Of a DNA stretch of 64,000 nt, positions 1-64,000 are shown in pieces. Positions within the stretch are counted from its first letter, which is position 1, and each line of letters starts with the position of its first letter. The stretch lies in assembly GCF_032854445.1 (NCBI RefSeq), contig NC_088295.1, positions 622,501 to 686,500 on the forward strand. Direction: 5' to 3'. The stretch comes from Liolophura sinensis (lineage: Eukaryota > Mollusca > Polyplacophora > Chitonida > Chitonidae). Position numbers and translations under genes: made by a program. The notes beneath the pieces were generated by a model. That model was not told where the DNA came from. It ran no database searches and saw only the letters and a program-made list of their open reading frames with translations.

Positions 1-470
1 TTTAATAAATATGATGACACCCCAGCATTTTGAGTAATTGTAGACTTGTGATATCTAACACACTGACATGGCTGTATTTTTGTATATTTACCTTATCCTG
101 CTTAACCCAGAGGGGCTTATAGGTTTCTACTTTTGATGCAGTTACATGAATAGTTAGAATACAACCCTAATTGAGGGAAGTTTACAAGATGCCGGACTTC
201 ACCGCTTACATGTAACTATTTGCCAACAAGCATACTGTCGACCCTGCTCTACTTTTACTCACTCTGCTGTAATCTTTTGTAGTCGTATTAAAACTAAATA
301 TCGCAATTCTGGGTGCAGTTTACATGTAATCTGAGCGCCATTACACTCTACACATCTGCTTCACTGAACTCTGTTAGATTACATCGCTGCAATGTATCAC
401 GAGAAAGTACTTTTCGGTTCATCCCTTAAGACAAAATCTAATTATAGGCCTTACTTGCTCAAATATGAGA
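1..470. other. upstream DNA, nothing recognised
   Basis: AT-rich sequence before the first minisatellite. No exon, mobile element or RNA gene could be supported on either strand. Confidence 0.5.
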
Positions 471-1700
471 TGTCACATATGTCTATATCAGATCTTTTTA
501 CACACCTCAGACTGTACAAATGCCACATATGTCTACATCAGGTCTTTCTACACACCTCAGACTGTACAAATGCCACATATGTCTACATCAGGTCTTTCTA
601 TACACCTCAGACTGTACAAATGTCACATATGTCTACATCAGATCTTTCTACACACCTCAGACTGTACAAATGTCACATATGTCTACATCAGATCTTCTTA
701 CACACCTGGCAGTGTACAAATGTCACATATGTCTACATCAGATCTTTCTACACTCCTCAGATTGTGCAAATGTCACATATGTTTACATCAGATCTTTCTA
801 CACACCTCAGACTGTACAAATGCCACATATGTCTACATCAGGTCTTTTTACACACCTCAGACTGTACAAATGCCACATATGCCTACATCAGATCTTTCTA
901 CACACCTCAGACTGTACAAATGTCACATATGTCTACATCAGATCTTTCTACACACCTCAGACTGTACAAATGCCACATATGTCTACATCAGATCTTTCTA
1001 CACACCTCAGACTGTACAAATGCCACATATGCCTACATCAGATCTTTCTACACACCTCAGACTGTACAAATGTCACATATGTCTACATCAGATCTTTCTA
1101 CACACCTCAGACTGTACAAATGCCACATATGTCTACATCAGATCTTTCTACACACCTCAGACTGTACAAATGCCACATATGTCTACATCAGATCTTTCTA
1201 CACACCTCAGACTGTACAAATGTCACATATGTCTACATCAGATCTTTCTACACTCCTCAGACTGTACAAATGCCACATATGTCCACATCAGATCTTTCTA
1301 CACACCTGGCAGTGTACAAATGTCACATATGTCTACATCAGGCCTTTCTACACACCTCAGATTGTACAAATGTCACATATGTCTACATCAGATCTTTCTA
1401 CACACCTCAGACTGTACAAATGCCACATATGTCTACATCAGATCTTTCTACACACCTCAGACTGTACAAATGCCACATATGTCTACATCAGATCTTTCTA
1501 CACTCCTCAGACTGTACAAATGCCACATATGTCTACATCAGATCTTTCTACACACCTCAGACTGTACAAATGCCACATATGCCTACATCAGATCTTTCTA
1601 CACACCTCAGGCTGTACAAATGTCACATATGTCTACATCAGATCTTCCTACACACCTCAGACTGTACAAATGTCACATATGTCCACAACAGGTCTCCCTA
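471..1700. repeat. 50-bp minisatellite, about 24 copies
   Basis: A 50-bp unit is repeated head to tail with few differences. Each unit contains CACATATG, AGATCTTTCTACACACC and a CAGACTGTACAAA segment; variants carry CTGGCAGTG in place of CTCAGACTG. The unit has no stop codon in any + frame. Because 50 is not a multiple of three, all three + frames stay open for over 400 codons. The ORFs are therefore products of the repeat, with no sign of selection on one frame. Confidence 0.95.
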
Positions 1701-2523
1701 CTCTCAAAAAGCCAACGTGTACCGTTTTGTACTCATGTGTGTATATAGCTCGTGATGTAATACACACTTTGGTACACAGTAAAAGTGAATGTGCATGAAG
1801 ATTATTCATGCAAAGTACAATTCTTTTGTGGTACACATCTTGTGTATATTTTGTTCAGAATTGTTATTAGAGAGTACTCACCTCAAACTTGTCTAATCTT
1901 ACATATTCACATATCATTTTTTTTACATGACAGCGGCCAAGGGTTTCGCAAACGTAGGTATATGAGTGAGTTTCGAGAAGAGGAGAAGTTTTCAGGGTAT
2001 TTACGGTATCATGTATGGGGCGGGATAGATATTATTGATTTGAGCAGTCATCTCGTACGTTTGGCTTGCTGGACTGGCTTCAAAACACGCCGCTTTTTAA
2101 GGAATATGCTCGCTGACTTACCACAAGGATACATAATTGTTATTAGCAGAATAGGTTTTGTCACTGTGCTTATGAGGGACCTGTCTGTAGTGAAATACCG
2201 AGATCCCGAACAGATAAGACGTCCCGCCACCATTTTATTACACTAAGTCATACTATTTAGTGTGACGCTTGGACCGTGTAGGCCTACGCTGTGAGATTGG
2301 CTGTGAAAGGGACTGTGTCTATGGCAGCTGAAGGTTCGGTGTTACCAGTGAGAGGTTTGATCTGCCCTGCCCGGCGTGTCACACGTTGTGAAGAGAGAGA
2401 AGGTGACAGCCCTGGTCATCGGCAGATCGCCAGTGTGCACCTGCTATGCCATAGGTACGGCTACAGACCGGAATCCATCTGATTTTGTGCCGGTCTGTAA
2501 TATACCAGCTTAGCTGATCTCAG
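1701..2523. other. upstream region of calpain gene A, possible 5' noncoding exon
   Basis: A non-repetitive stretch between the minisatellite and the first coding exon of gene A. An ORF of 153 codons (1785-2246, +) shows no family resemblance I recognise and is not called. A splice acceptor (CTGATCTCAG) ends at 2523, six bases before the calpain ATG. The transcript therefore probably begins in a separate noncoding exon, perhaps inside this stretch. No TATA box or other promoter element could be assigned with confidence. Confidence 0.4.
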
Positions 2524-2675
2524 ACCAACATGTCTTACGCGGATATCAGAGCGGAACTTTTACGGCAGAAGAAGCTGTTTGTTGACCCGGACTTTCCGCC
2601 CACCTCAACTCCCTGTATGTCAATGGAGTGGTACCTGACAATAAACCGGCCAATGTACAGTGGAAGAGGCCCTGG
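2524..2675 (+). CDS. calpain A exon 1 (start codon, N-terminal anchor, one-base frameshift)
   Basis: The acceptor AG is at 2522-2523, the ATG at 2530 and the donor GT at 2676. It begins [11 protein letters not shown], reads [11 protein letters not shown], then changes frame and continues as [12 protein letters not shown] to VQWKRPW, the usual calpain anchor ending. The break lies near 2606-2610. One extra A in TCAACTCC would give S-N-S-L, matching N-N-S-I in the paralogue. I read it as a single-base deletion, probably a sequencing error. The exon ends in phase 0. Confidence 0.88.
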
Positions 2676-2713
2676 GTAAGTCAGCAAGGAGTGAAGGGGA
2701 GAAGTGTGTGTAT

Positions 2714-2744
<31 letters not shown>

Positions 2745-3680
2745 GTCGTTGTAGATTTTGGGGCTCCGGACTCACTCCTATGTTACAGTTGTAAGTATAT
2801 TTACTAAAGAAAAATGGCAAATGTGGAATTATTTCTAAAATGAGTGAAGGATAGAAATGCAAGTATAGGCCTAGATGCCAAACCATTGGTGAGGGAATTT
2901 TTTAGGAACCAGCCAAAAGGTACAGGAAATTTGTGCCTAAACTGAGCTTAGTGTATCGGCGTTCACTATGTTACCGAATGTAACTTCGCGTCGGACGGCT
3001 TGTGTTTCATCATAGGCTTTTTATAACCAATACAAACAATACTGCTCACGTGAACGAGGCCAGGTATCATTAAATCGCCCGACGTAGTTCACAAGCACGT
3101 GTCCCCTCCCAGGCATCAGTTCATTGTTACAGAATATTGAGCATGTTTAGTGGTTTACGGAAAATAGTTTACTCCAGAAGACTAACGCCTGACTTGGTTT
3201 TTACCGACTGCGTGTATCTGAGCGCTGAGCGCTGAAGCGTATAGCTGAAGTCTGGTCAAGTCCCGCTAAGGCTGGACACAGCCGATAATAACAATGCCCG
3301 AGATAATGTGATCGGTTATCGTAAACTGATCACATTGTGTAGTAAATGTTATCCCCACTCATTGTGCCTTAAGGCAAGCGTTGGATACAACTGAACACCC
3401 ACCGCCAAATACGTGTATACCCGCCCACAGAGGAGTGGGCACCTGAGCACCTGTCATTCAGGCTCCTATCATCCGGGCAACTCTCACCCTGGAACGTGTC
3501 ATCCTGGCACATCCGGGTACCTGTCATCCGGGCACCTGTCCGGATCAACTTCTCATCAACTCCTACACAGTTTGCCAGTCCGGAATGTTTCGTTCCTGGG
3601 TTTCCCTCTGTCTGTTCCCTCTATAAGTGAAATATTCTTAAGTACGACATAAAACACCAGTCAAATAAATAAATAAATAA

Positions 3681-3739
<59 letters not shown>

Positions 3740-6700
3740 CTTTCTTTTTGTCCGTTAAAGACCCCATTGAGATTTCAGATGTGTGGGTTCTTAGATTTCA
3801 GGTATTGAAACCTCCGTCAGACTGAGATGTTTATCTGGATGTTTTTGCCTCTTTAGGCTATATTTCTGTACAAATTATGATTTCAGTTGCAAAGCGGCAA
3901 TGTTGTGTTTTGCGGTAAAAGGAACAAGGAACATTGACAGAGCTTCCATGCAAAAATGAAGAGATTGTTTATCACTGTACTTTAACTGATATTCTTAAAA
4001 ATAATCTTTGCTTTGCAGGATTTGGTGAAGACTCCTAAATTCATCGTGGGAAGCGCTTCCCGGTTTGACCTTGATCAGGGTCAGCTCGGTGAGTGAATGA
4101 TCAAAATCCTGTCAAATCATAATGTATATGTATGGCCTAAAGTGTGATTACTGCTTCTATAATAAGTGTTGGGAGTGTTGTATATTTGATCACTGAAGGT
4201 GCGAGTTGAATTAGAAAAGAGATTATAATAAAGGTACCACTGGCCACGAGTTTGTACGCAGACATGCTGATAATGGTCACCTGTGAGTGAAGACGCCTTT
4301 GGTATTAACACTGGCACGTGCTAATGTCATTGAATGCAATTGATATGTGACTAACTGAAGGCAATAAGAAAGACCTATTCAACAAACAGAAGGTCTTCAT
4401 TTGCATTTAATATAATATGTATGTATTCCTTAAACAATTTGAAACCCTTCACTCTTTATTGCCCTTTCTTTCCTGATTCACAAGTGTAACACCCTTCTCA
4501 TTGCATATGACTGCGCGTTGGATGTTTTGTTTCATAAATGTGTGATGTACAATCATAGCTTTTAGCTCAAATATGCTAAGGCTAAAATATTGTCAGCCTG
4601 GCAGTTTATTACGTCCATGTTGCTTTGGTGTGGGAGGTTTTCTCTCCATGATATTCCCCATGGTAATTAGACGTAGCTTGTGACACCCTCATCAAAGATT
4701 TGCATGAAACTCATCATCCAAACAAGAACTTTCGGCGTCGATAACATAGCCAGACATGTTTTTAAATACTCCTGCTCATTATAGCGGGACATATTTCCAA
4801 ATACTCACCTAAGGCGTCAGACATATTTCGAAATCATACTTTCGAAAAAAACATATTTTTAAATGTCAATCTTCATATATATACAATGGTGGGGGGGAGG
4901 GTCCGTGGCTCAGTTGTTAGCCCGCTAGCGCAGCGTAATGACTTTCTCACCAATGCAGTCGCTGTGAGTTCAAGTCCACCTCATGCTGGCTGCCTCTCCA
5001 GCCATACGTGGAAAGGTCTGGCAGTTAGCTGCGGATGCTCTTGTGTTTCCCCCGGGCTCTGGCGGGCTTCCTGCCACTATAATGCTGGCCACCGTTGTTT
5101 AAGTGAAATATTCTTGAATACGGGGTAAAACACCAATCAAATAAATAAATAAAATCATATACGATAACCACACAAAAGTTTACCCTCATATATTAGTGGG
5201 GCCTAGTCCAAAACGTTTACCTGCATAACAGCAGGTCTTGGTTATTCAGGTCAGAATTCACACCTTCCTCTATAACATGCAAACCATGTTATGTCATGCA
5301 TTTACTGTTATGTTATGCGGCTTACTTGTCTTCGGTAAGCCGTCTCAGTGAAGTACCACTAGATAAAGGAGCGGTGGAAATCCGTCCTGCAACATGCACT
5401 CTAAGGATTCCTTCGTCGTCATATGACTGAAAAATTGTTAAGTACGACGTTAAACTCAAAGCACTCACTCTTTCACTCACACCTTTCTCTCCAACACGCA
5501 CACCATATTATGGTGGTCAGAATTCCTTCGTCTCTAACATACACACCACATTATATATTATGCTGGTCAGAATTCAGACGGGGGCCTCCGTGGCTCAGTC
5601 GGTTAGCGCGCTAGCGCAGCGTAGTGACCCAGAAGCCTCTCACCAATGCGGCCGCTGTGAGTTCAAGACCAGCTCATGCTGGCTTCCTCTCCGGCCGTAC
5701 GTGGGAAGGTCTGCCAGCAACCTGCGGATGGTCGTGGGTTTCCGCCGGGCTCTGCCCGGTTTCCACCCACCATAATGCTGGCCGCCGTCGTATAAGTGAA
5801 ATATTCTTGAGTACGGCGTAAAACACCAATCAAAAAAAAAAAAAAGAATTCAGACCTTCCTGTCTAATAAGGACGCCGTATTATGTTATACTGGTCAGAA
5901 TTCACACCTTCCTGTCTAATAAGGACGCCGTATTATGTTATGCAGGTCAGAATTCAAACCTTCCTCTCTAACAAGCACACAACATAGGTAGAAAACACAA
6001 CACGTTTTACAGCCTGCTCAAAACTTAAAGACTTAATTTAAAAGATAACACTACAGATATTCAGCTCATACATATTTCAATACCAAGCAGAAAATATGGC
6101 TACCACTGTTGAAATTAATTCCATGATGGATACCTTATATTCACTGTGTCTATGAATGTTTGTACTGATGTTTTTTATTAGACGGTGGTTCCTATAACGG
6201 CTTTATAATCCCTGCAGATTTAGGAACTGTACTCCGTGATTTAAAGTTGTGTTCTAATGGTGCATTTAATTTGCTTATTATGTTTAAGATTGTGTCTTGT
6301 ATCTGGTTGACAGAATCAAACTGAAAATGATACAATATGATACGGCCCACGATTTCGTTTGAAGAATAGAAAGGTGAAGACGTTTTGCTGTTTTGCCATT
6401 CATTAGCCATGTTAACCGGTGCTTTATCACATGAACGCTTGCCAACATGTCGGCTCGGTATTTTGTTTACTTGTAATGAGTGATCTACTCTACATTATCA
6501 GGCGACGCCTTGGAATCGTGTATAGCAGGGAAAATACACAAAAATATCCACTTACAGAGTTGTAAGTCGGGTATCCCCCGAACCGTCGCCAGTTGCATAA
6601 TTGGTATCCCCCAAACCGCCATCAGTTGTATATTGGGTATCCGCCGAAACGCCGTCAGTTGTTTCGTGGGTATACCACGACCCGTCGTCATTTGTATATT

Positions 6701-9700
6701 GAGTGGCCCCCGAACCTTCGTCAGTTGTGTATTGGATATCTCTATATACAATATAACTGCTGTCATTTGTACATTGGGTAGTCCCCGAACCGTTGTCCGT
6801 CGTATATTGGGTATCCCCCGAACCGTTGTAAGTTGTATATTGGGCATCAGTTGTACGTTGAGTACCCACGAACCGTTGTCTATTGTATGTTCAGTATCCC
6901 CGGATCCGTTGTCAGTCGTATATTGGGTATCCCCCGAACTGTCATTAGTTGTATATTGGGCTTCAGTTGTATGTCGATAACCCCGAAACGTCATCAGTTG
7001 TATATTGGGTATCACCCGAACCGTTGTCAGTTGTGTATTGGAAATACCTCTAACCGTGGTCAATTGTATGTTGGGTAGTCGCTGTATTCATTTGCGTCAA
7101 CTTACCACCAAGATATATGGCAGTTTATTGACGAGCACAGCACTGTCTCCTGTTCACAATGTAATAATCTGTCAGCGTGAAGGGTTCTAACATCAGTGAA
7201 ATGCCGCCTTGTGGAACATGTCGGGCTAAGATGTGTACTATAGACCCGAGGGTCACGTCCGCCTTAATGACGTCGTAAACCGAGACGCGTGCTCAGTGCT
7301 CTTACACAAGTGTCGATATGTGCCGGGTATTCTACCCACACACACAAGCTTGTTAACTTAACCTACATCTTTACTGATAGTTCACTGTCAGAATGGCAAA
7401 GGTTTTCACTGCTAAGCCTTCATGGGTACCTAAACGTAGCAAGAATAAAGTGTTATGTAGTAACATATTGACCTAAAACACTAACGGTATTGAAGAGAGA
7501 GACAGAGAGAGAGAGGAACACAGATACTAGCCAATATGTTTCTTCTTCAGGTAACTGCTGGTTCGTTGCCGGGGCTGCGACCCTTGCTGCTTCCCACCGG
7601 ATCCAGTTCTTCAGAGTAGTCCCACAGGACCAGCACTTTGACCAAGACTATGCGGGTGAGACATTATTCTTTGCCCTCTTCTGATTAGAACAATTACAAA
7701 CAAATGTTAATTATCGGCCTGTCATGCTTAGAACAGTTACAAAGAAAGCTTACTCATCAACCTGTAATGCTGCGAACAGCTACAAATAAAAGTTAATCAC
7801 CGGCGGATCATACTTTGAAAACTTATAAATAAAGGTTAACCTTACCTGTATGCTTATAAATAAAGGTTAATCTTACCTGTATGCTTATAAATAAAGGTTA
7901 ATCTTACCTGTGTGCTTATAAATAAAGGTTAATCTTACCTGTATGCTTATAAATAAAGGTTAATCTTACCTGTATGCTTATAAATGAAGGTTAATCTTAC
8001 CTGTATGCTTATAAATAAAGGTTAATCTTACCTGTATGCTTATAAATAAAGGTTAATCTTACATGCATGCTTATAAATAAAGGTTAATCTTACCTGCATG
8101 CTTCGAAATAAAGGTTAATCCCCGGCCTATGACATCAAGTGTCAGGAAAAATGTTTGCACTTTTGTACTACGCAAATCTTTCATTGGTAAGATAAAATTT
8201 CTCCTCATTATGCTAATTTAATTCAGATTTACGTTCATGACACATTAGCCTCATCACACATAAGCCTTATCGCAGATTAGGTTTATCTCACATTAGCCTC
8301 ATTACACATTAGCCTTGTCACGCACCAGCCTCATTACACATTAGTTTCATTGCACATTAACTATATCGCTCATTAGGCTCATAACACATTCGCCTTATCT
8401 CACATTAGCCTCATTGCTCATTAACCTCATCACACATTAGCCTCATCACACATTAGCTTCATCAAAAAATTAGCCTCATCACACATTAACCAATTCTAAT
8501 TTCATTTAGATTTACGTTGATTACACATTACCCTAATAACACATGAGCCTCATTGCACATTATCCTTTTCGCACATTAGCCTCATTTCATATTGGCCTCA
8601 TCGCTCATTAGCCTCATTACACATTAGTCTTATCTCACATTAGCCTCATTACACATTTGCCTCATCCAAAAATTAACCCCATCACACATTACCCTCATCA
8701 CACTTTACCCTCATCACACTTTAGACTCATCTCTCATTAGCCTTATCACATATTAGCCTCATTACACATTAGCTCCATTGCACATTAACCTTATCGCTCA
8801 TTATGATTATAACACAATGGTCTTATTTCTCATTAGCCTTATGACACATTAGCTTCATTGCACATTAACCTTATCGGTCATTATGCTCACTACACAATAA
8901 CCGAATCTCACATTAGCCTCATCACACATTAGCTTCATCACACATTAGCCTTATCTCACATTAGCCTCATCGCTCATTAACCTCATAACACATTAGTCTC
9001 CTCACGCATTAGCTTCATTGCACATTAACCTAATCACTCATTATCCCCATTACACACTAGCCACATTACACATTAACCTCTTCACACATTAGCCTCATAG
9101 CTCATGACCTTTATCACACATGAGTCCCATTACCCATTAGCTTTATTACACATTAGCTTCATCACACATTAGCCTTATTACACATTAGCTTCATCACTCA
9201 TCGGCCTCATTACACATTAGCCTCATCACATATTAACCTCATTACATATTAACCTCATTGCACACTGCCTCCTCACACACTGCCTCCTCAATTTACATGT
9301 CTGTGTTTGTGTTCTTTAAAGATGTAGGAGCTGGTACATTTCAGTTTGAAAGAGATGCATGGTTTTTATCACGCCGTGAAGGATTTGTCGTGTATAGGTC
9401 ACCATTGGCTTCTTTGTGGATTTGAACATTACCATTTTCAGGTATATTTCATTTCAACTTTTGGTGGTATGGCTCGTGGACAGAGGTTATCGTGGACGAC
9501 TTCCTGCCGTGTGATCAGTGGGGGTTACTCTACTGTCGGAACCGGGAAGAGCCGGCCGAATTCTGGTCAGCTCTCCTGGAGAAAGCCTATGCCAAGTAAG
9601 TCGTTGTGAACTATGCAGTCGATTTAGGAATACATATCCAATCGTTTACTCTCATCTATCAGTGTCTGTGTGTGTGTTTACAAATGTTCTGGTTCGTGAT

Positions 9701-12700
9701 CTACAGGCTGTACGGCAGTTACGAGGCCTTGGACGGCGGGAAGTTACAAGACTCCCTCGTGGATTTCACGGGAGGTATCTCTGAGGTCATATCTCTAGAG
9801 GACAAGACAACCATTCCAATGCGTCTGTACGACCTGATGGTGAAGACAAGCACCATGAATTCTATGTTAGGGGCAGCCATATACGTGAGTACATTTGCAT
9901 ACTATCAGGGTTAGAGTTCCAGTAGAGTACCTGTCTGATACACTGAACCAATCAATAACCATAAATACTAAACACTCCTTAAGACATCTCTGTTTTGTCG
10001 TGTGAAAATGTATGTAGAAAGCCGTATTAATTTGTGGTCTTAAGTTAGTATTGGTTATCTGTCAAAGTTTTTTTGCGGTTGATGGTCGTTCTGTTAACCA
10101 ATTAAAATAACTTTTGTGCCAAAACTCAGTAAACGATGGAGACTATTTACGTGGAACCTGGGTGGTATCATGTATTCGGAACTAGTTAATGGAATAAAAA
10201 CTCTCTCACACTATGACATAGACAAGTCCTAATCTTGTTGAGTGACCTGGGTGTTTGCTTCCTCACATGTGCATATTTTGTTCCCTAGTTTGTTTTGGAG
10301 AGCTCCACGTCGTATCTGGCTGTTGCTCTTCCTTCAGAATAAACAGTACTTCTTTATTACTACGAAAAGACAATATCACTAACTAAAATTTAAATCTGTG
10401 CTGTGTTTTTCTGTCAGTTACCACCGAATGCCACCTCTTCTCGTGAGGTACGGAAACCAAATGGACTATATATGGGACATGCCTACAGTATAACGGGATT
10501 TGCCACGGTAAGATTGTACTGTTGTTCAGATTTAATAAATGTTAACGGGGCATGTCTGCATGGGGTCCCAATATAATCAATGTTCACGGGGCATGTGTAT
10601 ATGTTGTCTCAATATAATGACTGTATACGGAAAAGGTCTAGAAGTGGTCGTAGTTTAATGACTGTGTACGGAACACGTCTACATGTGGTCCCAATATAAT
10701 GACTGTGTACGGAACACGTCTACATGTGGTCCCAATATAATGACTGTGTACGGAACACGTCTACATGTGGTCCTAATGTAATAAATGTTCAAGGAACATG
10801 TCTGCATGTAGTCCCAATATAATGGATGTGTATGGAACACGTCTACATGTCAAGACACTATGATGATTGTATACAGAACATGTCTATATGTGATACAAAT
10901 ATAGTAAATATTCACGGGGCATGTCTACAATGACAATACGGAACATTTCTACTTGTGGCCCCAGTATAATGAATCTGTATGGGACATGTCTACATGTGGT
11001 CCCAATATGATGACTGAATGCGGAACATGTCTACACTAGGTATTAGGAGATTTACTACGTTCATCCTACACCGTAATCCCTAAAACTTGTAAGTATTATA
11101 ATTTATCGTCGTAAATTATATATATCGTGGTAAACTGCATATGCCTTACAGCACATCCAGCGCTCTCTACGATGACTTTACATCTCTGCCACCACTAGAC
11201 AAGCTTGACCTTTGGATCCTGTGCGATGCAAGAAGGCTTCTTTGGACCTAGCCTTACCACTGGTGTCGTCGCGTGGAATTACTTAATCAGCATTTGTCAA
11301 TAAATTTTTTTCAGGTGTGGATTAGAATGATGTTCTGCATAATTTAGATACGGATATTGCGTGTGTATGAAGTGTTAATACAAATACGGTCGAGACAGGG
11401 TGTTTTTTTACATCACTTCCTGCCACATCAGCGTGACCGGGGTGCCCTCGGCGTTGTTTAAGATTTCTGTACAAACTCCGCTAGTCGTGACACATGCGCT
11501 GTAAGAGTTATGGGTAAATTGCTGACTGAAGTCGTTATCCGTGACGAGCTGCGACTGCTCACTGCGTTCTCGAGGGTGAGGGGAGGGACTGATGTTTCTC
11601 TTTGGTCTGTTGTTGACAACTTACTAAGTTCTCGTGGGTGGGGAGGGACTGACATGTGTCTATTTGGTCTATTGTCGATAACTCACTTCGTTCTCGTGGG
11701 TGAGGAGGGACTGTGGCTTGTCTATTTGGTCTGTTGTCGACTGTTCACTACGATCTCGTGGGCGGAGACAGACAGATGTGCTTTTTGGTCTGTTGTCGTC
11801 TGGTCACTAGGGTGGGGGGAGGGGGGACTGCTGTGCCTTTTTGGTCTGTTTTCGGCTGCTCACCAAGTTTGTTGTGGATGAGGAGGGACTTTGATATGCA
11901 TTTTTGATGTGTTGTAGATTTTGCATGGGCGGGAAGCCATCAAATTATTGAGACTGAGAAATCCCTGGGGCAAAGGCGAATGGAATGGTCCCTGGTCTGA
12001 CAGGTTAAAATGTTATTGCTAATGCTCGTCATTAACGTTTTCGCATTAGTCCCCATCAATGAGACCATGGCTGAATTGGGGAAAGTTGTGTATAAAATGC
12101 AGTAGATAAGATTTTTGCCTTCCATAGTTTCACAAAACTTAATCGAGGTGATCCAGTAAGGCCGTTGTGGTAAAGATGTTCACGTAAGCAATAAGGCCTA
12201 CATGTATTTAAGTGTTACCCGCTGTTGTTAATCCTGTCTTTGACTGTTACCTCCTGTTTTAACTGTCTTTAACTTTTACCCCCTGTTGTTAAGTCTGTCT
12301 TTAACTTTTACTCCCTGTTGCTTATACTGTTTGTAACTGTTACCCCCTGTTCTTATTGCTGTCTTTAACTGTTATCCATGTTATTAATTCTGTCTTTAAC
12401 TTTTACCCCGTGTTGTTAATACTGTCTTTAATTGTTAACCCCTGTTGCTAACAATGTCTTTAACTGTTACCTCCTGTTGTTAATACTGTCCTTAACTGTT
12501 ATCCTTGTTGTTATTACTGTCTTTAACTTTTACCCCCTGTTGTTAATACTGTCTTTAATTGTTAACCCATGTTGTTAACAATGTCTTTAACTGGTACCTT
12601 CCTGTTGTTGATACTGTTGTTAATACTGTCTTTAACTTTTACCCCTTGTTGTTATTACTGTCTTTAATTTTTACCCCCTGCTGTTAAAACTGTCTTTAAC

Positions 12701-15700
12701 TGTTACCCCTGTTGTTAAAACTGTCTTTAACTGTCCCCCCTGTTGTTAAAACTGTCTTTAACTGTTACACCTGTTGTTAATACTGTCTTGAACTTTTACC
12801 CCCTGTTGTTGACACTGTCTTTAACTGTTACCCCTGTTGTTAATTCTGTCTGTACTGGTTATCCAGATCTCTAGAAATGAGAAGTTTGACTGAAGAGCAG
12901 AAGAAAGAACTAAACATTATGATCATGGATGATGGAGAATTCTGGTGAGTACCCTATAATTCTGATTTCTGTTTGTTTCCATGACACTGTCGTCTCTATA
13001 AAGTATGTTTATTGACTTGTGTTTACTTGTTTCCCATGACACTATCGTCTCTATAAAGTATGTTCATTGACTCGTGTTTTTTTGTTTCCCATGACACTGT
13101 CGTCTCTATAAAGTATGTTTATTGACTTGTCTTTATTTGTTTCCCATGACACTGTCGTCTCTATAAAGTATGTTTATAGACTTGTGTTTGTTTGTTTCCC
13201 ATGACACTGTCGTCTCTATAAAGTATGTTTTTTGCTTTTTTGTACTGTATGAATTCAGGATTTCTGCGTGGTAGAAAAATCAGAAAATATTCTCTCAAAA
13301 TGTGTTATTTCCGGAATCACAGGTGTTGCCACCTGAATGAACATCCAGTATACTCGTAAAGAGGGGAGCCCACTCTCGAGTTCGTCAGGGGAAAAGCTCT
13401 AGGCTTCCTTTGACAGAGCGTTTCTCTCCTGATTGACAACCCTGCGTGGTCTGTTTTATGCGTGCCTCATGCTACTGTTATAACCATGTTACAGGATGAG
13501 CCAGTTTGACTTCTTCCAGAACATTGATGAGATTGCCATTTGTCATTTACAGCCAGATTCTCTGACACAGGAAGTTGCCATTGATATGGTAAGGGACTCA
13601 GGATGAATTGTCTAACCCTTATGTCCAAGTGTCGTAAACATGACAACATTTGTTACCTCTTATTATGTATAAATAACCAGTCTAGGTACAGTTATGCGCA
13701 TCGTTAAAAACTGGTGAAATAATCTGATGACAGACTAAACAAATGATACAAATGATAAGTTAAATGCCCAAAACTCGCTTCACGTAGCCAAGCGGACATA
13801 CCTAAGTGAACTTCGGCGTTGTTTTCAGCACCGGCAACAGTGGGCGGTGGCTGTCTACCATGACGCGTGGATACGTGGAGTGACGGCTGGCGGGTGTGGC
13901 AATCCGCCGTATCAAAGTAAGGAGTCCCACGCCCTCAGGAATATAAAATGAACAGGATTATTTATTTAATTGATTGATTGATTGATATATTTATTTATTT
14001 AATATAGTTATTTAATTCATGTATTATCTAATTTAGCCAATTTTTTATTTATTTAATTTATTGAATATTTATTTATTTGATTTTTTATTTAATTATTTAT
14101 TTAATTATTTGAGTATTTATTTAATTATTTGAGTATTTATTTAATTATTTAGGTAATTAACTGAATATACATTCAAGAATTTTGTTATTTATTTACTTAA
14201 TTACTTGCTCACTTAATGACTATCTGTTTATTTATTTATTTATTCAGTGTTGACCGCACTACTCAAAGAATTTTTCCCATATACGATTGTGTGAGATTTA
14301 TGTCAAATCATAGCTCTTTTTCAAAGGTATGATGTATGATGAACACAGGTCTAATCAATCTAAATGCAATAACCCAGAGATCTCTGCCAGCGATAAAACG
14401 GTGAAAAAATTTTTAAAAACCCTAGAATTTACCGTAAATCTTCGAATTTGTCCAACATTTAAACATTCGCTTGCATTTTGCACCTGTTTGTTATATTTAT
14501 TGCACTTGCCTAATAATTGTAGTACCTGCCTACTACCACCGTTGTACATGCCCGATTCCATTGTGGTACATGCCTACTACCACCGTTGTACATGCCCGAT
14601 TCCATTGTGCTACCTGCCTACTACCACCGTTGTACATACCCGATTCCATTGTGGTACCTGCCTACTACCACCGTTATACATGCCCGATTCCATTGTGGTA
14701 CCTGCATACTACCACCGTTATACATGCCCGATACCATTGTGGTACCTGCCTAGTACCACCGTTGTACAAGCCCGATTCCAATGTGGTACCTGCCTAATAC
14801 TACCGTTATACATGCCCGATTCCATTGTGGTACCTGCGTATTAACACCGTTATATATGCTCGATTCCACTGTGGTACCTGCCTAATACCACCGTTATACA
14901 TGCTCGATTCCATTGTGGTACCTGCCTACTACCACCGTTATACATGCCCGATTCCATTGTGGTACCTGCCTACTACCACCGTTATACATGCCCGATTCCA
15001 TTGTGGTACCTGCCTACTACCACCGTTGTACATGCCCGATTCCATTGTGGTACCTGCCTACTACCACCGTTATACATACCCGATTCCATTGTGGTACCTG
15101 CTTACTACCACCGTTGTACATACCCGATTCCACTGTGGTACCTGCGTACTACCACCGTTGTACATACTCGATTCCATTGTGGTACCTGCTTACTACCACC
15201 GCTGTACATGCCCGATACCATTGTGGTACCTGCCTACTACCACCGTTATACATACCCGATTCCATTGTGGTACCTGCCCACTACCACCGTTATACATGCC
15301 CGATTCCATTGTGGTACCTGCCCACTACCACCGTTGTACATACCCGATTCCAATGTGGTACTTGCCTACTACCACCGTTGTACATGCCCGATTCCATTGT
15401 GGCACCTGCCTACTACCACCGTTGTACATGCCCGATTCCATTGTGGTACCTGCCTACTACCACGGTTATACATGCCCGATTCCATTGTGGTACCTGCCTA
15501 CTACCACCGTTATACATGCCCAATTCCCTTGTGGTACCTGCCTACTACCACCGTTGTACATGCCCGATTCCACTGTGGTACATGACCAATACCACCGTTG
15601 TGGTACATGCTCCATTCCATTGTGGTACCTGCCTACTACCACCGTTATACATGCACGATTCCATTGTGGTACCTGCCCACTACCACCGTTACACATGCCC

Positions 15701-18700
15701 GATTCCATTGTGGTACCTGCCTACTACCACCGTTATACATGCCCGATTCCATTGTGGTACCTGCCTACTACCACCGTTATACATGCCCGATTCCTTGTGA
15801 TACCTGCCTACTACCACCGTTGTACATGCCCGATTCCACTGTGGTACCTGACCAATACCACCGTTGTGGTACATGCCCGATTCCACTGTGGTACCTGCCT
15901 ACTACCACCGTTATACATGCCCGATACCATTGTGGTACCTGCCTACTACCACCGTTGTACATGCCCGATTCCATTGTGGTACCTGCCTACTACCACCGTT
16001 ATACATGCCCAATTCCACGTGGTACCTGCCTATTAACACCGTTATACATGCCCAAATACCATTGTGGTACCTGCCTACTACCACCGTTATACATGCTCGA
16101 TTCCATTGTGGTACCTGCCTAGCATCACCCTTGTACCTGTCCGATTCCATTGTGGTACCTGCTTACTACCACCGTCTATACATGCCCGATTCCATTGTGG
16201 TACCTGCCTAGTACCACCGTTATACATGCCCGATTCCATTGTGGTACCTGCCTACTACCACCGTTGTACATGCTCGATTCCATTGTGGTACCTGCCTAGT
16301 ACCACCGTTGTACATACCCGATTCCATTGTGGTACCTGACCAATACCATTGTGGTACACTGACCAATACCGTTGTGGTACTTGACCAATACCGTTGTGGT
16401 ACCTGACCAATTCCATTGTGGTACCTGATCAATTCCATTTTGGTACTTGGCCAATACCGTTGTGGTACGTGACCAATACCATTGTGGTACCGGCCTACTA
16501 CCACCGCTATACATGCTCGATTCCATTGTGGTACCTGCCTACTACCACCGTTATACAAGCCTGATTCCACTGTGGTACCTGACCAATACCACCGTTGTGG
16601 TACATGCCCGATTCCATTGTGGTACCTGCCTACTACCACCGTTGTAAATACCCGATTCCATTGTGGTACCTGCCTACTGCCACCGTTATACATGCCCGAT
16701 TCCATTGTGGTACCTGCCTACTACCACCGTTGTAAATACCCGATTCCATTGTGGTACCTGCCTACTGCCACCGTTATACATGCCCGATTCCATTGTGGTA
16801 CCTGCCTACTACCACCGTTGTACATGCCCGATTCCATTGTGGTGCCTGACCAATACCACCGTTTATACATGCCCAATTCCATTGTGGTAACCTGCCTACT
16901 ACCACCGTTGTACATGCTGCTCGATTCCATTGTGGTACCTGCCTAGTACCACCGTTGTACATACCCGATTCATTGTGGTACCTGACCAATACCATTGTGT
17001 GGTACCTGACCAATTACCGTTGTGGTACTTGACCAATACCGTTGTGGTACCTGACCAATTCCATTGTGGTACCTGACCAATTCCATTTTGGTACTTGGCC
17101 AATACCGTTGTGGTACGTGACCAATACCATTGTGGGTACCTGACCAATACCGTTGTTGTACCTGTCTACTGCCACCGTTATACCTGCCTACTACCACTGT
17201 TATACATGCCCGATTCCATTGTGGTATCTACCTACTAACACCGTTGTACATACCCGATTCATTGTGGTACCTGCCTATTAACACCGTTATACATGCCCGA
17301 TTCCATTGTGGTACCTGCCTATTAACACCGTTATACATGCCCGATTCCCATTGTGGTACCTGCCTACTACCACCGTTGTAAATACCCGATTCCATTGTGA
17401 TACCTGCCTACTACCACCGTTTATACATGCCCGATTCCATTGTAGTACCTGCCTACTACCACCGTTGTACATGCCGATTCCATTGTGGTACCTCACAAAT
17501 ACCATTGTGGTACCTGACCAATACCATTGTGGTACCTGACCAATAGCGTTGTGGTACCTGTTTACTTTCATTTGTGTTACCTGCCATATATTGTTGTAGT
17601 ATCTGTCTGATACCTACCGACGTGTATCATGACTTGTAGTACCTACCTTATACCATTGTGGTAACCGCCCAATACTATGTTGTGTTACCTAATACTATTG
17701 TGTTACCTGCCTGAAATCATTGTAATACTTGCATGATACCATTGTGATATATGTCTGATACCTTTGTAGTATGTGACCAATACCATTGTGTTATCTTTCT
17801 AATATTATTGTAATACCTGCCTAACCTCAGTGTGATACTTACCTAACACCATTGTTGTACCTGGCTAATACCATTGTATTACTTACCTAATACCTTTGTT
17901 GTACCTGGCTAATATTATTTTATTACCTGTCCTAACACCATTGTATTATATCTGCCTAATATCATTGTATTATCTGCTAATAGCATACTTATACTCGTCT
18001 ACTACATAAACACTATACTACAGGGTTATACTGGAGTAACCCGCAGTTCCACGTCACTCTGACTGACCACGACAACGATTCCAGATCTGGTGAATGCACG
18101 CTGGTCGTTTCCTTACTAGAGAAGGAGTACCAGAACTCCAACAAGATTGCCATTGGCTATGACGTTTACCGGGTATGTCTAACAGAAGCGTGGCACTTCA
18201 GAATATATTCCTTTATTTATTTGATTGGTGTTTTACGCTGTACTTAAAGACTATTTCACGGCGGCCAGCATTATGGTAAGAGGACACCAGGCAGAGCCCG
18301 TGGGAAACCCACGACAATCCTCAGGTTCTTCAGAATATAGTTATAGACGTACAGTATAGAGGTGTAAGACCAGAGCAGCGGCGACAGTGTGATAGCTGGC
18401 AAATTGTCACACGTAGCCAATTAAATGCGGCTACAGCGTAGAGAGTAAAAGAAGGGCAGGGACGACAGTGTGAAAGCTAGCAAATGGTTACACGTAACTG
18501 CTGAAATACGGCTTCTTGTCAATTTACCTCAGTCAGGGTTTTATTCTAACTGTTCATGTAAATATGCATAAATAGTAGCAATTTATCCCTGTTCTAGAAT
18601 TAATAAAGTTATTTTATAGATTGAAATGATTTTATAGATTAAAATGTTTTTATAGATTATCATTTTACTAAATCATATATAGAAGTCATTTTATATATGG

Positions 18701-21700
18701 TACTCGGCCTGTTTTATAGCATAACCTCGGCCACCATGATGTTACTGAAATTCGGGAGCACGAAGTAAAACATACATGTCAACTAAACATATAACATGAA
18801 TTTAAAGAAGTTTGCAATAAAAGTTTCATTGTAGGAAATTATATATGAAGAGCAAATCATATTGCATTTGCACAATTTTAACAGACATACAGGGAAAGAA
18901 TCCTTCTTGGAAGTAGCTTTACGTTTTAGCGGCCTTTTATTACTGGCATAAATAGTAAAGAGTGGTGCTAAGTAGGTCTTGGTTTACTAATCATCTCGAC
19001 CTCGTCGAACTGGAGATGCTTACGCGTTGGTAGCTTAGCGCCGGCAGTGTTCTCCTACAATTATCACAGATTTGTAACTTTCTTTCTCAATTGTCTATCA
19101 TCCATTTCTGTCAGCTACGCAGTGGCCAACCGGAACTGATAGATGAGGAGAAGGTCGACAGGCGAGCGTTGCGATTGGCCACACGCTCTGGTAACTTCCG
19201 GTTTGATAGAGAGGTCACAAAGCGTTTCAGCCTCCCACCTGGCGTTTATGTCATCATCCCAAGTACATTCCACCCTAATAAAGAAGCCAAATTTATGTTG
19301 AGGTTGTTTACCGAGAAAAAGGCCTCGTCAGGGTGAGATTCCACTTATACCGCGTTCACACGCCCAAAATTTAAACCGGTTTATATTGAAGCCAGTCAAA
19401 CCGGTTTTAAGCCAGTTCAGGGATTTGCCCGTTTACACGACCACATCTAAGCCCGTTTAGTAATTACGACGTCATCATGACCCCCACGTATTCGGGGCGT
19501 TTAATCACACGACACGGATAACTGGCTCAAGACCTGAATCTGGCTTAAAGCCACGTCGCAAGAAGGGGCAATAAACCGAATTAAATGCTTCTGCTTTGCG
19601 TTCTCAAGAACGGCGTCAAATTGATTCTAAGCTTAACTTTGCCCGTTCGAATGGGGTAAAACTCTCTGGTATGCTTTGAATTAAGCAAAAAAGATCTTTT
19701 TCTTTACCTTATTCATCTGTGTGTTTGTTTTCAGACTCATCGATATTCTCACGGGTCCAGAGGAGGTAAAAGTCTTAGTCCGTCTGTAGGCGGCACAACT
19801 CTCACAAGGGACAACTTGTAACTGTTAATTGTAAAATGTAAAAGTATGAAAATCGAATACTGTTCATTTGTGGGTGCAATATATTGCAAAAGTGTAAGAA
19901 ACACTTGTTACATATATACATTCGAGCTTGCGGGGTTTTTCCCTGATTGCTGTGGTGTTAATTCAACATTTTGCAAGCGAAATACACATTTGCCCACCTT
20001 TCGCAGATTATAAAACCGCCCTTAGATCTAGTGCAGGAAATGTTCCACAAACACGCAGGGCATGACGGGAGGATGGATGCCGAAGAACTGCGACATCTCC
20101 TTAACGAGGCTTTGGATACAAGTAAGTCTGCCTTTTTCTACACGGATACACTCCAGAACTTACGACAAATACATTTATTTATTTATTTATTTGGTTGTTG
20201 CTTAAATTCACACTGCAGTATGCCGGTTTGATGGGTCAACAATCTAAAGTATAAACTCCTTACCCATGAACATGTCTCGTCATGATATGGCTGGAACATT
20301 GTCCACGTGACGTTAAGACATGATCACTAAACCCAGTTGGATTATCACCGCTCTAAACATGATTAAATTAATGGTACTCTTACATTACACTTTCCCATTG
20401 CAATTCCTTCATAAAGAGCTATATGCGCACCGCCAGATTTCACCCAATGTAATATGGTATTCTATTTACAGATGGCCGCAAGCTGACTTTCAGCCTGGAA
20501 GCTTGTCGATGTGTTATGATCATGATGGACGTATCTTTTTAACAATGCTAATAATTAATGTGTCTGTAAAGTTGGCAAATTCCCAGCTTACTGTTAAAGT
20601 TCATCGTGTATACTCCACTGGTTAAAATCGTTAGCCAGTTGAGTACCAGTTTTGTAATACAGTTACATTGTATCACATTCTCCGATAAACCAGTATATTG
20701 CTGTGAAAGAAATAAACTATTTATCCATGGAAAGTGCATTGAACTTTAGAGGATAGCTGGATGGTTAGATCTTGCGTAGATTTATACTGGACACGACGTG
20801 ATTTTGTACCATTTGTGGAGAAAGGTGAACGGCACCGGAGAAAGATTAAGGCGTCATACAACATGAATATTTCATAATATCAAGCTGCCTTTCCTTAGCA
20901 TTGTTGTTAGCGAGACAAGACGGGTTTTCTGGGACTCACTGAAGTACGAGAGATGATGAAACAGTTGAAAACGTATCGGGTATGTACCCTTATGTTTGGT
21001 TTTATGAATTGTGAAAGATTTGAACCACACAAACATCATGTTCCCATTCGCAGAAGACTTATGATCAAAATTTATTTACACAGGAAGTCTTCCAGAGATT
21101 TGATCGAGACCGCTCGGGCAAAGTCGACTCGTTTGAACTGACAGCCATGTTCCAGACTATGGGTAGGTCCCGATACATAGAATGGCTTAGGATCTTCCGG
21201 TCTATGGGTAGGTCATACCAGACTCATTTTACATACAACGGCTTACGATTTCGCGGACTATGGGTAGGTCATGCTAAGCTCACTATACATACAACGGCTT
21301 ATGATCTTGCGGACTGTGGGTAGGCCGCCAAGCTGACTATACATAGAATGGCTTAGGATCTTCAGGACTATGGGTAGGTCATGCCAAGCTCACTATACAC
21401 ACAACGGCTTAGGATGTTGCGGACTATGGGTAGGTCATGCCAAGCTCACTATACATAGAATGGATTAGAATCTTCAGGACTATGGGTAGGTCATGCTAAG
21501 CTCACTATACATACAACGGCTTAGGATCTTGCGGACTACAACGGCATAGGACCTGGCGGACTTTGGGTAGGTCATGCAAAGCCCACCATACATGCAATGG
21601 CTTAGGATCTTCCGGACTACGGGTAGGTCATATCAAGCTCAGTATACATAGGATGGCTTAGGATCTGGCGGACTATGAGTAGGTCATGCAAAGCTCATCA

Positions 21701-24700
21701 TACATGTAATGGCTTAGGATGTTGCGGACTATGAGTAGGTCGTGTCAAGTTCACCATACATAGAATGGCTTAGGATCCTGCTGACTAGATAGGTCATGCT
21801 TAGCTGACCAATCTCAGTGGTTTAGAATCTGGCGAACTATGAGTAGTCCAAACTCACTATACTTACAATGGCTTAGGATCCTCTGGACTATGGGTAGGTC
21901 ATACCAAATTCACCATACATAGAATGGTGTGTCGAGGAATGTCACTGTTGTATTAAGGTATGTGACACTGTTGTGACTTACGTATCACTGTTGTAGAGTG
22001 GTATGTGTCACGTTTGTGTTGACCTACGTATCACTGTTGTAGTGAGGTATGTGTCACAGTTGTGTTGACTTACGCATCACTGTTGTAGTGAGATATATGA
22101 CACGTTCATGTTGACTTACGTATCACTGTTGTAGTGATGTATGTGTCACGTTTGTGTTGAGATACGTGACACTGTTGTGTTGACGTATGTGGCATTGGTG
22201 TGGTGAGATATGTATCACGTTTACGTTGAAGTACGTGTCACGGTTGTGTTGAGATATTTGTCACTTTTGTGTTGAGGTATGTGACACTGTTGTGCTGAGA
22301 TATGTGTCACTTTTTTGTTGAGTTACGTGTCACGGTTGTGTTGAGATACGTGTCACTTTTGGGTTGAGGTATGTGGTACTTTTTTGTTGAGATATGTTTG
22401 ACGTCTGTGGTGACGTGTGCGTCATGTTTATATTTCTGTTCTAGGTTTCCCTGTAAGCCGTATAGTGCTTACTTCCATCGTGCGAAGATACGGCGGAAGG
22501 CACAACAAGATTACAGAAGAGGATTTCATCATGGTCATGTGCAAATTGACCACAATGTACCGTAAGTACCGGCAGTTAAATAACCAACAATAATTTATAT
22601 CTTACTTATTTGTTTATGTATTTGTTTGATCGTTGCTTATCTCCACACTCATGAATGTTCCACTTTGTCAGTGGTGGTCAATTTTATGGGTGACGAAAAA
22701 CCAAACTGCATGAAATAAATCACCGACGTATTACTGACAAACTTTCTCACACGTGACATACAGATATACGCAACATATCAATTGAGAGAAGACATGTGGT
22801 CATTAAAGAAGGCAATTAAAGCATCTAAATAAGTAAGCACTATCTACAATAAGAAGCTGAATGTAAGTACCCTAAATGGCAGCTAATTAGCAGCCAAATG
22901 GGCACTTTGAACAGAAACTAGGTAACTGACTACCAATTACTGTAGATACCGACAGCTACATGTCCACAGTGCACGGTAACTAGCTAGATGGCCAACTATT
23001 TACCACAACTAAAGACAGCTACATGTCCAGCATGTACGGTAACTAGCTAGATGGCCAACTATTTACCACAACTAAAGACAGCTACATGTCCGGCATGTAC
23101 GGTAACTAGCTAGATGGCCAACTATTTACCACAACTAAAGACAGCTACATGTCCGGCATGTACGGTAACTAGCTAGATGGTCAACTATTTACCACAACTA
23201 CTGACAGCTACATGTCCAGCATGCACGGTAACTAGCTAGATGGCCAACTATTTACCACAACTACTGACAGCTACACGTTCAGCATGTACGGTAACTAACT
23301 AGACGGCCAACTATTTACCACAACTACTGACAGCTACATGTCCAGCATGTACGGTAACTGGCTAGATGGCCAACTATTTACCACAACTACTGACAGCTAC
23401 ATGTCCAGCATGCACGGTAACTGGCTAGATGGCCAACTATTTACCACAACAACTGACAGCTACATGTCCAGCATGCACGGTAACTGGCTACCACAACTAC
23501 TGACAGCTACACGTTCAGCATGTACGGTAACTAACTAGATGGCCAACTATTTACCACAACTACTGACAGCTACATGTCCGGCATGTACGGTAACTGGTTA
23601 GATGGCCAACTATTTACCACAACTACTGACAGCATGTACGGTAACTAGCTAGATGGCCAACTATTTGCCACAACTACCTGCACTTAAATGTCCTTTGCGC
23701 CCGATGAGTAGGTAGATGGGCAACCATTTATCGTAAATACTGACAGCTACATGTCCAGCATGTACTGTAACTGGCTAGATGGCCAACCATTTACCACAAG
23801 GACTGAACGCTAAATGTCCACCATTTAGGTAATTAGGTAGTTACTGTAACTAAGTAGATAGCCATCATTTGGCGTATTTAGATGTTAGGGATCAGCCACT
23901 ATTTACCACGCCCTCAGATCTGCACACGTTTGGTGCTGGCACAACTAATTGTCTTCACGTCACTTGTGAGGGGGTTCCACTCCCCTCGGGCTGGCCTTAT
24001 GTTAATTAAACCCTGGGCCAGTGGACTGTGGTCACGAAGTACCATACCATAACACTGTCATAATATATGGTTTCACTGCCTGAATCACAAATCTTATTAT
24101 TTTTATTTTGCAGAAACGGCCCCTGTAGACAGAGGTGACTGGTTCCACCAATAACCCAATGTTAACTGGTCCATTAAAATACTATGTGTTCTGTTTTCAG
24201 ACATCTATGTCGATCATGGGCGAAAAGCTGGTGTGTCTAATGGCGCTACTCCCTTTACCTTGGACGAGGTATGTACCATAGTAACTGTTTAATGTATATA
24301 TCAATGATGGGGGAGGACTGGTGTGTCTAATGGCACGTACCCCCTATATCTTGGACGAGGTATGTACCATAGTAACTGTTTAATGTATATATCAATGATG
24401 GGGGAGGACTGGTGTGTCTAATGGCACGTACCACCTATATCTTGGACGAGGTATGTACCATAGTAACTGTTTAATGTATATATCAATGATGGGGGAGGAC
24501 TGGTGTGTCTAATGGCACGTACCCCCTATATCAATGATGAGAGTATATATCAATGATGAGAAAGGACTGATGGATCTTTTGGTATATAAGGTATATACCA
24601 ATAATGGAAGAGGATTGGTGTATATAAGGTATATACCAACAAGGGAAGAGGATTTGTGTATCTCATGGCGCCAGTGCCTGTAACTTCGACGAGGTGTGTA

Positions 24701-27700
24701 GCATGGTGACTGTACAAGGTATATACTAATAATGGAAGAGGATTGGTGTATCTCATGGCGCCACTTTCTTTAACTTCGACGAGGTATGTAGCATGGTGAC
24801 TGTATAAGGTATATACCAATAATGGAAGAGGATTGGTGTATCTGATGTCGCTACTGCCTGTAACTTCGACGAGATATATAGCATGCTGACTGTATTAGGT
24901 ATATACCAACAATGGAAAAGGATTGGTGTATCTCATGGCGCCAGTGCCTGTAACTTCGACGAGGTATGTAGCTTGGTCACTGTGTAAGGTATATAACAAT
25001 AATGGAAGAGGATTGGTGTATCTCATGACGCCAGTGCCTTTAACTTCGACGAGGTGTGTAGCATGGTGACTGTACAAGGTATATACTAATAATGGAAGAG
25101 GATTGGTGTATCTCATGGCGCCACTTTCTTTAACTTCGACGAGGTATGTAGCATGGTGACTGTATAAGGTATATACCAATAATGGAAGAGGACTGGTGGA
25201 TCTCATGGCGCTACTGCCTGTAACTTCGACGAGGTGTGTAGCATGGTGACTGTACAAGGTATATACCAATAATGGAAGAGGATTGGTGTATCTGATGTCG
25301 CCACTGCCTTTAACTTCGACGAGGTATGTAGCATGGTGACTGTATAAGGTATATACCAATAATGGAAGAGGATTGGTGTATCTGATGTCGCCACTGCCAT
25401 TAACTTCGACGAGGTATGTAGCTTGGTCACTATATAAGGTATATATCAATGATGGGAGAAAATTGGTGTGTCTAATCGGGCCAATTTTTTTTACCTTAGG
25501 CGAGGTATGTTCATTGGGGCCTGTGTAGAGTATTTATCAATGATGGAAGAGGATTTGTGTGTCTAATGGGGCCACTCCCTTTTTGTCTGGACAAGCTTTA
25601 CATTTTGGTGACTGTATAAGGTGTCTATCAATAATGAGAAAGGATTGGTGTGTCTATTGGCGCCACTCCCTTTTCTGTGGACGAGGTGTGTACCATGGTG
25701 ACTGTACAGAGTATATATTAATGATGAAAATGACAAAAAAACTAGTGTGTAATGGCGCCTCTCTCTTTTCTTTAAACGAGGTATGTACCATGGTGAGTGT
25801 GTAAAGTGTCTATTAATGATTGGGGAGGACTGGTGTGTCTGATGGCGCCACTGCCTTTAACTTCGACGAGGTGTGTACAATGGTGACTGTATAGGGTATA
25901 CATAAATGATGGGAGAGGATTTGTGGGCCTAATGGCGCCACTCCCTTTACCTTGGACGAGGCATGTACCATGGTGCCTGTATAGGGTATACATCAATGAT
26001 GGGAGAGGATTCGTGTGCCTAATGGCGCCACTCCCTTTACCTTGGACGAGGTATGTGCCATGGTGCCTGTATAGGGTATGTACCAATGATAGGAGAGGAT
26101 TCGTGTGTCTAGTGGCGCCACTCCCTTTACCTTGGACGAGGTATGTACCATGGTGCCTGTAATGGGTATACATCAATGAAGGGAGAGGATTTGTGTGCCT
26201 AATGGCGCCACTCCCTTTACCTTGGACGAGGTATGTGCCATGGTGCCTGTATAGGGTATGTACCAATGATGGGAGAGGATTCGTGTGTCTAATGGCGCCA
26301 CTCCCTTTACCTTGGACGAGGTATGTACCATGGTGCCTGTATAGGGTATACATCAATTATGGGAGAGGATTCGTGTGTCTAGTGGCGCCACTCCCTTTAC
26401 CTTGGACGAGGTATGTACCATGGTGCCTGTAATGGGTAAACATCAATGAAGGGAGAGGATTTGTGTGCCTAATGGCGCCACTCCCTTTACCTTGGACGAG
26501 GTATGTACCATGGTGCCTGTATAGGGTATACATCAATGATAGGAGACGATCTGTGTGCCTAATGGCGCCACTCCCTTTACCTTGGACGAGGTATGTACCA
26601 TGGTGCCTGTATAGGGTATACATCAATGATAGGAGACGATCTGTGTGCCTAATGGCGCCACTCCCTTTACCCTGGACTAGGTATGTACCATTGTGCCTGT
26701 ATAGGGTATACATAAATGATGGGAGAGAATTTGTGTGTCTAATGGCGCCACTCCCTTTACCTTGGACGAGGTATGTACCATGGTGCCTGTATAGGGTATA
26801 CATCAACGATGGGAGAAGATTTGTGTGTCTAATGGACCATCTGGACCACTCTAATGGCGCTACTATTTTTTCTATGAAAGAGGTATATACCATGATGACT
26901 GCATAGGGTATATATAAATGATGGTAGAGGATTGGTGTGTTTAATTGCTCCAGTTCCTTTATTTTGGACGAGGTATGTGCAGTTGTCACTGTATAGAGTA
27001 TACACCAAATGATGGTAGAGGACTGATGGTTCTAATGGCCTCACTCCATATACCTAGGAAGAGGTATATACGACGGTAACTGTATAAGGTAGATATCATT
27101 GATGGGAGAGGATCTGTGTGTCTTATGGCGCCACTCCCTTTTCTGTGAATGAGGTATGTTCATTTGGGACTGTCTAGAGTATTTATCAATGATGTGACAG
27201 GATTGGTGTGTCTAATGGCGCGTCTCCTTTTACCTTGGATGAGGTAAGTAGCAGAGTGACTGTTTAATGTTTTATTCAATGATGGGACATGACTGGTGTA
27301 TCTCATCGAGCCACTCCCTTTTTTCTGGACAAGGTATGTAGCATGATGACTGTATAGGGTATCTATCAATGATTGGAGCGTGTCAAATGGTGCCACTCCC
27401 TTTCTTCGCAGGAGGTGTGTACCATGATGACTGTATTGGGTATCTATCAATGATTGGAGCGTGTCAAATGGTGCCACTCCCTTTCTTCGCAGGAGGTGTG
27501 TACCATGATGACTGTATAGGGTATTTATCAATGATGGCAGAGGATTTGTGTGTCTAATGACGCCATTCCCTTTCCTATGGACGAGGTATGGTCATTGGGG
27601 CTTGTTTAGGGTATATATGCATGATGACAGAGGATTTGTGTGTCTAATGGCGCCATTGCCTTTATCTTGGGCGAGGTATGTGCATTGGTGACTGCATAAG

Positions 27701-28575
27701 GTGTATAGCAATGATGTTTGAGGATTCGTGTATATAATGGCACCATTCCCTATTCTATGGACGACGTATGTACCATGGTAACTGTATAGGGTATATATCA
27801 ATGATGGAAGAGAACTAGTGTGTTCGAATGGCCCGTCTCCCTTTTCTATGGACGAGGGATATACCATGATGACTGTATAGGGTATACATCAATGATGGGA
27901 GAGGAATGGTGTGTCTAATGGCGCCACTCCCTTTACCTTGCACGAGGTATGTACCATGGTGACTGTATATGTTAGATATCAATCGTGGGAGAGGTGCGTC
28001 TAATGGCGCCACATAACCATATCAACGTTCAGATATTATTTTCGACAACTTGTATGCTAGCATGGAACGCGGTTTGAATACCGATTTTATTAATTCACCT
28101 ACAACATACTTTTAGATCTTTGGTAGTTTGTGTTAAACGCCGTTTTTCGAATTTGCCTGGTGATTTTGGACCTGGAACGTCCATATTGGTTGATGGCTTG
28201 TATACGAACGTCGAATTCGACGCATAAATTCATGTTAATCTACGTTAGTTAGTGTTTTGTTCTAACTGCTTTTTTTAATTGTTAAAAATTAGCAAACGTA
28301 TACGTCCCTTGTCACCATGACTTATGTAGAATTAGTTCAAATATGCAGTAATGCTAACAGAATAATTAATTAATCTATTAAACTGTTAGAGTGCTGTGTT
28401 GAACCTTCCACATATAGATGCCTATTTCGTATCATTCTGTTAGTTATGGAATTAAGGATCTTACTAGGTACGGGTGCACTTGATACGATTTAGTGATGCT
28501 GCTCAGTTTGTAAAGATTTAAATATGTACATTTTGGTTATTACTTCAGTGGTTGCAGAACACCATGTTCTGTTGA
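2530..28575 (+). CDS. calpain gene A, complete, 20 coding exons
   Basis: Encodes a classical calpain, a cytosolic Ca2+-activated cysteine protease that makes limited cuts in its substrates. Coding exons: 2530-2675, 4019-4088, 7551-7655, 9442-9595, 9707-9884, 10418-10507, 11918-12003, 12867-12944, 13495-13588, 13829-13916, 18024-18172, 19115-19332, 19735-19765, 20007-20121, 20472-20530, 20911-20979, 21084-21162, 22445-22561, 24201-24268, 28549-28575. The product is about 673 residues with this order: short N-terminal anchor, protease core (Cys about 75 in GNCWF, His about 239 in MGHAYS, Asn about 263 in RNPWG; the His-Asn spacing of 24 equals that of vertebrate calpain-1), C2-like domain, and PEF domain ending WLQNTMFC. 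All junctions are GT-AG and in phase. The only defect is one missing base in exon 1. Subtype within the classical calpains is not assigned. Confidence 0.93.
2703..2745. repeat. (GT)n followed by 18-G run
   Basis: A GT microsatellite leads into an uninterrupted run of G at 2728-2745, 27 bp after the donor of calpain A exon 1. A G run of this length can form intermolecular quadruplexes and is a common site of length error. Confidence 0.9.
2746..3589. other. intron A1, unique part
   Basis: Intronic sequence with no recognised element except a small run of CACCTGTCATCCGGGCA-type repeats at about 3440-3545. No coding exon was seen. Confidence 0.5.
3590..3735 (+). mobile_element. SINE-1 3' end with AAAT and AT tail
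   Basis: Only the 3' end of the SINE-1 family is present (AAGTGAAATATTCTTAAGTA, then CACCAGTCAAATAAATAAA), followed by an (AAAT)n/(AT)n tail to 3735. The tRNA-related head is missing, so this is a 5'-truncated copy inside intron A1. Confidence 0.85.
4019..4088 (+). CDS. calpain A exon 2
   Basis: Acceptor CTTTGCAG, donor GTGAGT. Encodes [17 protein letters not shown] and ends just before the catalytic Cys block, the standard calpain motif preceding GDCW. It starts in phase 0 and ends with one base of the next codon. Confidence 0.95.
4089..4890. other. intron A2, first part, nothing recognised
   Basis: AT-rich intronic DNA. No exon, SINE or tandem array could be supported here. Confidence 0.5.
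4896..5155 (+). mobile_element. SINE-1, full length, tRNA-derived
   Basis: The head resembles a tRNA with an A box (GTGGCTCAGTTGTTAGC) and a B box (GTTCAAGTCC). It is followed by a conserved body (CTGCGGATG, CCGGGCTCTGGCGGG, ATAATGCTGGCC) and the tail AAGTGAAATATTCTTGAATA, ending in ATAAATAAATAAA. The structure is typical of tRNA-derived SINEs in molluscs. The copy is diverged and is not a functional tRNA gene. Confidence 0.88.
5322..5482 (+). mobile_element. SINE-2 fragment (3' half)
   Basis: Carries the SINE-2 body (GTCTCAGTGAAGTACCACTA, GGAAATCCGTCCTGCAAC) and tail (TTCCTTCGTCGTCATATGAC, AGTACGACGTTAAAC, then CACTCACTC). The tRNA-like head is missing. Confidence 0.85.
5580..5843 (+). mobile_element. 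SINE-1, full length, with target-site duplication
   Basis: A full copy: A box GTGGCTCAGTCGGTTAGC, B box GTTCAAGACC, body GGTCTGCCAGCAACCTGCGG and tail ending CACCAATC plus poly-A. The 11-base direct repeat AGAATTCAGAC flanks it at 5569-5579 and 5844-5854, the mark of LINE-dependent retrotransposition. This copy is better preserved than the one at 4896. Confidence 0.95.
5991..6554. other. intron A2, unique part
   Basis: AT-rich non-repetitive intron. No coding signal was recognised on either strand. Confidence 0.45.
6555..7085. repeat. 33-bp degenerate minisatellite
   Basis: About 16 copies of a 33-bp unit with the core GTTGTATATTGGGTATCCCC followed by CGAACCGT. Because the period is 11 codons, both strands carry apparent 11-residue repeat proteins (up to 192 codons on the minus strand). 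There is no start context, flanking exon or non-repeat domain to support translation, and the array lies wholly inside intron A2. Confidence 0.9.
7551..7655 (+). CDS. calpain A exon 3 (catalytic cysteine)
   Basis: Acceptor TTCTTCAG, donor GTGAGA. Encodes [17 protein letters not shown] and then FFRVVPQDQ, ending DYAG. The Cys codon at 7556 is the active-site nucleophile. It enters and leaves in phase 1. Confidence 0.96.
7822..8121. repeat. 31-bp minisatellite, about 9 copies
   Basis: Near-identical units of TATAAATAAAGGTTAATCTT plus ACCTGTATGCT in intron A3. Low divergence between units suggests recent expansion. Confidence 0.92.
8238..9290. repeat. ~16-bp degenerate repeat, about 65 copies
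   Basis: Long degenerate array of CACATTAGCCTCATTA-type units filling the rest of intron A3. The units differ at several positions, so this array is older than the 31-bp one next to it. Confidence 0.9.
9442..9595 (+). CDS. calpain A exon 4
   Basis: Acceptor CATTTTCAG, donor GTAAGT. Encodes [13 protein letters not shown], the VIVDDFLP motif and [13 protein letters not shown], all hallmarks of the calpain protease core. It starts in phase 1 and ends in phase 2. Confidence 0.96.
9707..9884 (+). CDS. calpain A exon 5
   Basis: Acceptor TGATCTACAG, donor GTGAGT. Encodes [22 protein letters not shown] and [10 protein letters not shown]. This is the region linking the two halves of the protease core. 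It ends in phase 0. Confidence 0.96.
10418..10507 (+). CDS. calpain A exon 6 (catalytic histidine)
   Basis: Acceptor TTCTGTCAG, donor GTAAGA. Encodes [18 protein letters not shown]. The His codon at 10478 in GHAYS is the active-site base. It is in phase 0 at both ends. Confidence 0.96.
10528..11036. repeat. ~41-bp degenerate minisatellite in intron A6
   Basis: About 12 units with the core GTACGGAACACGTCTACATG followed by TGGTCCCAATATAATGACT. Some units (for example near 10978) read TATGGGACATGTCTACA, very like TATGGGACATGCCTACA of the preceding exon, so the array may derive partly from exon 6. Confidence 0.88.
11037..11555. other. intron A6, unique part
   Basis: Non-repetitive intronic DNA with no recognised exon or element. 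Confidence 0.4.
11556..11905. repeat. ~63-bp degenerate repeat, 5 copies
   Basis: Units share TTCTCGTGGGTGAGGAGGGA and TTTGGTCTGTTGTCGAC. The array runs almost to the acceptor of exon 7 at 11917. Confidence 0.85.
11918..12003 (+). CDS. calpain A exon 7 (catalytic asparagine)
   Basis: Acceptor GTGTTGTAG; the donor is the weak GTTAAA. Encodes [20 protein letters not shown] and then EWNGPWSDR. The Asn codon at 11960 completes the triad. It ends in phase 2. The donor departs from GTAAGT at several positions. Confidence 0.95.
12215..12860. repeat. ~31-bp degenerate minisatellite, about 20 copies
   Basis: Units of the type CTGTTGTTAATACTGTCTTT plus AACTGTTACCCC fill intron A7 up to the polypyrimidine tract of exon 8. 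Unit length varies by one or two bases. Confidence 0.9.
12867..12944 (+). CDS. calpain A exon 8
   Basis: Acceptor TTATCCAG, donor GTGAGT. Encodes [14 protein letters not shown] and DDGEFW, the conserved end of the protease core. Phase 2 at both ends. Confidence 0.95.
12966..13232. repeat. ~52-bp minisatellite, 5 copies
   Basis: Units share CCATGACACTGTCGTCTCTA and TAAAGTATGTTTATTGACTT, starting soon after the donor of exon 8. Copies are nearly identical. Confidence 0.9.
13495..13588 (+). CDS. calpain A exon 9
   Basis: Acceptor TGTTACAG, donor GTAAGG. Encodes [19 protein letters not shown] and ends with QEVAIDM, at the start of the C2-like beta-sandwich domain. It ends in phase 0. Confidence 0.95.
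13829..13916 (+). CDS. calpain A exon 10
   Basis: Acceptor GTTTTCAG, donor GTAAGG. Encodes [14 protein letters not shown] and the [10 protein letters not shown] block typical of calpain domain III. It ends in phase 1. Confidence 0.95.
13950..14250. repeat. AT-rich simple repeat (TTTA)n
   Basis: Imperfect ATTTATTTAATTATTTG runs in intron A10. Confidence 0.85.
14518..17565. repeat. 44-bp dimeric minisatellite, about 68 copies
   Basis: The unit consists of two related 22-bp halves, CCACCGTTGTACATGCCCG(ATT) and CCATTGTGGTACCTGCC(TACTA). At about 16340-16500 and 16975-17160 the array drops to 22-bp monomers of the type CCAATACCGTTGTGGTACC. These two stretches lie in a duplicated block of roughly 220 bp about 640 bp apart. 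ORFs of up to 403 codons arise because the unit lacks stops. Confidence 0.95.
17566..18000. repeat. decayed edge of the 22/44-bp array
   Basis: Diverged CTAATACCATTGTATTACCTG-like units continue from the main array to within about 20 bp of exon 11. Older units at the edge and fresher ones inside are usual for arrays that turn over from the middle. Confidence 0.8.
18024..18172 (+). CDS. calpain A exon 11
   Basis: Acceptor ACTACAG, donor GTATGT. Encodes [29 protein letters not shown] and IAIGYDVYR, the acidic loop and strands of the C2-like domain. It ends in phase 0. Confidence 0.95.
18212..18326 (-). mobile_element. SINE-1 fragment, minus strand
   Basis: Reverse complement of the SINE-1 3' half: TTATTTATTTGATTGGTGTT at the left, then GGCGGCCAGCATTATGG and GGCAGAGCCCGTGGGAAACC. 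The tRNA-like head is absent. It lies in intron A11. Confidence 0.85.
18370..18525. repeat. imperfect direct duplication
   Basis: Two related blocks, each with GACAGTGTGA(T/A)AGCT followed by ACACGTA and AAATGCGGCT or AAATACGGCT, lie in tandem. Origin unknown. Confidence 0.6.
19115..19332 (+). CDS. calpain A exon 12
   Basis: Acceptor TTTCTGTCAG, donor GTGAGA. Encodes the rest of the C2-like domain, with [19 protein letters not shown] and [11 protein letters not shown], closely matching the PPGEYILVPSTFEPN block of vertebrate calpains. It ends in phase 2. Confidence 0.96.
19333..19734. other. intron A12, possible old transposon remnant
   Basis: Contains TACCGCGTTCACACG, several AAACCGGTTT-like blocks and a second TTTACACGACC segment. 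GCGTTCACACG motifs are often seen in short nonautonomous DNA transposons, but no inverted terminal repeat was found here. Confidence 0.3.
19735..19765 (+). CDS. calpain A exon 13 (linker)
   Basis: A 31-bp exon: acceptor TTGTTTTCAG, donor GTAAAA. Encodes [11 protein letters not shown], the linker between the C2-like and PEF domains. Read-through into the intron meets a stop at 19787 after seven further codons, which would give a PEF-less product. The PEF exons that follow make splicing the main outcome. Confidence 0.85.
20007..20121 (+). CDS. calpain A exon 14 (PEF, EF-hand 1)
   Basis: Acceptor TTTCGCAG, donor GTAAGT. Encodes [20 protein letters not shown] and then [13 protein letters not shown], the first EF-hand of a penta-EF-hand domain. 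It ends in phase 1. Confidence 0.93.
20472..20530 (+). CDS. calpain A exon 15 (PEF)
   Basis: Acceptor TATTTACAG, donor GTATCT. Encodes [20 protein letters not shown], matching the FSLEACR-MI-LMD helix before EF-hand 2. It ends in phase 0 inside the Ca2+ loop. Confidence 0.93.
20911..20979 (+). CDS. calpain A exon 16 (PEF, EF-hand 2)
   Basis: Acceptor TTGTTGTTAG, donor GTATGT. With the previous Asp it forms the loop [12 protein letters not shown], then [12 protein letters not shown]. The ligand positions are suitable for Ca2+. Confidence 0.93.
21084..21162 (+). CDS. calpain A exon 17 (PEF, EF-hand 3)
   Basis: Acceptor TTTACACAG, donor GTAGGT. Encodes [19 protein letters not shown], a canonical Ca2+ loop, and ends AMFQTMG in phase 1. 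Its last bases and donor (GACTATGGGTAGGTC) are repeated many times in the following intron. Confidence 0.94.
21163..21930. repeat. ~57-bp minisatellite containing the exon 17 end and donor
   Basis: About 13 units, each with GGACTATGGGTAGGTCATGC followed by AAGCTCACTATACAT and GGCTTAGGATCTTGC. The 15-base GACTATGGGTAGGTC at the true exon 17/intron junction recurs in many units with its GT, so the array seems to have grown from the splice junction. Each such copy is a possible decoy 5' splice site. Confidence 0.92.
21932..22440. repeat. ~22-bp degenerate minisatellite
   Basis: Units of GTGTTGAGGTATGTGTCACT type run to the acceptor of exon 18. Many units contain GGTATGTG, which also resembles a 5' splice site. 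Confidence 0.88.
22445..22561 (+). CDS. calpain A exon 18 (PEF, EF-hand 4)
   Basis: Acceptor TGTTCTAG, donor GTAAGT. Encodes [18 protein letters not shown] and [14 protein letters not shown], the degenerate fourth EF-hand. It ends in phase 1. Confidence 0.93.
22955..23880. repeat. 63-bp minisatellite, about 14 copies
   Basis: Units contain GACAGCTACATGTCCAGCAT, ACGGTAACTAGCTAGATGG and CCAACTATTTACCACAACTA. The ATGTACGGTAACT part resembles ATGTACCGTAAGT at the end of exon 18 (11 of 13), a weak hint of the same junction-derived origin. Confidence 0.9.
24114..24154 (+). other. possible alternative terminal exon of calpain A
   Basis: A strong acceptor (pyrimidine-rich, TATTTTGCAG) is followed, in the phase left by exon 18, by 13 complete codons (ACG to [14 protein letters not shown] at the end) and TAA at 24152. 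It would replace EF-hand 5 with a short tail. There is no homology support; it may be a chance acceptor. Confidence 0.3.
24201..24268 (+). CDS. calpain A exon 19 (PEF, EF-hand 5)
   Basis: Acceptor TGTTTTCAG, donor GTATGT. Encodes [20 protein letters not shown] and then LDE, the start of EF-hand 5, and ends in phase 0. The last ~36 bases plus the donor are the founder of the 90-bp array in the next intron. Confidence 0.92.
24269..28015. repeat. 90-bp array built from the exon 19 end and its donor, about 42 copies
   Basis: Each unit carries GTGTCTAATGGCGCCACTCC, CTTTACCTTGGACGAG and GTATGTACCATGGTG, the end of exon 19 ([12 protein letters not shown]) with its 5' splice site. A spacer of about 40 bp (GTATAGGGTATACATCAATG, ATGGGAGAGGATT) follows. 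The central 25900-26830 part is most uniform. Near 24580-25460 the exon-like part has drifted to CTTTAACTTCGACGAG. The period is divisible by three, so long ORFs appear on both strands; they are not genes. Confidence 0.96.
28016..28548. other. end of intron A19
   Basis: Unique AT-rich intron sequence between the array and the last exon. No element recognised. Confidence 0.5.
28549..28575 (+). CDS. calpain A exon 20 (stop)
   Basis: Acceptor TTATTACTTCAG. Encodes WLQNTMFC and TGA. The W-L-Q-x-T-M ending is the usual end of PEF calpains (WLQLTMYS-like), so this short exon is well supported despite its size. Confidence 0.93.
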   Translation, partial: WLQNTMFC

Positions 28576-29680
28576 ATATTATGACAAATGTGAACCATTT
28601 GTAAGAGTTAGAAGAAGATGGTCATGGCGACGGGTGATGATACTGTTGACGACAAAGGTGGCGATGATGATGGATGTCGAACTATGAAGCAGAGATGTGA
28701 AAGCTCAGCTTTTCCGATCTATGATCCACGTATTTAGTGATGGCGATGTACTGAATGTATGTATGTCGACAAACTGAACTGACTTATGTTTACGGTTAAG
28801 TCTGTAACGAGATCCTACCGACGGTGACAACAAAAGATATTCCTATATATAAAAGTTTGTACCGGGATAAAATGTACACCGTTGGTGTTTTTCTGTTTAA
28901 AATACCGTGGTGTACTGTCGTGCGAAAAAATGTTAACTGACGTATTTTACTGAAAATTTGAAATGAAGATTTGTAATTAAACCCCATAACTACATCTTTT
29001 TTTTATAAATATTCAAAGAGGTGGCTTGTTCACACATTCAGTATTTCTGTAAGTATTAGCAAATGTCTACTTGCTCACACGTCTGTTTTCTACGTTGATA
29101 ATATTTTGTTATTTGTTTACCCCCTAATTCACCTGGGATATCCTACTGATAGTTATAGCCTCTGCATTTGTCCGAATGGGCACAGGAGTAGATGTGTTCT
29201 CGGAGCATGTTACTTTTGTTCTGCAATATTTCTGGGAAATTTTTAAGTCAATGTTTAATTTTCCAGATCTGTGCTGTGCAATTTTCTGTGGAGCTCATTA
29301 TTGTTGGATGTAATATACATAATAGGTAAAGCCGTCAGTATAGTTTTGTTACATGCAATGTTTGGATAATTTTAATAAAAATGGCAGCTTTTGATAAGGA
29401 TTTTTCATATGCATTATTGTATATTTGTAAAACTTCTGATTTTTATTTACTATACCAGCCCAACAACAATGTACATTTCCAGATCTACAGTTATATTATT
29501 GTATGAAGTTCACGAAAATATGCACATTCAAGTCTGACCTTGCGATATCCTAGCAATATCTTTACATTTCGCAGGAGCTAATGGAAGGGCTGTTAAACAT
29601 TTATGAAGAAGTATCGGAAATAAAAAAAAAATGCTATGTGCATGAATTTACGTTCCAATGTCTTGTCTATATCCAACTTT
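28576..29680 (+). other. 3' region of calpain A with candidate poly(A) signals
   Basis: AT-rich sequence after the stop codon. ATTAAA at 28976 and AATAAA at 29374 could each direct polyadenylation; which one is used cannot be told from sequence. No further exon was seen. Confidence 0.5.
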
Positions 29681-30440
29681 CGTATGTCCTCTAGCAAGGT
29701 CCGGTCGTATTGGACTGTCCCACTTACGACCAGGTAGGAAGCAAGTGTCTGTCTCGTATTATAGGGTGTATCTGTCTCGTAGTGCACAGGATGTATGTGC
29801 CTCGTGTCAGAGACAGTATTCGTCTCGTGTTATAGCCTATGGACCCAGGGCCTGCTGACATTGCTAGGCTCCTTTTTGAGATTGTGTTTGGGGCGTTATG
29901 TTCATCGTGTAACATGCTGTATCAGTTAGGGGCCGTATCTGCCTCGTTTTTTGGGAGGGGGATGAGGGTGGGGGCGTCGTATCTGCTTAGTATGGGGGCG
30001 GGGGGGGGGGGGGGGGGGTATCTGCCTCGTGTTCTAGAGGCCCTGTCTGCCTCGTATTATAGGATATGTCTGCCTTGGCGTGTTTACCTCGTGTTACGGG
30101 CCGTATCTGCCTTGTGTTGGAGGCCCTATCTACCTCATATTAGAGGTTAAATCTGCCTCGTTTTAGTCTACCTTGTTGGGCAATGGATATATTTATTTAT
30201 CTGAAGGCTGTACTCAAAAATATTTCACTTATACGACGGCGGCTAGTATTATGGTGGGAGGAAATCGGGCAGACCCCGGAGTTGCTGACAGACTGTCCCA
30301 CTTATGACCAGATAGGAAGCCAGTGTCGTATTATAGGCTGTATCTGTCTCGTTTCAGAGACCGTATTTGTCTCGTGTTACATCCTATAGACCCAGGGGCT
30401 GCTGACAGACCGCACCACTGACGACCAGATAGGAAGCCAG
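29681..30440. repeat. degenerate TATCTGCCTCGTGTTATAG repeats with a 19-20-G run
   Basis: Diverged units of roughly 25-30 bp with TCTGTCTCGT(G)TTATAG. A G-rich run lies at about 29998-30018. A block with GGACTGTCCCACTTACGACC at about 29713 recurs near 30290 (GACTGTCCCACTTATGACC). Confidence 0.75.
30191..30281 (-). mobile_element. SINE-1 fragment, minus strand
   Basis: Reverse complement of the SINE-1 3' end: ATATTTCACTTATACGACGG, CGGCTAGTATTATGGTGGGA, then GGGCAGACCCCGG. It interrupts the surrounding degenerate repeat. Confidence 0.85.
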
Positions 30441-30469
30441 TATGAGCTTGTCAAAGTTAAATAACACAC

Positions 30470-31735
30470 CACCTCATTGTACAACCCTTACACCACAACA
30501 TGTCATTGCACGATCTTCATAACTCACCACATCGTTGAACACCATCTCGTTGGACAACCTTTATAACACGCCATCTCCTTCGACTACCTTTACAACATTC
30601 ATCTCCGTTAACAGTCTGTACAACATACAATCTGACTGAACAACCTTTATAACACACCATCCCATGGTCAGATTATCGACGTGAAACGCCCTTTACGGAC
30701 TATGAATGGTATACGAATGTCGGACGTGACTTTATCTTTATAACACATCACTTCATTGGACAACCTTTCTAACACACCATCTACTTAGACAACCTTTATA
30801 GCACACCATGTCTTTGGGAAACCATTATAACATCCACCTCATTGGACAACCTGTATAAGACACCATTGTTAAGAACAACCTTAATAAGGGACTCTCCGCA
30901 TTAATCGTTCGCATTTGTAAGGTAACTAAAAGGTGAGACCGAAGTTCAAGAAAGGAAAACTGATTCCTATACTAACTTGGTATTTAAATTACTGCGTTGT
31001 CAACGTGTCGTGTAGAAAAGATTTGCATGGTTAGTACAGCTAGCCGGTTTCCTGACAATTGTGATCAGTGAAGCGTGTCGTTTTGTAGTCGACATTCCCT
31101 GCTGCGCCAGCAGCACTATCTCATCGGACAGCCTTCATAGCACACCATCCCAATGGACAACCTTCATAACACACTATCCCAATGGACAAATCTGCTGTTC
31201 ACACCATCCCAGTGGACAACCTTTACAACACACCATCCCAATGGACAACCTTTATAACACACCATCCCAATTAACAACCTTTACAACGCACCATCCCAAT
31301 GGACAACCTTTACAACACACCATCCCAATTAACAACCTTTATAACACACCATCCCAGTGGACAACCTTTACAACACACCATTCCAATGGACAACCTTTAC
31401 AACACACCATCCCATTACAACACAACACACTATCCAATGGAAAAATCTGTTGTCCACACCATCCTAATGGACAACCCTTATAACACAATGTCCCAATGGA
31501 CAACTCTGTTGTCAACACCATCCCAATGGACAACCTTTATAACATACCATCCCAATGGACAACCTTAACAACACACCATCCCAATGGACAACCTTTACAA
31601 CACACCATCCCAATGGACAACCTTTACAACACACCATCCCAATGGACAACCTTTACAACACACCATCCAAACTGACAAGTCTGTTGTCCACACCATCTCA
31701 CTGGACAACTTTCATACACGCTATCTGAATTGATA
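30470..31735. repeat. 29-bp minisatellite, diverged then regular
   Basis: Units of CAACCTTTACAACACACCAT plus CCCAATGGA. The 31100-31720 part is regular (about 20 copies); 30470-30900 is a diverged outer part of the same family. Confidence 0.88.
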
Positions 31736-31909
31736 CCTATATTAATATGGCAAAATCAAAATATAAGCTAAAATGGACAACATAGCCCAGGTCTGGTTGA
31801 TGAAATTGCCAGTTAATCTGTCTCGACTATGTACATGTTTGCCGTAGAGATACGAAGTGCACTAAGGTAAGTAAGCACCTAACTACATTTACAACTTATG
31901 TTATGGAAC

Positions 31910-32046
31910 TATGGGTCTGCCAACAATCTGCGGGTGGGTTTCCCCAGGGCTCTGCCCGATTTTCACACACATAATGTTGGCCGTTGTCGTATAAGTGAAA
32001 TATTCTTGAGTACGGCGTAAAACACCAATCGAATAAATAAATAAAT
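31910..32046 (+). mobile_element. SINE-1, 5'-truncated
   Basis: Body and tail only: GGTCTGCCAACAATCTGCGG, GGGCTCTGCCCG, ATAATGTTGGCCGTTGTCG, AAGTGAAATATTCTTGAGTA, CACCAATCGAATAAATAAAT. No tRNA-like head. Confidence 0.88.
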
Positions 32047-33701
32047 ATGGAGCTATGAGGTGTACCAAGTAACGCGTGATTATATTGACTTATGTTCTAG
32101 AGATATGATGTGCACTTAGCTAATGGTTACTTAACACTAAGTATGCTTCATGAAAAAAACCATGCGAGGCTCACTCTTATTTTTGGACCAGCAGGATATC
32201 AGTGAAATACGCTATAGTGTTGTAAAAAGAAAGGTAAAAATGTACCAAGAAAGGACTTTACATTACACAAGATATATAGAATGAGAATGAGAAAGTAGGG
32301 GGGGGGGGGTGAGGGTGAAATTTGAATGAAATGTATTAGTGGCTTTAAAGGAGAAGTAAAAACCAAATTCTGCTATAACTTGCTTATAGCTGCTACTAAA
32401 ATGGTTTCTTTCAGATCGTAACTTAATGTGCCAAGCCCTGTATGTCAGAAGACGAAGAAAATATGGGATTCGGTGCGTGACATGTGTCAAGCCTGTAGTA
32501 CTACATTATAGCCAAAATGGAGATGAAATGCCGTGAAGTCATGTACCTTCTTACACATTCCCGAGTGGAGAGTAGCCACTGTTTATAAATACGTGGAGTT
32601 TGTTTTCTTTGAGTCCGGAATATTGAAAAATCTGTTGCTGGAAACTTTACCTGGACATTTGAACACTTTAAGCATTGCCTTTCACTCAGATATAGTCAAG
32701 CATTCACGGCTGTCAACTCTCACCTGATATTACAACGTCAGTCTTCACTCGATAATTGGAACCATCACTGTCTTATTTTAAGGAAATAAATGTGAATGCT
32801 TGCTTCAGATACCCATTTGATGTCCTTTTAATGAAGCTTTTCATTCTTTCTATGTAGAAACTCTTTACATGCAGGTATTTGAACACCAGTGGAGAGCAAC
32901 AATGGACCTCCGGCAACAACGCTCTACAACATTAACCATAAACTAAGTAGCATATAAAGCTATAGGAAAGCTCTGCACCTCACATGGGTGTTGTTTCTAC
33001 GATGGAACTTTCGGTAATGGGACATGCCCAACATTCACATACTGAATGGTTACAGAGAGCCGGAGGGTTCACTCGGGTAAACTATTCCACAGAAAAACAG
33101 TCAGGACAAATTTTAAGCTGTTCTGGGAGACAATTTAAACTATTCTTTCATTGATCCTTTTATTTGCTTGAAGCAACCATCTCAGCCCTAACTGGCATTT
33201 GATCCGCTAGCCTGTTGAAGCCAGACCAGAAGAGTTCTAGCAATACCATTACCTTAGACCCTGTACTATGCAGGTCATCAACTGTTAAAAAACAAGAAGC
33301 ACGTTTGTGCGGATTGTGTATAGCACACGACACCTAATACCCTATCGGTCTGGGCTGTATGGACGACTGACAGCGTGAGTAGGGTATTCCTTGCCGACAG
33401 GAGTTAGTGTTTTCCCCGCGTGTATACAAGGTCGAGTTCCCCTGTGTTATCCGGTATGCGTGTTTTTAGCGCAGGTATACGAGGAAACTACCCACTACTC
33501 GAATGCACACTACACAGAAAAGTGCACAGAGGCGTGTCGCACAGCCCAAAAGGCACAATCGTCAACTCATAGGGGTGCTGGCGTGAAATTCCTTGTTTAT
33601 TATCATTCTAATCTGTTAACCTGAGATACATATTGGACTATGTTAGAGGCGACGAGAGACACTATTGCCACTTTGCACTAACACACGTCCTCTCTGCCCA
33701 G
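32047..33701. other. upstream region of calpain gene B
   Basis: Mostly unique AT-rich DNA, with a short G run near 32298. A noncoding 5' exon of gene B probably lies here or further up, because an acceptor (CTCTCTGCCCAG) ends at 33701, six bases before its ATG. Short ORFs in this stretch have no recognisable domain. Confidence 0.4.
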
Positions 33702-33859
33702 TGCTACATGGATTACGCCGACTTAAGGCAGACCACCTGGCGCAGGGCGTGCTGTTCCAGGATCCGCACTTCAAACCTAATAACAATTCCATCTACTTGG
33801 ACGGTGCTCCGAGGTCAATTCGGTACGGCCGGGGACAAATCGTCTGGAGGCGGCCTCAT
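33702..33859 (+). CDS. calpain B exon 1 (start codon, one-base frameshift)
   Basis: The acceptor ends at 33701, the ATG is at 33708 and the donor is GTAAGT. It begins MDYADLR, shifts frame, and continues HLAQGVLFQDPHFKPNNNSI to IVWRRPH, aligned with the anchor and first core segment of gene A. Adding one G at AGGCAG (about 33728) restores A-D-H-L-A-Q. As in gene A, the exon starts six bases before the ATG. Confidence 0.87.
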
Positions 33860-36800
33860 GTAAGTACACATGCCGTATATGTAGGCACAGTGACGTGACA
33901 GCCGGGTATCCCCTGTTATCGGTCACACATGCGTGATTGGTTTGATGGTATTGACGTCCCCCTGGCCCCGGTAACATTACACAATTGCGCACACTGACAT
34001 AGACTTCACTGTACACCCCAGGTATAAGTGCAGTATTCATGGTGCTATGACTTGTGGGTTATAGATGTGACTGGGCGGACAGGTTTGCTAGGGAACACTG
34101 GCAGCCTGCAAATGTTTCGCCCAGGGTACGCATTGAGTAGTTATAATCAAACCTTGGTACGCCCTGAATAGCTAGAATCAAACCTTTATACTTCTTAAAT
34201 AGTTAGAATGAAACCTTGGTACGCCCTGAATAGCTAGAATCAACCTTTATACTTCTTAAATAGTTAGAATGGGAAACCTTGGTACGCCCTGAATAGATAG
34301 AATCAAACCTTGGTACTCCTTGAATAGTTAGAATCAAACCTTTATACTTCTTAAATACTTAGAATCAAACACTGGTACGCCCTGAACAGATAGAATGAAA
34401 CCATATTGCGCCTAGAATAGTCAGAATCAAATCATGGTACGCCTTGAATAGCTAGAATTCAAACCCTTGGTACTCCTTGAATAATTAGAAACTCCTTGGT
34501 ACTCCTTGAATACCTAGAATCAAACCTTCGTACGCTTTGAACAGTTAGAATTAAACCTTGGTACTCACCAGAGTCCACATGTATGTTTTTTGTCGACTGA
34601 CTAGTTAGTTTTCCGTTGCATTCTCATGGCAACTACATAAATACCCTATAGATCATCACGAGTGAAATGAAGATAGCATTGTGGTGTATCCTGGTGCCGA
34701 GGCGCTAGCTCAGGTTTCCGCCTCCTTCCTCCTCCTCTCTCTCTCTCCCTCCCTCTCTCTATCCCTCTCACCCACTTCTAGAGATACACTTCATTCGCCT
34801 GTTAGAATACAAGCGTTGAAAACGACACGCGTCAAAGCCTTCACCTATCTTCACCCAAAAGGGTTATATGGGGTTCCTGTTAGATATCTTTTCATTTTTA
34901 ATGGATTCACGTTTAGCCTAACGAATGGTTACGTAGAAAATCAACATTTTTCCGTGTTTTCTGGATGTCGAGGAATTACTATACATTTGTATCACAACGC
35001 CAATAACAGGATCTTCGTCATCATTCTGTCTTTGTCTTACTAATGGCATGTTATTTATTTATTTATTTATTTAGTGATTCACGCTGAACTCAAGAATCAT
35101 AGTATGTACTTTACTATTTCAGGACATATTTCCTCAGCTGGCTCCGAAATTCCTAATTGATGGTTACTCTCGCTCAGACCTTATCCAAGGGGCCATAGGT
35201 GAGAGTCCCACATCTGTTTCGTCTCTACTTTCGGTTAAGTTTCGGATCGGTCTAGCACACTGGTATAAGCTCACGACGGTTTATCAGTGGCTAAACAACC
35301 GTGCGACGGTATACGTCTGGGTAAAAACCTCAAGACAGTATATCAGTGACTAAATAACCTTACGACGAGATATCAGTGGGTACATAACCTTACCACGGTA
35401 TATCAGTAGGTAAAAAACCTTACGACAGTACATCGGTGGTTAAATAAGCCTACAATGATACATCAGTGCTTAAATAGACTTACGGTGGTTTACCAGGATA
35501 AGTAACATTATGACGGTAAATCCGTGCGTAAATAACCCTACGACGGTATATTAGTGGCTAAAAAGCCTTGTAAGGATATATCAGTGGCTAAATAACCTAC
35601 GATGGTATATCAGTGGGTAAATAGCTTTACCACGGGATATCAGTGGGTAAATAGCTTAACGACGGATATCAGTGGGGTAAATAGCTTTACGACGGGATAT
35701 CAGTGGGTAAATAACCTTACGACGGTAAATCAGGGGGTAAAAAAAACTTACGACTGGAAATTAGTGGCTAAATGGACTTACCACGGGTATACGTTAAGTA
35801 AATAACCTCACGACGGTATACGTGTGAGTAAAAACTTAAGATTGATTTCCCAGTGGCTATATAATCTTACGACTTTATATCAGTGGCTAAATAACTTTAC
35901 AACGATATAATCAGTGGTTAAATAACCTTGCGACGCTATATCAGTGGCGAAATAACTTTACGATTGTGTATTAGTGGGGAAATAACGTTACGACGATAAG
36001 TGGCTAAACAACCTTACGATGGTATAACAGTGGGTAAATAACCTTACAACGATACATCAGTGCCTAAATAGCCTTACAACGGAATAGGTCTGACTAAATA
36101 AATTAACGATGGTATATCAGTGGGTTAAATACCATACGACGTTATGTCAGTGGTTAAATAACCTTACGACCTTATGTCAGTGGTTAAATAACGTTACAAC
36201 GATATATCAGTGGCTAAAAAACCTTACGACGGTATATCAGTGGGTAAATAAACGAACGACGGTATACGTGTAGCTAAATAAGCTTACGATGCGTGAATAG
36301 ATAACCTATACAATAGTATACCTGTGGTTAGATTATATGTTGTATTTGATCGGTGCTTCTGATTTGTTATCACAAGTTTGTCTTGCCTTTTTTTTTTTGG
36401 AAAGCTGGAAAGGGTATTTTCCATTTTTTCTGCCATATACGGTCTTAACTGATTCTGTGACGTATCTCTCTTGCTTGTTTAAGATAACCATAACAACCCA
36501 TAGACTTAAAAGTGCAAACAAAAATGTTAGATGCATTAAAGGAAAAAGCATTAAACTAAAAGTTAAGATTTTCCATTGTGTTTCACAGGAAACTGTTGGT
36601 TTGTGGCCGCTGCTGCCACTCTCGTCACCATCAACCGGACGGCAGTTTAACAGAGTGGTTCCTCTTGACCAATCGTTTTCGTCAGGGCTATGCAGGTGAG
36701 AAGTGTCAGAAGAGACAATTTATATTTAAACAGCTCAATTCCTCTTGATCAATCGTTTTCCGTCGAGTATTGTCTGTAAACTATTCTCACTAGGCTCCAA

Positions 36801-39800
36801 TGGAAACTGTCGTCCGCGACAAGACTACAGAAACATATAAGACATAGGGCAGAAGAACTGTGCATAGACAACTAAATACTCATCACTTGAACTTGCTTAT
36901 TCTCTGTACTACAGGCAGTTATATATGCTTGTTTTGTTTTTATTTCAGGAATATTCCACTTTCATTTTTGGTGGTATGGGCGACTGGGTGGAGATCTGCA
37001 TTGATGATTATCTCCCCTGTGATGATCACGGTATCGTCCTTCTGCCAAAATGTCCTAAGCCCCACGAATCTGGCCCGTGTTTGTTGGAAAAGGCATACGC
37101 AAAGTAAGAGAACTACCTTAATACCGTAGGAACTAGTGAGTCGATCACGGTTCCCATGGCGCGATTCTCATAGATTTGTCATAAATGTGACACCTTGTGC
37201 ATTAAGACGAAATAATAGTTTGGGAGCAAGAAACTGTACACGTTACAATTAACGTGAAACAAAGTGATCTGATTCACAGCAGTGGACACCCGCTTAACTT
37301 TAAGGTGGAGCAGATTGGCCTATATTTTCTACATTCAACACCCGTTTAAATCTAAGGTCGAAGAGATTGACCTATTCCTTGAAATTAAATTACTGTTTCT
37401 GGCTCTAAAGCTCTCAATGTGCGTCCGTCCGTCCATCCATCCGTTGGAGAAATGTTTGACATCCCATATTCTAAGGTGAGCTGTACACATAACGAAGGTC
37501 CTGAGTACAAGGCAGAATCTGTCTGTCTGTCTGTCTGTCTGTACAAGGTACAATCTGTCTGTACAACGTGGAATCTGTCTGTCTGTATGTCCTGTACAAG
37601 GCGGAATCTGTCTGTCTGTCTATCTGTCTGTACAACGTGGAATCTGTCTGTCTGTGTCTGCACAAGACGGAATCCTGTCTGTTTGTATGTCTGTACAAGA
37701 CGGAATCTGTCTGTCTGTTTGTACAAGGTACAATCTGTCTGTATAACGTGGGAATCTGTCTGTCTGTCTGTCTGTACAACGTGGAATCTGTCTGTTTGTA
37801 TGTCTGTACAAGACGGAATCTGTCTGTCTGTCTGTTTGTACAAGGCGTTTTAAGAGTCGACGTTTTACGGGATGTCGGAGCTATTGAAGTTCCGTGACAG
37901 TTAACTTGCTGGGCGTATTATAAAGGTTTTGTCGTCACTTTTTACAAGTCACGCTTCCTTGCACAATATAAGAAGACAGCAAGGTCCCTACATCGGAGTT
38001 TCTAGCTGTTATATACACTATCTTTATTCAGCATACACACAAAAGTTGTAATAACTTTTCCATTATGATTGACATGAAATGTGTCTATGCTTATGGTTAC
38101 GACCTACAGTACAACCACCCATATTCCTACAGACGATATCATTCATCACTGATTCACCATTCAGAAATACCACTGTGTTGGTCTATGCATTGCCTAACTT
38201 TCCGGAAAACTTGTAGGTTACACGGTTCATATGAGGCTTTAGAAGGGGGTAAGCTCCATCACGCCCTCATAGACTTCACCGGAGGCATGACAGAGGTATT
38301 CAGCCTGCAAAAACCAGAGATGATACCACGTGACCTCTTCAACATCATCAGCGATACTTACGCGATGAACACTTTGATGGGAGCCGCTATCTTTGTGAGT
38401 ATTTACCGAGAGGCCTTGAGAAAACATGAGCTATTTTTTTTCATTTGTGGAAATTCAATAATTCTTGATCTCATGATCAACGAAACTGGATCTAGACTAG
38501 CACTGCGTCATTAAATGTCATGAATATCCGATGTAATTGGAAATGAGGTGAGGTTATGGTTTAAATGTGCAATATCTATTTCAGCGACCTCTGGGTAGCA
38601 AACAACGAGAGATTAGACGAGACAATGGCTTGTTCATGGGCCACGCCTACAGCATTACAGGAGTGATGTCGGTAAGCCGAGTTTAATATAAGCCATAGAA
38701 GTCTGACGTAGATATGATTGTCTAACAAACTAACTCTCAGGGTAATCACAGATGCGGAGGATATCAGGCCTGTTGAAAGATAATGCATTGTCAATATTGT
38801 TGATCAAATCCAGATCTTGTGTGTATGTTTAAACCCAAAGTCGAGTCGACTCTGTCTCTGATATAAATTATGCCCACACGTGTTAATTTCTCTCGGGCAT
38901 ACTGTAAATTGTCTTGCGCATACTGTAAATTGTCTCGAGCATACTGTAAATTGTTTCGGGCATACTGTAAATTGTGTCAGATGCGTGGTAAATCGTGTTA
39001 GATATGTTGTGAATTGCGTTATATATGTGGTAAATTTTGTGGTAGTTATGACAATTCCGTTAGATATATGGTGCATCGTGTGTGTTAGCTATGTGACAAA
39101 TATGTGCTATATGATCAGTTTAGTCTGCTTTATGACAATTTCTGTCAGTTGTATGAACAGTTTGGTCTGGTATATGACAACTCATGTCAGTTATATGATC
39201 AGTCCTGTCTGGCATACGGCTGCTTATGTCAGTTATATAAGCAGTGTTGTCTGATATGCGACAAGTCATGTCATTTACTCAGCAGTTTGGTCGGGTATAT
39301 GACATATTGTGTCTGTTATAATAATAACTGTTGTATAATCAGTTGTGCTAGTGACAGTTTATGTAACTGTATATAGACAAACTTAACAGCCCGATCCTGA
39401 CCATCCACACCGTTCTCTGTCAGCTTCAGGTGAGTCACTCCATCGTCCGCTTGCTGCGCCTGAGGAACCCATGGGGAGGGGCGAGTGGAATGGAGCATGG
39501 TCGGACAGGTACGTTGTATTCAGCACTAACATCTTACCTGTCCTTCTATTCTCTTTCTTCCACTTTGTTACATTCACCTCTAACACACCCAGTCTAACAG
39601 AGCCTATCTTACCTGTCTCTTGTATGTTCTTCACCCACTCACTTGTTACATTTACCTCTAACACACCCAGTCTAACAGAGTCTGTCTTACCTGTCCTCTT
39701 CTATGTTCTTCCCACCACTTTGTTAATTTACCTCTAACACACCCAGTCTAACAGAGCCTATCTTACCTGCCTCTTCTATGTTCTTCCACCACTTTGTTAC

Positions 39801-42800
39801 ATTCACCTCTACACACCCAGTCTAACAGAGCCTATCTTACCTGTCTCTTCTATGTTCTTCCCACCACTTTGTTACATTCACCTCTAACACACCCAGTCTA
39901 ATAGAGCCTATCTTACCTGTCTCTTCTATGTTCTTCCCATCACTTTGCTGCCTTCACCTCTGGTACATCCTATCTTATCTGCCCTAAACTTTTGTCTCTA
40001 CTTTGTTACATTCACCTCTAACACTGCCTATCTCACCTGTGTCTTCTATTCGTTTCCTGCCACTTTACTACAGTCACCCCTAATGCAGCCTATCTTACCT
40101 GTTCTTCCTATTTCATTTCTGTCACCTCTGCTATCTTACTTGACCTATTCTTTTCCCTCCACTTTATTACATTCACCTCCGAGATACCCACTCTTGTCTG
40201 TCTGTTGTATTCTTTCCCCTCCACTTTATTACATTCACCTCCAACACATCCAATCTTACCTGTCTCTTCTATTCCTTTCCCTCAACTTTATTACATTCAC
40301 CTCCAACACATCCAACCTTACCTGTCTATTTTCCCACCTCTAGTGCGACCTGTCTTACCTGTTATTTCTATTCGTTTCCTGCCACTTTTTTACGATCACC
40401 TCTAACACAGCCTATCTTACATGTCTCTTCTATTCTATTCTCGTCTGTTTGTTACATTCACCTCTAACACCGCCTGTTGTACCTGTCTCTTGTATTCTTT
40501 TCCCGACAACTTTGTTACATTTACCTGTACCTCAGCCTATTTTACCTGTCCTTCAAATTTTTTCCCACCACTTTGTGTGCAGGTTATCTGCCTGTTTCCC
40601 TCCAAACCTCTCCCCGCACACCCACGTGTACCCCAGTCCGGGTTTGAGTGCTGATTGTACTTGAATTGTTATGTGGCCGTTTCCCTCCAGATCACTCCCC
40701 GCACGCCCATGTGTACCCCAGTACTTGTACGGTTATCTGCCATTTTCCCTCCAGATCTCTCCCGATTTCTCTCCGCACACCCACGTGTACCCCAATCCTG
40801 GTTTGAGTGCTGATTGTACAAGTAATCTTATGATGGTACTTTCCTTTCGGTTCTCTTCTAGCATAACCACGTGTACCCCGGCCCTGGTTTTAGTGCGAAT
40901 TTTGTTGTAATGTTTTCTGTTTCCCACAGATCTCCAGAAATAGTTCGGATGTCTCCCCGTGACAAACAGCGCCTCAATCTGGTCAGCATCAATGATGGAG
41001 AGTTCTGGTAAGCAGCATTCGCATATGGTCTATATTGTCTCAATCCTCATACAACACGGTCATCACTGAAATAAGACGACTATTTTCGCCTCATCCACCA
41101 TTCCTATGGACACTTTGTGACACATCTGTGTTCGCCTCATCCACCATTCCCATGGACACTTTGTGAGACAGGCGATGCAAGACTACTGTGTCAGCTTTAT
41201 CCACCAATCCCAGAAGCGATTGTAATACTACTGGGTTTCCCTTATCCACCATTCCCATAGGCGATGAGAGACTACTGCATTTGTCATATCCACCATTCCA
41301 ATAGTCGATGCGAGACTACTGTGTTTGCCTTATCCACCAATCCCAGAAGCGATTGTAACACTACTGCGTTTCCCTTATTTACCATTCCCATAGGCGTTTG
41401 TGAGACAACAGGGTTTGCTTTATCCACCATTCCCACACGCGATTGTAAAACGACGGGGTTTGCCATATCCACCATTTCCACACTCGTTTTTTTGAGACGA
41501 CAGGGTTTGCTTTATCCACCATTCCTATAGGCGTTAGTGGCACTACTGTGTTTCTTTTATACACCATTCCCATGAACGTTTGTGGGACTACTGTGTTTGC
41601 CTTATCCACCATTCCCAAAGGCAGGGTTCGCTATTTCCAACATCCCCAAACGCGCTTATCAAACTACTGGGTTTGCTTTATCCACAATTTCCAAAGGCGA
41701 TGTAAAGCTACTTTATTTGCTTTATCCACCATTCCCATACGCATTTGTGAGACAACTGGGATTGAATTATCCACCATTCCCATGGGCGTTTGCAAGAGTA
41801 CTGCGGGTTTGCCTTATGCAGCATTCCTATAGGCGTTTGTGACACTACTGTGTTTGCTTTATCCACCAATCCCATGGGCGTTTGTAGGATTACTGTGTTT
41901 GCCGTATCCACCATTCCCAAAAGCGTTTGTGAGACTACTGCGTTTGCCTTACGCAGCATTCCTAAAGGCGTTTGTGACACTACTGTGTTTGCTTTATCCA
42001 CTATTCCCACAGGCAAAGTAGGACTACTGTGTTTGCCTTATTCACCATTCCCAAAAGCATTTGTGAGACTATTGTGTTTGCCTTATGCAGCATTCCCATA
42101 GGCGTTTGTGAGATTACTGGTCTTACCTTATCCACCATTGCCATAGGCGTATGTGAGATTAATGCGATAATCTTATCCACCATTCCCATCAACGTTTGTG
42201 AAACCACTCTGTTTGCCTTATCCACCATTCCCATAGGCGATGCGAGACTACCGCTTTTGCATTATCCACCAATCCCAGAAGCGATTGTAAGACCACCAAT
42301 CCCAGAAGCGATTGTAACACTACTGCGTTTCCCTTATTTACCATTCCCATAGGCGTTTGTGAGACAACAGGGTTTGCTTTATCCACCATTCCCACACGCG
42401 TTTGTAAAACGACGGGGTTTGCCATATCCACCATTCCCATAGGCGTTTGCGAGACTACTGTGTTTGCCTTATCCACCATTCCAATAGGCGATGTGAGACT
42501 ACGGCGATTATCTTATCCACCATTCCCATAAGCGTTTGTGAGACCACTGGATTTGCCTTATCCACCATTCACGTACGCGTTTGTAAAAATACTGGGTTAG
42601 CCTTTTCAACCATTCCCATAGGCGTTTGTCAGACTACTGGGTTTGCCTTATCCACCATTCCTTTAGGCGTTTGTCAGACTACTGTGTTTGCCTTATGAAC
42701 CATTCCCAAGGACGATTTTTATGGACTAATGGACAAGGACTAATGGCTTTGCCTTATCCAGCATTCCCATAGGTGTTTGTGACACTACTGTGTTTGCTTT

Positions 42801-45800
42801 ATCGACCATTCCCATAGGCGATGCGAGACTACTGCTTTTGCGTTATCCATCAATCCCAGAAGCGATTGTAACACTACTATGTTTGCTTTATCCACCATTC
42901 CCATTGGCGTTTGTGAGACTACTGTGTTTGCCTTATCCACCACTCCAATAGTCGATGCGAGACTACTGTGTTTGCCTTATCCAGCAATCCCAGAAGCGAT
43001 TGTAACACTACTGTGTTTGTCTTATCCACCATTCCCATGTGCGTTTGTGAGACTACTGTGTTTGCCTTATCCACCATTCCAATAGTCGATGCGAGACTAC
43101 TGTGTTTGCCTTATCCAGCAATCCCAGAAGCGATTGTAACACTACTGTGTTTGTCTTATCCACCATTCCCATGTGCGTTTGTGACACTACTGTGTTTGCT
43201 CTATCGACCATTCCCATGGGCGTTTGTGAGACCAATATGTTTGCCTTATCCACCATTCCCATTGATGTTTGTGAGACTACTGGGTTTGCCTTATCCACCA
43301 TTCCCATGGGCAATATCAGACTACTGGTTTGCCTTATCCACCATTCCCACACGCGTTTGTGAGACAACTGGGTTTGAATTATTCACTTTTCCTACAGGCG
43401 ATGCATGACTACTGTGTTGGTCTTATCCACCATTCACGTTGGCGTTTGTGACGGTTTGCCTTTTGCACCATTCCCATTGACGTTTGCGAGACTACTATGT
43501 TTGCCTTATTCACCATACCCTAAGACGTTTGTGAGACTACTGAGTTTGACTTAACCACCATTCCCAAAGGTGTTTGTAAGACTACTGCGTTTGACCTATC
43601 CACCAGTACCACAGGTGATTGTAAGATTACTGCGTTTGCAAGACTACTTTGTTTGCCTTACTCACCATTCCCATAGGCGATGTTAGACGACTGTGTTTGC
43701 CCTATGCACCATTCCTATAAAGGTTTGCGATGCTCCCGTGTATTCCTTTCCCACCGTTCCCATTAGCGTTTGTGCTACGACTGGGTTTGACTTTTCCAGT
43801 ATTCCCATAGGTGTTTGTAACACTATTGAGTTTGCCTTTTCCACCATTCCCTTGTGTGTTTTTGAGGCTACTTGGTTTGCATTATCTACCATTCCCACAG
43901 GCGTTTCTGAAACGACTGGATTTGCCTTATCCACCATTCCCATATACGATGTAAGACTACTGTGCTCGCCTTATCCACCATTTTCCGTAAGCGTTTGTAA
44001 GGTTATTTCAATAGTCATTTGTAAGACTACTATGTTTGCCGTATTCACCATTCCCATAGGCGTTTGGGAGACTACCGTTGTCTCCTTATCCACCATTCTC
44101 AAAGGCGATTTAAGGCGACTGTGTTTGCCCTATGCACCATTCCCAAAGGCGTTTGCAAGGCTATCGTGTTCCTCTTTCCCAACATTTCTATTGGCGTTTG
44201 TGCTACGACTGGGTTTTCCTCACCCACCATTTTAATAGGCGATGCGAAACTACTGTGTTATTTATCCACCATACTGTGTTTGCCTTATCCACCATTCTCA
44301 AAGGTGTTTGTAACCCTACCGGGTTTGCCCTATTTACCATTCCCATAGGCGATGCAAGACCAATTTATTTGCCTTATCCACCATTCACAAAGGCGTTAGC
44401 GAGGATATCATGTTCCCCTTTCCCAGCATTTCTATTGGCGTTTGTGCTACGACTAGGTTTTCCTTATCCACTATTCTAATAGGCGATGCCAGAATGCTGT
44501 GTTTGCCTTATCTACCATTCCCATAGGCATTTGTACAACTACTGGGTTTGCCGTATCCACCATAGCAATAGACGATGCAAGATAACTGTGTTTGCTTTAT
44601 CCACCATCCCCATAAGCGATATGAGACGACTGTGTTTACCTCATCCGCCATTCCCATTGGCGTTTGTGTAACTACTGTTTGCTTTATCCACCATTTCCCT
44701 GGGCGTTTGTGGCACTACTGTGTTTGCCTTATCCGCTGTCCCCATAGACGAAACTACTGGATTTTCCTTTTCCACCATTACCACAGCCGATGTAAGACCA
44801 CTGGGTTTGCCTTATCCACCATTCCCATAGGTGTTTGTAACACTACTGTGTTTGCCTTATCCGCTATCCCCATAGACGAAACTACTGGATTTTCCTTTTC
44901 CACCATTACCACAGCCGATGTAAGACCACTGGGTTTGCCTTATCCACCATTCCCATAGGTGTTTGTAACACTACTGTGTTTGCCTTACTTACCATTCCCA
45001 TACGCAATGCAAGACTACTTTATTTGCTTTATCCACCATTACCAAAGGCGTTTGTGAGACGACATTCCCATAGGCGATGTTAGATGACTGTGTTTGCCCT
45101 ATGCACCATTCCCATAGAGGTTTGTGATGCTACCGTGTTTTCCTTTCCCACCGTTCCCATTAGCGTTTATGCTACGACTGGGTTTGACTTTTCCACTATT
45201 CCAATAGGTGTTTGTAACACTACTGCGTTTGCCTTATCCGCCCTCCCCATAGACGAAACTACTGTGTTTGCCTTTTCCACCTTTCCCATAGGCGATATAA
45301 GACGACTGTGTTTTCCCTATGCACCATTAAAGTACAGGTTTGCGATACTACCGTGTTTTCCTATTCCACCTTTCCCATAGGCGTTTGTGAGATCCTTGCA
45401 TTTTCCTTATTCACCTTTCACACATGCAGTGTGAGACTACTGGGTTTCCCTTGTCCACCAATCTCAAAGGCGATGTGAGACGACAGGGTTTGCCTTATCC
45501 ACCATTCGCATAGGCGTTTGTGAGACGACAGGGTTTACCTTATCCACCCTTCCCACAGGCGTTTGTGAAACCAGTGGGTTTGAATTATCCACCTTTTCCA
45601 CAGGTATTTGTGAGACGACACGGTTTACTTTATCCACCATTCTTAGTGGCGTTTGTGATATCCTTGTATTTGCCTTATCCACCATTCCCATTGGCGTTTT
45701 GTGAGACCCTTGTATTTGCCTTATCCACCTTTCACACAGGCGATGTGAGACTACTGTGTTGACTTTATCCACTATTCCCATTGGCGTTTGTGAGACTACT

Positions 45801-48800
45801 GTGTTTGCTTATCCACCATTCCCCAAGACATTTGTGAGACTACTGTGTTTGCCTTATCCACCATTCCCCAAGACGTTTGTGAGACGACATGGTTTGCCTT
45901 ATCCACCATTGCAATAGACGATGCGAGACTACTGTGTTTGCTTATCCACCATTCCCATAAGCGTTTCTGAGACAACAGGATTTCCCTTATCCACCATTCC
46001 CATAGGCGTTTGTGAGACGACAGGGTTTACCTTATCCACCATTCCCCAAGACATTTGTGAGACGACAGGGTTTGCCTTATCCACCATTGCAATAGACGAT
46101 GCGAGACTACTGTGTTTGCTTATCCACCATTCCCGTAGATGTTTGTGAGACGACAGGTGTTTACCTTATCCACAATTCCCATAGGCGTTTCTGAGACAAC
46201 AGGATTTCCCTTATCCACCATTCCCATAGGCGTTTGTGAGACGACAGGGTTGGCCTTATCTACCATTCCCATTGGCGTTTGCAAGACTATTATGTTTGCT
46301 TTATCCACGATTCCCATAGGTGTTTGTGAGACGACAGGGTTTACTTTATCCAACATTACCCAAGACGTTTGTGAGACGACAGGATTTGCCTTGTCCACCA
46401 TTGCAATAGACGATGCGAGATTACTCTGTTTGCTTATCCACCATTCCCATAGATGTTTGTGAGACGACAGGTGTTTACCTTATTCACCATTCCCATAGCC
46501 GTTTCTGAGACAACAGGGTTTGCCTTATTCACCATTCCCATAGGCGTTTGCGAGGACTACTGTGTTTGCTTTTCCACCATTCCCATAAGCGATACGAGAC
46601 GACTGGGTTTACTTTATCCACCATTCCCATTGGTATTTGTGTAACTACTGTTTGCTTTATCCACCATTTCCCTGGGCGTTTGTGACACTAATGTGTTTGC
46701 CTTATCCGCCCTCCCCATAGACGAAACTACTGGGTTTGTCTTTTCTACCATTCCCACAGCCGATGCAAGACTACTGTGTTTGCCTTATTTACTATTCCCC
46801 TACGCGATGCAGGACTACTTTATTTGCCTTATCCACCATTACCAAAGGCGTTTGTGAAACTACTGTGTTTGCTTTATCCACCATTTCCCATGGCCATTGT
46901 AAGACTACTGTGTTTGCTTTATCCACCATTTTTATAGGCGAGACGAGGCTACTGTGTTTGCTTATCCACCATTCCCATAGGCGTTTGTGAGACAACAGGG
47001 TTTGCCTTATCCACCATTCCCATTGGCGTTTGTGAGACGACAGGGATTGCCTTATCCACCATTCCCATTGGCGTTTGTGAGACGACAGGGCTTGCCTTAT
47101 CCACCATTCCCATTGGCGTTTGCAAGACTATTATGTTTGTTATATCCACCATTCCCATAGGTGTTTGTGAGACGACAAGGTTTAGCTTATCCACCATTCC
47201 CTAAGACTTTTGTGAGACAACAGGATTTGCCTTATCCACCATTTCCATAGATGTTTGTGAGACTGCTGGGTTTGCCTTATCCACCATTCCGTTAGCCCAT
47301 GCGAAACTACCTTGTTTGCATTATCCACCATTCCCATAATCGTTTGTCGAACTTCTGTGTTTTGTTTTCCACAGTACAGGTGCCTCTGAGATTAATGTGT
47401 CTTGCTCCTCAGTAATCAAAATCAAAATTTTTTCACGTTAAGGGTTCAATTCTGTTTTATTTTTGTTTCTGTTCAGGATGGCATACGACGATTTCATTAA
47501 AGAGTTCGATGAACTTTCAGATGTGTCATATGGTGCCAGATGCTTTTACTGCAGAACTCAACGCTAATATGGTATGTTTGTCAGGTGTATAAGACAACAC
47601 TGTACGGTTACTCATAATACAGATTCCTAGTATCTCCTAAGTCCATACACATACTGTAGTAGGGATGGTTTCTAAGTTAACATTATAATGGACATAAATC
47701 TGTAGATCATGGCTCTCAATCAGTCAAACATCCATCCGTGACAATGGTTTGCACTCTATCGACACACCTAGCTATGTGAGATGGTTCGCTCTTTATCCAT
47801 ACACTTAGCTATGTGCAATGGTCTGCTCTCCACCCATACATCTGCCTGGGGCAATGGTTTGCTCTCCACCCATACATCTGCCTGGGGCAATGGTTTGCTC
47901 TCCATCCATACATCTGCCTGGGGCAATGGTTTGCTCTCCATCCATACATCTGCCCGGAGCAATGGTTTGCTCTCCACGCATACATCTGCCTGGGGCAATT
48001 GTTTGCTCTCCACCCATACATCTGCCTGGGGCAATTGTTTGCTCTCCACCCATACATCTGCCTGGGACAATGGTTTGCTCTCTATCCATACATCTGCCTG
48101 GGACAATTGTTTGCTCTCCACCCATACATCTGCCTGGGGCAATTGTTTGCTCTCCACCCATACATCTGCCTGGGGCAATGGTTTGCTCTCCACCCATACA
48201 TCTGCCTGGGGCAATGGTTTGCTCTCCACCCATACATCTGCCTGGGGCAGTGGTTTGCTCTCCACCCATACATCTGCCTGGGGCAATGGTTTGCTCTCCA
48301 TGCATACATCTGCCTGAGGCAATGGTTTGCTCTCCACCCATACATCTGCCTGGGGCAATTGTTTGCTCTCCACCCATACATCTGCCTAGGGCAATGGTTT
48401 GCTCTCCACCCATATATCTGCCTGGGGCAATTGTTTGCTCTCCATCCATACATCTAGCTAGATGCAATGCTTTCCTCCCTATCCACACATCCAGCTAGGT
48501 TTAATGATTTGCTCTCCATCTATACATCTACCTAGGTGCAATTTTTTGCTCTCTATCCATGCCAGTAGCTAGGTGCAATGGTTTGCTCTCCACGTATACA
48601 TTGGCTAGGTGAAATGGTTTGCTCTCTACCCATGCATCTAGCTAGGTGCAATGATCCCCCCTCAATCCACACATCTAGCTAAGTGCAAAGGTTTGCTCTT
48701 TATCCATACCTTTAGCTAGGTGCAATGCTTTCCTATCAATCCGCACATCGAATTAGGTGCAATGGTTTGCTCTCTATCCATACTTTTAGCCAGGTGCCAT

Positions 48801-51800
48801 GATTTCCTCTTAATCCACACCTCAGACTGGGTGCAATGGTTTGCTCTCCATCTACACATCCAGCTAAATGCCATGGTTTGCTCTCCACCCATACAGTTAG
48901 CTTGGCGCAATGGTTTGCTCTCCATCTACACATCGAGCTAGATGCAATAGTGTGCTCTTCCTCCACTCATCGAACTAGGTGCAATGGTTTGCTCTCCACC
49001 CACACATCTAGCTAGATGCAATGGTTTGCTCTCTATCCACACATCGAACTAGGTGCAAAGGTTTGCTCTCCATCCACACATCAAAGTAGGTGCAATGGTT
49101 TTGCTCTCCATCCGCACCTCGAACTAGGTGCAATGGATTGCTCTCCATCTACACATCGAACTAGGTGCAATGGTTTGCTCTCCATCCACACATCTAGCTA
49201 GATGCAATGGTTTGCTCTCCATTCACACATCGAACTAGATGCAATGGTTTGCTCTCCATCCACACATCGAACTACATGCAATGGTTTGCTCTCCATCTAC
49301 ACATCGAGCTAGATGCAATTGTTTGCTCTCCATCCACACATCGAACTAGGTGCAATGGTTTGCTGTCCATCCACACATCGAACTAGGTGCAATGGTTTGC
49401 TCTCCATCCACACATCGAACTAGATGCAATGGTTTGCTCTCCATCCAAACATCGAGCTAGATGCAATTGTTTGCTCTCCATCCACTCATCGAGCTAGATG
49501 CAATGGTTTGCTCTTCATCCACACATCGAACTAGGTGCAATGGTTTGCTCTCCATCTACAAATCGAGCTAGATGCAATGGTTTGCTCTCCATCCACACAT
49601 CTAGCTAGATGCCATGGTTTGCTCTCTATCCACACGTCTAGCTAGATCCAATGGTTTGCTCTCCACCCATACAATTAGCTTGGCGCAATGGTTTGCTCTC
49701 CATCCATTCATCGAACTAGATGCAATGGTTTGCTCTCCAACCATACAATAAGCTTGGCACAATGGTTTGCTCTCCATCAACACATCTAGCTAGGTGCAAT
49801 GGTTTGCTCTCCATCCACACATCTAGCTAGATGCCATGGTTTGCTCTCCATCTACACATCGAGCTAAATGCAATGGTTTGGTCTTCATCCACACATCGAA
49901 CTAGGCGCAATGGTTTGCTCTCCATCCACACATCGAACTAGGCGCAATGGTTTGCTCTCCATCCACACATCGAACTAGATGCAATGGTTTGCTCTCCATC
50001 CACACATCGAGCTAGGTGCAATGGTTTGCTCTCCACCCACACATCTAGCTAGATGCAATGGTTTGCTCTCCATCTACACATCCAGCTAAATGCCATGGTT
50101 TGCTCTCCACCCATACAGTTAGCTTGGCGCAATGGTTTGCTCTCCATCTACACATCGAGCTAGATGCAATAGTGTGCTCTTCCTCCACTCATCGAACTAG
50201 GTGCAATGGTTTGCTCTCCACCCACACATCTAGCTAGATGCAATGGTTTGCTCTCTATCCACACATCGAACTAGGTGCAAAGGTTTGCTCTCCATCCACA
50301 CATCAAAGTAGGTGCAATGGTTTGCTCTCCATCCGCACCTCGAACTAGGTGCAATGGATTGCTCTCCATCTACACATCGAACTAGGTGCAATGGTTTGCT
50401 CTCCATCCACACATCTAGCTAGATGCAATGGTTTGCTCTCCATTCACACATCGAACTAGATGCAATGGTTTGCTCTCCATCCACACATCGAACTACATGC
50501 AATGGTTTGCTCTCCATCTACACATCGAGCTAGATGCAATTGTTTGCTCTCCATCCACACATCGAACTAGGTGCAATGGTTTGCTGTCCATCCACACATC
50601 GAACTAGGTGCAATGGTTTGCTCTCCATCCACACATCGAACTAGATGCAATGGTTTGCTCTCCATCCAAACATCGAGCTAGATGCAATTGTTTGCTCTCC
50701 ATCCACTCATCGAGCTAGATGCAATGGTTTGCTCTTCATCCACACATCGAACTAGGTGCAATGGTTTGCTCTCCATCTACAAATCGAGCTAGATGCAATG
50801 GTTTGCTCTCCATCCACACATCTAGCTAGATGCCATGGTTTGCTCTCTATCCACACGTCTAGCTAGATCCAATGGTTTGCTCTCCACCCATACAATTAGC
50901 TTGGCGCAATGGTTTGCTCTCCATCCATTCATCGAACTAGATGCAATGGTTTGCTCTCCAACCATACAATAAGCTTGGCACAATGGTTTGCTCTCCATCA
51001 ACACATCTAGCTAGGTGCAATGGTTTGCTCTCCATCCACACATCTAGCTAGATGCCATGGTTTGCTCTCCATCTACACATCGAGCTAAATGCAATGGTTT
51101 GGTCTTCATCCACACATCGAACTAGGCGCAATGGTTTGCTCTCCATCCACACATCGAACTAGGCGCAATGGTTTGCTCTCCATCCACACATCGAACTAGA
51201 TGCAATGGTTTGCTCTCCATCCACACATCGAGCTAGGTGCAATGGTTTGCTCTCCACCCACACATCTAGCTAGATGCAATGGTTTGCTCTCCATCCACAC
51301 ATCGAACTAGGTGCAAAGGTTTGCTCTCCATCCACACATCAAAGTAGGTGCAATGGTTTGCTCTCCATCCGCACCTCGAACTAGGTGCAATGGATTGCTC
51401 TCCATCTACACATCGAACTAGGTGCAATGGTTTGCTCTCCATCCACACATCTAGCTAGATGCAATGGTTTGCTCTCCATTCACACATCGAACTAGATGCA
51501 ATGGTTTGCTCTCCATCCACACATCGAACTAGATGCAATGGTTTGCTCTCCATCTACACATCGAGCTAGATGCAATTGTTTGCTCTCCATCCACACATCG
51601 AACTAGGTGCAATGGTTTGCTGTCCATCCACACATCGAACTAGGTGCAATGGTTTGCTCTCCATCCACACATCGAACTAGATGCAATGGTTTGCTCTCCA
51701 TCCAAACATCGAGCTAGATGCAATTGTTTGCTCTCCATCCACTCATCGAGCTAGATGCAATGGTTTGCTCTTCATCCACACATCGAACTAGGTGCAATGG

Positions 51801-54800
51801 TTTGCTCTCCATCTACAAATCGAGCTAGATGCAATGGTTTGCTCTCCATCCACACATCTAGCTAGATGCCATGGTTTGCTCTCTATCCACACGTCTAGCT
51901 AGATCCAATGGTTTGCTCTCCACCCATACAATTAGCTTGGCGCAATGGTTTGCTCTCCATCCATTCATCGAACTAGATGCAATGGTTTGCTCTCCAACCA
52001 TACAATAAGCTTGGCACAATGGTTTGCTCTCCATCAACACATCTAGCTAGGTGCAATGGTTTGCTCTCCATCCACACATCTAGCTAGATGCCATGGTTTG
52101 CTCTCCATCTACACATCGAGCTAAATGCAATGGTTTGGTCTTCATCCACACATCGAACTAGGCGCAATGGTTTGCTCTCCATCCACACATCGAACTAGGC
52201 GCAATGGTTTGCTCTCCATCCACACATCGAACTAGATGCAATGGTTTGCTCTCCATCCACACATCGAGCTAGGTGCAATGGTTTGCTCTCCATCCACACA
52301 TCGAACTAGGTGCAATGGTTTGCTCTCCATCCACACATCGAGCTAGATGCAATGGTTTGCTCTTCATCCACACATCGAACTAGGTGCAATGGTTTGCTCT
52401 CCATCTACACATCGAGCTAGATGCAATGGTTTGCTCTCCATCCACACATCTAGCTAGATGCAATGGTTTGCTCTCCACCCATACAATTAGCTTGGCGCAA
52501 TGGTTTGCTCTCCATCCACTCATCGAACTAGGTGCAATGGTTTGCTCTCCAACCATACAATTAGCTTGGCACAATGGTTTGCTCTCCATCCACACATCGA
52601 GCTAGATGCAATGGTTTGCTCTCCATCTACACATCGAACTAGATGCAATGGTTTGCTCTACATTCACACATCGAACTAGGTGCAATGGTTTGCTCTCCAT
52701 TCACACATCGAACTAGATGCAATGGTTTGGTCTTCATCCACACATCGAACTAGATGCAATGGTTTGCTCTCCATCTACACATCGAGCTAGATGCAAAGGT
52801 TTGCTCTCCATCCACACATCGAACTAGGCGCAATGGTTTGCTTTCCATCCACACATCGAACTAGGCGCAATGGTTTGCTCTCCATCCACACATCGAACTA
52901 GATGCAATGGTTTGCTCTCCATCCACACATCGAGCTAGGTGCAATGGTTTGCTCTCCATCCACACATCGAACTAGATGCAATGGTTTGCTCTCTATCCAC
53001 ACATCGAGCTAGATGCAATGGTTTGCTCTTCATCCACACATCGAACTAGATGCAATGGTTTGCTCTCCATCTACACATCGAGCTAGATGCAATGGTTTGC
53101 TCTCCATCCACACATCTAGCTAGATGCCATGGTTTGCTCTCTATCCACACATCGAACTAGATGCAATGGTTTGCTCTCCACCCATACAATTAGCTTGGCG
53201 CAATGGTTTGCTCTCCATCCACTCATCGAACTAGATGCAATGGTTTGCTCTCCAACCATACAATTAGCTTGGCACAATGGTTTGCTCTTCATCCACACAT
53301 CTAGCTAGGTGCAATGGTTTGCTCTCCATCCACACATCGAGCTAGATGCAATGGTTTGCTCTCCATCTACACATCGAGCTAGATGCAATGGTTTGGTCTT
53401 CATCCACACATCGAACTATGTGCAATGGTTTGCTCTCCATCCACATATCGAGTTAGGCGCAATGGTTTGCTCTCTATTCACACATATAGCAAGGTGCTCT
53501 GGTTTGCGTTACGAGTCAGCAAATCTGAGCACAGATATTTTTGACGCCTGTCTAAATTAATGACAATACTGTAATTCCAAATCTTTACAACAAATATAAC
53601 ACCTAAGCATTTCCACAATTACACAATGATATGGTGAGCCAGGCAATATAAATAAAAAGTACTTAGCTGAATAGCTAAAGTCCTGGCTTAAGAAAGTCCT
53701 TAAGTATTGTGATAATTACTTAAGTAATGTGTGTTTCCGGAGTAATCCTGAACAACAGGCGAAGTCCTGGTAGGAGATTGTGTGTCCTTGCTCGATCTTC
53801 CATTCCAAATGAAAGTCCTCCAGATAATGGATCAGATAGTCCAGTCAATTATGAGAATCCTGGTACATAAATCCAGGTGTCTCAAGGTGAACAGCCTTTA
53901 GCGTGAAGTGCACATAATCAACGGTAAATCCAATGCTGTGTCCGGTACACGCATCTTCACTACATTCTAATGCAAATATTATAGACTATGTCAGGCTAGG
54001 TCTGCTCCTCTTGATGCTCACTCTTCTGTCTAACTCTACCCACTGATAAAATGCTGGGTCACGGCTAGGTCAAGTCTAAGATGCTTTCCTTTAAATCCAC
54101 ACATCGAGCTAGGTTCAATGCTTTCCTCTCCATCTATACATCTAGCTACGTGCAATGGTTTGCTCAAAATCCACACATGCAGCGAGGTTCAATGTTTTGC
54201 TCAAAATTCATACATCTACCTACGTGCAATGTTTTGCTCTCCATCCACACATCCAGCGAGGTTCAATGTTTTGCTCTCCATCCATACATCCAGCTAGGTG
54301 CAATGGTTTGGTCTCCATCCACACATCCAGCGAGGTTCAATGCTTTGCTCTCCATCCATACATCCAGCTAGGTGTAATGGTTTGGTCTCCACCCATACAT
54401 ATAGCTAGATGCAATGGTTTGCTCAAAATCCACACATCCAGCGAGGTTGAATGTTTTGCTCCCCATCCATATATCTAGCTAGGTGTACTTGTTTGGTCTC
54501 CACCCATACATATAGCTAGATGCAATGGTTTGCTCAAAATCCACACATCCAACGAGGTTGAATGCTCTGCTCTCCATTCATACATATAGCTAGATGCAAT
54601 GGTTTGCTCAAAATCCACACATCGAGCGAGGTTGAATGCTTTGCTCTCAATCCATACATCCAGCTAGGTGTAATGGTTTGGTCTCCACCCATACATATAG
54701 CTAGATGCAATGGTTTCCTCTCTGTCCACACATCGAGCTACGCTCTATGCTTTGCAATTCATCCTTACATCTGCTTAGGTACAAAAGTTTGCTCTCTATC

Positions 54801-57800
54801 CATACATCTAACTGGGTGCAATGGTTTTTCCTTCACCCACACATCTTGCTAGGTGCAACAGTTTGCTCTCTATCCATACATCTAACTGGGTGCAATGGTT
54901 TTTCCTTCACCCACACATCTTGCTAGGTGCAATGAAATTGCTCTCCTTCAATGCATCTAGCTAGGTTCTGTGGTTTTCCTTCCATCCATACATGTAACTG
55001 GGTGTACTGGTTTGCTCTCCACCCATATATCTAGGTAGGTGTAATGGTTTGCTCTCCGTCCATCCATCGAGCTAACTGCAATAGTTTGCTCTTCAGCCGT
55101 AAATCTAACTAGATGCAATGGTTTGCTCTCCGTGCATACGTCTGACTTGGGGCAATTGTTTCCCCTGCATCCATACATCTAGCTAGGTTCAGTTGTTTTC
55201 TTTCCATCCATACATTTATCTAGGTGTAATGGATTGCTCTCCACCCATACATCTGAATGGGTGTCGTGGATTGCTCTCTATCGATACATCTAACTAGGTG
55301 CAATGGTTTGCTCTTTACGCATACACCTAGCTAGGTGTAATGGTTTGCTGTCCATCCATACATCTAAGAGGGTGGAATGGTTTGCTATCCACCCCTACAC
55401 ACCAGCCCGGATAGCACAGATGGTAGAGCGTCCGTTTGGGATCGGTAGATTCAGAATCAATCCTGGCTCAAGTCACACCTAAAACTTAGGAAAACGGGAA
55501 CTTTTAACTTCCTCGCTTGGCGTTCAGCTTGAAGTATAATGGCTCGGGCAGGGCGGCTTGCTTTTGGTGAGTCATCTCAGTTGAAGCAGCACTAGATGAA
55601 AGAGCGGTGGAAAATCCGTCCTGCGGCAAGGAGGCACATTACACACTTACTAGGGATTCCTTCGTCGTCATATGACTGAAAAATTGTTGAGTACGATGTT
55701 AAACCCCAAGCACTCGCACTCCACCCATACATCTAAGTGGGTGTAATGGTTTGCTCTCTATGCATTCATCTATATAGGTGCTATGGTTTGCTCTTTACGC
55801 ATACACCTAGCTAGGTGTAATGGTTTGCTCTCCATCCATGCATCTATCTAGGTGTAATGGTTTGCTCTCCACCCATATATCTAAGTGGGTGCAATGCTTT
55901 GCTGTCCACCCATACATCTAGCTAGGTGTAATGGTTTGCTCTGCATTCATACAACTACCCAGTTGCAGTGGTTTCCCCTTTATCCAAAAATCTAACTGGT
56001 TGTAATGGTTTGCTCTCCATCCATAGAACTAACTAGGTTCAGTGGTTTGCTCTAATCCTATACATCTAACTGGGTGCAATGGTTTTCCCTTTATCCAAAC
56101 ATCTAGCTAGGTGCTATGGTTTGTTCTCCATTCATACATCTAGCTAGGTGGAATGCTTGGCTCTCCATCCATACACCTGGCTAGGTGCAATGGTTTCTCC
56201 TTTATGCATACATGTCGTAATAATCGTATTAGTTTCCTTGAGAACCTCACATCTAGGCCAATAAAAACGCCCTGAATCCTCTATTTTATTCTCAACATTT
56301 CCTCAGGACAAAGAAGAATGGGACGTGGCCATGTTCCACGGTTCCTGGATGCACGAGGATACCGCCTGCTGCACGATGTGTTCTACAGGTAGACCTTAAT
56401 ACCACACTGACATATCACTGACATTCACACTAAGGCTCCCTGCGTTGTACGATGTGCTCTACAGGTAAACCTTTATACCCCATTACCAAACACTGACAAT
56501 CACTGTAAGACACCTTCCGTTGTATTATGTGCTCTACAGGTAAACCTTTATACCCCACTGACAATAACTGACAATCACCCTAAGACACCGACTGTTGTAC
56601 GATGTGTTCTACAGGTAAAGTTTTATACCCCATTAATAATAACTGACATTCACCCTAAGGCACTGACTGTTGTTCGATGTGTTCTACAGGAAAACTTTTG
56701 TTACCACTGACAATCACACTAAGGCACCGTCTGTTGTACAATGTGTTCTACAGGTAAACTTTTATACCCCACTGACAATCACTGACAATCACCCTAAGGC
56801 ACCGACTGTTGTACAATGTGTTCTACAGGTAAATCTTGATACCCCATTGACAATAACTGACATTCACCCTAAGGCACCGACTGTTGTACGATGTGTTCTA
56901 CAGGTAAACATTTGTTACCACTGACAATCACACTAAGGCACCGACTGTTGTACGATGTGTTCTACAGGTAAACCTTTATACCCCATTGACAATAACTGAC
57001 AATCAACCTAAGACACCGCCTTCTCTACAATGTGTTCTACAGGTAAACCTTGATACCCCACTGACAATAACTGACAATCACTCTAAGACACCGACTGTTG
57101 TACGATGTGTTCTACAGGGAAACCTTGATATCCCATTGACAATAACTGACAATCACTCTAAGACACCGACTGTTGTACGATGTGTTCTACAGGTAAACCT
57201 TTATACCCCATTGACAATAACTGACAATCACCCTAAGACACCGCCTTCTGTACAATGTGCTCTACAGGCAAACCTTGATACCCCATTGACAAAAACTGAC
57301 AATCACTCTAAGACACCGACTGTTGTACGATGTGTTCTACAGGTAAACCTTTATACCCTTTGACAATAACTTACAATCACACTTTGGCACCGTCTGTTGT
57401 ACGATGTGTTCTACAGGTAAACCTTGATACGCCATTGGCAATCATTGACAATAACACCAAAGCACCGCCTTCTGTACAATGTGTTCTACAGGTAAACCTT
57501 TATGCCCCATTGACAATAATTGACAATCACCCTGAGACACCGACTGTTGTACAATGTGTTCTACAGGTAAACCTTTATAGCCCATTGACAATAACTGACA
57601 ATCACCCTAAGACACCAACTGTTGTACGATGTGTTCTACAGGTAAACCTTTATAGCCCATTGACAATAACTGACAATCACCCTAAGACACTGACTGTTGT
57701 ACGATGTGTTCTACAGGTAAACCTTGATACGCCATTGGCAATCATTGACAATAACACCAATGCACCGCCTTCTGCACGATGTGTTCTACAGGTAAACCTT

Positions 57801-59867
57801 GATACCCCACTGACAATAACTGACAATCACCCTGAGGCACCGACTGTTGTACGATGTGTTCTACAGGTAAACCTTGATACCCCATTGGCAATCATTGACA
57901 GTAACACCAATGCACCGCCTTCTGTACAATGTGTTCTACAGGTAAACCTTTATACCCCATTGACAATAACGGACAATCACCCTAAGACACCGCCTTCTGT
58001 ACAATGTGTTCTACAGGTAAACCTTTATAGCCCATTGATAATAACTGACAATCACCCTGAGACACCGACTGTTGTACGATGTGTTCTACAGGTAAACCTT
58101 TATACCCTTTGACAATAACTGACAATCAAACTTTGGCACCGTCTGTTGTACGATGTGTTCTACAGGTAAACCTTGATACCCCATTGACAATCACCAACGC
58201 TCACACTAAGCCACTGCGTGTTGTACAATGTCTTCTGCGAGTAAACACCACTGACAATCACACTAACACACCGTCGGTTGTACGACCTCCTCGACGGTTA
58301 TTTACTTGTACAATTAGCAATATGTTTTGTACAAATCCAATTTTTTCTGCAAGCATTCACTAAGGACAATTATCAGTATGTTTTATAGATGTCCAATTTC
58401 TTCCTGCAGGCATTCACTGGGATAATCAGCAGTATTACATCGGATTGAAAGACCCTGATAGTACTGGAAAGTGCACCCTGATTGTCTCACTTATGGAAAA
58501 GGAGGTTAGGACCTCGTCTTTGCAAGAACCGGAGGTGCTCATCGGATTCTCAGTATTCAGGGTAAGCTAAAACATGCAGTTGTTCTAACTTACACAATGC
58601 ATAATAATAAAGGCTTCAGTGCCTAAGTTAATGCAAACTATTTTTCGAGTTATTTTAACCATGTTTTTTCTTATTTCTTTTTTCCATAGTTAAATGAACC
58701 GTCATTGAATCCTTTGAACCGCAAAAACAAGAGCCGAGCTGATATCGTGGCCACAGCGGGAGAGTACGAGATTTATCGCGAGATTTGTAAACGCTTTGAG
58801 CTATCGCCTGGCATATATGTAGTTATACCTCAGACCTACCGTTCAGGTGACGAAGCGGACTATTTTATCAGGCTTTACTCCAAACGGATGACGACTGCAG
58901 GGTAAGGACAAAGCGGGAAATGTTGGAGCTATTATTATGAGTTATTAGGTAATGGCATTGAACACAATCTCGACCTGCGAACGCCAACGTAAGTTACCAT
59001 AATGTAACGTAAGTTACTATAATGTAACGTAAGTTATCATAATGTAACGTGAGTCATCATAATGTAACGTGAGTCATCATAATGTAACGTGAGTCATCAT
59101 AATGTAACGTAAGTTATCGTAATGTAATGTGAGTCATCATAATGTAACGTGATTCATCTTAATACTCCGAATCATACTGTTTTACATCGACCAAACGTTT
59201 CTTACATCGACCAAACGTTTCTTACACCGATTAAACTTTTCTTACACTGACATTTCTTATACAGATGAAACGTTTCTTACACAAATGAAACGTTTTTTAC
59301 ACAAATGAAACGTTTCTTACACAGATGAAACGTTTCTCCCCCACACCAACCCTTTCTCACACAGACCAAACCTTTGATGTAAAGAACGCTGTAACCTGGA
59401 TTGATGTGAAGGATCTGTAAACATTCTTTATACAATGGCGATTAGCTTCTGACTCTGATTAGGCTCCTCATTATACTCGGCATTTCTCTTCTGAAACAAT
59501 GGGAAAAGATCAACTGGATAACTTATTAACTAAAGAAGAAGAAAGGTTATAAGCAAGACATGAAAAAGGCTATAACCTTGATGTGAAATGGCTTATCAAG
59601 CATTTGTGAACTATCACACTCTAGTCACTGGCTTTACCCTCTAAGCTGTTTTATAGTATGAACCAGATATAAACATGGAAATGATTCATAAGCCAGATAT
59701 AAAAACAGCTTATATACCAGATATGAAAAGAAAAAGTTTAAATAGAACCAAAAAGTGTCTGTGTATTGTACCTCACCTCTACCATGTTTACCTGCATTTC
59801 AAAGATATATTTTCCATATTTCTCTTATCATAATGTTTTCAGGGAGATGGGACTTCCAAAAGCCAAC
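33708..59867 (+). CDS. calpain gene B, 13 exons in window, 3' end missing, several indels
   Basis: A paralogue of gene A. Exons: 33708-33859, 35123-35198, 36589-36695, 36949-37103, 38217-38394, 38585-38671, 39424-39508, 40930-41007, 47477-47571, 56307-56388, 58410-58561, 58690-58901, 59843-59867. All 13 junction phases equal those of gene A. The catalytic Cys (36594), His (38642) and Asn (39466) are kept. About 494 codons of the protease core and C2-like domain are in the window; no PEF exon was found before 64000. Single-base indels break exons 1, 3, 4, 7 and 9. Exon lengths differ from gene A by exactly the expected net amounts (+2, +1, -1, +1 in exons 3, 4, 7, 9). Apart from frameshift-induced stops there are no nonsense codons and no lost splice sites, which argues for sequence error over decay. 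Confidence 0.88.
33860..35122. repeat. intron B1 with ~31-bp degenerate repeat
   Basis: About 15 units of CCTTGGTACGCCCTGAATAG plus CTAGAATCAAA lie at 34122-34565. The rest is unique, with a CTCTCTCCCTCC-type pyrimidine run near 34730 and an ATTT run near 35050. Confidence 0.85.
35123..35198 (+). CDS. calpain B exon 2
   Basis: Acceptor ACTATTTCAG, donor GTGAGA. Encodes DIFPQLAPKFLIDGYSRSDL and then IQGAIG, equivalent to gene A exon 2 (PKFIVG, SRFD). It ends in phase 1. Intact. Confidence 0.94.
35255..36330. repeat. 30-bp minisatellite, about 35 copies
   Basis: Units of ATATCAGTGGGTAAATAACC plus TTACGACGGT, moderately diverged, fill intron B2. Confidence 0.92.
36589..36695 (+). CDS. calpain B exon 3 (catalytic cysteine, two +1 indels)
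   Basis: Acceptor GTTTCACAG, donor GTGAGA. Encodes GNCWFVAAAATLVTINR, then after a shift QFNRVVPLDQSF, then after a second shift RQGYAG. It is 107 bp against 105 in gene A, so two extra bases explain both shifts: one G in ACGGCAG and one T in CGTTTTCG. The Cys codon is at 36594. Confidence 0.9.
36949..37103 (+). CDS. calpain B exon 4 (net +1 indel)
   Basis: Acceptor TTTATTTCAG, donor GTAAGA. Encodes GIFHFHFWWYG; an extra G in TATGGGCGAC shifts the frame; then GDWVEICIDDYLPCDDHG and LLEKAYAK. Before LLEK it reads HESGPC where EFW is almost invariant. A missing T (GAA-T-CTGG) and an extra T (GTGTTTG) would restore E-F-W-P-V. It is 155 bp against 154 in gene A. Confidence 0.9.
37507..37845. repeat. 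(TCTG)n compound repeat
   Basis: Blocks of TCTGTCTGTCTG are joined by GTACAAGGCGGAA or GTACAACGTGGAA in intron B4. They give long ORFs in several frames without coding meaning. Confidence 0.92.
38217..38394 (+). CDS. calpain B exon 5
   Basis: Acceptor AAACTTGTAG, donor GTGAGT. Encodes LHGSYEALEGGK, IDFTGGMTEVFSL and MNTLMGAAIF. It has exactly the 178 bp of gene A exon 5 and is intact. Confidence 0.96.
38585..38671 (+). CDS. calpain B exon 6 (catalytic histidine)
   Basis: Acceptor CTATTTCAG, donor GTAAGC. Encodes [19 protein letters not shown]. The His codon is at 38642. It is one codon shorter than gene A exon 6 and in frame. Confidence 0.96.
38890..39370. repeat. two degenerate repeats in intron B6
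   Basis: A ~22-bp unit (GGGCATACTGTAAATTGT) at 38890-39080 is followed by a ~42-bp unit (TCAGTTATATGATCAGTTTG, TCTGGTATATGACAA) at 39081-39370. Confidence 0.8.
39424..39508 (+). CDS. calpain B exon 7 (catalytic asparagine, -1 indel)
   Basis: Acceptor TTCTCTGTCAG, donor GTACGT. Encodes [18 protein letters not shown], then shifts frame and continues EWNGAWSDR. It is 85 bp against 86 in gene A; one lost base in the GGGGAGGGGC stretch (39475-39481) explains the shift. The Asn codon is at 39466. A second AG at 39428-39429 is a possible alternative acceptor, but equal exon length favours 39424. Confidence 0.9.
39510..40590. repeat. ~60-76-bp pyrimidine-rich minisatellite
   Basis: Units contain TCTTACCTGTCTCTTCTATT, CACTTTGTTACATTCACCTC and TAACACACCCAGTCTAACAG. 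The array begins right after the donor of exon 7, and each unit's CTTACCTGTCTCTTCT stretch is polypyrimidine-rich. Confidence 0.9.
40585..40905. repeat. ~85-bp repeat, 3-4 copies
   Basis: Units share TTTCCCTCCAGATCTCTCCC, GCACACCCACGTGTACCCCA and GTTTGAGTGCTGATTGTAC. Confidence 0.82.
40930..41007 (+). CDS. calpain B exon 8
   Basis: Acceptor TTTCCCACAG, donor GTAAGC. Encodes RSPEIVRMSPRDKQRLNLVS and then INDGEFW. It has 78 bp, as in gene A exon 8, and is intact. Confidence 0.95.
41040..47370. repeat. 45-bp minisatellite, about 140 copies
   Basis: A 6.3-kb array of a 45-bp unit (TTTGCCTTATCCACCATTCC, CATAGGCGTTTGTGAGACTA, CTGTG) fills intron B8. Larger blocks are duplicated: for example, the segment around 41330-41440 (CAGAAGCGATTGTAACACTA) recurs near 42300-42400, and 42960-43060 recurs about 135 bp later. 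The period is 15 codons, so both strands show 15-residue repeats (minus strand MVDKANPVVSQTPMG), but frames break often by indels. Confidence 0.96.
47477..47571 (+). CDS. calpain B exon 9 (+1 indel)
   Basis: Acceptor TTCTGTTCAG, donor GTATGT. Encodes WMAYDDFIKEFDELS, then a shift, then MCHMVPDAFTAELNANM, aligned with gene A exon 9. It is 95 bp against 94; one extra base near 47520 accounts for it. Confidence 0.9.
47780..48470. repeat. 36-bp minisatellite, about 19 copies
   Basis: Very uniform units of CTCTCCACCCATACATCTGC plus CTGGGGCAATGGTTTG. Period 36 gives ORFs above 200 codons on both strands. It merges into the related 37-bp array on its right. Confidence 0.95.
48471..53514. repeat. 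37-bp minisatellite with ~1.2-kb higher-order repeats
   Basis: About 135 copies of GCTCTCCATCCACACATCGA plus ACTAGGTGCAATGGTTT. Blocks of 33 units (1221 bp) and 28 units (1036 bp) are repeated almost without change: a marker at 49601 recurs at 50822 and 51858, and one at 50230 recurs at 51266. A T-run difference (TTTT near 49098, TTT in the next copy) shifts the offset from 1222 to 1221. Confidence 0.95.
53515..54080. other. non-repeat island inside the 37-bp array
   Basis: About 560 bp of unique sequence, with AAGTCCTGG repeated at its left and TCAGGCTAGGTC/CACGGCTAGGTC at its right, interrupts the array. It may be an inserted mobile element of unknown class, or a remnant of the intron before the array expanded. 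No ORF of note and no clear terminal repeats. Confidence 0.45.
54081..56220. repeat. 37-bp array, diverged right part
   Basis: Same unit family (CTCCATCCATACATCTAGCT, AGGTGCAATGGTTTGCT) but older and more variable, with a subset reading GCTCAAAATCCACACATCCA. Interrupted by a SINE-2 at 55404-55721. Confidence 0.88.
55404..55721 (+). mobile_element. SINE-2, full length, tRNA-derived
   Basis: tRNA-like head (ATAGCACAGATGGTAGAGCG, then GGTAGATTCAGAATCAATCC), body (AACTTCCTCGCTTGGCGTTC, GGAAAATCCGTCCTGCGGC) and tail (TTCCTTCGTCGTCATATGAC, AGTACGATGTTAAACCCC, CACTCGCACT). Flanked on both sides by the 37-bp minisatellite, so it inserted into the array. Confidence 0.92.
56307..56388 (+). CDS. calpain B exon 10
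   Basis: Acceptor TTTCCTCAG, donor GTAGAC. Encodes DKEEWDVAMFHGSWMHEDTA and then CCTMCST. It is in frame but two codons shorter than gene A exon 10, and lacks the RGVTAGGC motif (HEDTACC instead), so this strand of the domain III sandwich has diverged. Its last bases and donor seed the 75-bp array that follows. Confidence 0.88.
56389..58235. repeat. 75-bp array built from the exon 10 end and its donor, about 25 copies
   Basis: Each unit has GTACGATGTGTTCTACAG|GTAAACC then ATACCCCATTGACAATAACT and GACAATCACCCTAAGACACC. The exon-like part matches the true exon 10 end (GCACGATGTGTTCTACAG|GTAGACC) over about 24 bases. The copies mostly have a better donor (GTAAAC) than the real one (GTAGAC). Long ORFs (up to 260 codons) follow from the period of 25 codons. 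Confidence 0.96.
58410..58561 (+). CDS. calpain B exon 11
   Basis: Acceptor TTCTTCCTGCAG, donor GTAAGC. Encodes HWDNQQYYIGLKDPDSTGK, CTLIVSLMEKEV and VLIGFSVFR, matching gene A exon 11 with a longer insert before the last strand. Intact; ends in phase 0. Confidence 0.95.
58690..58901 (+). CDS. calpain B exon 12
   Basis: Acceptor TTTTTCCATAG, donor GTAAGG. Encodes RFELSPGIYVVIPQTYRSGD and YFIRLYSKRM, the end of the C2-like domain. Intact; ends in phase 2. Confidence 0.95.
58982..59345. repeat. two 20-bp repeats, the first containing a 5' splice-site motif
   Basis: At 58982-59162 the unit is AATGTAACGTAAGTTATCAT (variants AACGTGAGTCATCAT), about 9 copies. At 59175-59345 the unit is ACAGATGAAACGTTTCTTAC. 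The first copy reads GCCAACGTAAGTTACCA, almost the same as the junction of exon 13 (GCCAACGTAAGTTATCA at 59862) 880 bp downstream. Confidence 0.9.
59346..59842. other. intron B12, right part
   Basis: Unique AT-rich sequence without a recognised element. Confidence 0.45.
59843..59867 (+). CDS. calpain B exon 13 (linker)
   Basis: A 25-bp exon: acceptor ATGTTTTCAG, donor GTAAGT. Encodes GEMGLPKAN, equivalent to the 31-bp linker exon 13 of gene A; ends in phase 0. The reading frame stays open past the donor to a stop at about 60068, so an unspliced end is possible. Confidence 0.8.
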
Positions 59868-60088
59868 GTAAGTTATCAGAATTCTATAAATCTCAGTTTC
59901 TCAGACACAAACACGGACATCAACTTTAGATTGACTTTCTTTGATGTCGGCGTCACAACCGCCCATATTGGTTATGATAAACGGTTATCGGTTTTGAAGG
60001 CCCTACTTCCGGATAACACAATTTCAGGCCTTCAAAACACTTTTCAAGGTTTGTCGTATATCAGCTGATAGATTTATGGGTCTTTACA

Positions 60089-60390
60089 GACCGTTTCGGT
60101 GGCCTAATGGTTAGAGTACAGAAAAGTCGGCTGAAAACCTAGATCGGGTCATACCAAAAACTTTGAAAATTTTACTTGGCGCGCAGCGCTAAGAGTTTAG
60201 AGCAAAGAAACATGACTGGTTGACCCGGTGTCAGTATAATGTGACTAGATGGGGTGTCATGTTTGCTGTCTTCAGTATGATACTTCAGTGGCGTCAGCGT
60301 GGGCTCGCCCTGCCACAAGAAGACACAATACATGTGCACACAACTAATGAAACCTCGTCGTCAATTGTTAAGTACATACAAACATCATAG
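60089..60390 (+). mobile_element. SINE-3, tRNA-derived
   Basis: The head GGTGGCCTAATGGTTAGAGT is tRNA-like. The body carries GGGGTGTCATGTTTGCTGTC, TTCAGTATGATACTTCAGTG and CCTGCCACAAGAAGACACAA, and the end has CCTCGTCGTCAATTGTTAAG. This differs from SINE-1 and SINE-2 in the body but shares the ATTGTTAAGTAC tail style of SINE-2. Confidence 0.8.
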
Positions 60391-60739
60391 GTGTTTCAAG
60401 CTAAATGGCGGAACTAGACTGTTATATTGTATCAGCGAGGATTCTCGTCACGGTTACGGTATATAATCGACTATGGAAGCCGGCGGAGTACATCTCGGCC
60501 CGCAGGTTGCGGCCGGTGGCACAAGGACAGAGCTAATCGCGCGCGAATGGTACCGTCCGCGTGCCGCGGACCGCGATAATGTGATGTAGGCCTACTTGCT
60601 ATAGATCAGTAGTATTAAACTGGAGCGCAGCTCGCTGAAAGAAATTGGCATGTGTTCGTTGGGGATATTCTTTAACCTTGCACTAAACTCATAAAAATGG
60701 ACAAACTTCCTCTTCCGTTTAATATACGCGGGCAGATAT

Positions 60740-60870
60740 GACAGCAACCTGCAGATGGTAGTGGATTTCTATAGGGCTCTGCCCGGTTTTCTTCCACCAT
60801 AATGATGGCATCGGCCATATAACTGGAATATTACTGAATAAAACACCAGTCAAATAAATAAATAAATAAT
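60740..60870 (+). mobile_element. SINE-1, 5'-truncated
   Basis: CAGCAACCTGCAGATGGTAG, GGGCTCTGCCCGGTTTTC, ACCATAATGATGG, then CACCAGTCAAATAAATAAAT. The tail AAGTGAAATATTC has degenerated. Confidence 0.82.
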
Positions 60871-61640
60871 AAATCGATGAGACAAGCTATGCTAAGTGTG
60901 TACACATGATATATGTGTACACGCGTGCATTGTTCACATGAGATTCGTGGTCAATATTTGTCATCTGACGTAAGCAGCACGCCAGTTCCAAAGTAAATAT
61001 ATTGATCACGTGATGTTTCTGGCCTGCCACCATTTATTCAATTTCTCTAACGATGAACATTAGTACAGGGTTTACTGAACTGAGTGTACTTTGATTTAAT
61101 GGAGATCCCTTCTCAGCACTGATACACTTCTTGATATAGTTTTTTCCTCCTGTATCTGTGTGATATATATCCATCCACGTCTATGAGTCTATGTGATATC
61201 TTCCCAACTGCATCTACAACGTATGTTAGTAATGTGACAAACCCATATTCATAACGTTTACAACAAGTGGTGAGGTTTTTTCTCTAGCTATTTTCTAATA
61301 TGGAATTAAACATGATCACCTAATTGTGTTTATTTCATTGTCCTGTACATTGCATATCACATACCTACTTCCGAGCTGTACGCGAAATCAACAAGTCTAA
61401 TTTTAGGCTTCTTCATCGTATCGTATCTTCTTCGGCACATCGTATGCAACTTACATTTAACGTAATGGAGACACAGGAAACGCCTGACTGCACGACTTAC
61501 TGGCATGAGGTGGCTCGACGTCTTGCTTCAAACTAGTGTAACCCTATGGGATTAGATAAAATGCGCTGAATCCCTGACCTGAGGTAAATCTCGGCCAAGG
61601 AACCGCACAAACACACATACAGTGCACATACATGTACCAA
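60871..61640. other. unique sequence inside the inverted-repeat segment
   Basis: AT-rich. An ORF of 70 codons (61324-61536, +) has no domain I can name with confidence. Nothing else recognised. Confidence 0.4.
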
Positions 61641-61651
61641 TATAAATGCGC

Positions 61652-61745
61652 AATATTTCAATATTATACGACGTCGTCCAGCATTATTGTGGGAGGAAAC
61701 CGGGAAGAGGCCGGAGGAAACCCATGGCCATCCGCAGGTTGATGG
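61652..61745 (-). mobile_element. SINE-1 fragment, minus strand
   Basis: Reverse complement of SINE-1: AATATTTCAATATTATACGA, CGTCCAGCATTATTGTGGGA, GGAGGAAACCCATGGCCATC, CGCAGGTTG. Confidence 0.82.
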
Positions 61746-61756
61746 AAGATTTTCCC

Positions 61757-62100
61757 GCGTGCCCGATAGCACAGTAGGTAGAGCGTCCGGTTCGGGAGCG
61801 GTAGATCCAGGGTCAATCCTGAGTCGAGTCACACCTAAGACCTCCAAAGAGAAAGTTATAACTTCCTCGCTTGGTGTTCAGCATAGAAGATATAGTGCAA
61901 GGACTGTTTGATCGTGCGGGGCGGCTTGCTTGCCTCCTGTGAATCGTCTCAGTGAAGCACCACTACATAAAAGAGTGGTGGAAAACCGTCCTGCAACAAG
62001 GAGCCACATTACATGCACTCTAAGGAATCCTTCGTTGTCATATGACTGAAGAATTGTTCAGTACGACGTTAAACCCCAAGTATTCATTCACTCACTCTCT
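61757..62100 (+). mobile_element. SINE-2, full length
   Basis: Head ATAGCACAGTAGGTAGAGCG with GGTAGATCCAGGGTCAATCC, body AACTTCCTCGCTTGGTGTTC and GTCTCAGTGAAGCACCACTA, tail TCATATGACTGAAGAATTGT, AGTACGACGTTAAACCCC and a TCACTCACTCTCT end. Confidence 0.92.
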
Positions 62101-62101
62101 C

Positions 62102-62150
62102 GTACGACTGGAGAGGACGCCAGCATGGGCTGGAATTGATCTCACACCGA
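62102..62150 (-). mobile_element. SINE-1 head fragment, minus strand
   Basis: GTACGACTGGAGAGGACGCC and CAGCATGGGCTGGAATTGAT are the reverse complement of the SINE-1 segment just after the B box. It lies directly beside the SINE-2 tail. Confidence 0.6.
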
Positions 62151-62699
62151 CCCCATCGGTGTGAGGTCGTATCAATCATGCTCTTCGTGTAAGTCAAAAT
62201 CACACTTTAGAGCGAGATTTGGTTATCAGATAGACTCGTTTTCACGTGTCAATCCCATCATTTTGATTTAAATTCGCGCTGAGAACAGGGGTTTCACATT
62301 ATTTGAACCATATCCCCGCCTGCATGGGTCATTGTGCAGCGCTCGTACTCTAATTACTCACCTTGTCTCATCGAGAACGATAGTAATATATCATGAGGAT
62401 AAAATCTCAGTGTATATTTGGATATAGATAAAAACTTCAGAGAAAAAGGACATGGATTAGTATCTTTAGTGCAGTCCTCTAAACAAACTGATACATTTGA
62501 GTAAATGGTGGAATTATACAAAATAAATTGTCATTGAGCGCGCTACATCCATTTCTTACTCTTCCGAAGATTATATTTGAGCTTCGGTTACCAAAATTAC
62601 ACCATACTGGTGGCATTCGAGGATAAAACATTTTTCTAGAGTTATTTTAAATTCTTGGTAAAGTCTTGATTGCTCTAATTGAATATGGTTCTCCCCCGC

Positions 62700-63175
62700 A
62701 CAGTTTGTGGGAAAGGAAGAATTACTTACAGGTGGTTGTTCTTCTTCGAAACTTGATGGTTATTTGTTGGTCTGATTTGGTGCTGGTCACACTGATAATT
62801 TGGTGGTAGTAGTTTATTTTCAAATGCATTGCTTGATGCATTATTGATGCGATTTTGAATTAATTGCAGGCGATATATGTAGCGTCGTAAAGCATTCGTA
62901 TGAAACCTGATTCTTCGTAGGTTAGTAGGTTAGAAACAACGGGTTTTTTTTAACCAGTGATAACACGCAGAGCGTCTTTTTGGATATGTTTTATGGCGTT
63001 TATCTGACCTTCAGTGATATCGCCCCAAGCCATATCTGCACATTCCATAGGTGATGTAATAAAACATTTATATATAGTTTCTAAGCATTTTCTACTCAGA
63101 CGATATCTATCTCTGTTCATATGTAATTTTTATTGGCAAAGTTTAAGAATGACCTAGACAAATAAATACCAGTTT
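62700..63175 (-). pseudogene. remnant of a non-LTR retrotransposon ORF2 C-terminus
   Basis: On the minus strand, 63129-62950 reads RLSRKCLETIYKCFITSP, MECADMAWGDITEG and IQKDALRVITG followed by a stop. This matches the pattern after the reverse transcriptase domain of many LINEs (R-L-S-R-x-x-L-E-x-I-Y, E-Y-A-D-x-x-W, I-Q-x-x-A-L-R-x-x-T-G). A shifted, weaker continuation (RRYIYRLQLIQNRIN) follows to about 62720. Stops on both sides show it is dead. Confidence 0.75.
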
Positions 63176-63472
63176 CTATCAGCGGGCTGCGCCCCATATA
63201 ACTACTATTGATCTATAGCCCGTAGGCCTACATCACGTGGTTGCGGCTCGCGGCACGAAGACGCGAACGGTGACCGTTCTCGCCCCTCGCTCCTCGCCAG
63301 CGAGGACGGTACCGTTGGCGTACGACTTGCTTCGTCCTGGTGCCACGGGCGGCGATCCGCGGGCCAGGGGACGAGGGGACGAGGACGGTGACGGTTCGCG
63401 CGCGAATGGTACCTTCCTCGTCCCCTCGCTTCGCGCCCCGCGGGTCGCAGGCCGCGGCACAAGGACGGTACC

Positions 63473-63539
63473 GCCGTCGTATAAGTGAAATATTCTTAAG
63501 TATGGAGTAAAATACCAATCAAATAAAATAAATAAATAA
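63473..63539 (+). mobile_element. 67-bp SINE-1 tail with target-site duplication
   Basis: Only the last part of SINE-1 (GCCGTCGTATAAGTGAAATA to ATAAATAAATAA) is present. It is flanked by the direct repeat ACAAGGACGGTACC at 63459-63472 and 63540-63553, and sits inside the right GC-rich arm. The intact duplication marks it as a genuine 5'-truncated insertion. Confidence 0.9.
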
Positions 63540-63829
63540 ACAAGGACGGTACCATTCGCGCACGATTTGCCCCGAGCCGCCACCCACAGGCTGCCGGGCG
63601 AGATGTCCCTATCCGGCTTCCATAACTGACAGAGCTAAGGTAATACTACTTCAGTAGCACTGAGGTTGGCTTGTCATGTAAATGGGACTAAAGTGCTTGC
63701 GTGACTGCATACACAAAGCCTAGTATCACATAATGACCTTGTTTGTGTGCAGGCTATGTGATCATGGGGCGGAGCTGTGGATATGTAGGTGAATATGCAG
63801 TCATCAGAGCTCTGTGTGTATGAGAAATA

Positions 63830-64000
63830 TACAGAACCAGTCTTTCCAGTCGTCTGCTCCATATACAGAACCAGTGTTTCCAACTGTCTACCCCATATAC
63901 AGAACCAGTGTTTCCAGCCGTCTACCCCATATACAGAACCAGTGTTTCCAACTGTCTACCCCATATACAGAACCAGTGTTTCCACTCGTCTGCTCCATAT
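63830..64000. repeat. 35-bp minisatellite, cut by window end
   Basis: Four to five units of CATATACAGAACCAGTGTTT plus CCAACTGTCTACCCC, continuing past the end of the window. Confidence 0.9.

Follow-up and report, generated by a model that had tools for sequence, protein, structure and literature searches.

Exon 19 of a calpain gene (calpain A) of the chiton Liolophura sinensis forms one end of a tandem array that fills most of the following intron. The repeat is tandem and of minisatellite size, its unit spans the exon-intron boundary and the array has the real junction at its edge. Tandem repeats that span exon-intron boundaries have been described as 'mirages' in the Adh3 and globin genes of lancelets, at both 5' and 3' boundaries (PMC3087553). 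The chiton array is very probably a splice-junction minisatellite of this type, in which an exon end and its donor were duplicated in tandem, one founder copy was amplified and the copies are passive. The window referred to below is the whole 64 kb stretch of DNA that was analysed; the calpain exons, introns and junction repeats described in it are all on the + strand.

The exon 19 array and its origin

The gene can be assigned to the calpains, as an earlier note on this DNA had proposed, because its exon peptides match PDB calpains (best E-value: 6.5e-37). Exon 18 (22445..22561) encodes an EF-hand ending in KLTTMY, which lies within the PDB calpain match; it ends in phase 1 and has the donor GTAAGT. 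Exon 19 (24201..24268, 68 nt) has the donor GAG|GTATGT. The last coding exon (28549..28575, 27 nt) encodes WLQNTMFC*, which aligns to the calpain C-terminus of the PDB chains. Joined together, exons 18, 19 and 20 form one open frame. Intron 19 (24269..28548) lies between the last two of these exons, and approximately 87% of its length is array.

The whole array is located at 24201-28012 and is built of units of approximately 90 bp. Cyclic alignment gives 42 units with exon 19 as the first, in agreement with the earlier estimate of about 42 copies, and thus 41 copies downstream (units 3-43, 24294..27971). A partial last unit (27972..28012) consists of the exon-like part only. TRF reports the array in two rows, 24228-24532 (91 bp x 3.4) and 24623-27994 (90 bp x 37.3). 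Most downstream copies are 90-91 bp long; units 37-38 are 81 bp, unit 31 has a 22-base insertion and units 5-6 (24476-24628) are rearranged. Exon 19 had been placed at the left edge of the array, and it does lie there in register, as the first full unit, from its nt 3. The unit had been thought to hold the last ~36 bases of exon 19 and the donor. Both are present, but the unit takes in nearly the whole 68-nt exon, followed by ~25 nt of intron.

The similarity between the units and exon 19 is far above chance. The whole exon compared with intron 19 has a score of 82, while the best of 200 shuffles reaches 38. The last 36 nt of the exon match 28 sites in the array at <=8 mismatches; at this threshold there are no matches outside the array in the window and none on the antisense strand. 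The copies had also been called dozens of near-perfect exon-end decoys, but only about ten are near-perfect at the exon end (9 at <=2 mismatches, 10 at <=3). The donor GT is retained in 35 of the 41 copies, and 25 of the 42 units, exon 19 among them, have GTATGT as the donor.

Resemblance to exon 19 is unevenly spread over the unit. Identity between exon 19 and the copy consensus is 36/37 in the last 37 columns of the exon, 19/28 in its first 28 columns and 14/19 in intron columns 71-89. The first part of the exon is nevertheless related to the units, with 19 of 5000 shuffles reaching its score in an anchored comparison. The stretch before exon 19 is not above chance when compared with the units in the same way (490 of 5000 shuffles) or in another test (135 of 200 shuffles). 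The founder duplication therefore took the donor and nearly the whole exon, without a recognisable acceptor.

Columns 14-30 of the alignment hold 18 nt in exon 19 and 17 nt in 37 of the 41 copies; the other four copies hold 9, 9, 13 and 22 nt, and no copy holds 18. This pattern points to a single founder copy that had lost one base and speaks against repeated copying of the exon. Neighbouring units are the most alike (identity 0.811 at lag 1, 0.771 at lag 6), as would be expected of local duplication and exchange. The last 37 columns of exon 19 match the copies far better than the flanking columns do. Because even divergence from one founder would explain these well-kept columns poorly, gene conversion by exon 19 or constraint that is uneven is suggested.

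Copies of nearly a whole exon could instead be relics of tandem exon duplication, some of them still in use as alternative exons, and 10 of the 40 measurable copies are free of stops in the exon frame. The copies do not, however, keep acceptor, frame and donor together, as tandem (mutually exclusive) exon duplication requires. Acceptor homology is at the level of chance, the one-base deletion is present in 37 of the 41 copies and a mere ~25 bp separates successive exon-like copies. An AG is found near the unit end in 34 copies, but the sequence ahead of it is poor in pyrimidines (mean fraction 0.50, maximum 0.59), compared with a mean of 0.69 for 16 real acceptors. The earlier statement that the copies lack a strong acceptor holds as a matter of degree, since 4 of these 16 real acceptors are not above the best copy. 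Relics of exon duplication are thus a very improbable source of the array.

The direction of the change can be judged from two calpain paralogues on the same contig, with Calpain_III matches at C1:911,933 (+) and C1:6,831,969 (-). When their translated frames are read by eye, both have an intron at the same position as intron 19, before WMETCLYQ* and WLETTMYQ* (~264 and 253 bp, respectively), and the preceding exon ends resemble that of exon 19 (TLDMSQ|WMETCL and TLDANE|WLETTM). TRF finds no array inside either of these equivalent introns. As the paralogues share the intron and are free of the array, the exon end predates the array and the array derives from the exon. It follows from the same comparison that intron 19 was, by all appearances, not newly made inside a former exon.

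An array that came first, from which the end of exon 19 was later recruited, would also place the exon in register at the array edge. This order of events is highly implausible in view of the paralogues, with their similar ends and array-free introns (as read by eye). It is also opposed by the alignment of the exon end and C-terminus to PDB calpains and by a kinesin locus described below, where the repeated part is the end of a motor-domain exon. Growth from the splice junction by tandem duplication, which the earlier note had considered probable, is upheld by the homology and by the paralogues. The array resembles the Rogers model, in which introns are gained when AG/GT segments are duplicated in tandem (as cited in PMC3087553), in that a segment bearing a splice site is duplicated in this way; it is unlike that model in that the calpain intron is older than the array.

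The proposed history of the array begins with a segment of ~90 bp, comprising nearly all of exon 19, the 5' splice site and ~25 nt of intron, which was duplicated in tandem, as homology shows. The founder copy would then have lost one base in its exon-like part and so left the coding frame. It would have been amplified and partly homogenised within the intron by slippage or unequal exchange, a step suggested by the deletion that the copies have in common and by a similarity between units that falls off with distance. The calpain array in this way illustrates one route of intron lengthening.

Splice-junction repeats at other exon edges

The same structure is present elsewhere in the window. Sixteen exons of two calpain genes, which have further exons, were bounded by eye, and 31 of their edges were compared with the adjoining intron (300 shuffles each). 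Three edges, the exon 19 donor included, had scores reached by none of the 300 shuffles. The second is the donor of exon 17 in the same gene. Its array (21163..21927) has a 56-bp unit with the exon 17 end and donor (ACTATGG|GTAGGTC; score 38, 0/300 shuffles), and a 17-nt junction probe finds another 11 copies at <=4 mismatches. This array lies in intron 17 and is independent of the exon 19 array. The third is the acceptor, at 58410, of a domain III exon in the second of the two genes, where a repeat at 58310..58435 (56 bp x 2.2) covers TGCAG|GCATTCACT and the start of the exon (score 36, 0/300 shuffles); there is one further copy of the junction probe for this acceptor. A 63-bp array in intron 18 (22947-23840) contains ATGTACGGTAACT, which is like the exon 18 donor ATGTACCGTAAGT. 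Its resemblance was borderline (19/200 and 9/300 shuffles), and it is not claimed as a further case.

In the assembly, 66 loci were scanned as well. They represent the best 8 of 18 Calpain_III matches, 30 of 81 myosin matches and 28 of 132 kinesin matches and are not a random sample; some overlap or share one gene, and one, L008, which accounts for 2 of the 132 edges, belongs to the window itself. Edges were set at the limits of the Pfam matches, so that real junctions may fall outside the query, and an edge passed with a score of at least 36 and 0/200 shuffles. Five of the 132 edges in these best-scoring matches pass. L053, a kinesin locus, has an acceptor array upstream of the real exon (L053:773-1529; G000:C8 near 682,000; 64 bp x 11.8) with the junction TTGTACAG|GAAGCCATGTCCATCAACAAG. 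L066 has an array at the donor (GTAAGA) of a kinesin motor-domain exon ending in KSTLMFGQR (L066:1605-3168; G000:C11 near 27,413,000; 73 bp x 21.6), which reaches the end of the locus. The others are the donors of L035 (66 bp x 8.1) and L043 (32 bp x 7.5 and x 10.4) and the acceptor of L041, which has one further copy; L035, L043, L053 and L066 thus have multi-copy arrays. Four of the passing edges have scores of 52-96. L043, at 38, would hardly stand out from the controls if it had no arrays: at the threshold of 36, the controls gave 1/132 antisense (score 36) and 1/132 mid-exon (score 40, L058). The L058 mid-exon match spans stops and so probably takes in an intron.

Splice-junction repeats are accordingly not special to the calpain gene, as they are found at several percent of the examined exon edges in this chiton genome. 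Tandem repeats cover 54.5% of the window, compared with 15.0% of 58 myosin and kinesin exon-centred loci, so the window is unusually repeat-rich. One of its repeats, at 47742-53507, has 156 copies of a 37-bp unit.

Mirages have been noted in lancelets for troponin C and PGBD5 (PMC3902484) in addition to Adh3 and the globin genes BflGb6 and BflGb9 (PMC3087553). All of these are like the calpain array in having tandem units that span a boundary. They also share with the chiton repeats the involvement of both 5' and 3' boundaries, the presence of splice signals in many but not all copies and partial homogenisation (PMC3087553, PMC3902484). The calpain array differs in its 41 copies, against 6 and 3 in two BflGb6 haplotypes, and in a unit that takes in nearly the whole exon. 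Splicing in lancelets was followed by RT-PCR, which suggested that it is regular despite the mirages (PMC3087553).

The array also belongs to a mollusc, while the mirages reported so far in the sources cited here are from cephalochordates. Judged by its sequence, the chiton calpain structure fits the description of a mirage, with the animal group as the difference. Splice-junction minisatellites are therefore apparently not peculiar to lancelets. No report from outside lancelets was recognised from the titles and abstract beginnings of literature, few subscription papers among it, on minisatellites, intron gain and mirages. The main text of a comparative paper on chitons (PMC12005716) does not contain 'minisatellite' or 'tandem repeat', and 'tandem' does not occur in that of the chiton genome paper (PMC11068029).

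Internal tandem repeats in human segmental duplications have minisatellite-sized units as well, alter the length of exons and introns and can activate cryptic splice sites (PMC2812944). In these primate paralogues, the repeats lengthen exons or create introns (PMC2812944); in the calpain gene, an existing intron has been filled with copies of an exon end.

There is about an even chance that chitons, independently of lancelets, are prone throughout the genome to the amplification of splice junctions into minisatellites. This would affect a few percent of exon edges and leave many near-identical copies of the donor or acceptor beside the real site in hundreds to thousands of introns. Such a tendency, if real, would provide a large-scale natural test of splice-site choice and a source of intron growth.

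Splice-site choice

The copies in intron 19 would be passive because they have donors and lack a recognisable inherited acceptor, which would make their recognition as exons difficult. The real donor would win as it lies 68 nt from a good acceptor, a reading based on exon definition. It is thus most likely that the true donor is chosen because it alone is paired with an acceptor. With no good acceptor ahead of the copies, their use as exons in their own right is unlikely, and extension of exon 19 is the likelier error.

Any use of a copy donor, or retention of the intron, would reach an in-frame TAA at 24290..24292. The stop would be reached within 24 nt, so that the protein end WLQNTMFC is replaced by VCTIVTV, and this truncated end would be identical for every copy donor. 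With the first copy donor the stop is 67 nt before the new junction, and with the others the distance is greater. This is enough to expect nonsense-mediated decay under the vertebrate rule. As the use of a copy donor leads to an early stop and loss of the conserved C-terminus, full-length calpain probably depends on accurate selection of the first donor.

An alternative is that the donor copies are functional. As a dense set of U1-binding sites, they could shield a long intron from premature polyadenylation or tune the splicing of the C-terminal exon, and use of a copy donor could act as a switch to truncated calpain. The identical end produced by all copy donors would suit such a switch, and retention of GT in most copies would suit either role. 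No 9-column window of the exon 19 unit is better conserved than the donor 9-mer (0.919, rank 1/90), and 23 of the 41 copy donors equal or exceed the real donor when scored with a position matrix. The donor window also ranks first in L035 (1/66). These two top ranks could hint at constraint, which counts against passivity. In the remaining four arrays, however, the donor or acceptor window ranks 49/73, 11/56, 22/64 and 9/32. With rank 1 in only two of the six arrays, no general constraint on splice sites is seen; nor is there any sign in the six arrays that splice sites have been purged from the copies.

A role against early polyadenylation could be read from the lack of AATAAA in intron 19, compared with 56 in the window. 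Only ~3.7 would be expected in this repetitive 4.3 kb, and one ATTAAA is present at 28377, so the absence is too weak to support such a role. Two paralogues manage without the array, and like repeats are found at unrelated genes and at acceptors. Functional donor copies are consequently an unlikely explanation, and passive copies beside a single paired donor are preferred.

An array of near-identical donors, or of acceptors, next to a single real one constitutes a natural experiment on splice-site choice, in which the sequence hardly changes and only position and pairing vary. If a few percent of chiton exon edges carry such arrays, the question of how the site is chosen could be addressed statistically with ordinary RNA-seq.

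The assembly

The chiton genome was published under the name 'Liolophura japonica' (PMC11068029), and the species name was later corrected to L. sinensis (PMC12441733). The 609 Mb assembly contains the exact junction 18-mer ACCTTGGACGAGGTATGT nine times; eight instances are in copies of the exon 19 array and the ninth is the real junction. The confinement of this 18-mer to one contig leaves no second haplotype for comparison, and the assembly coverage is 14x (PMC11068029), both of which would leave room for a false expansion or collapse of the repeat. The units differ from one another, however (mean copy-copy identity 0.75), and the HiFi reads, with a mean of 8.3 kb (PMC11068029), are longer than the 3.8 kb array. 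An artefact of assembly is accordingly only a slight prospect, and the array is taken as a genuine feature of the calpain gene.

Contig G000:C99 (108,685 bp) has seven COX1 matches ~15.5 kb apart and is probably an assembly concatemer of the circular mitochondrial DNA. COX1 is free of stops in tables 5 (the invertebrate mitochondrial code), 9 and 13 alike, so that the code by itself settles nothing about the animal group; an amphioxus as the source, which the likeness to mirages would suggest, is ruled out by the gene order. The genes cox3 and trnE are separated by a simple AT-rich repeat. The gene order, which covers the tRNA genes and the protein genes other than atp8, was assembled by eye in three pieces from translated frames and ARAGORN tRNAs. 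It reads cox1 cox2 D atp6 F nad5 H nad4 nad4L T S cob nad6 P nad1 L L - V - M C Y W Q G E cox3 K A R N I nad3 nad2, which is presumably the ancestral order of molluscs.
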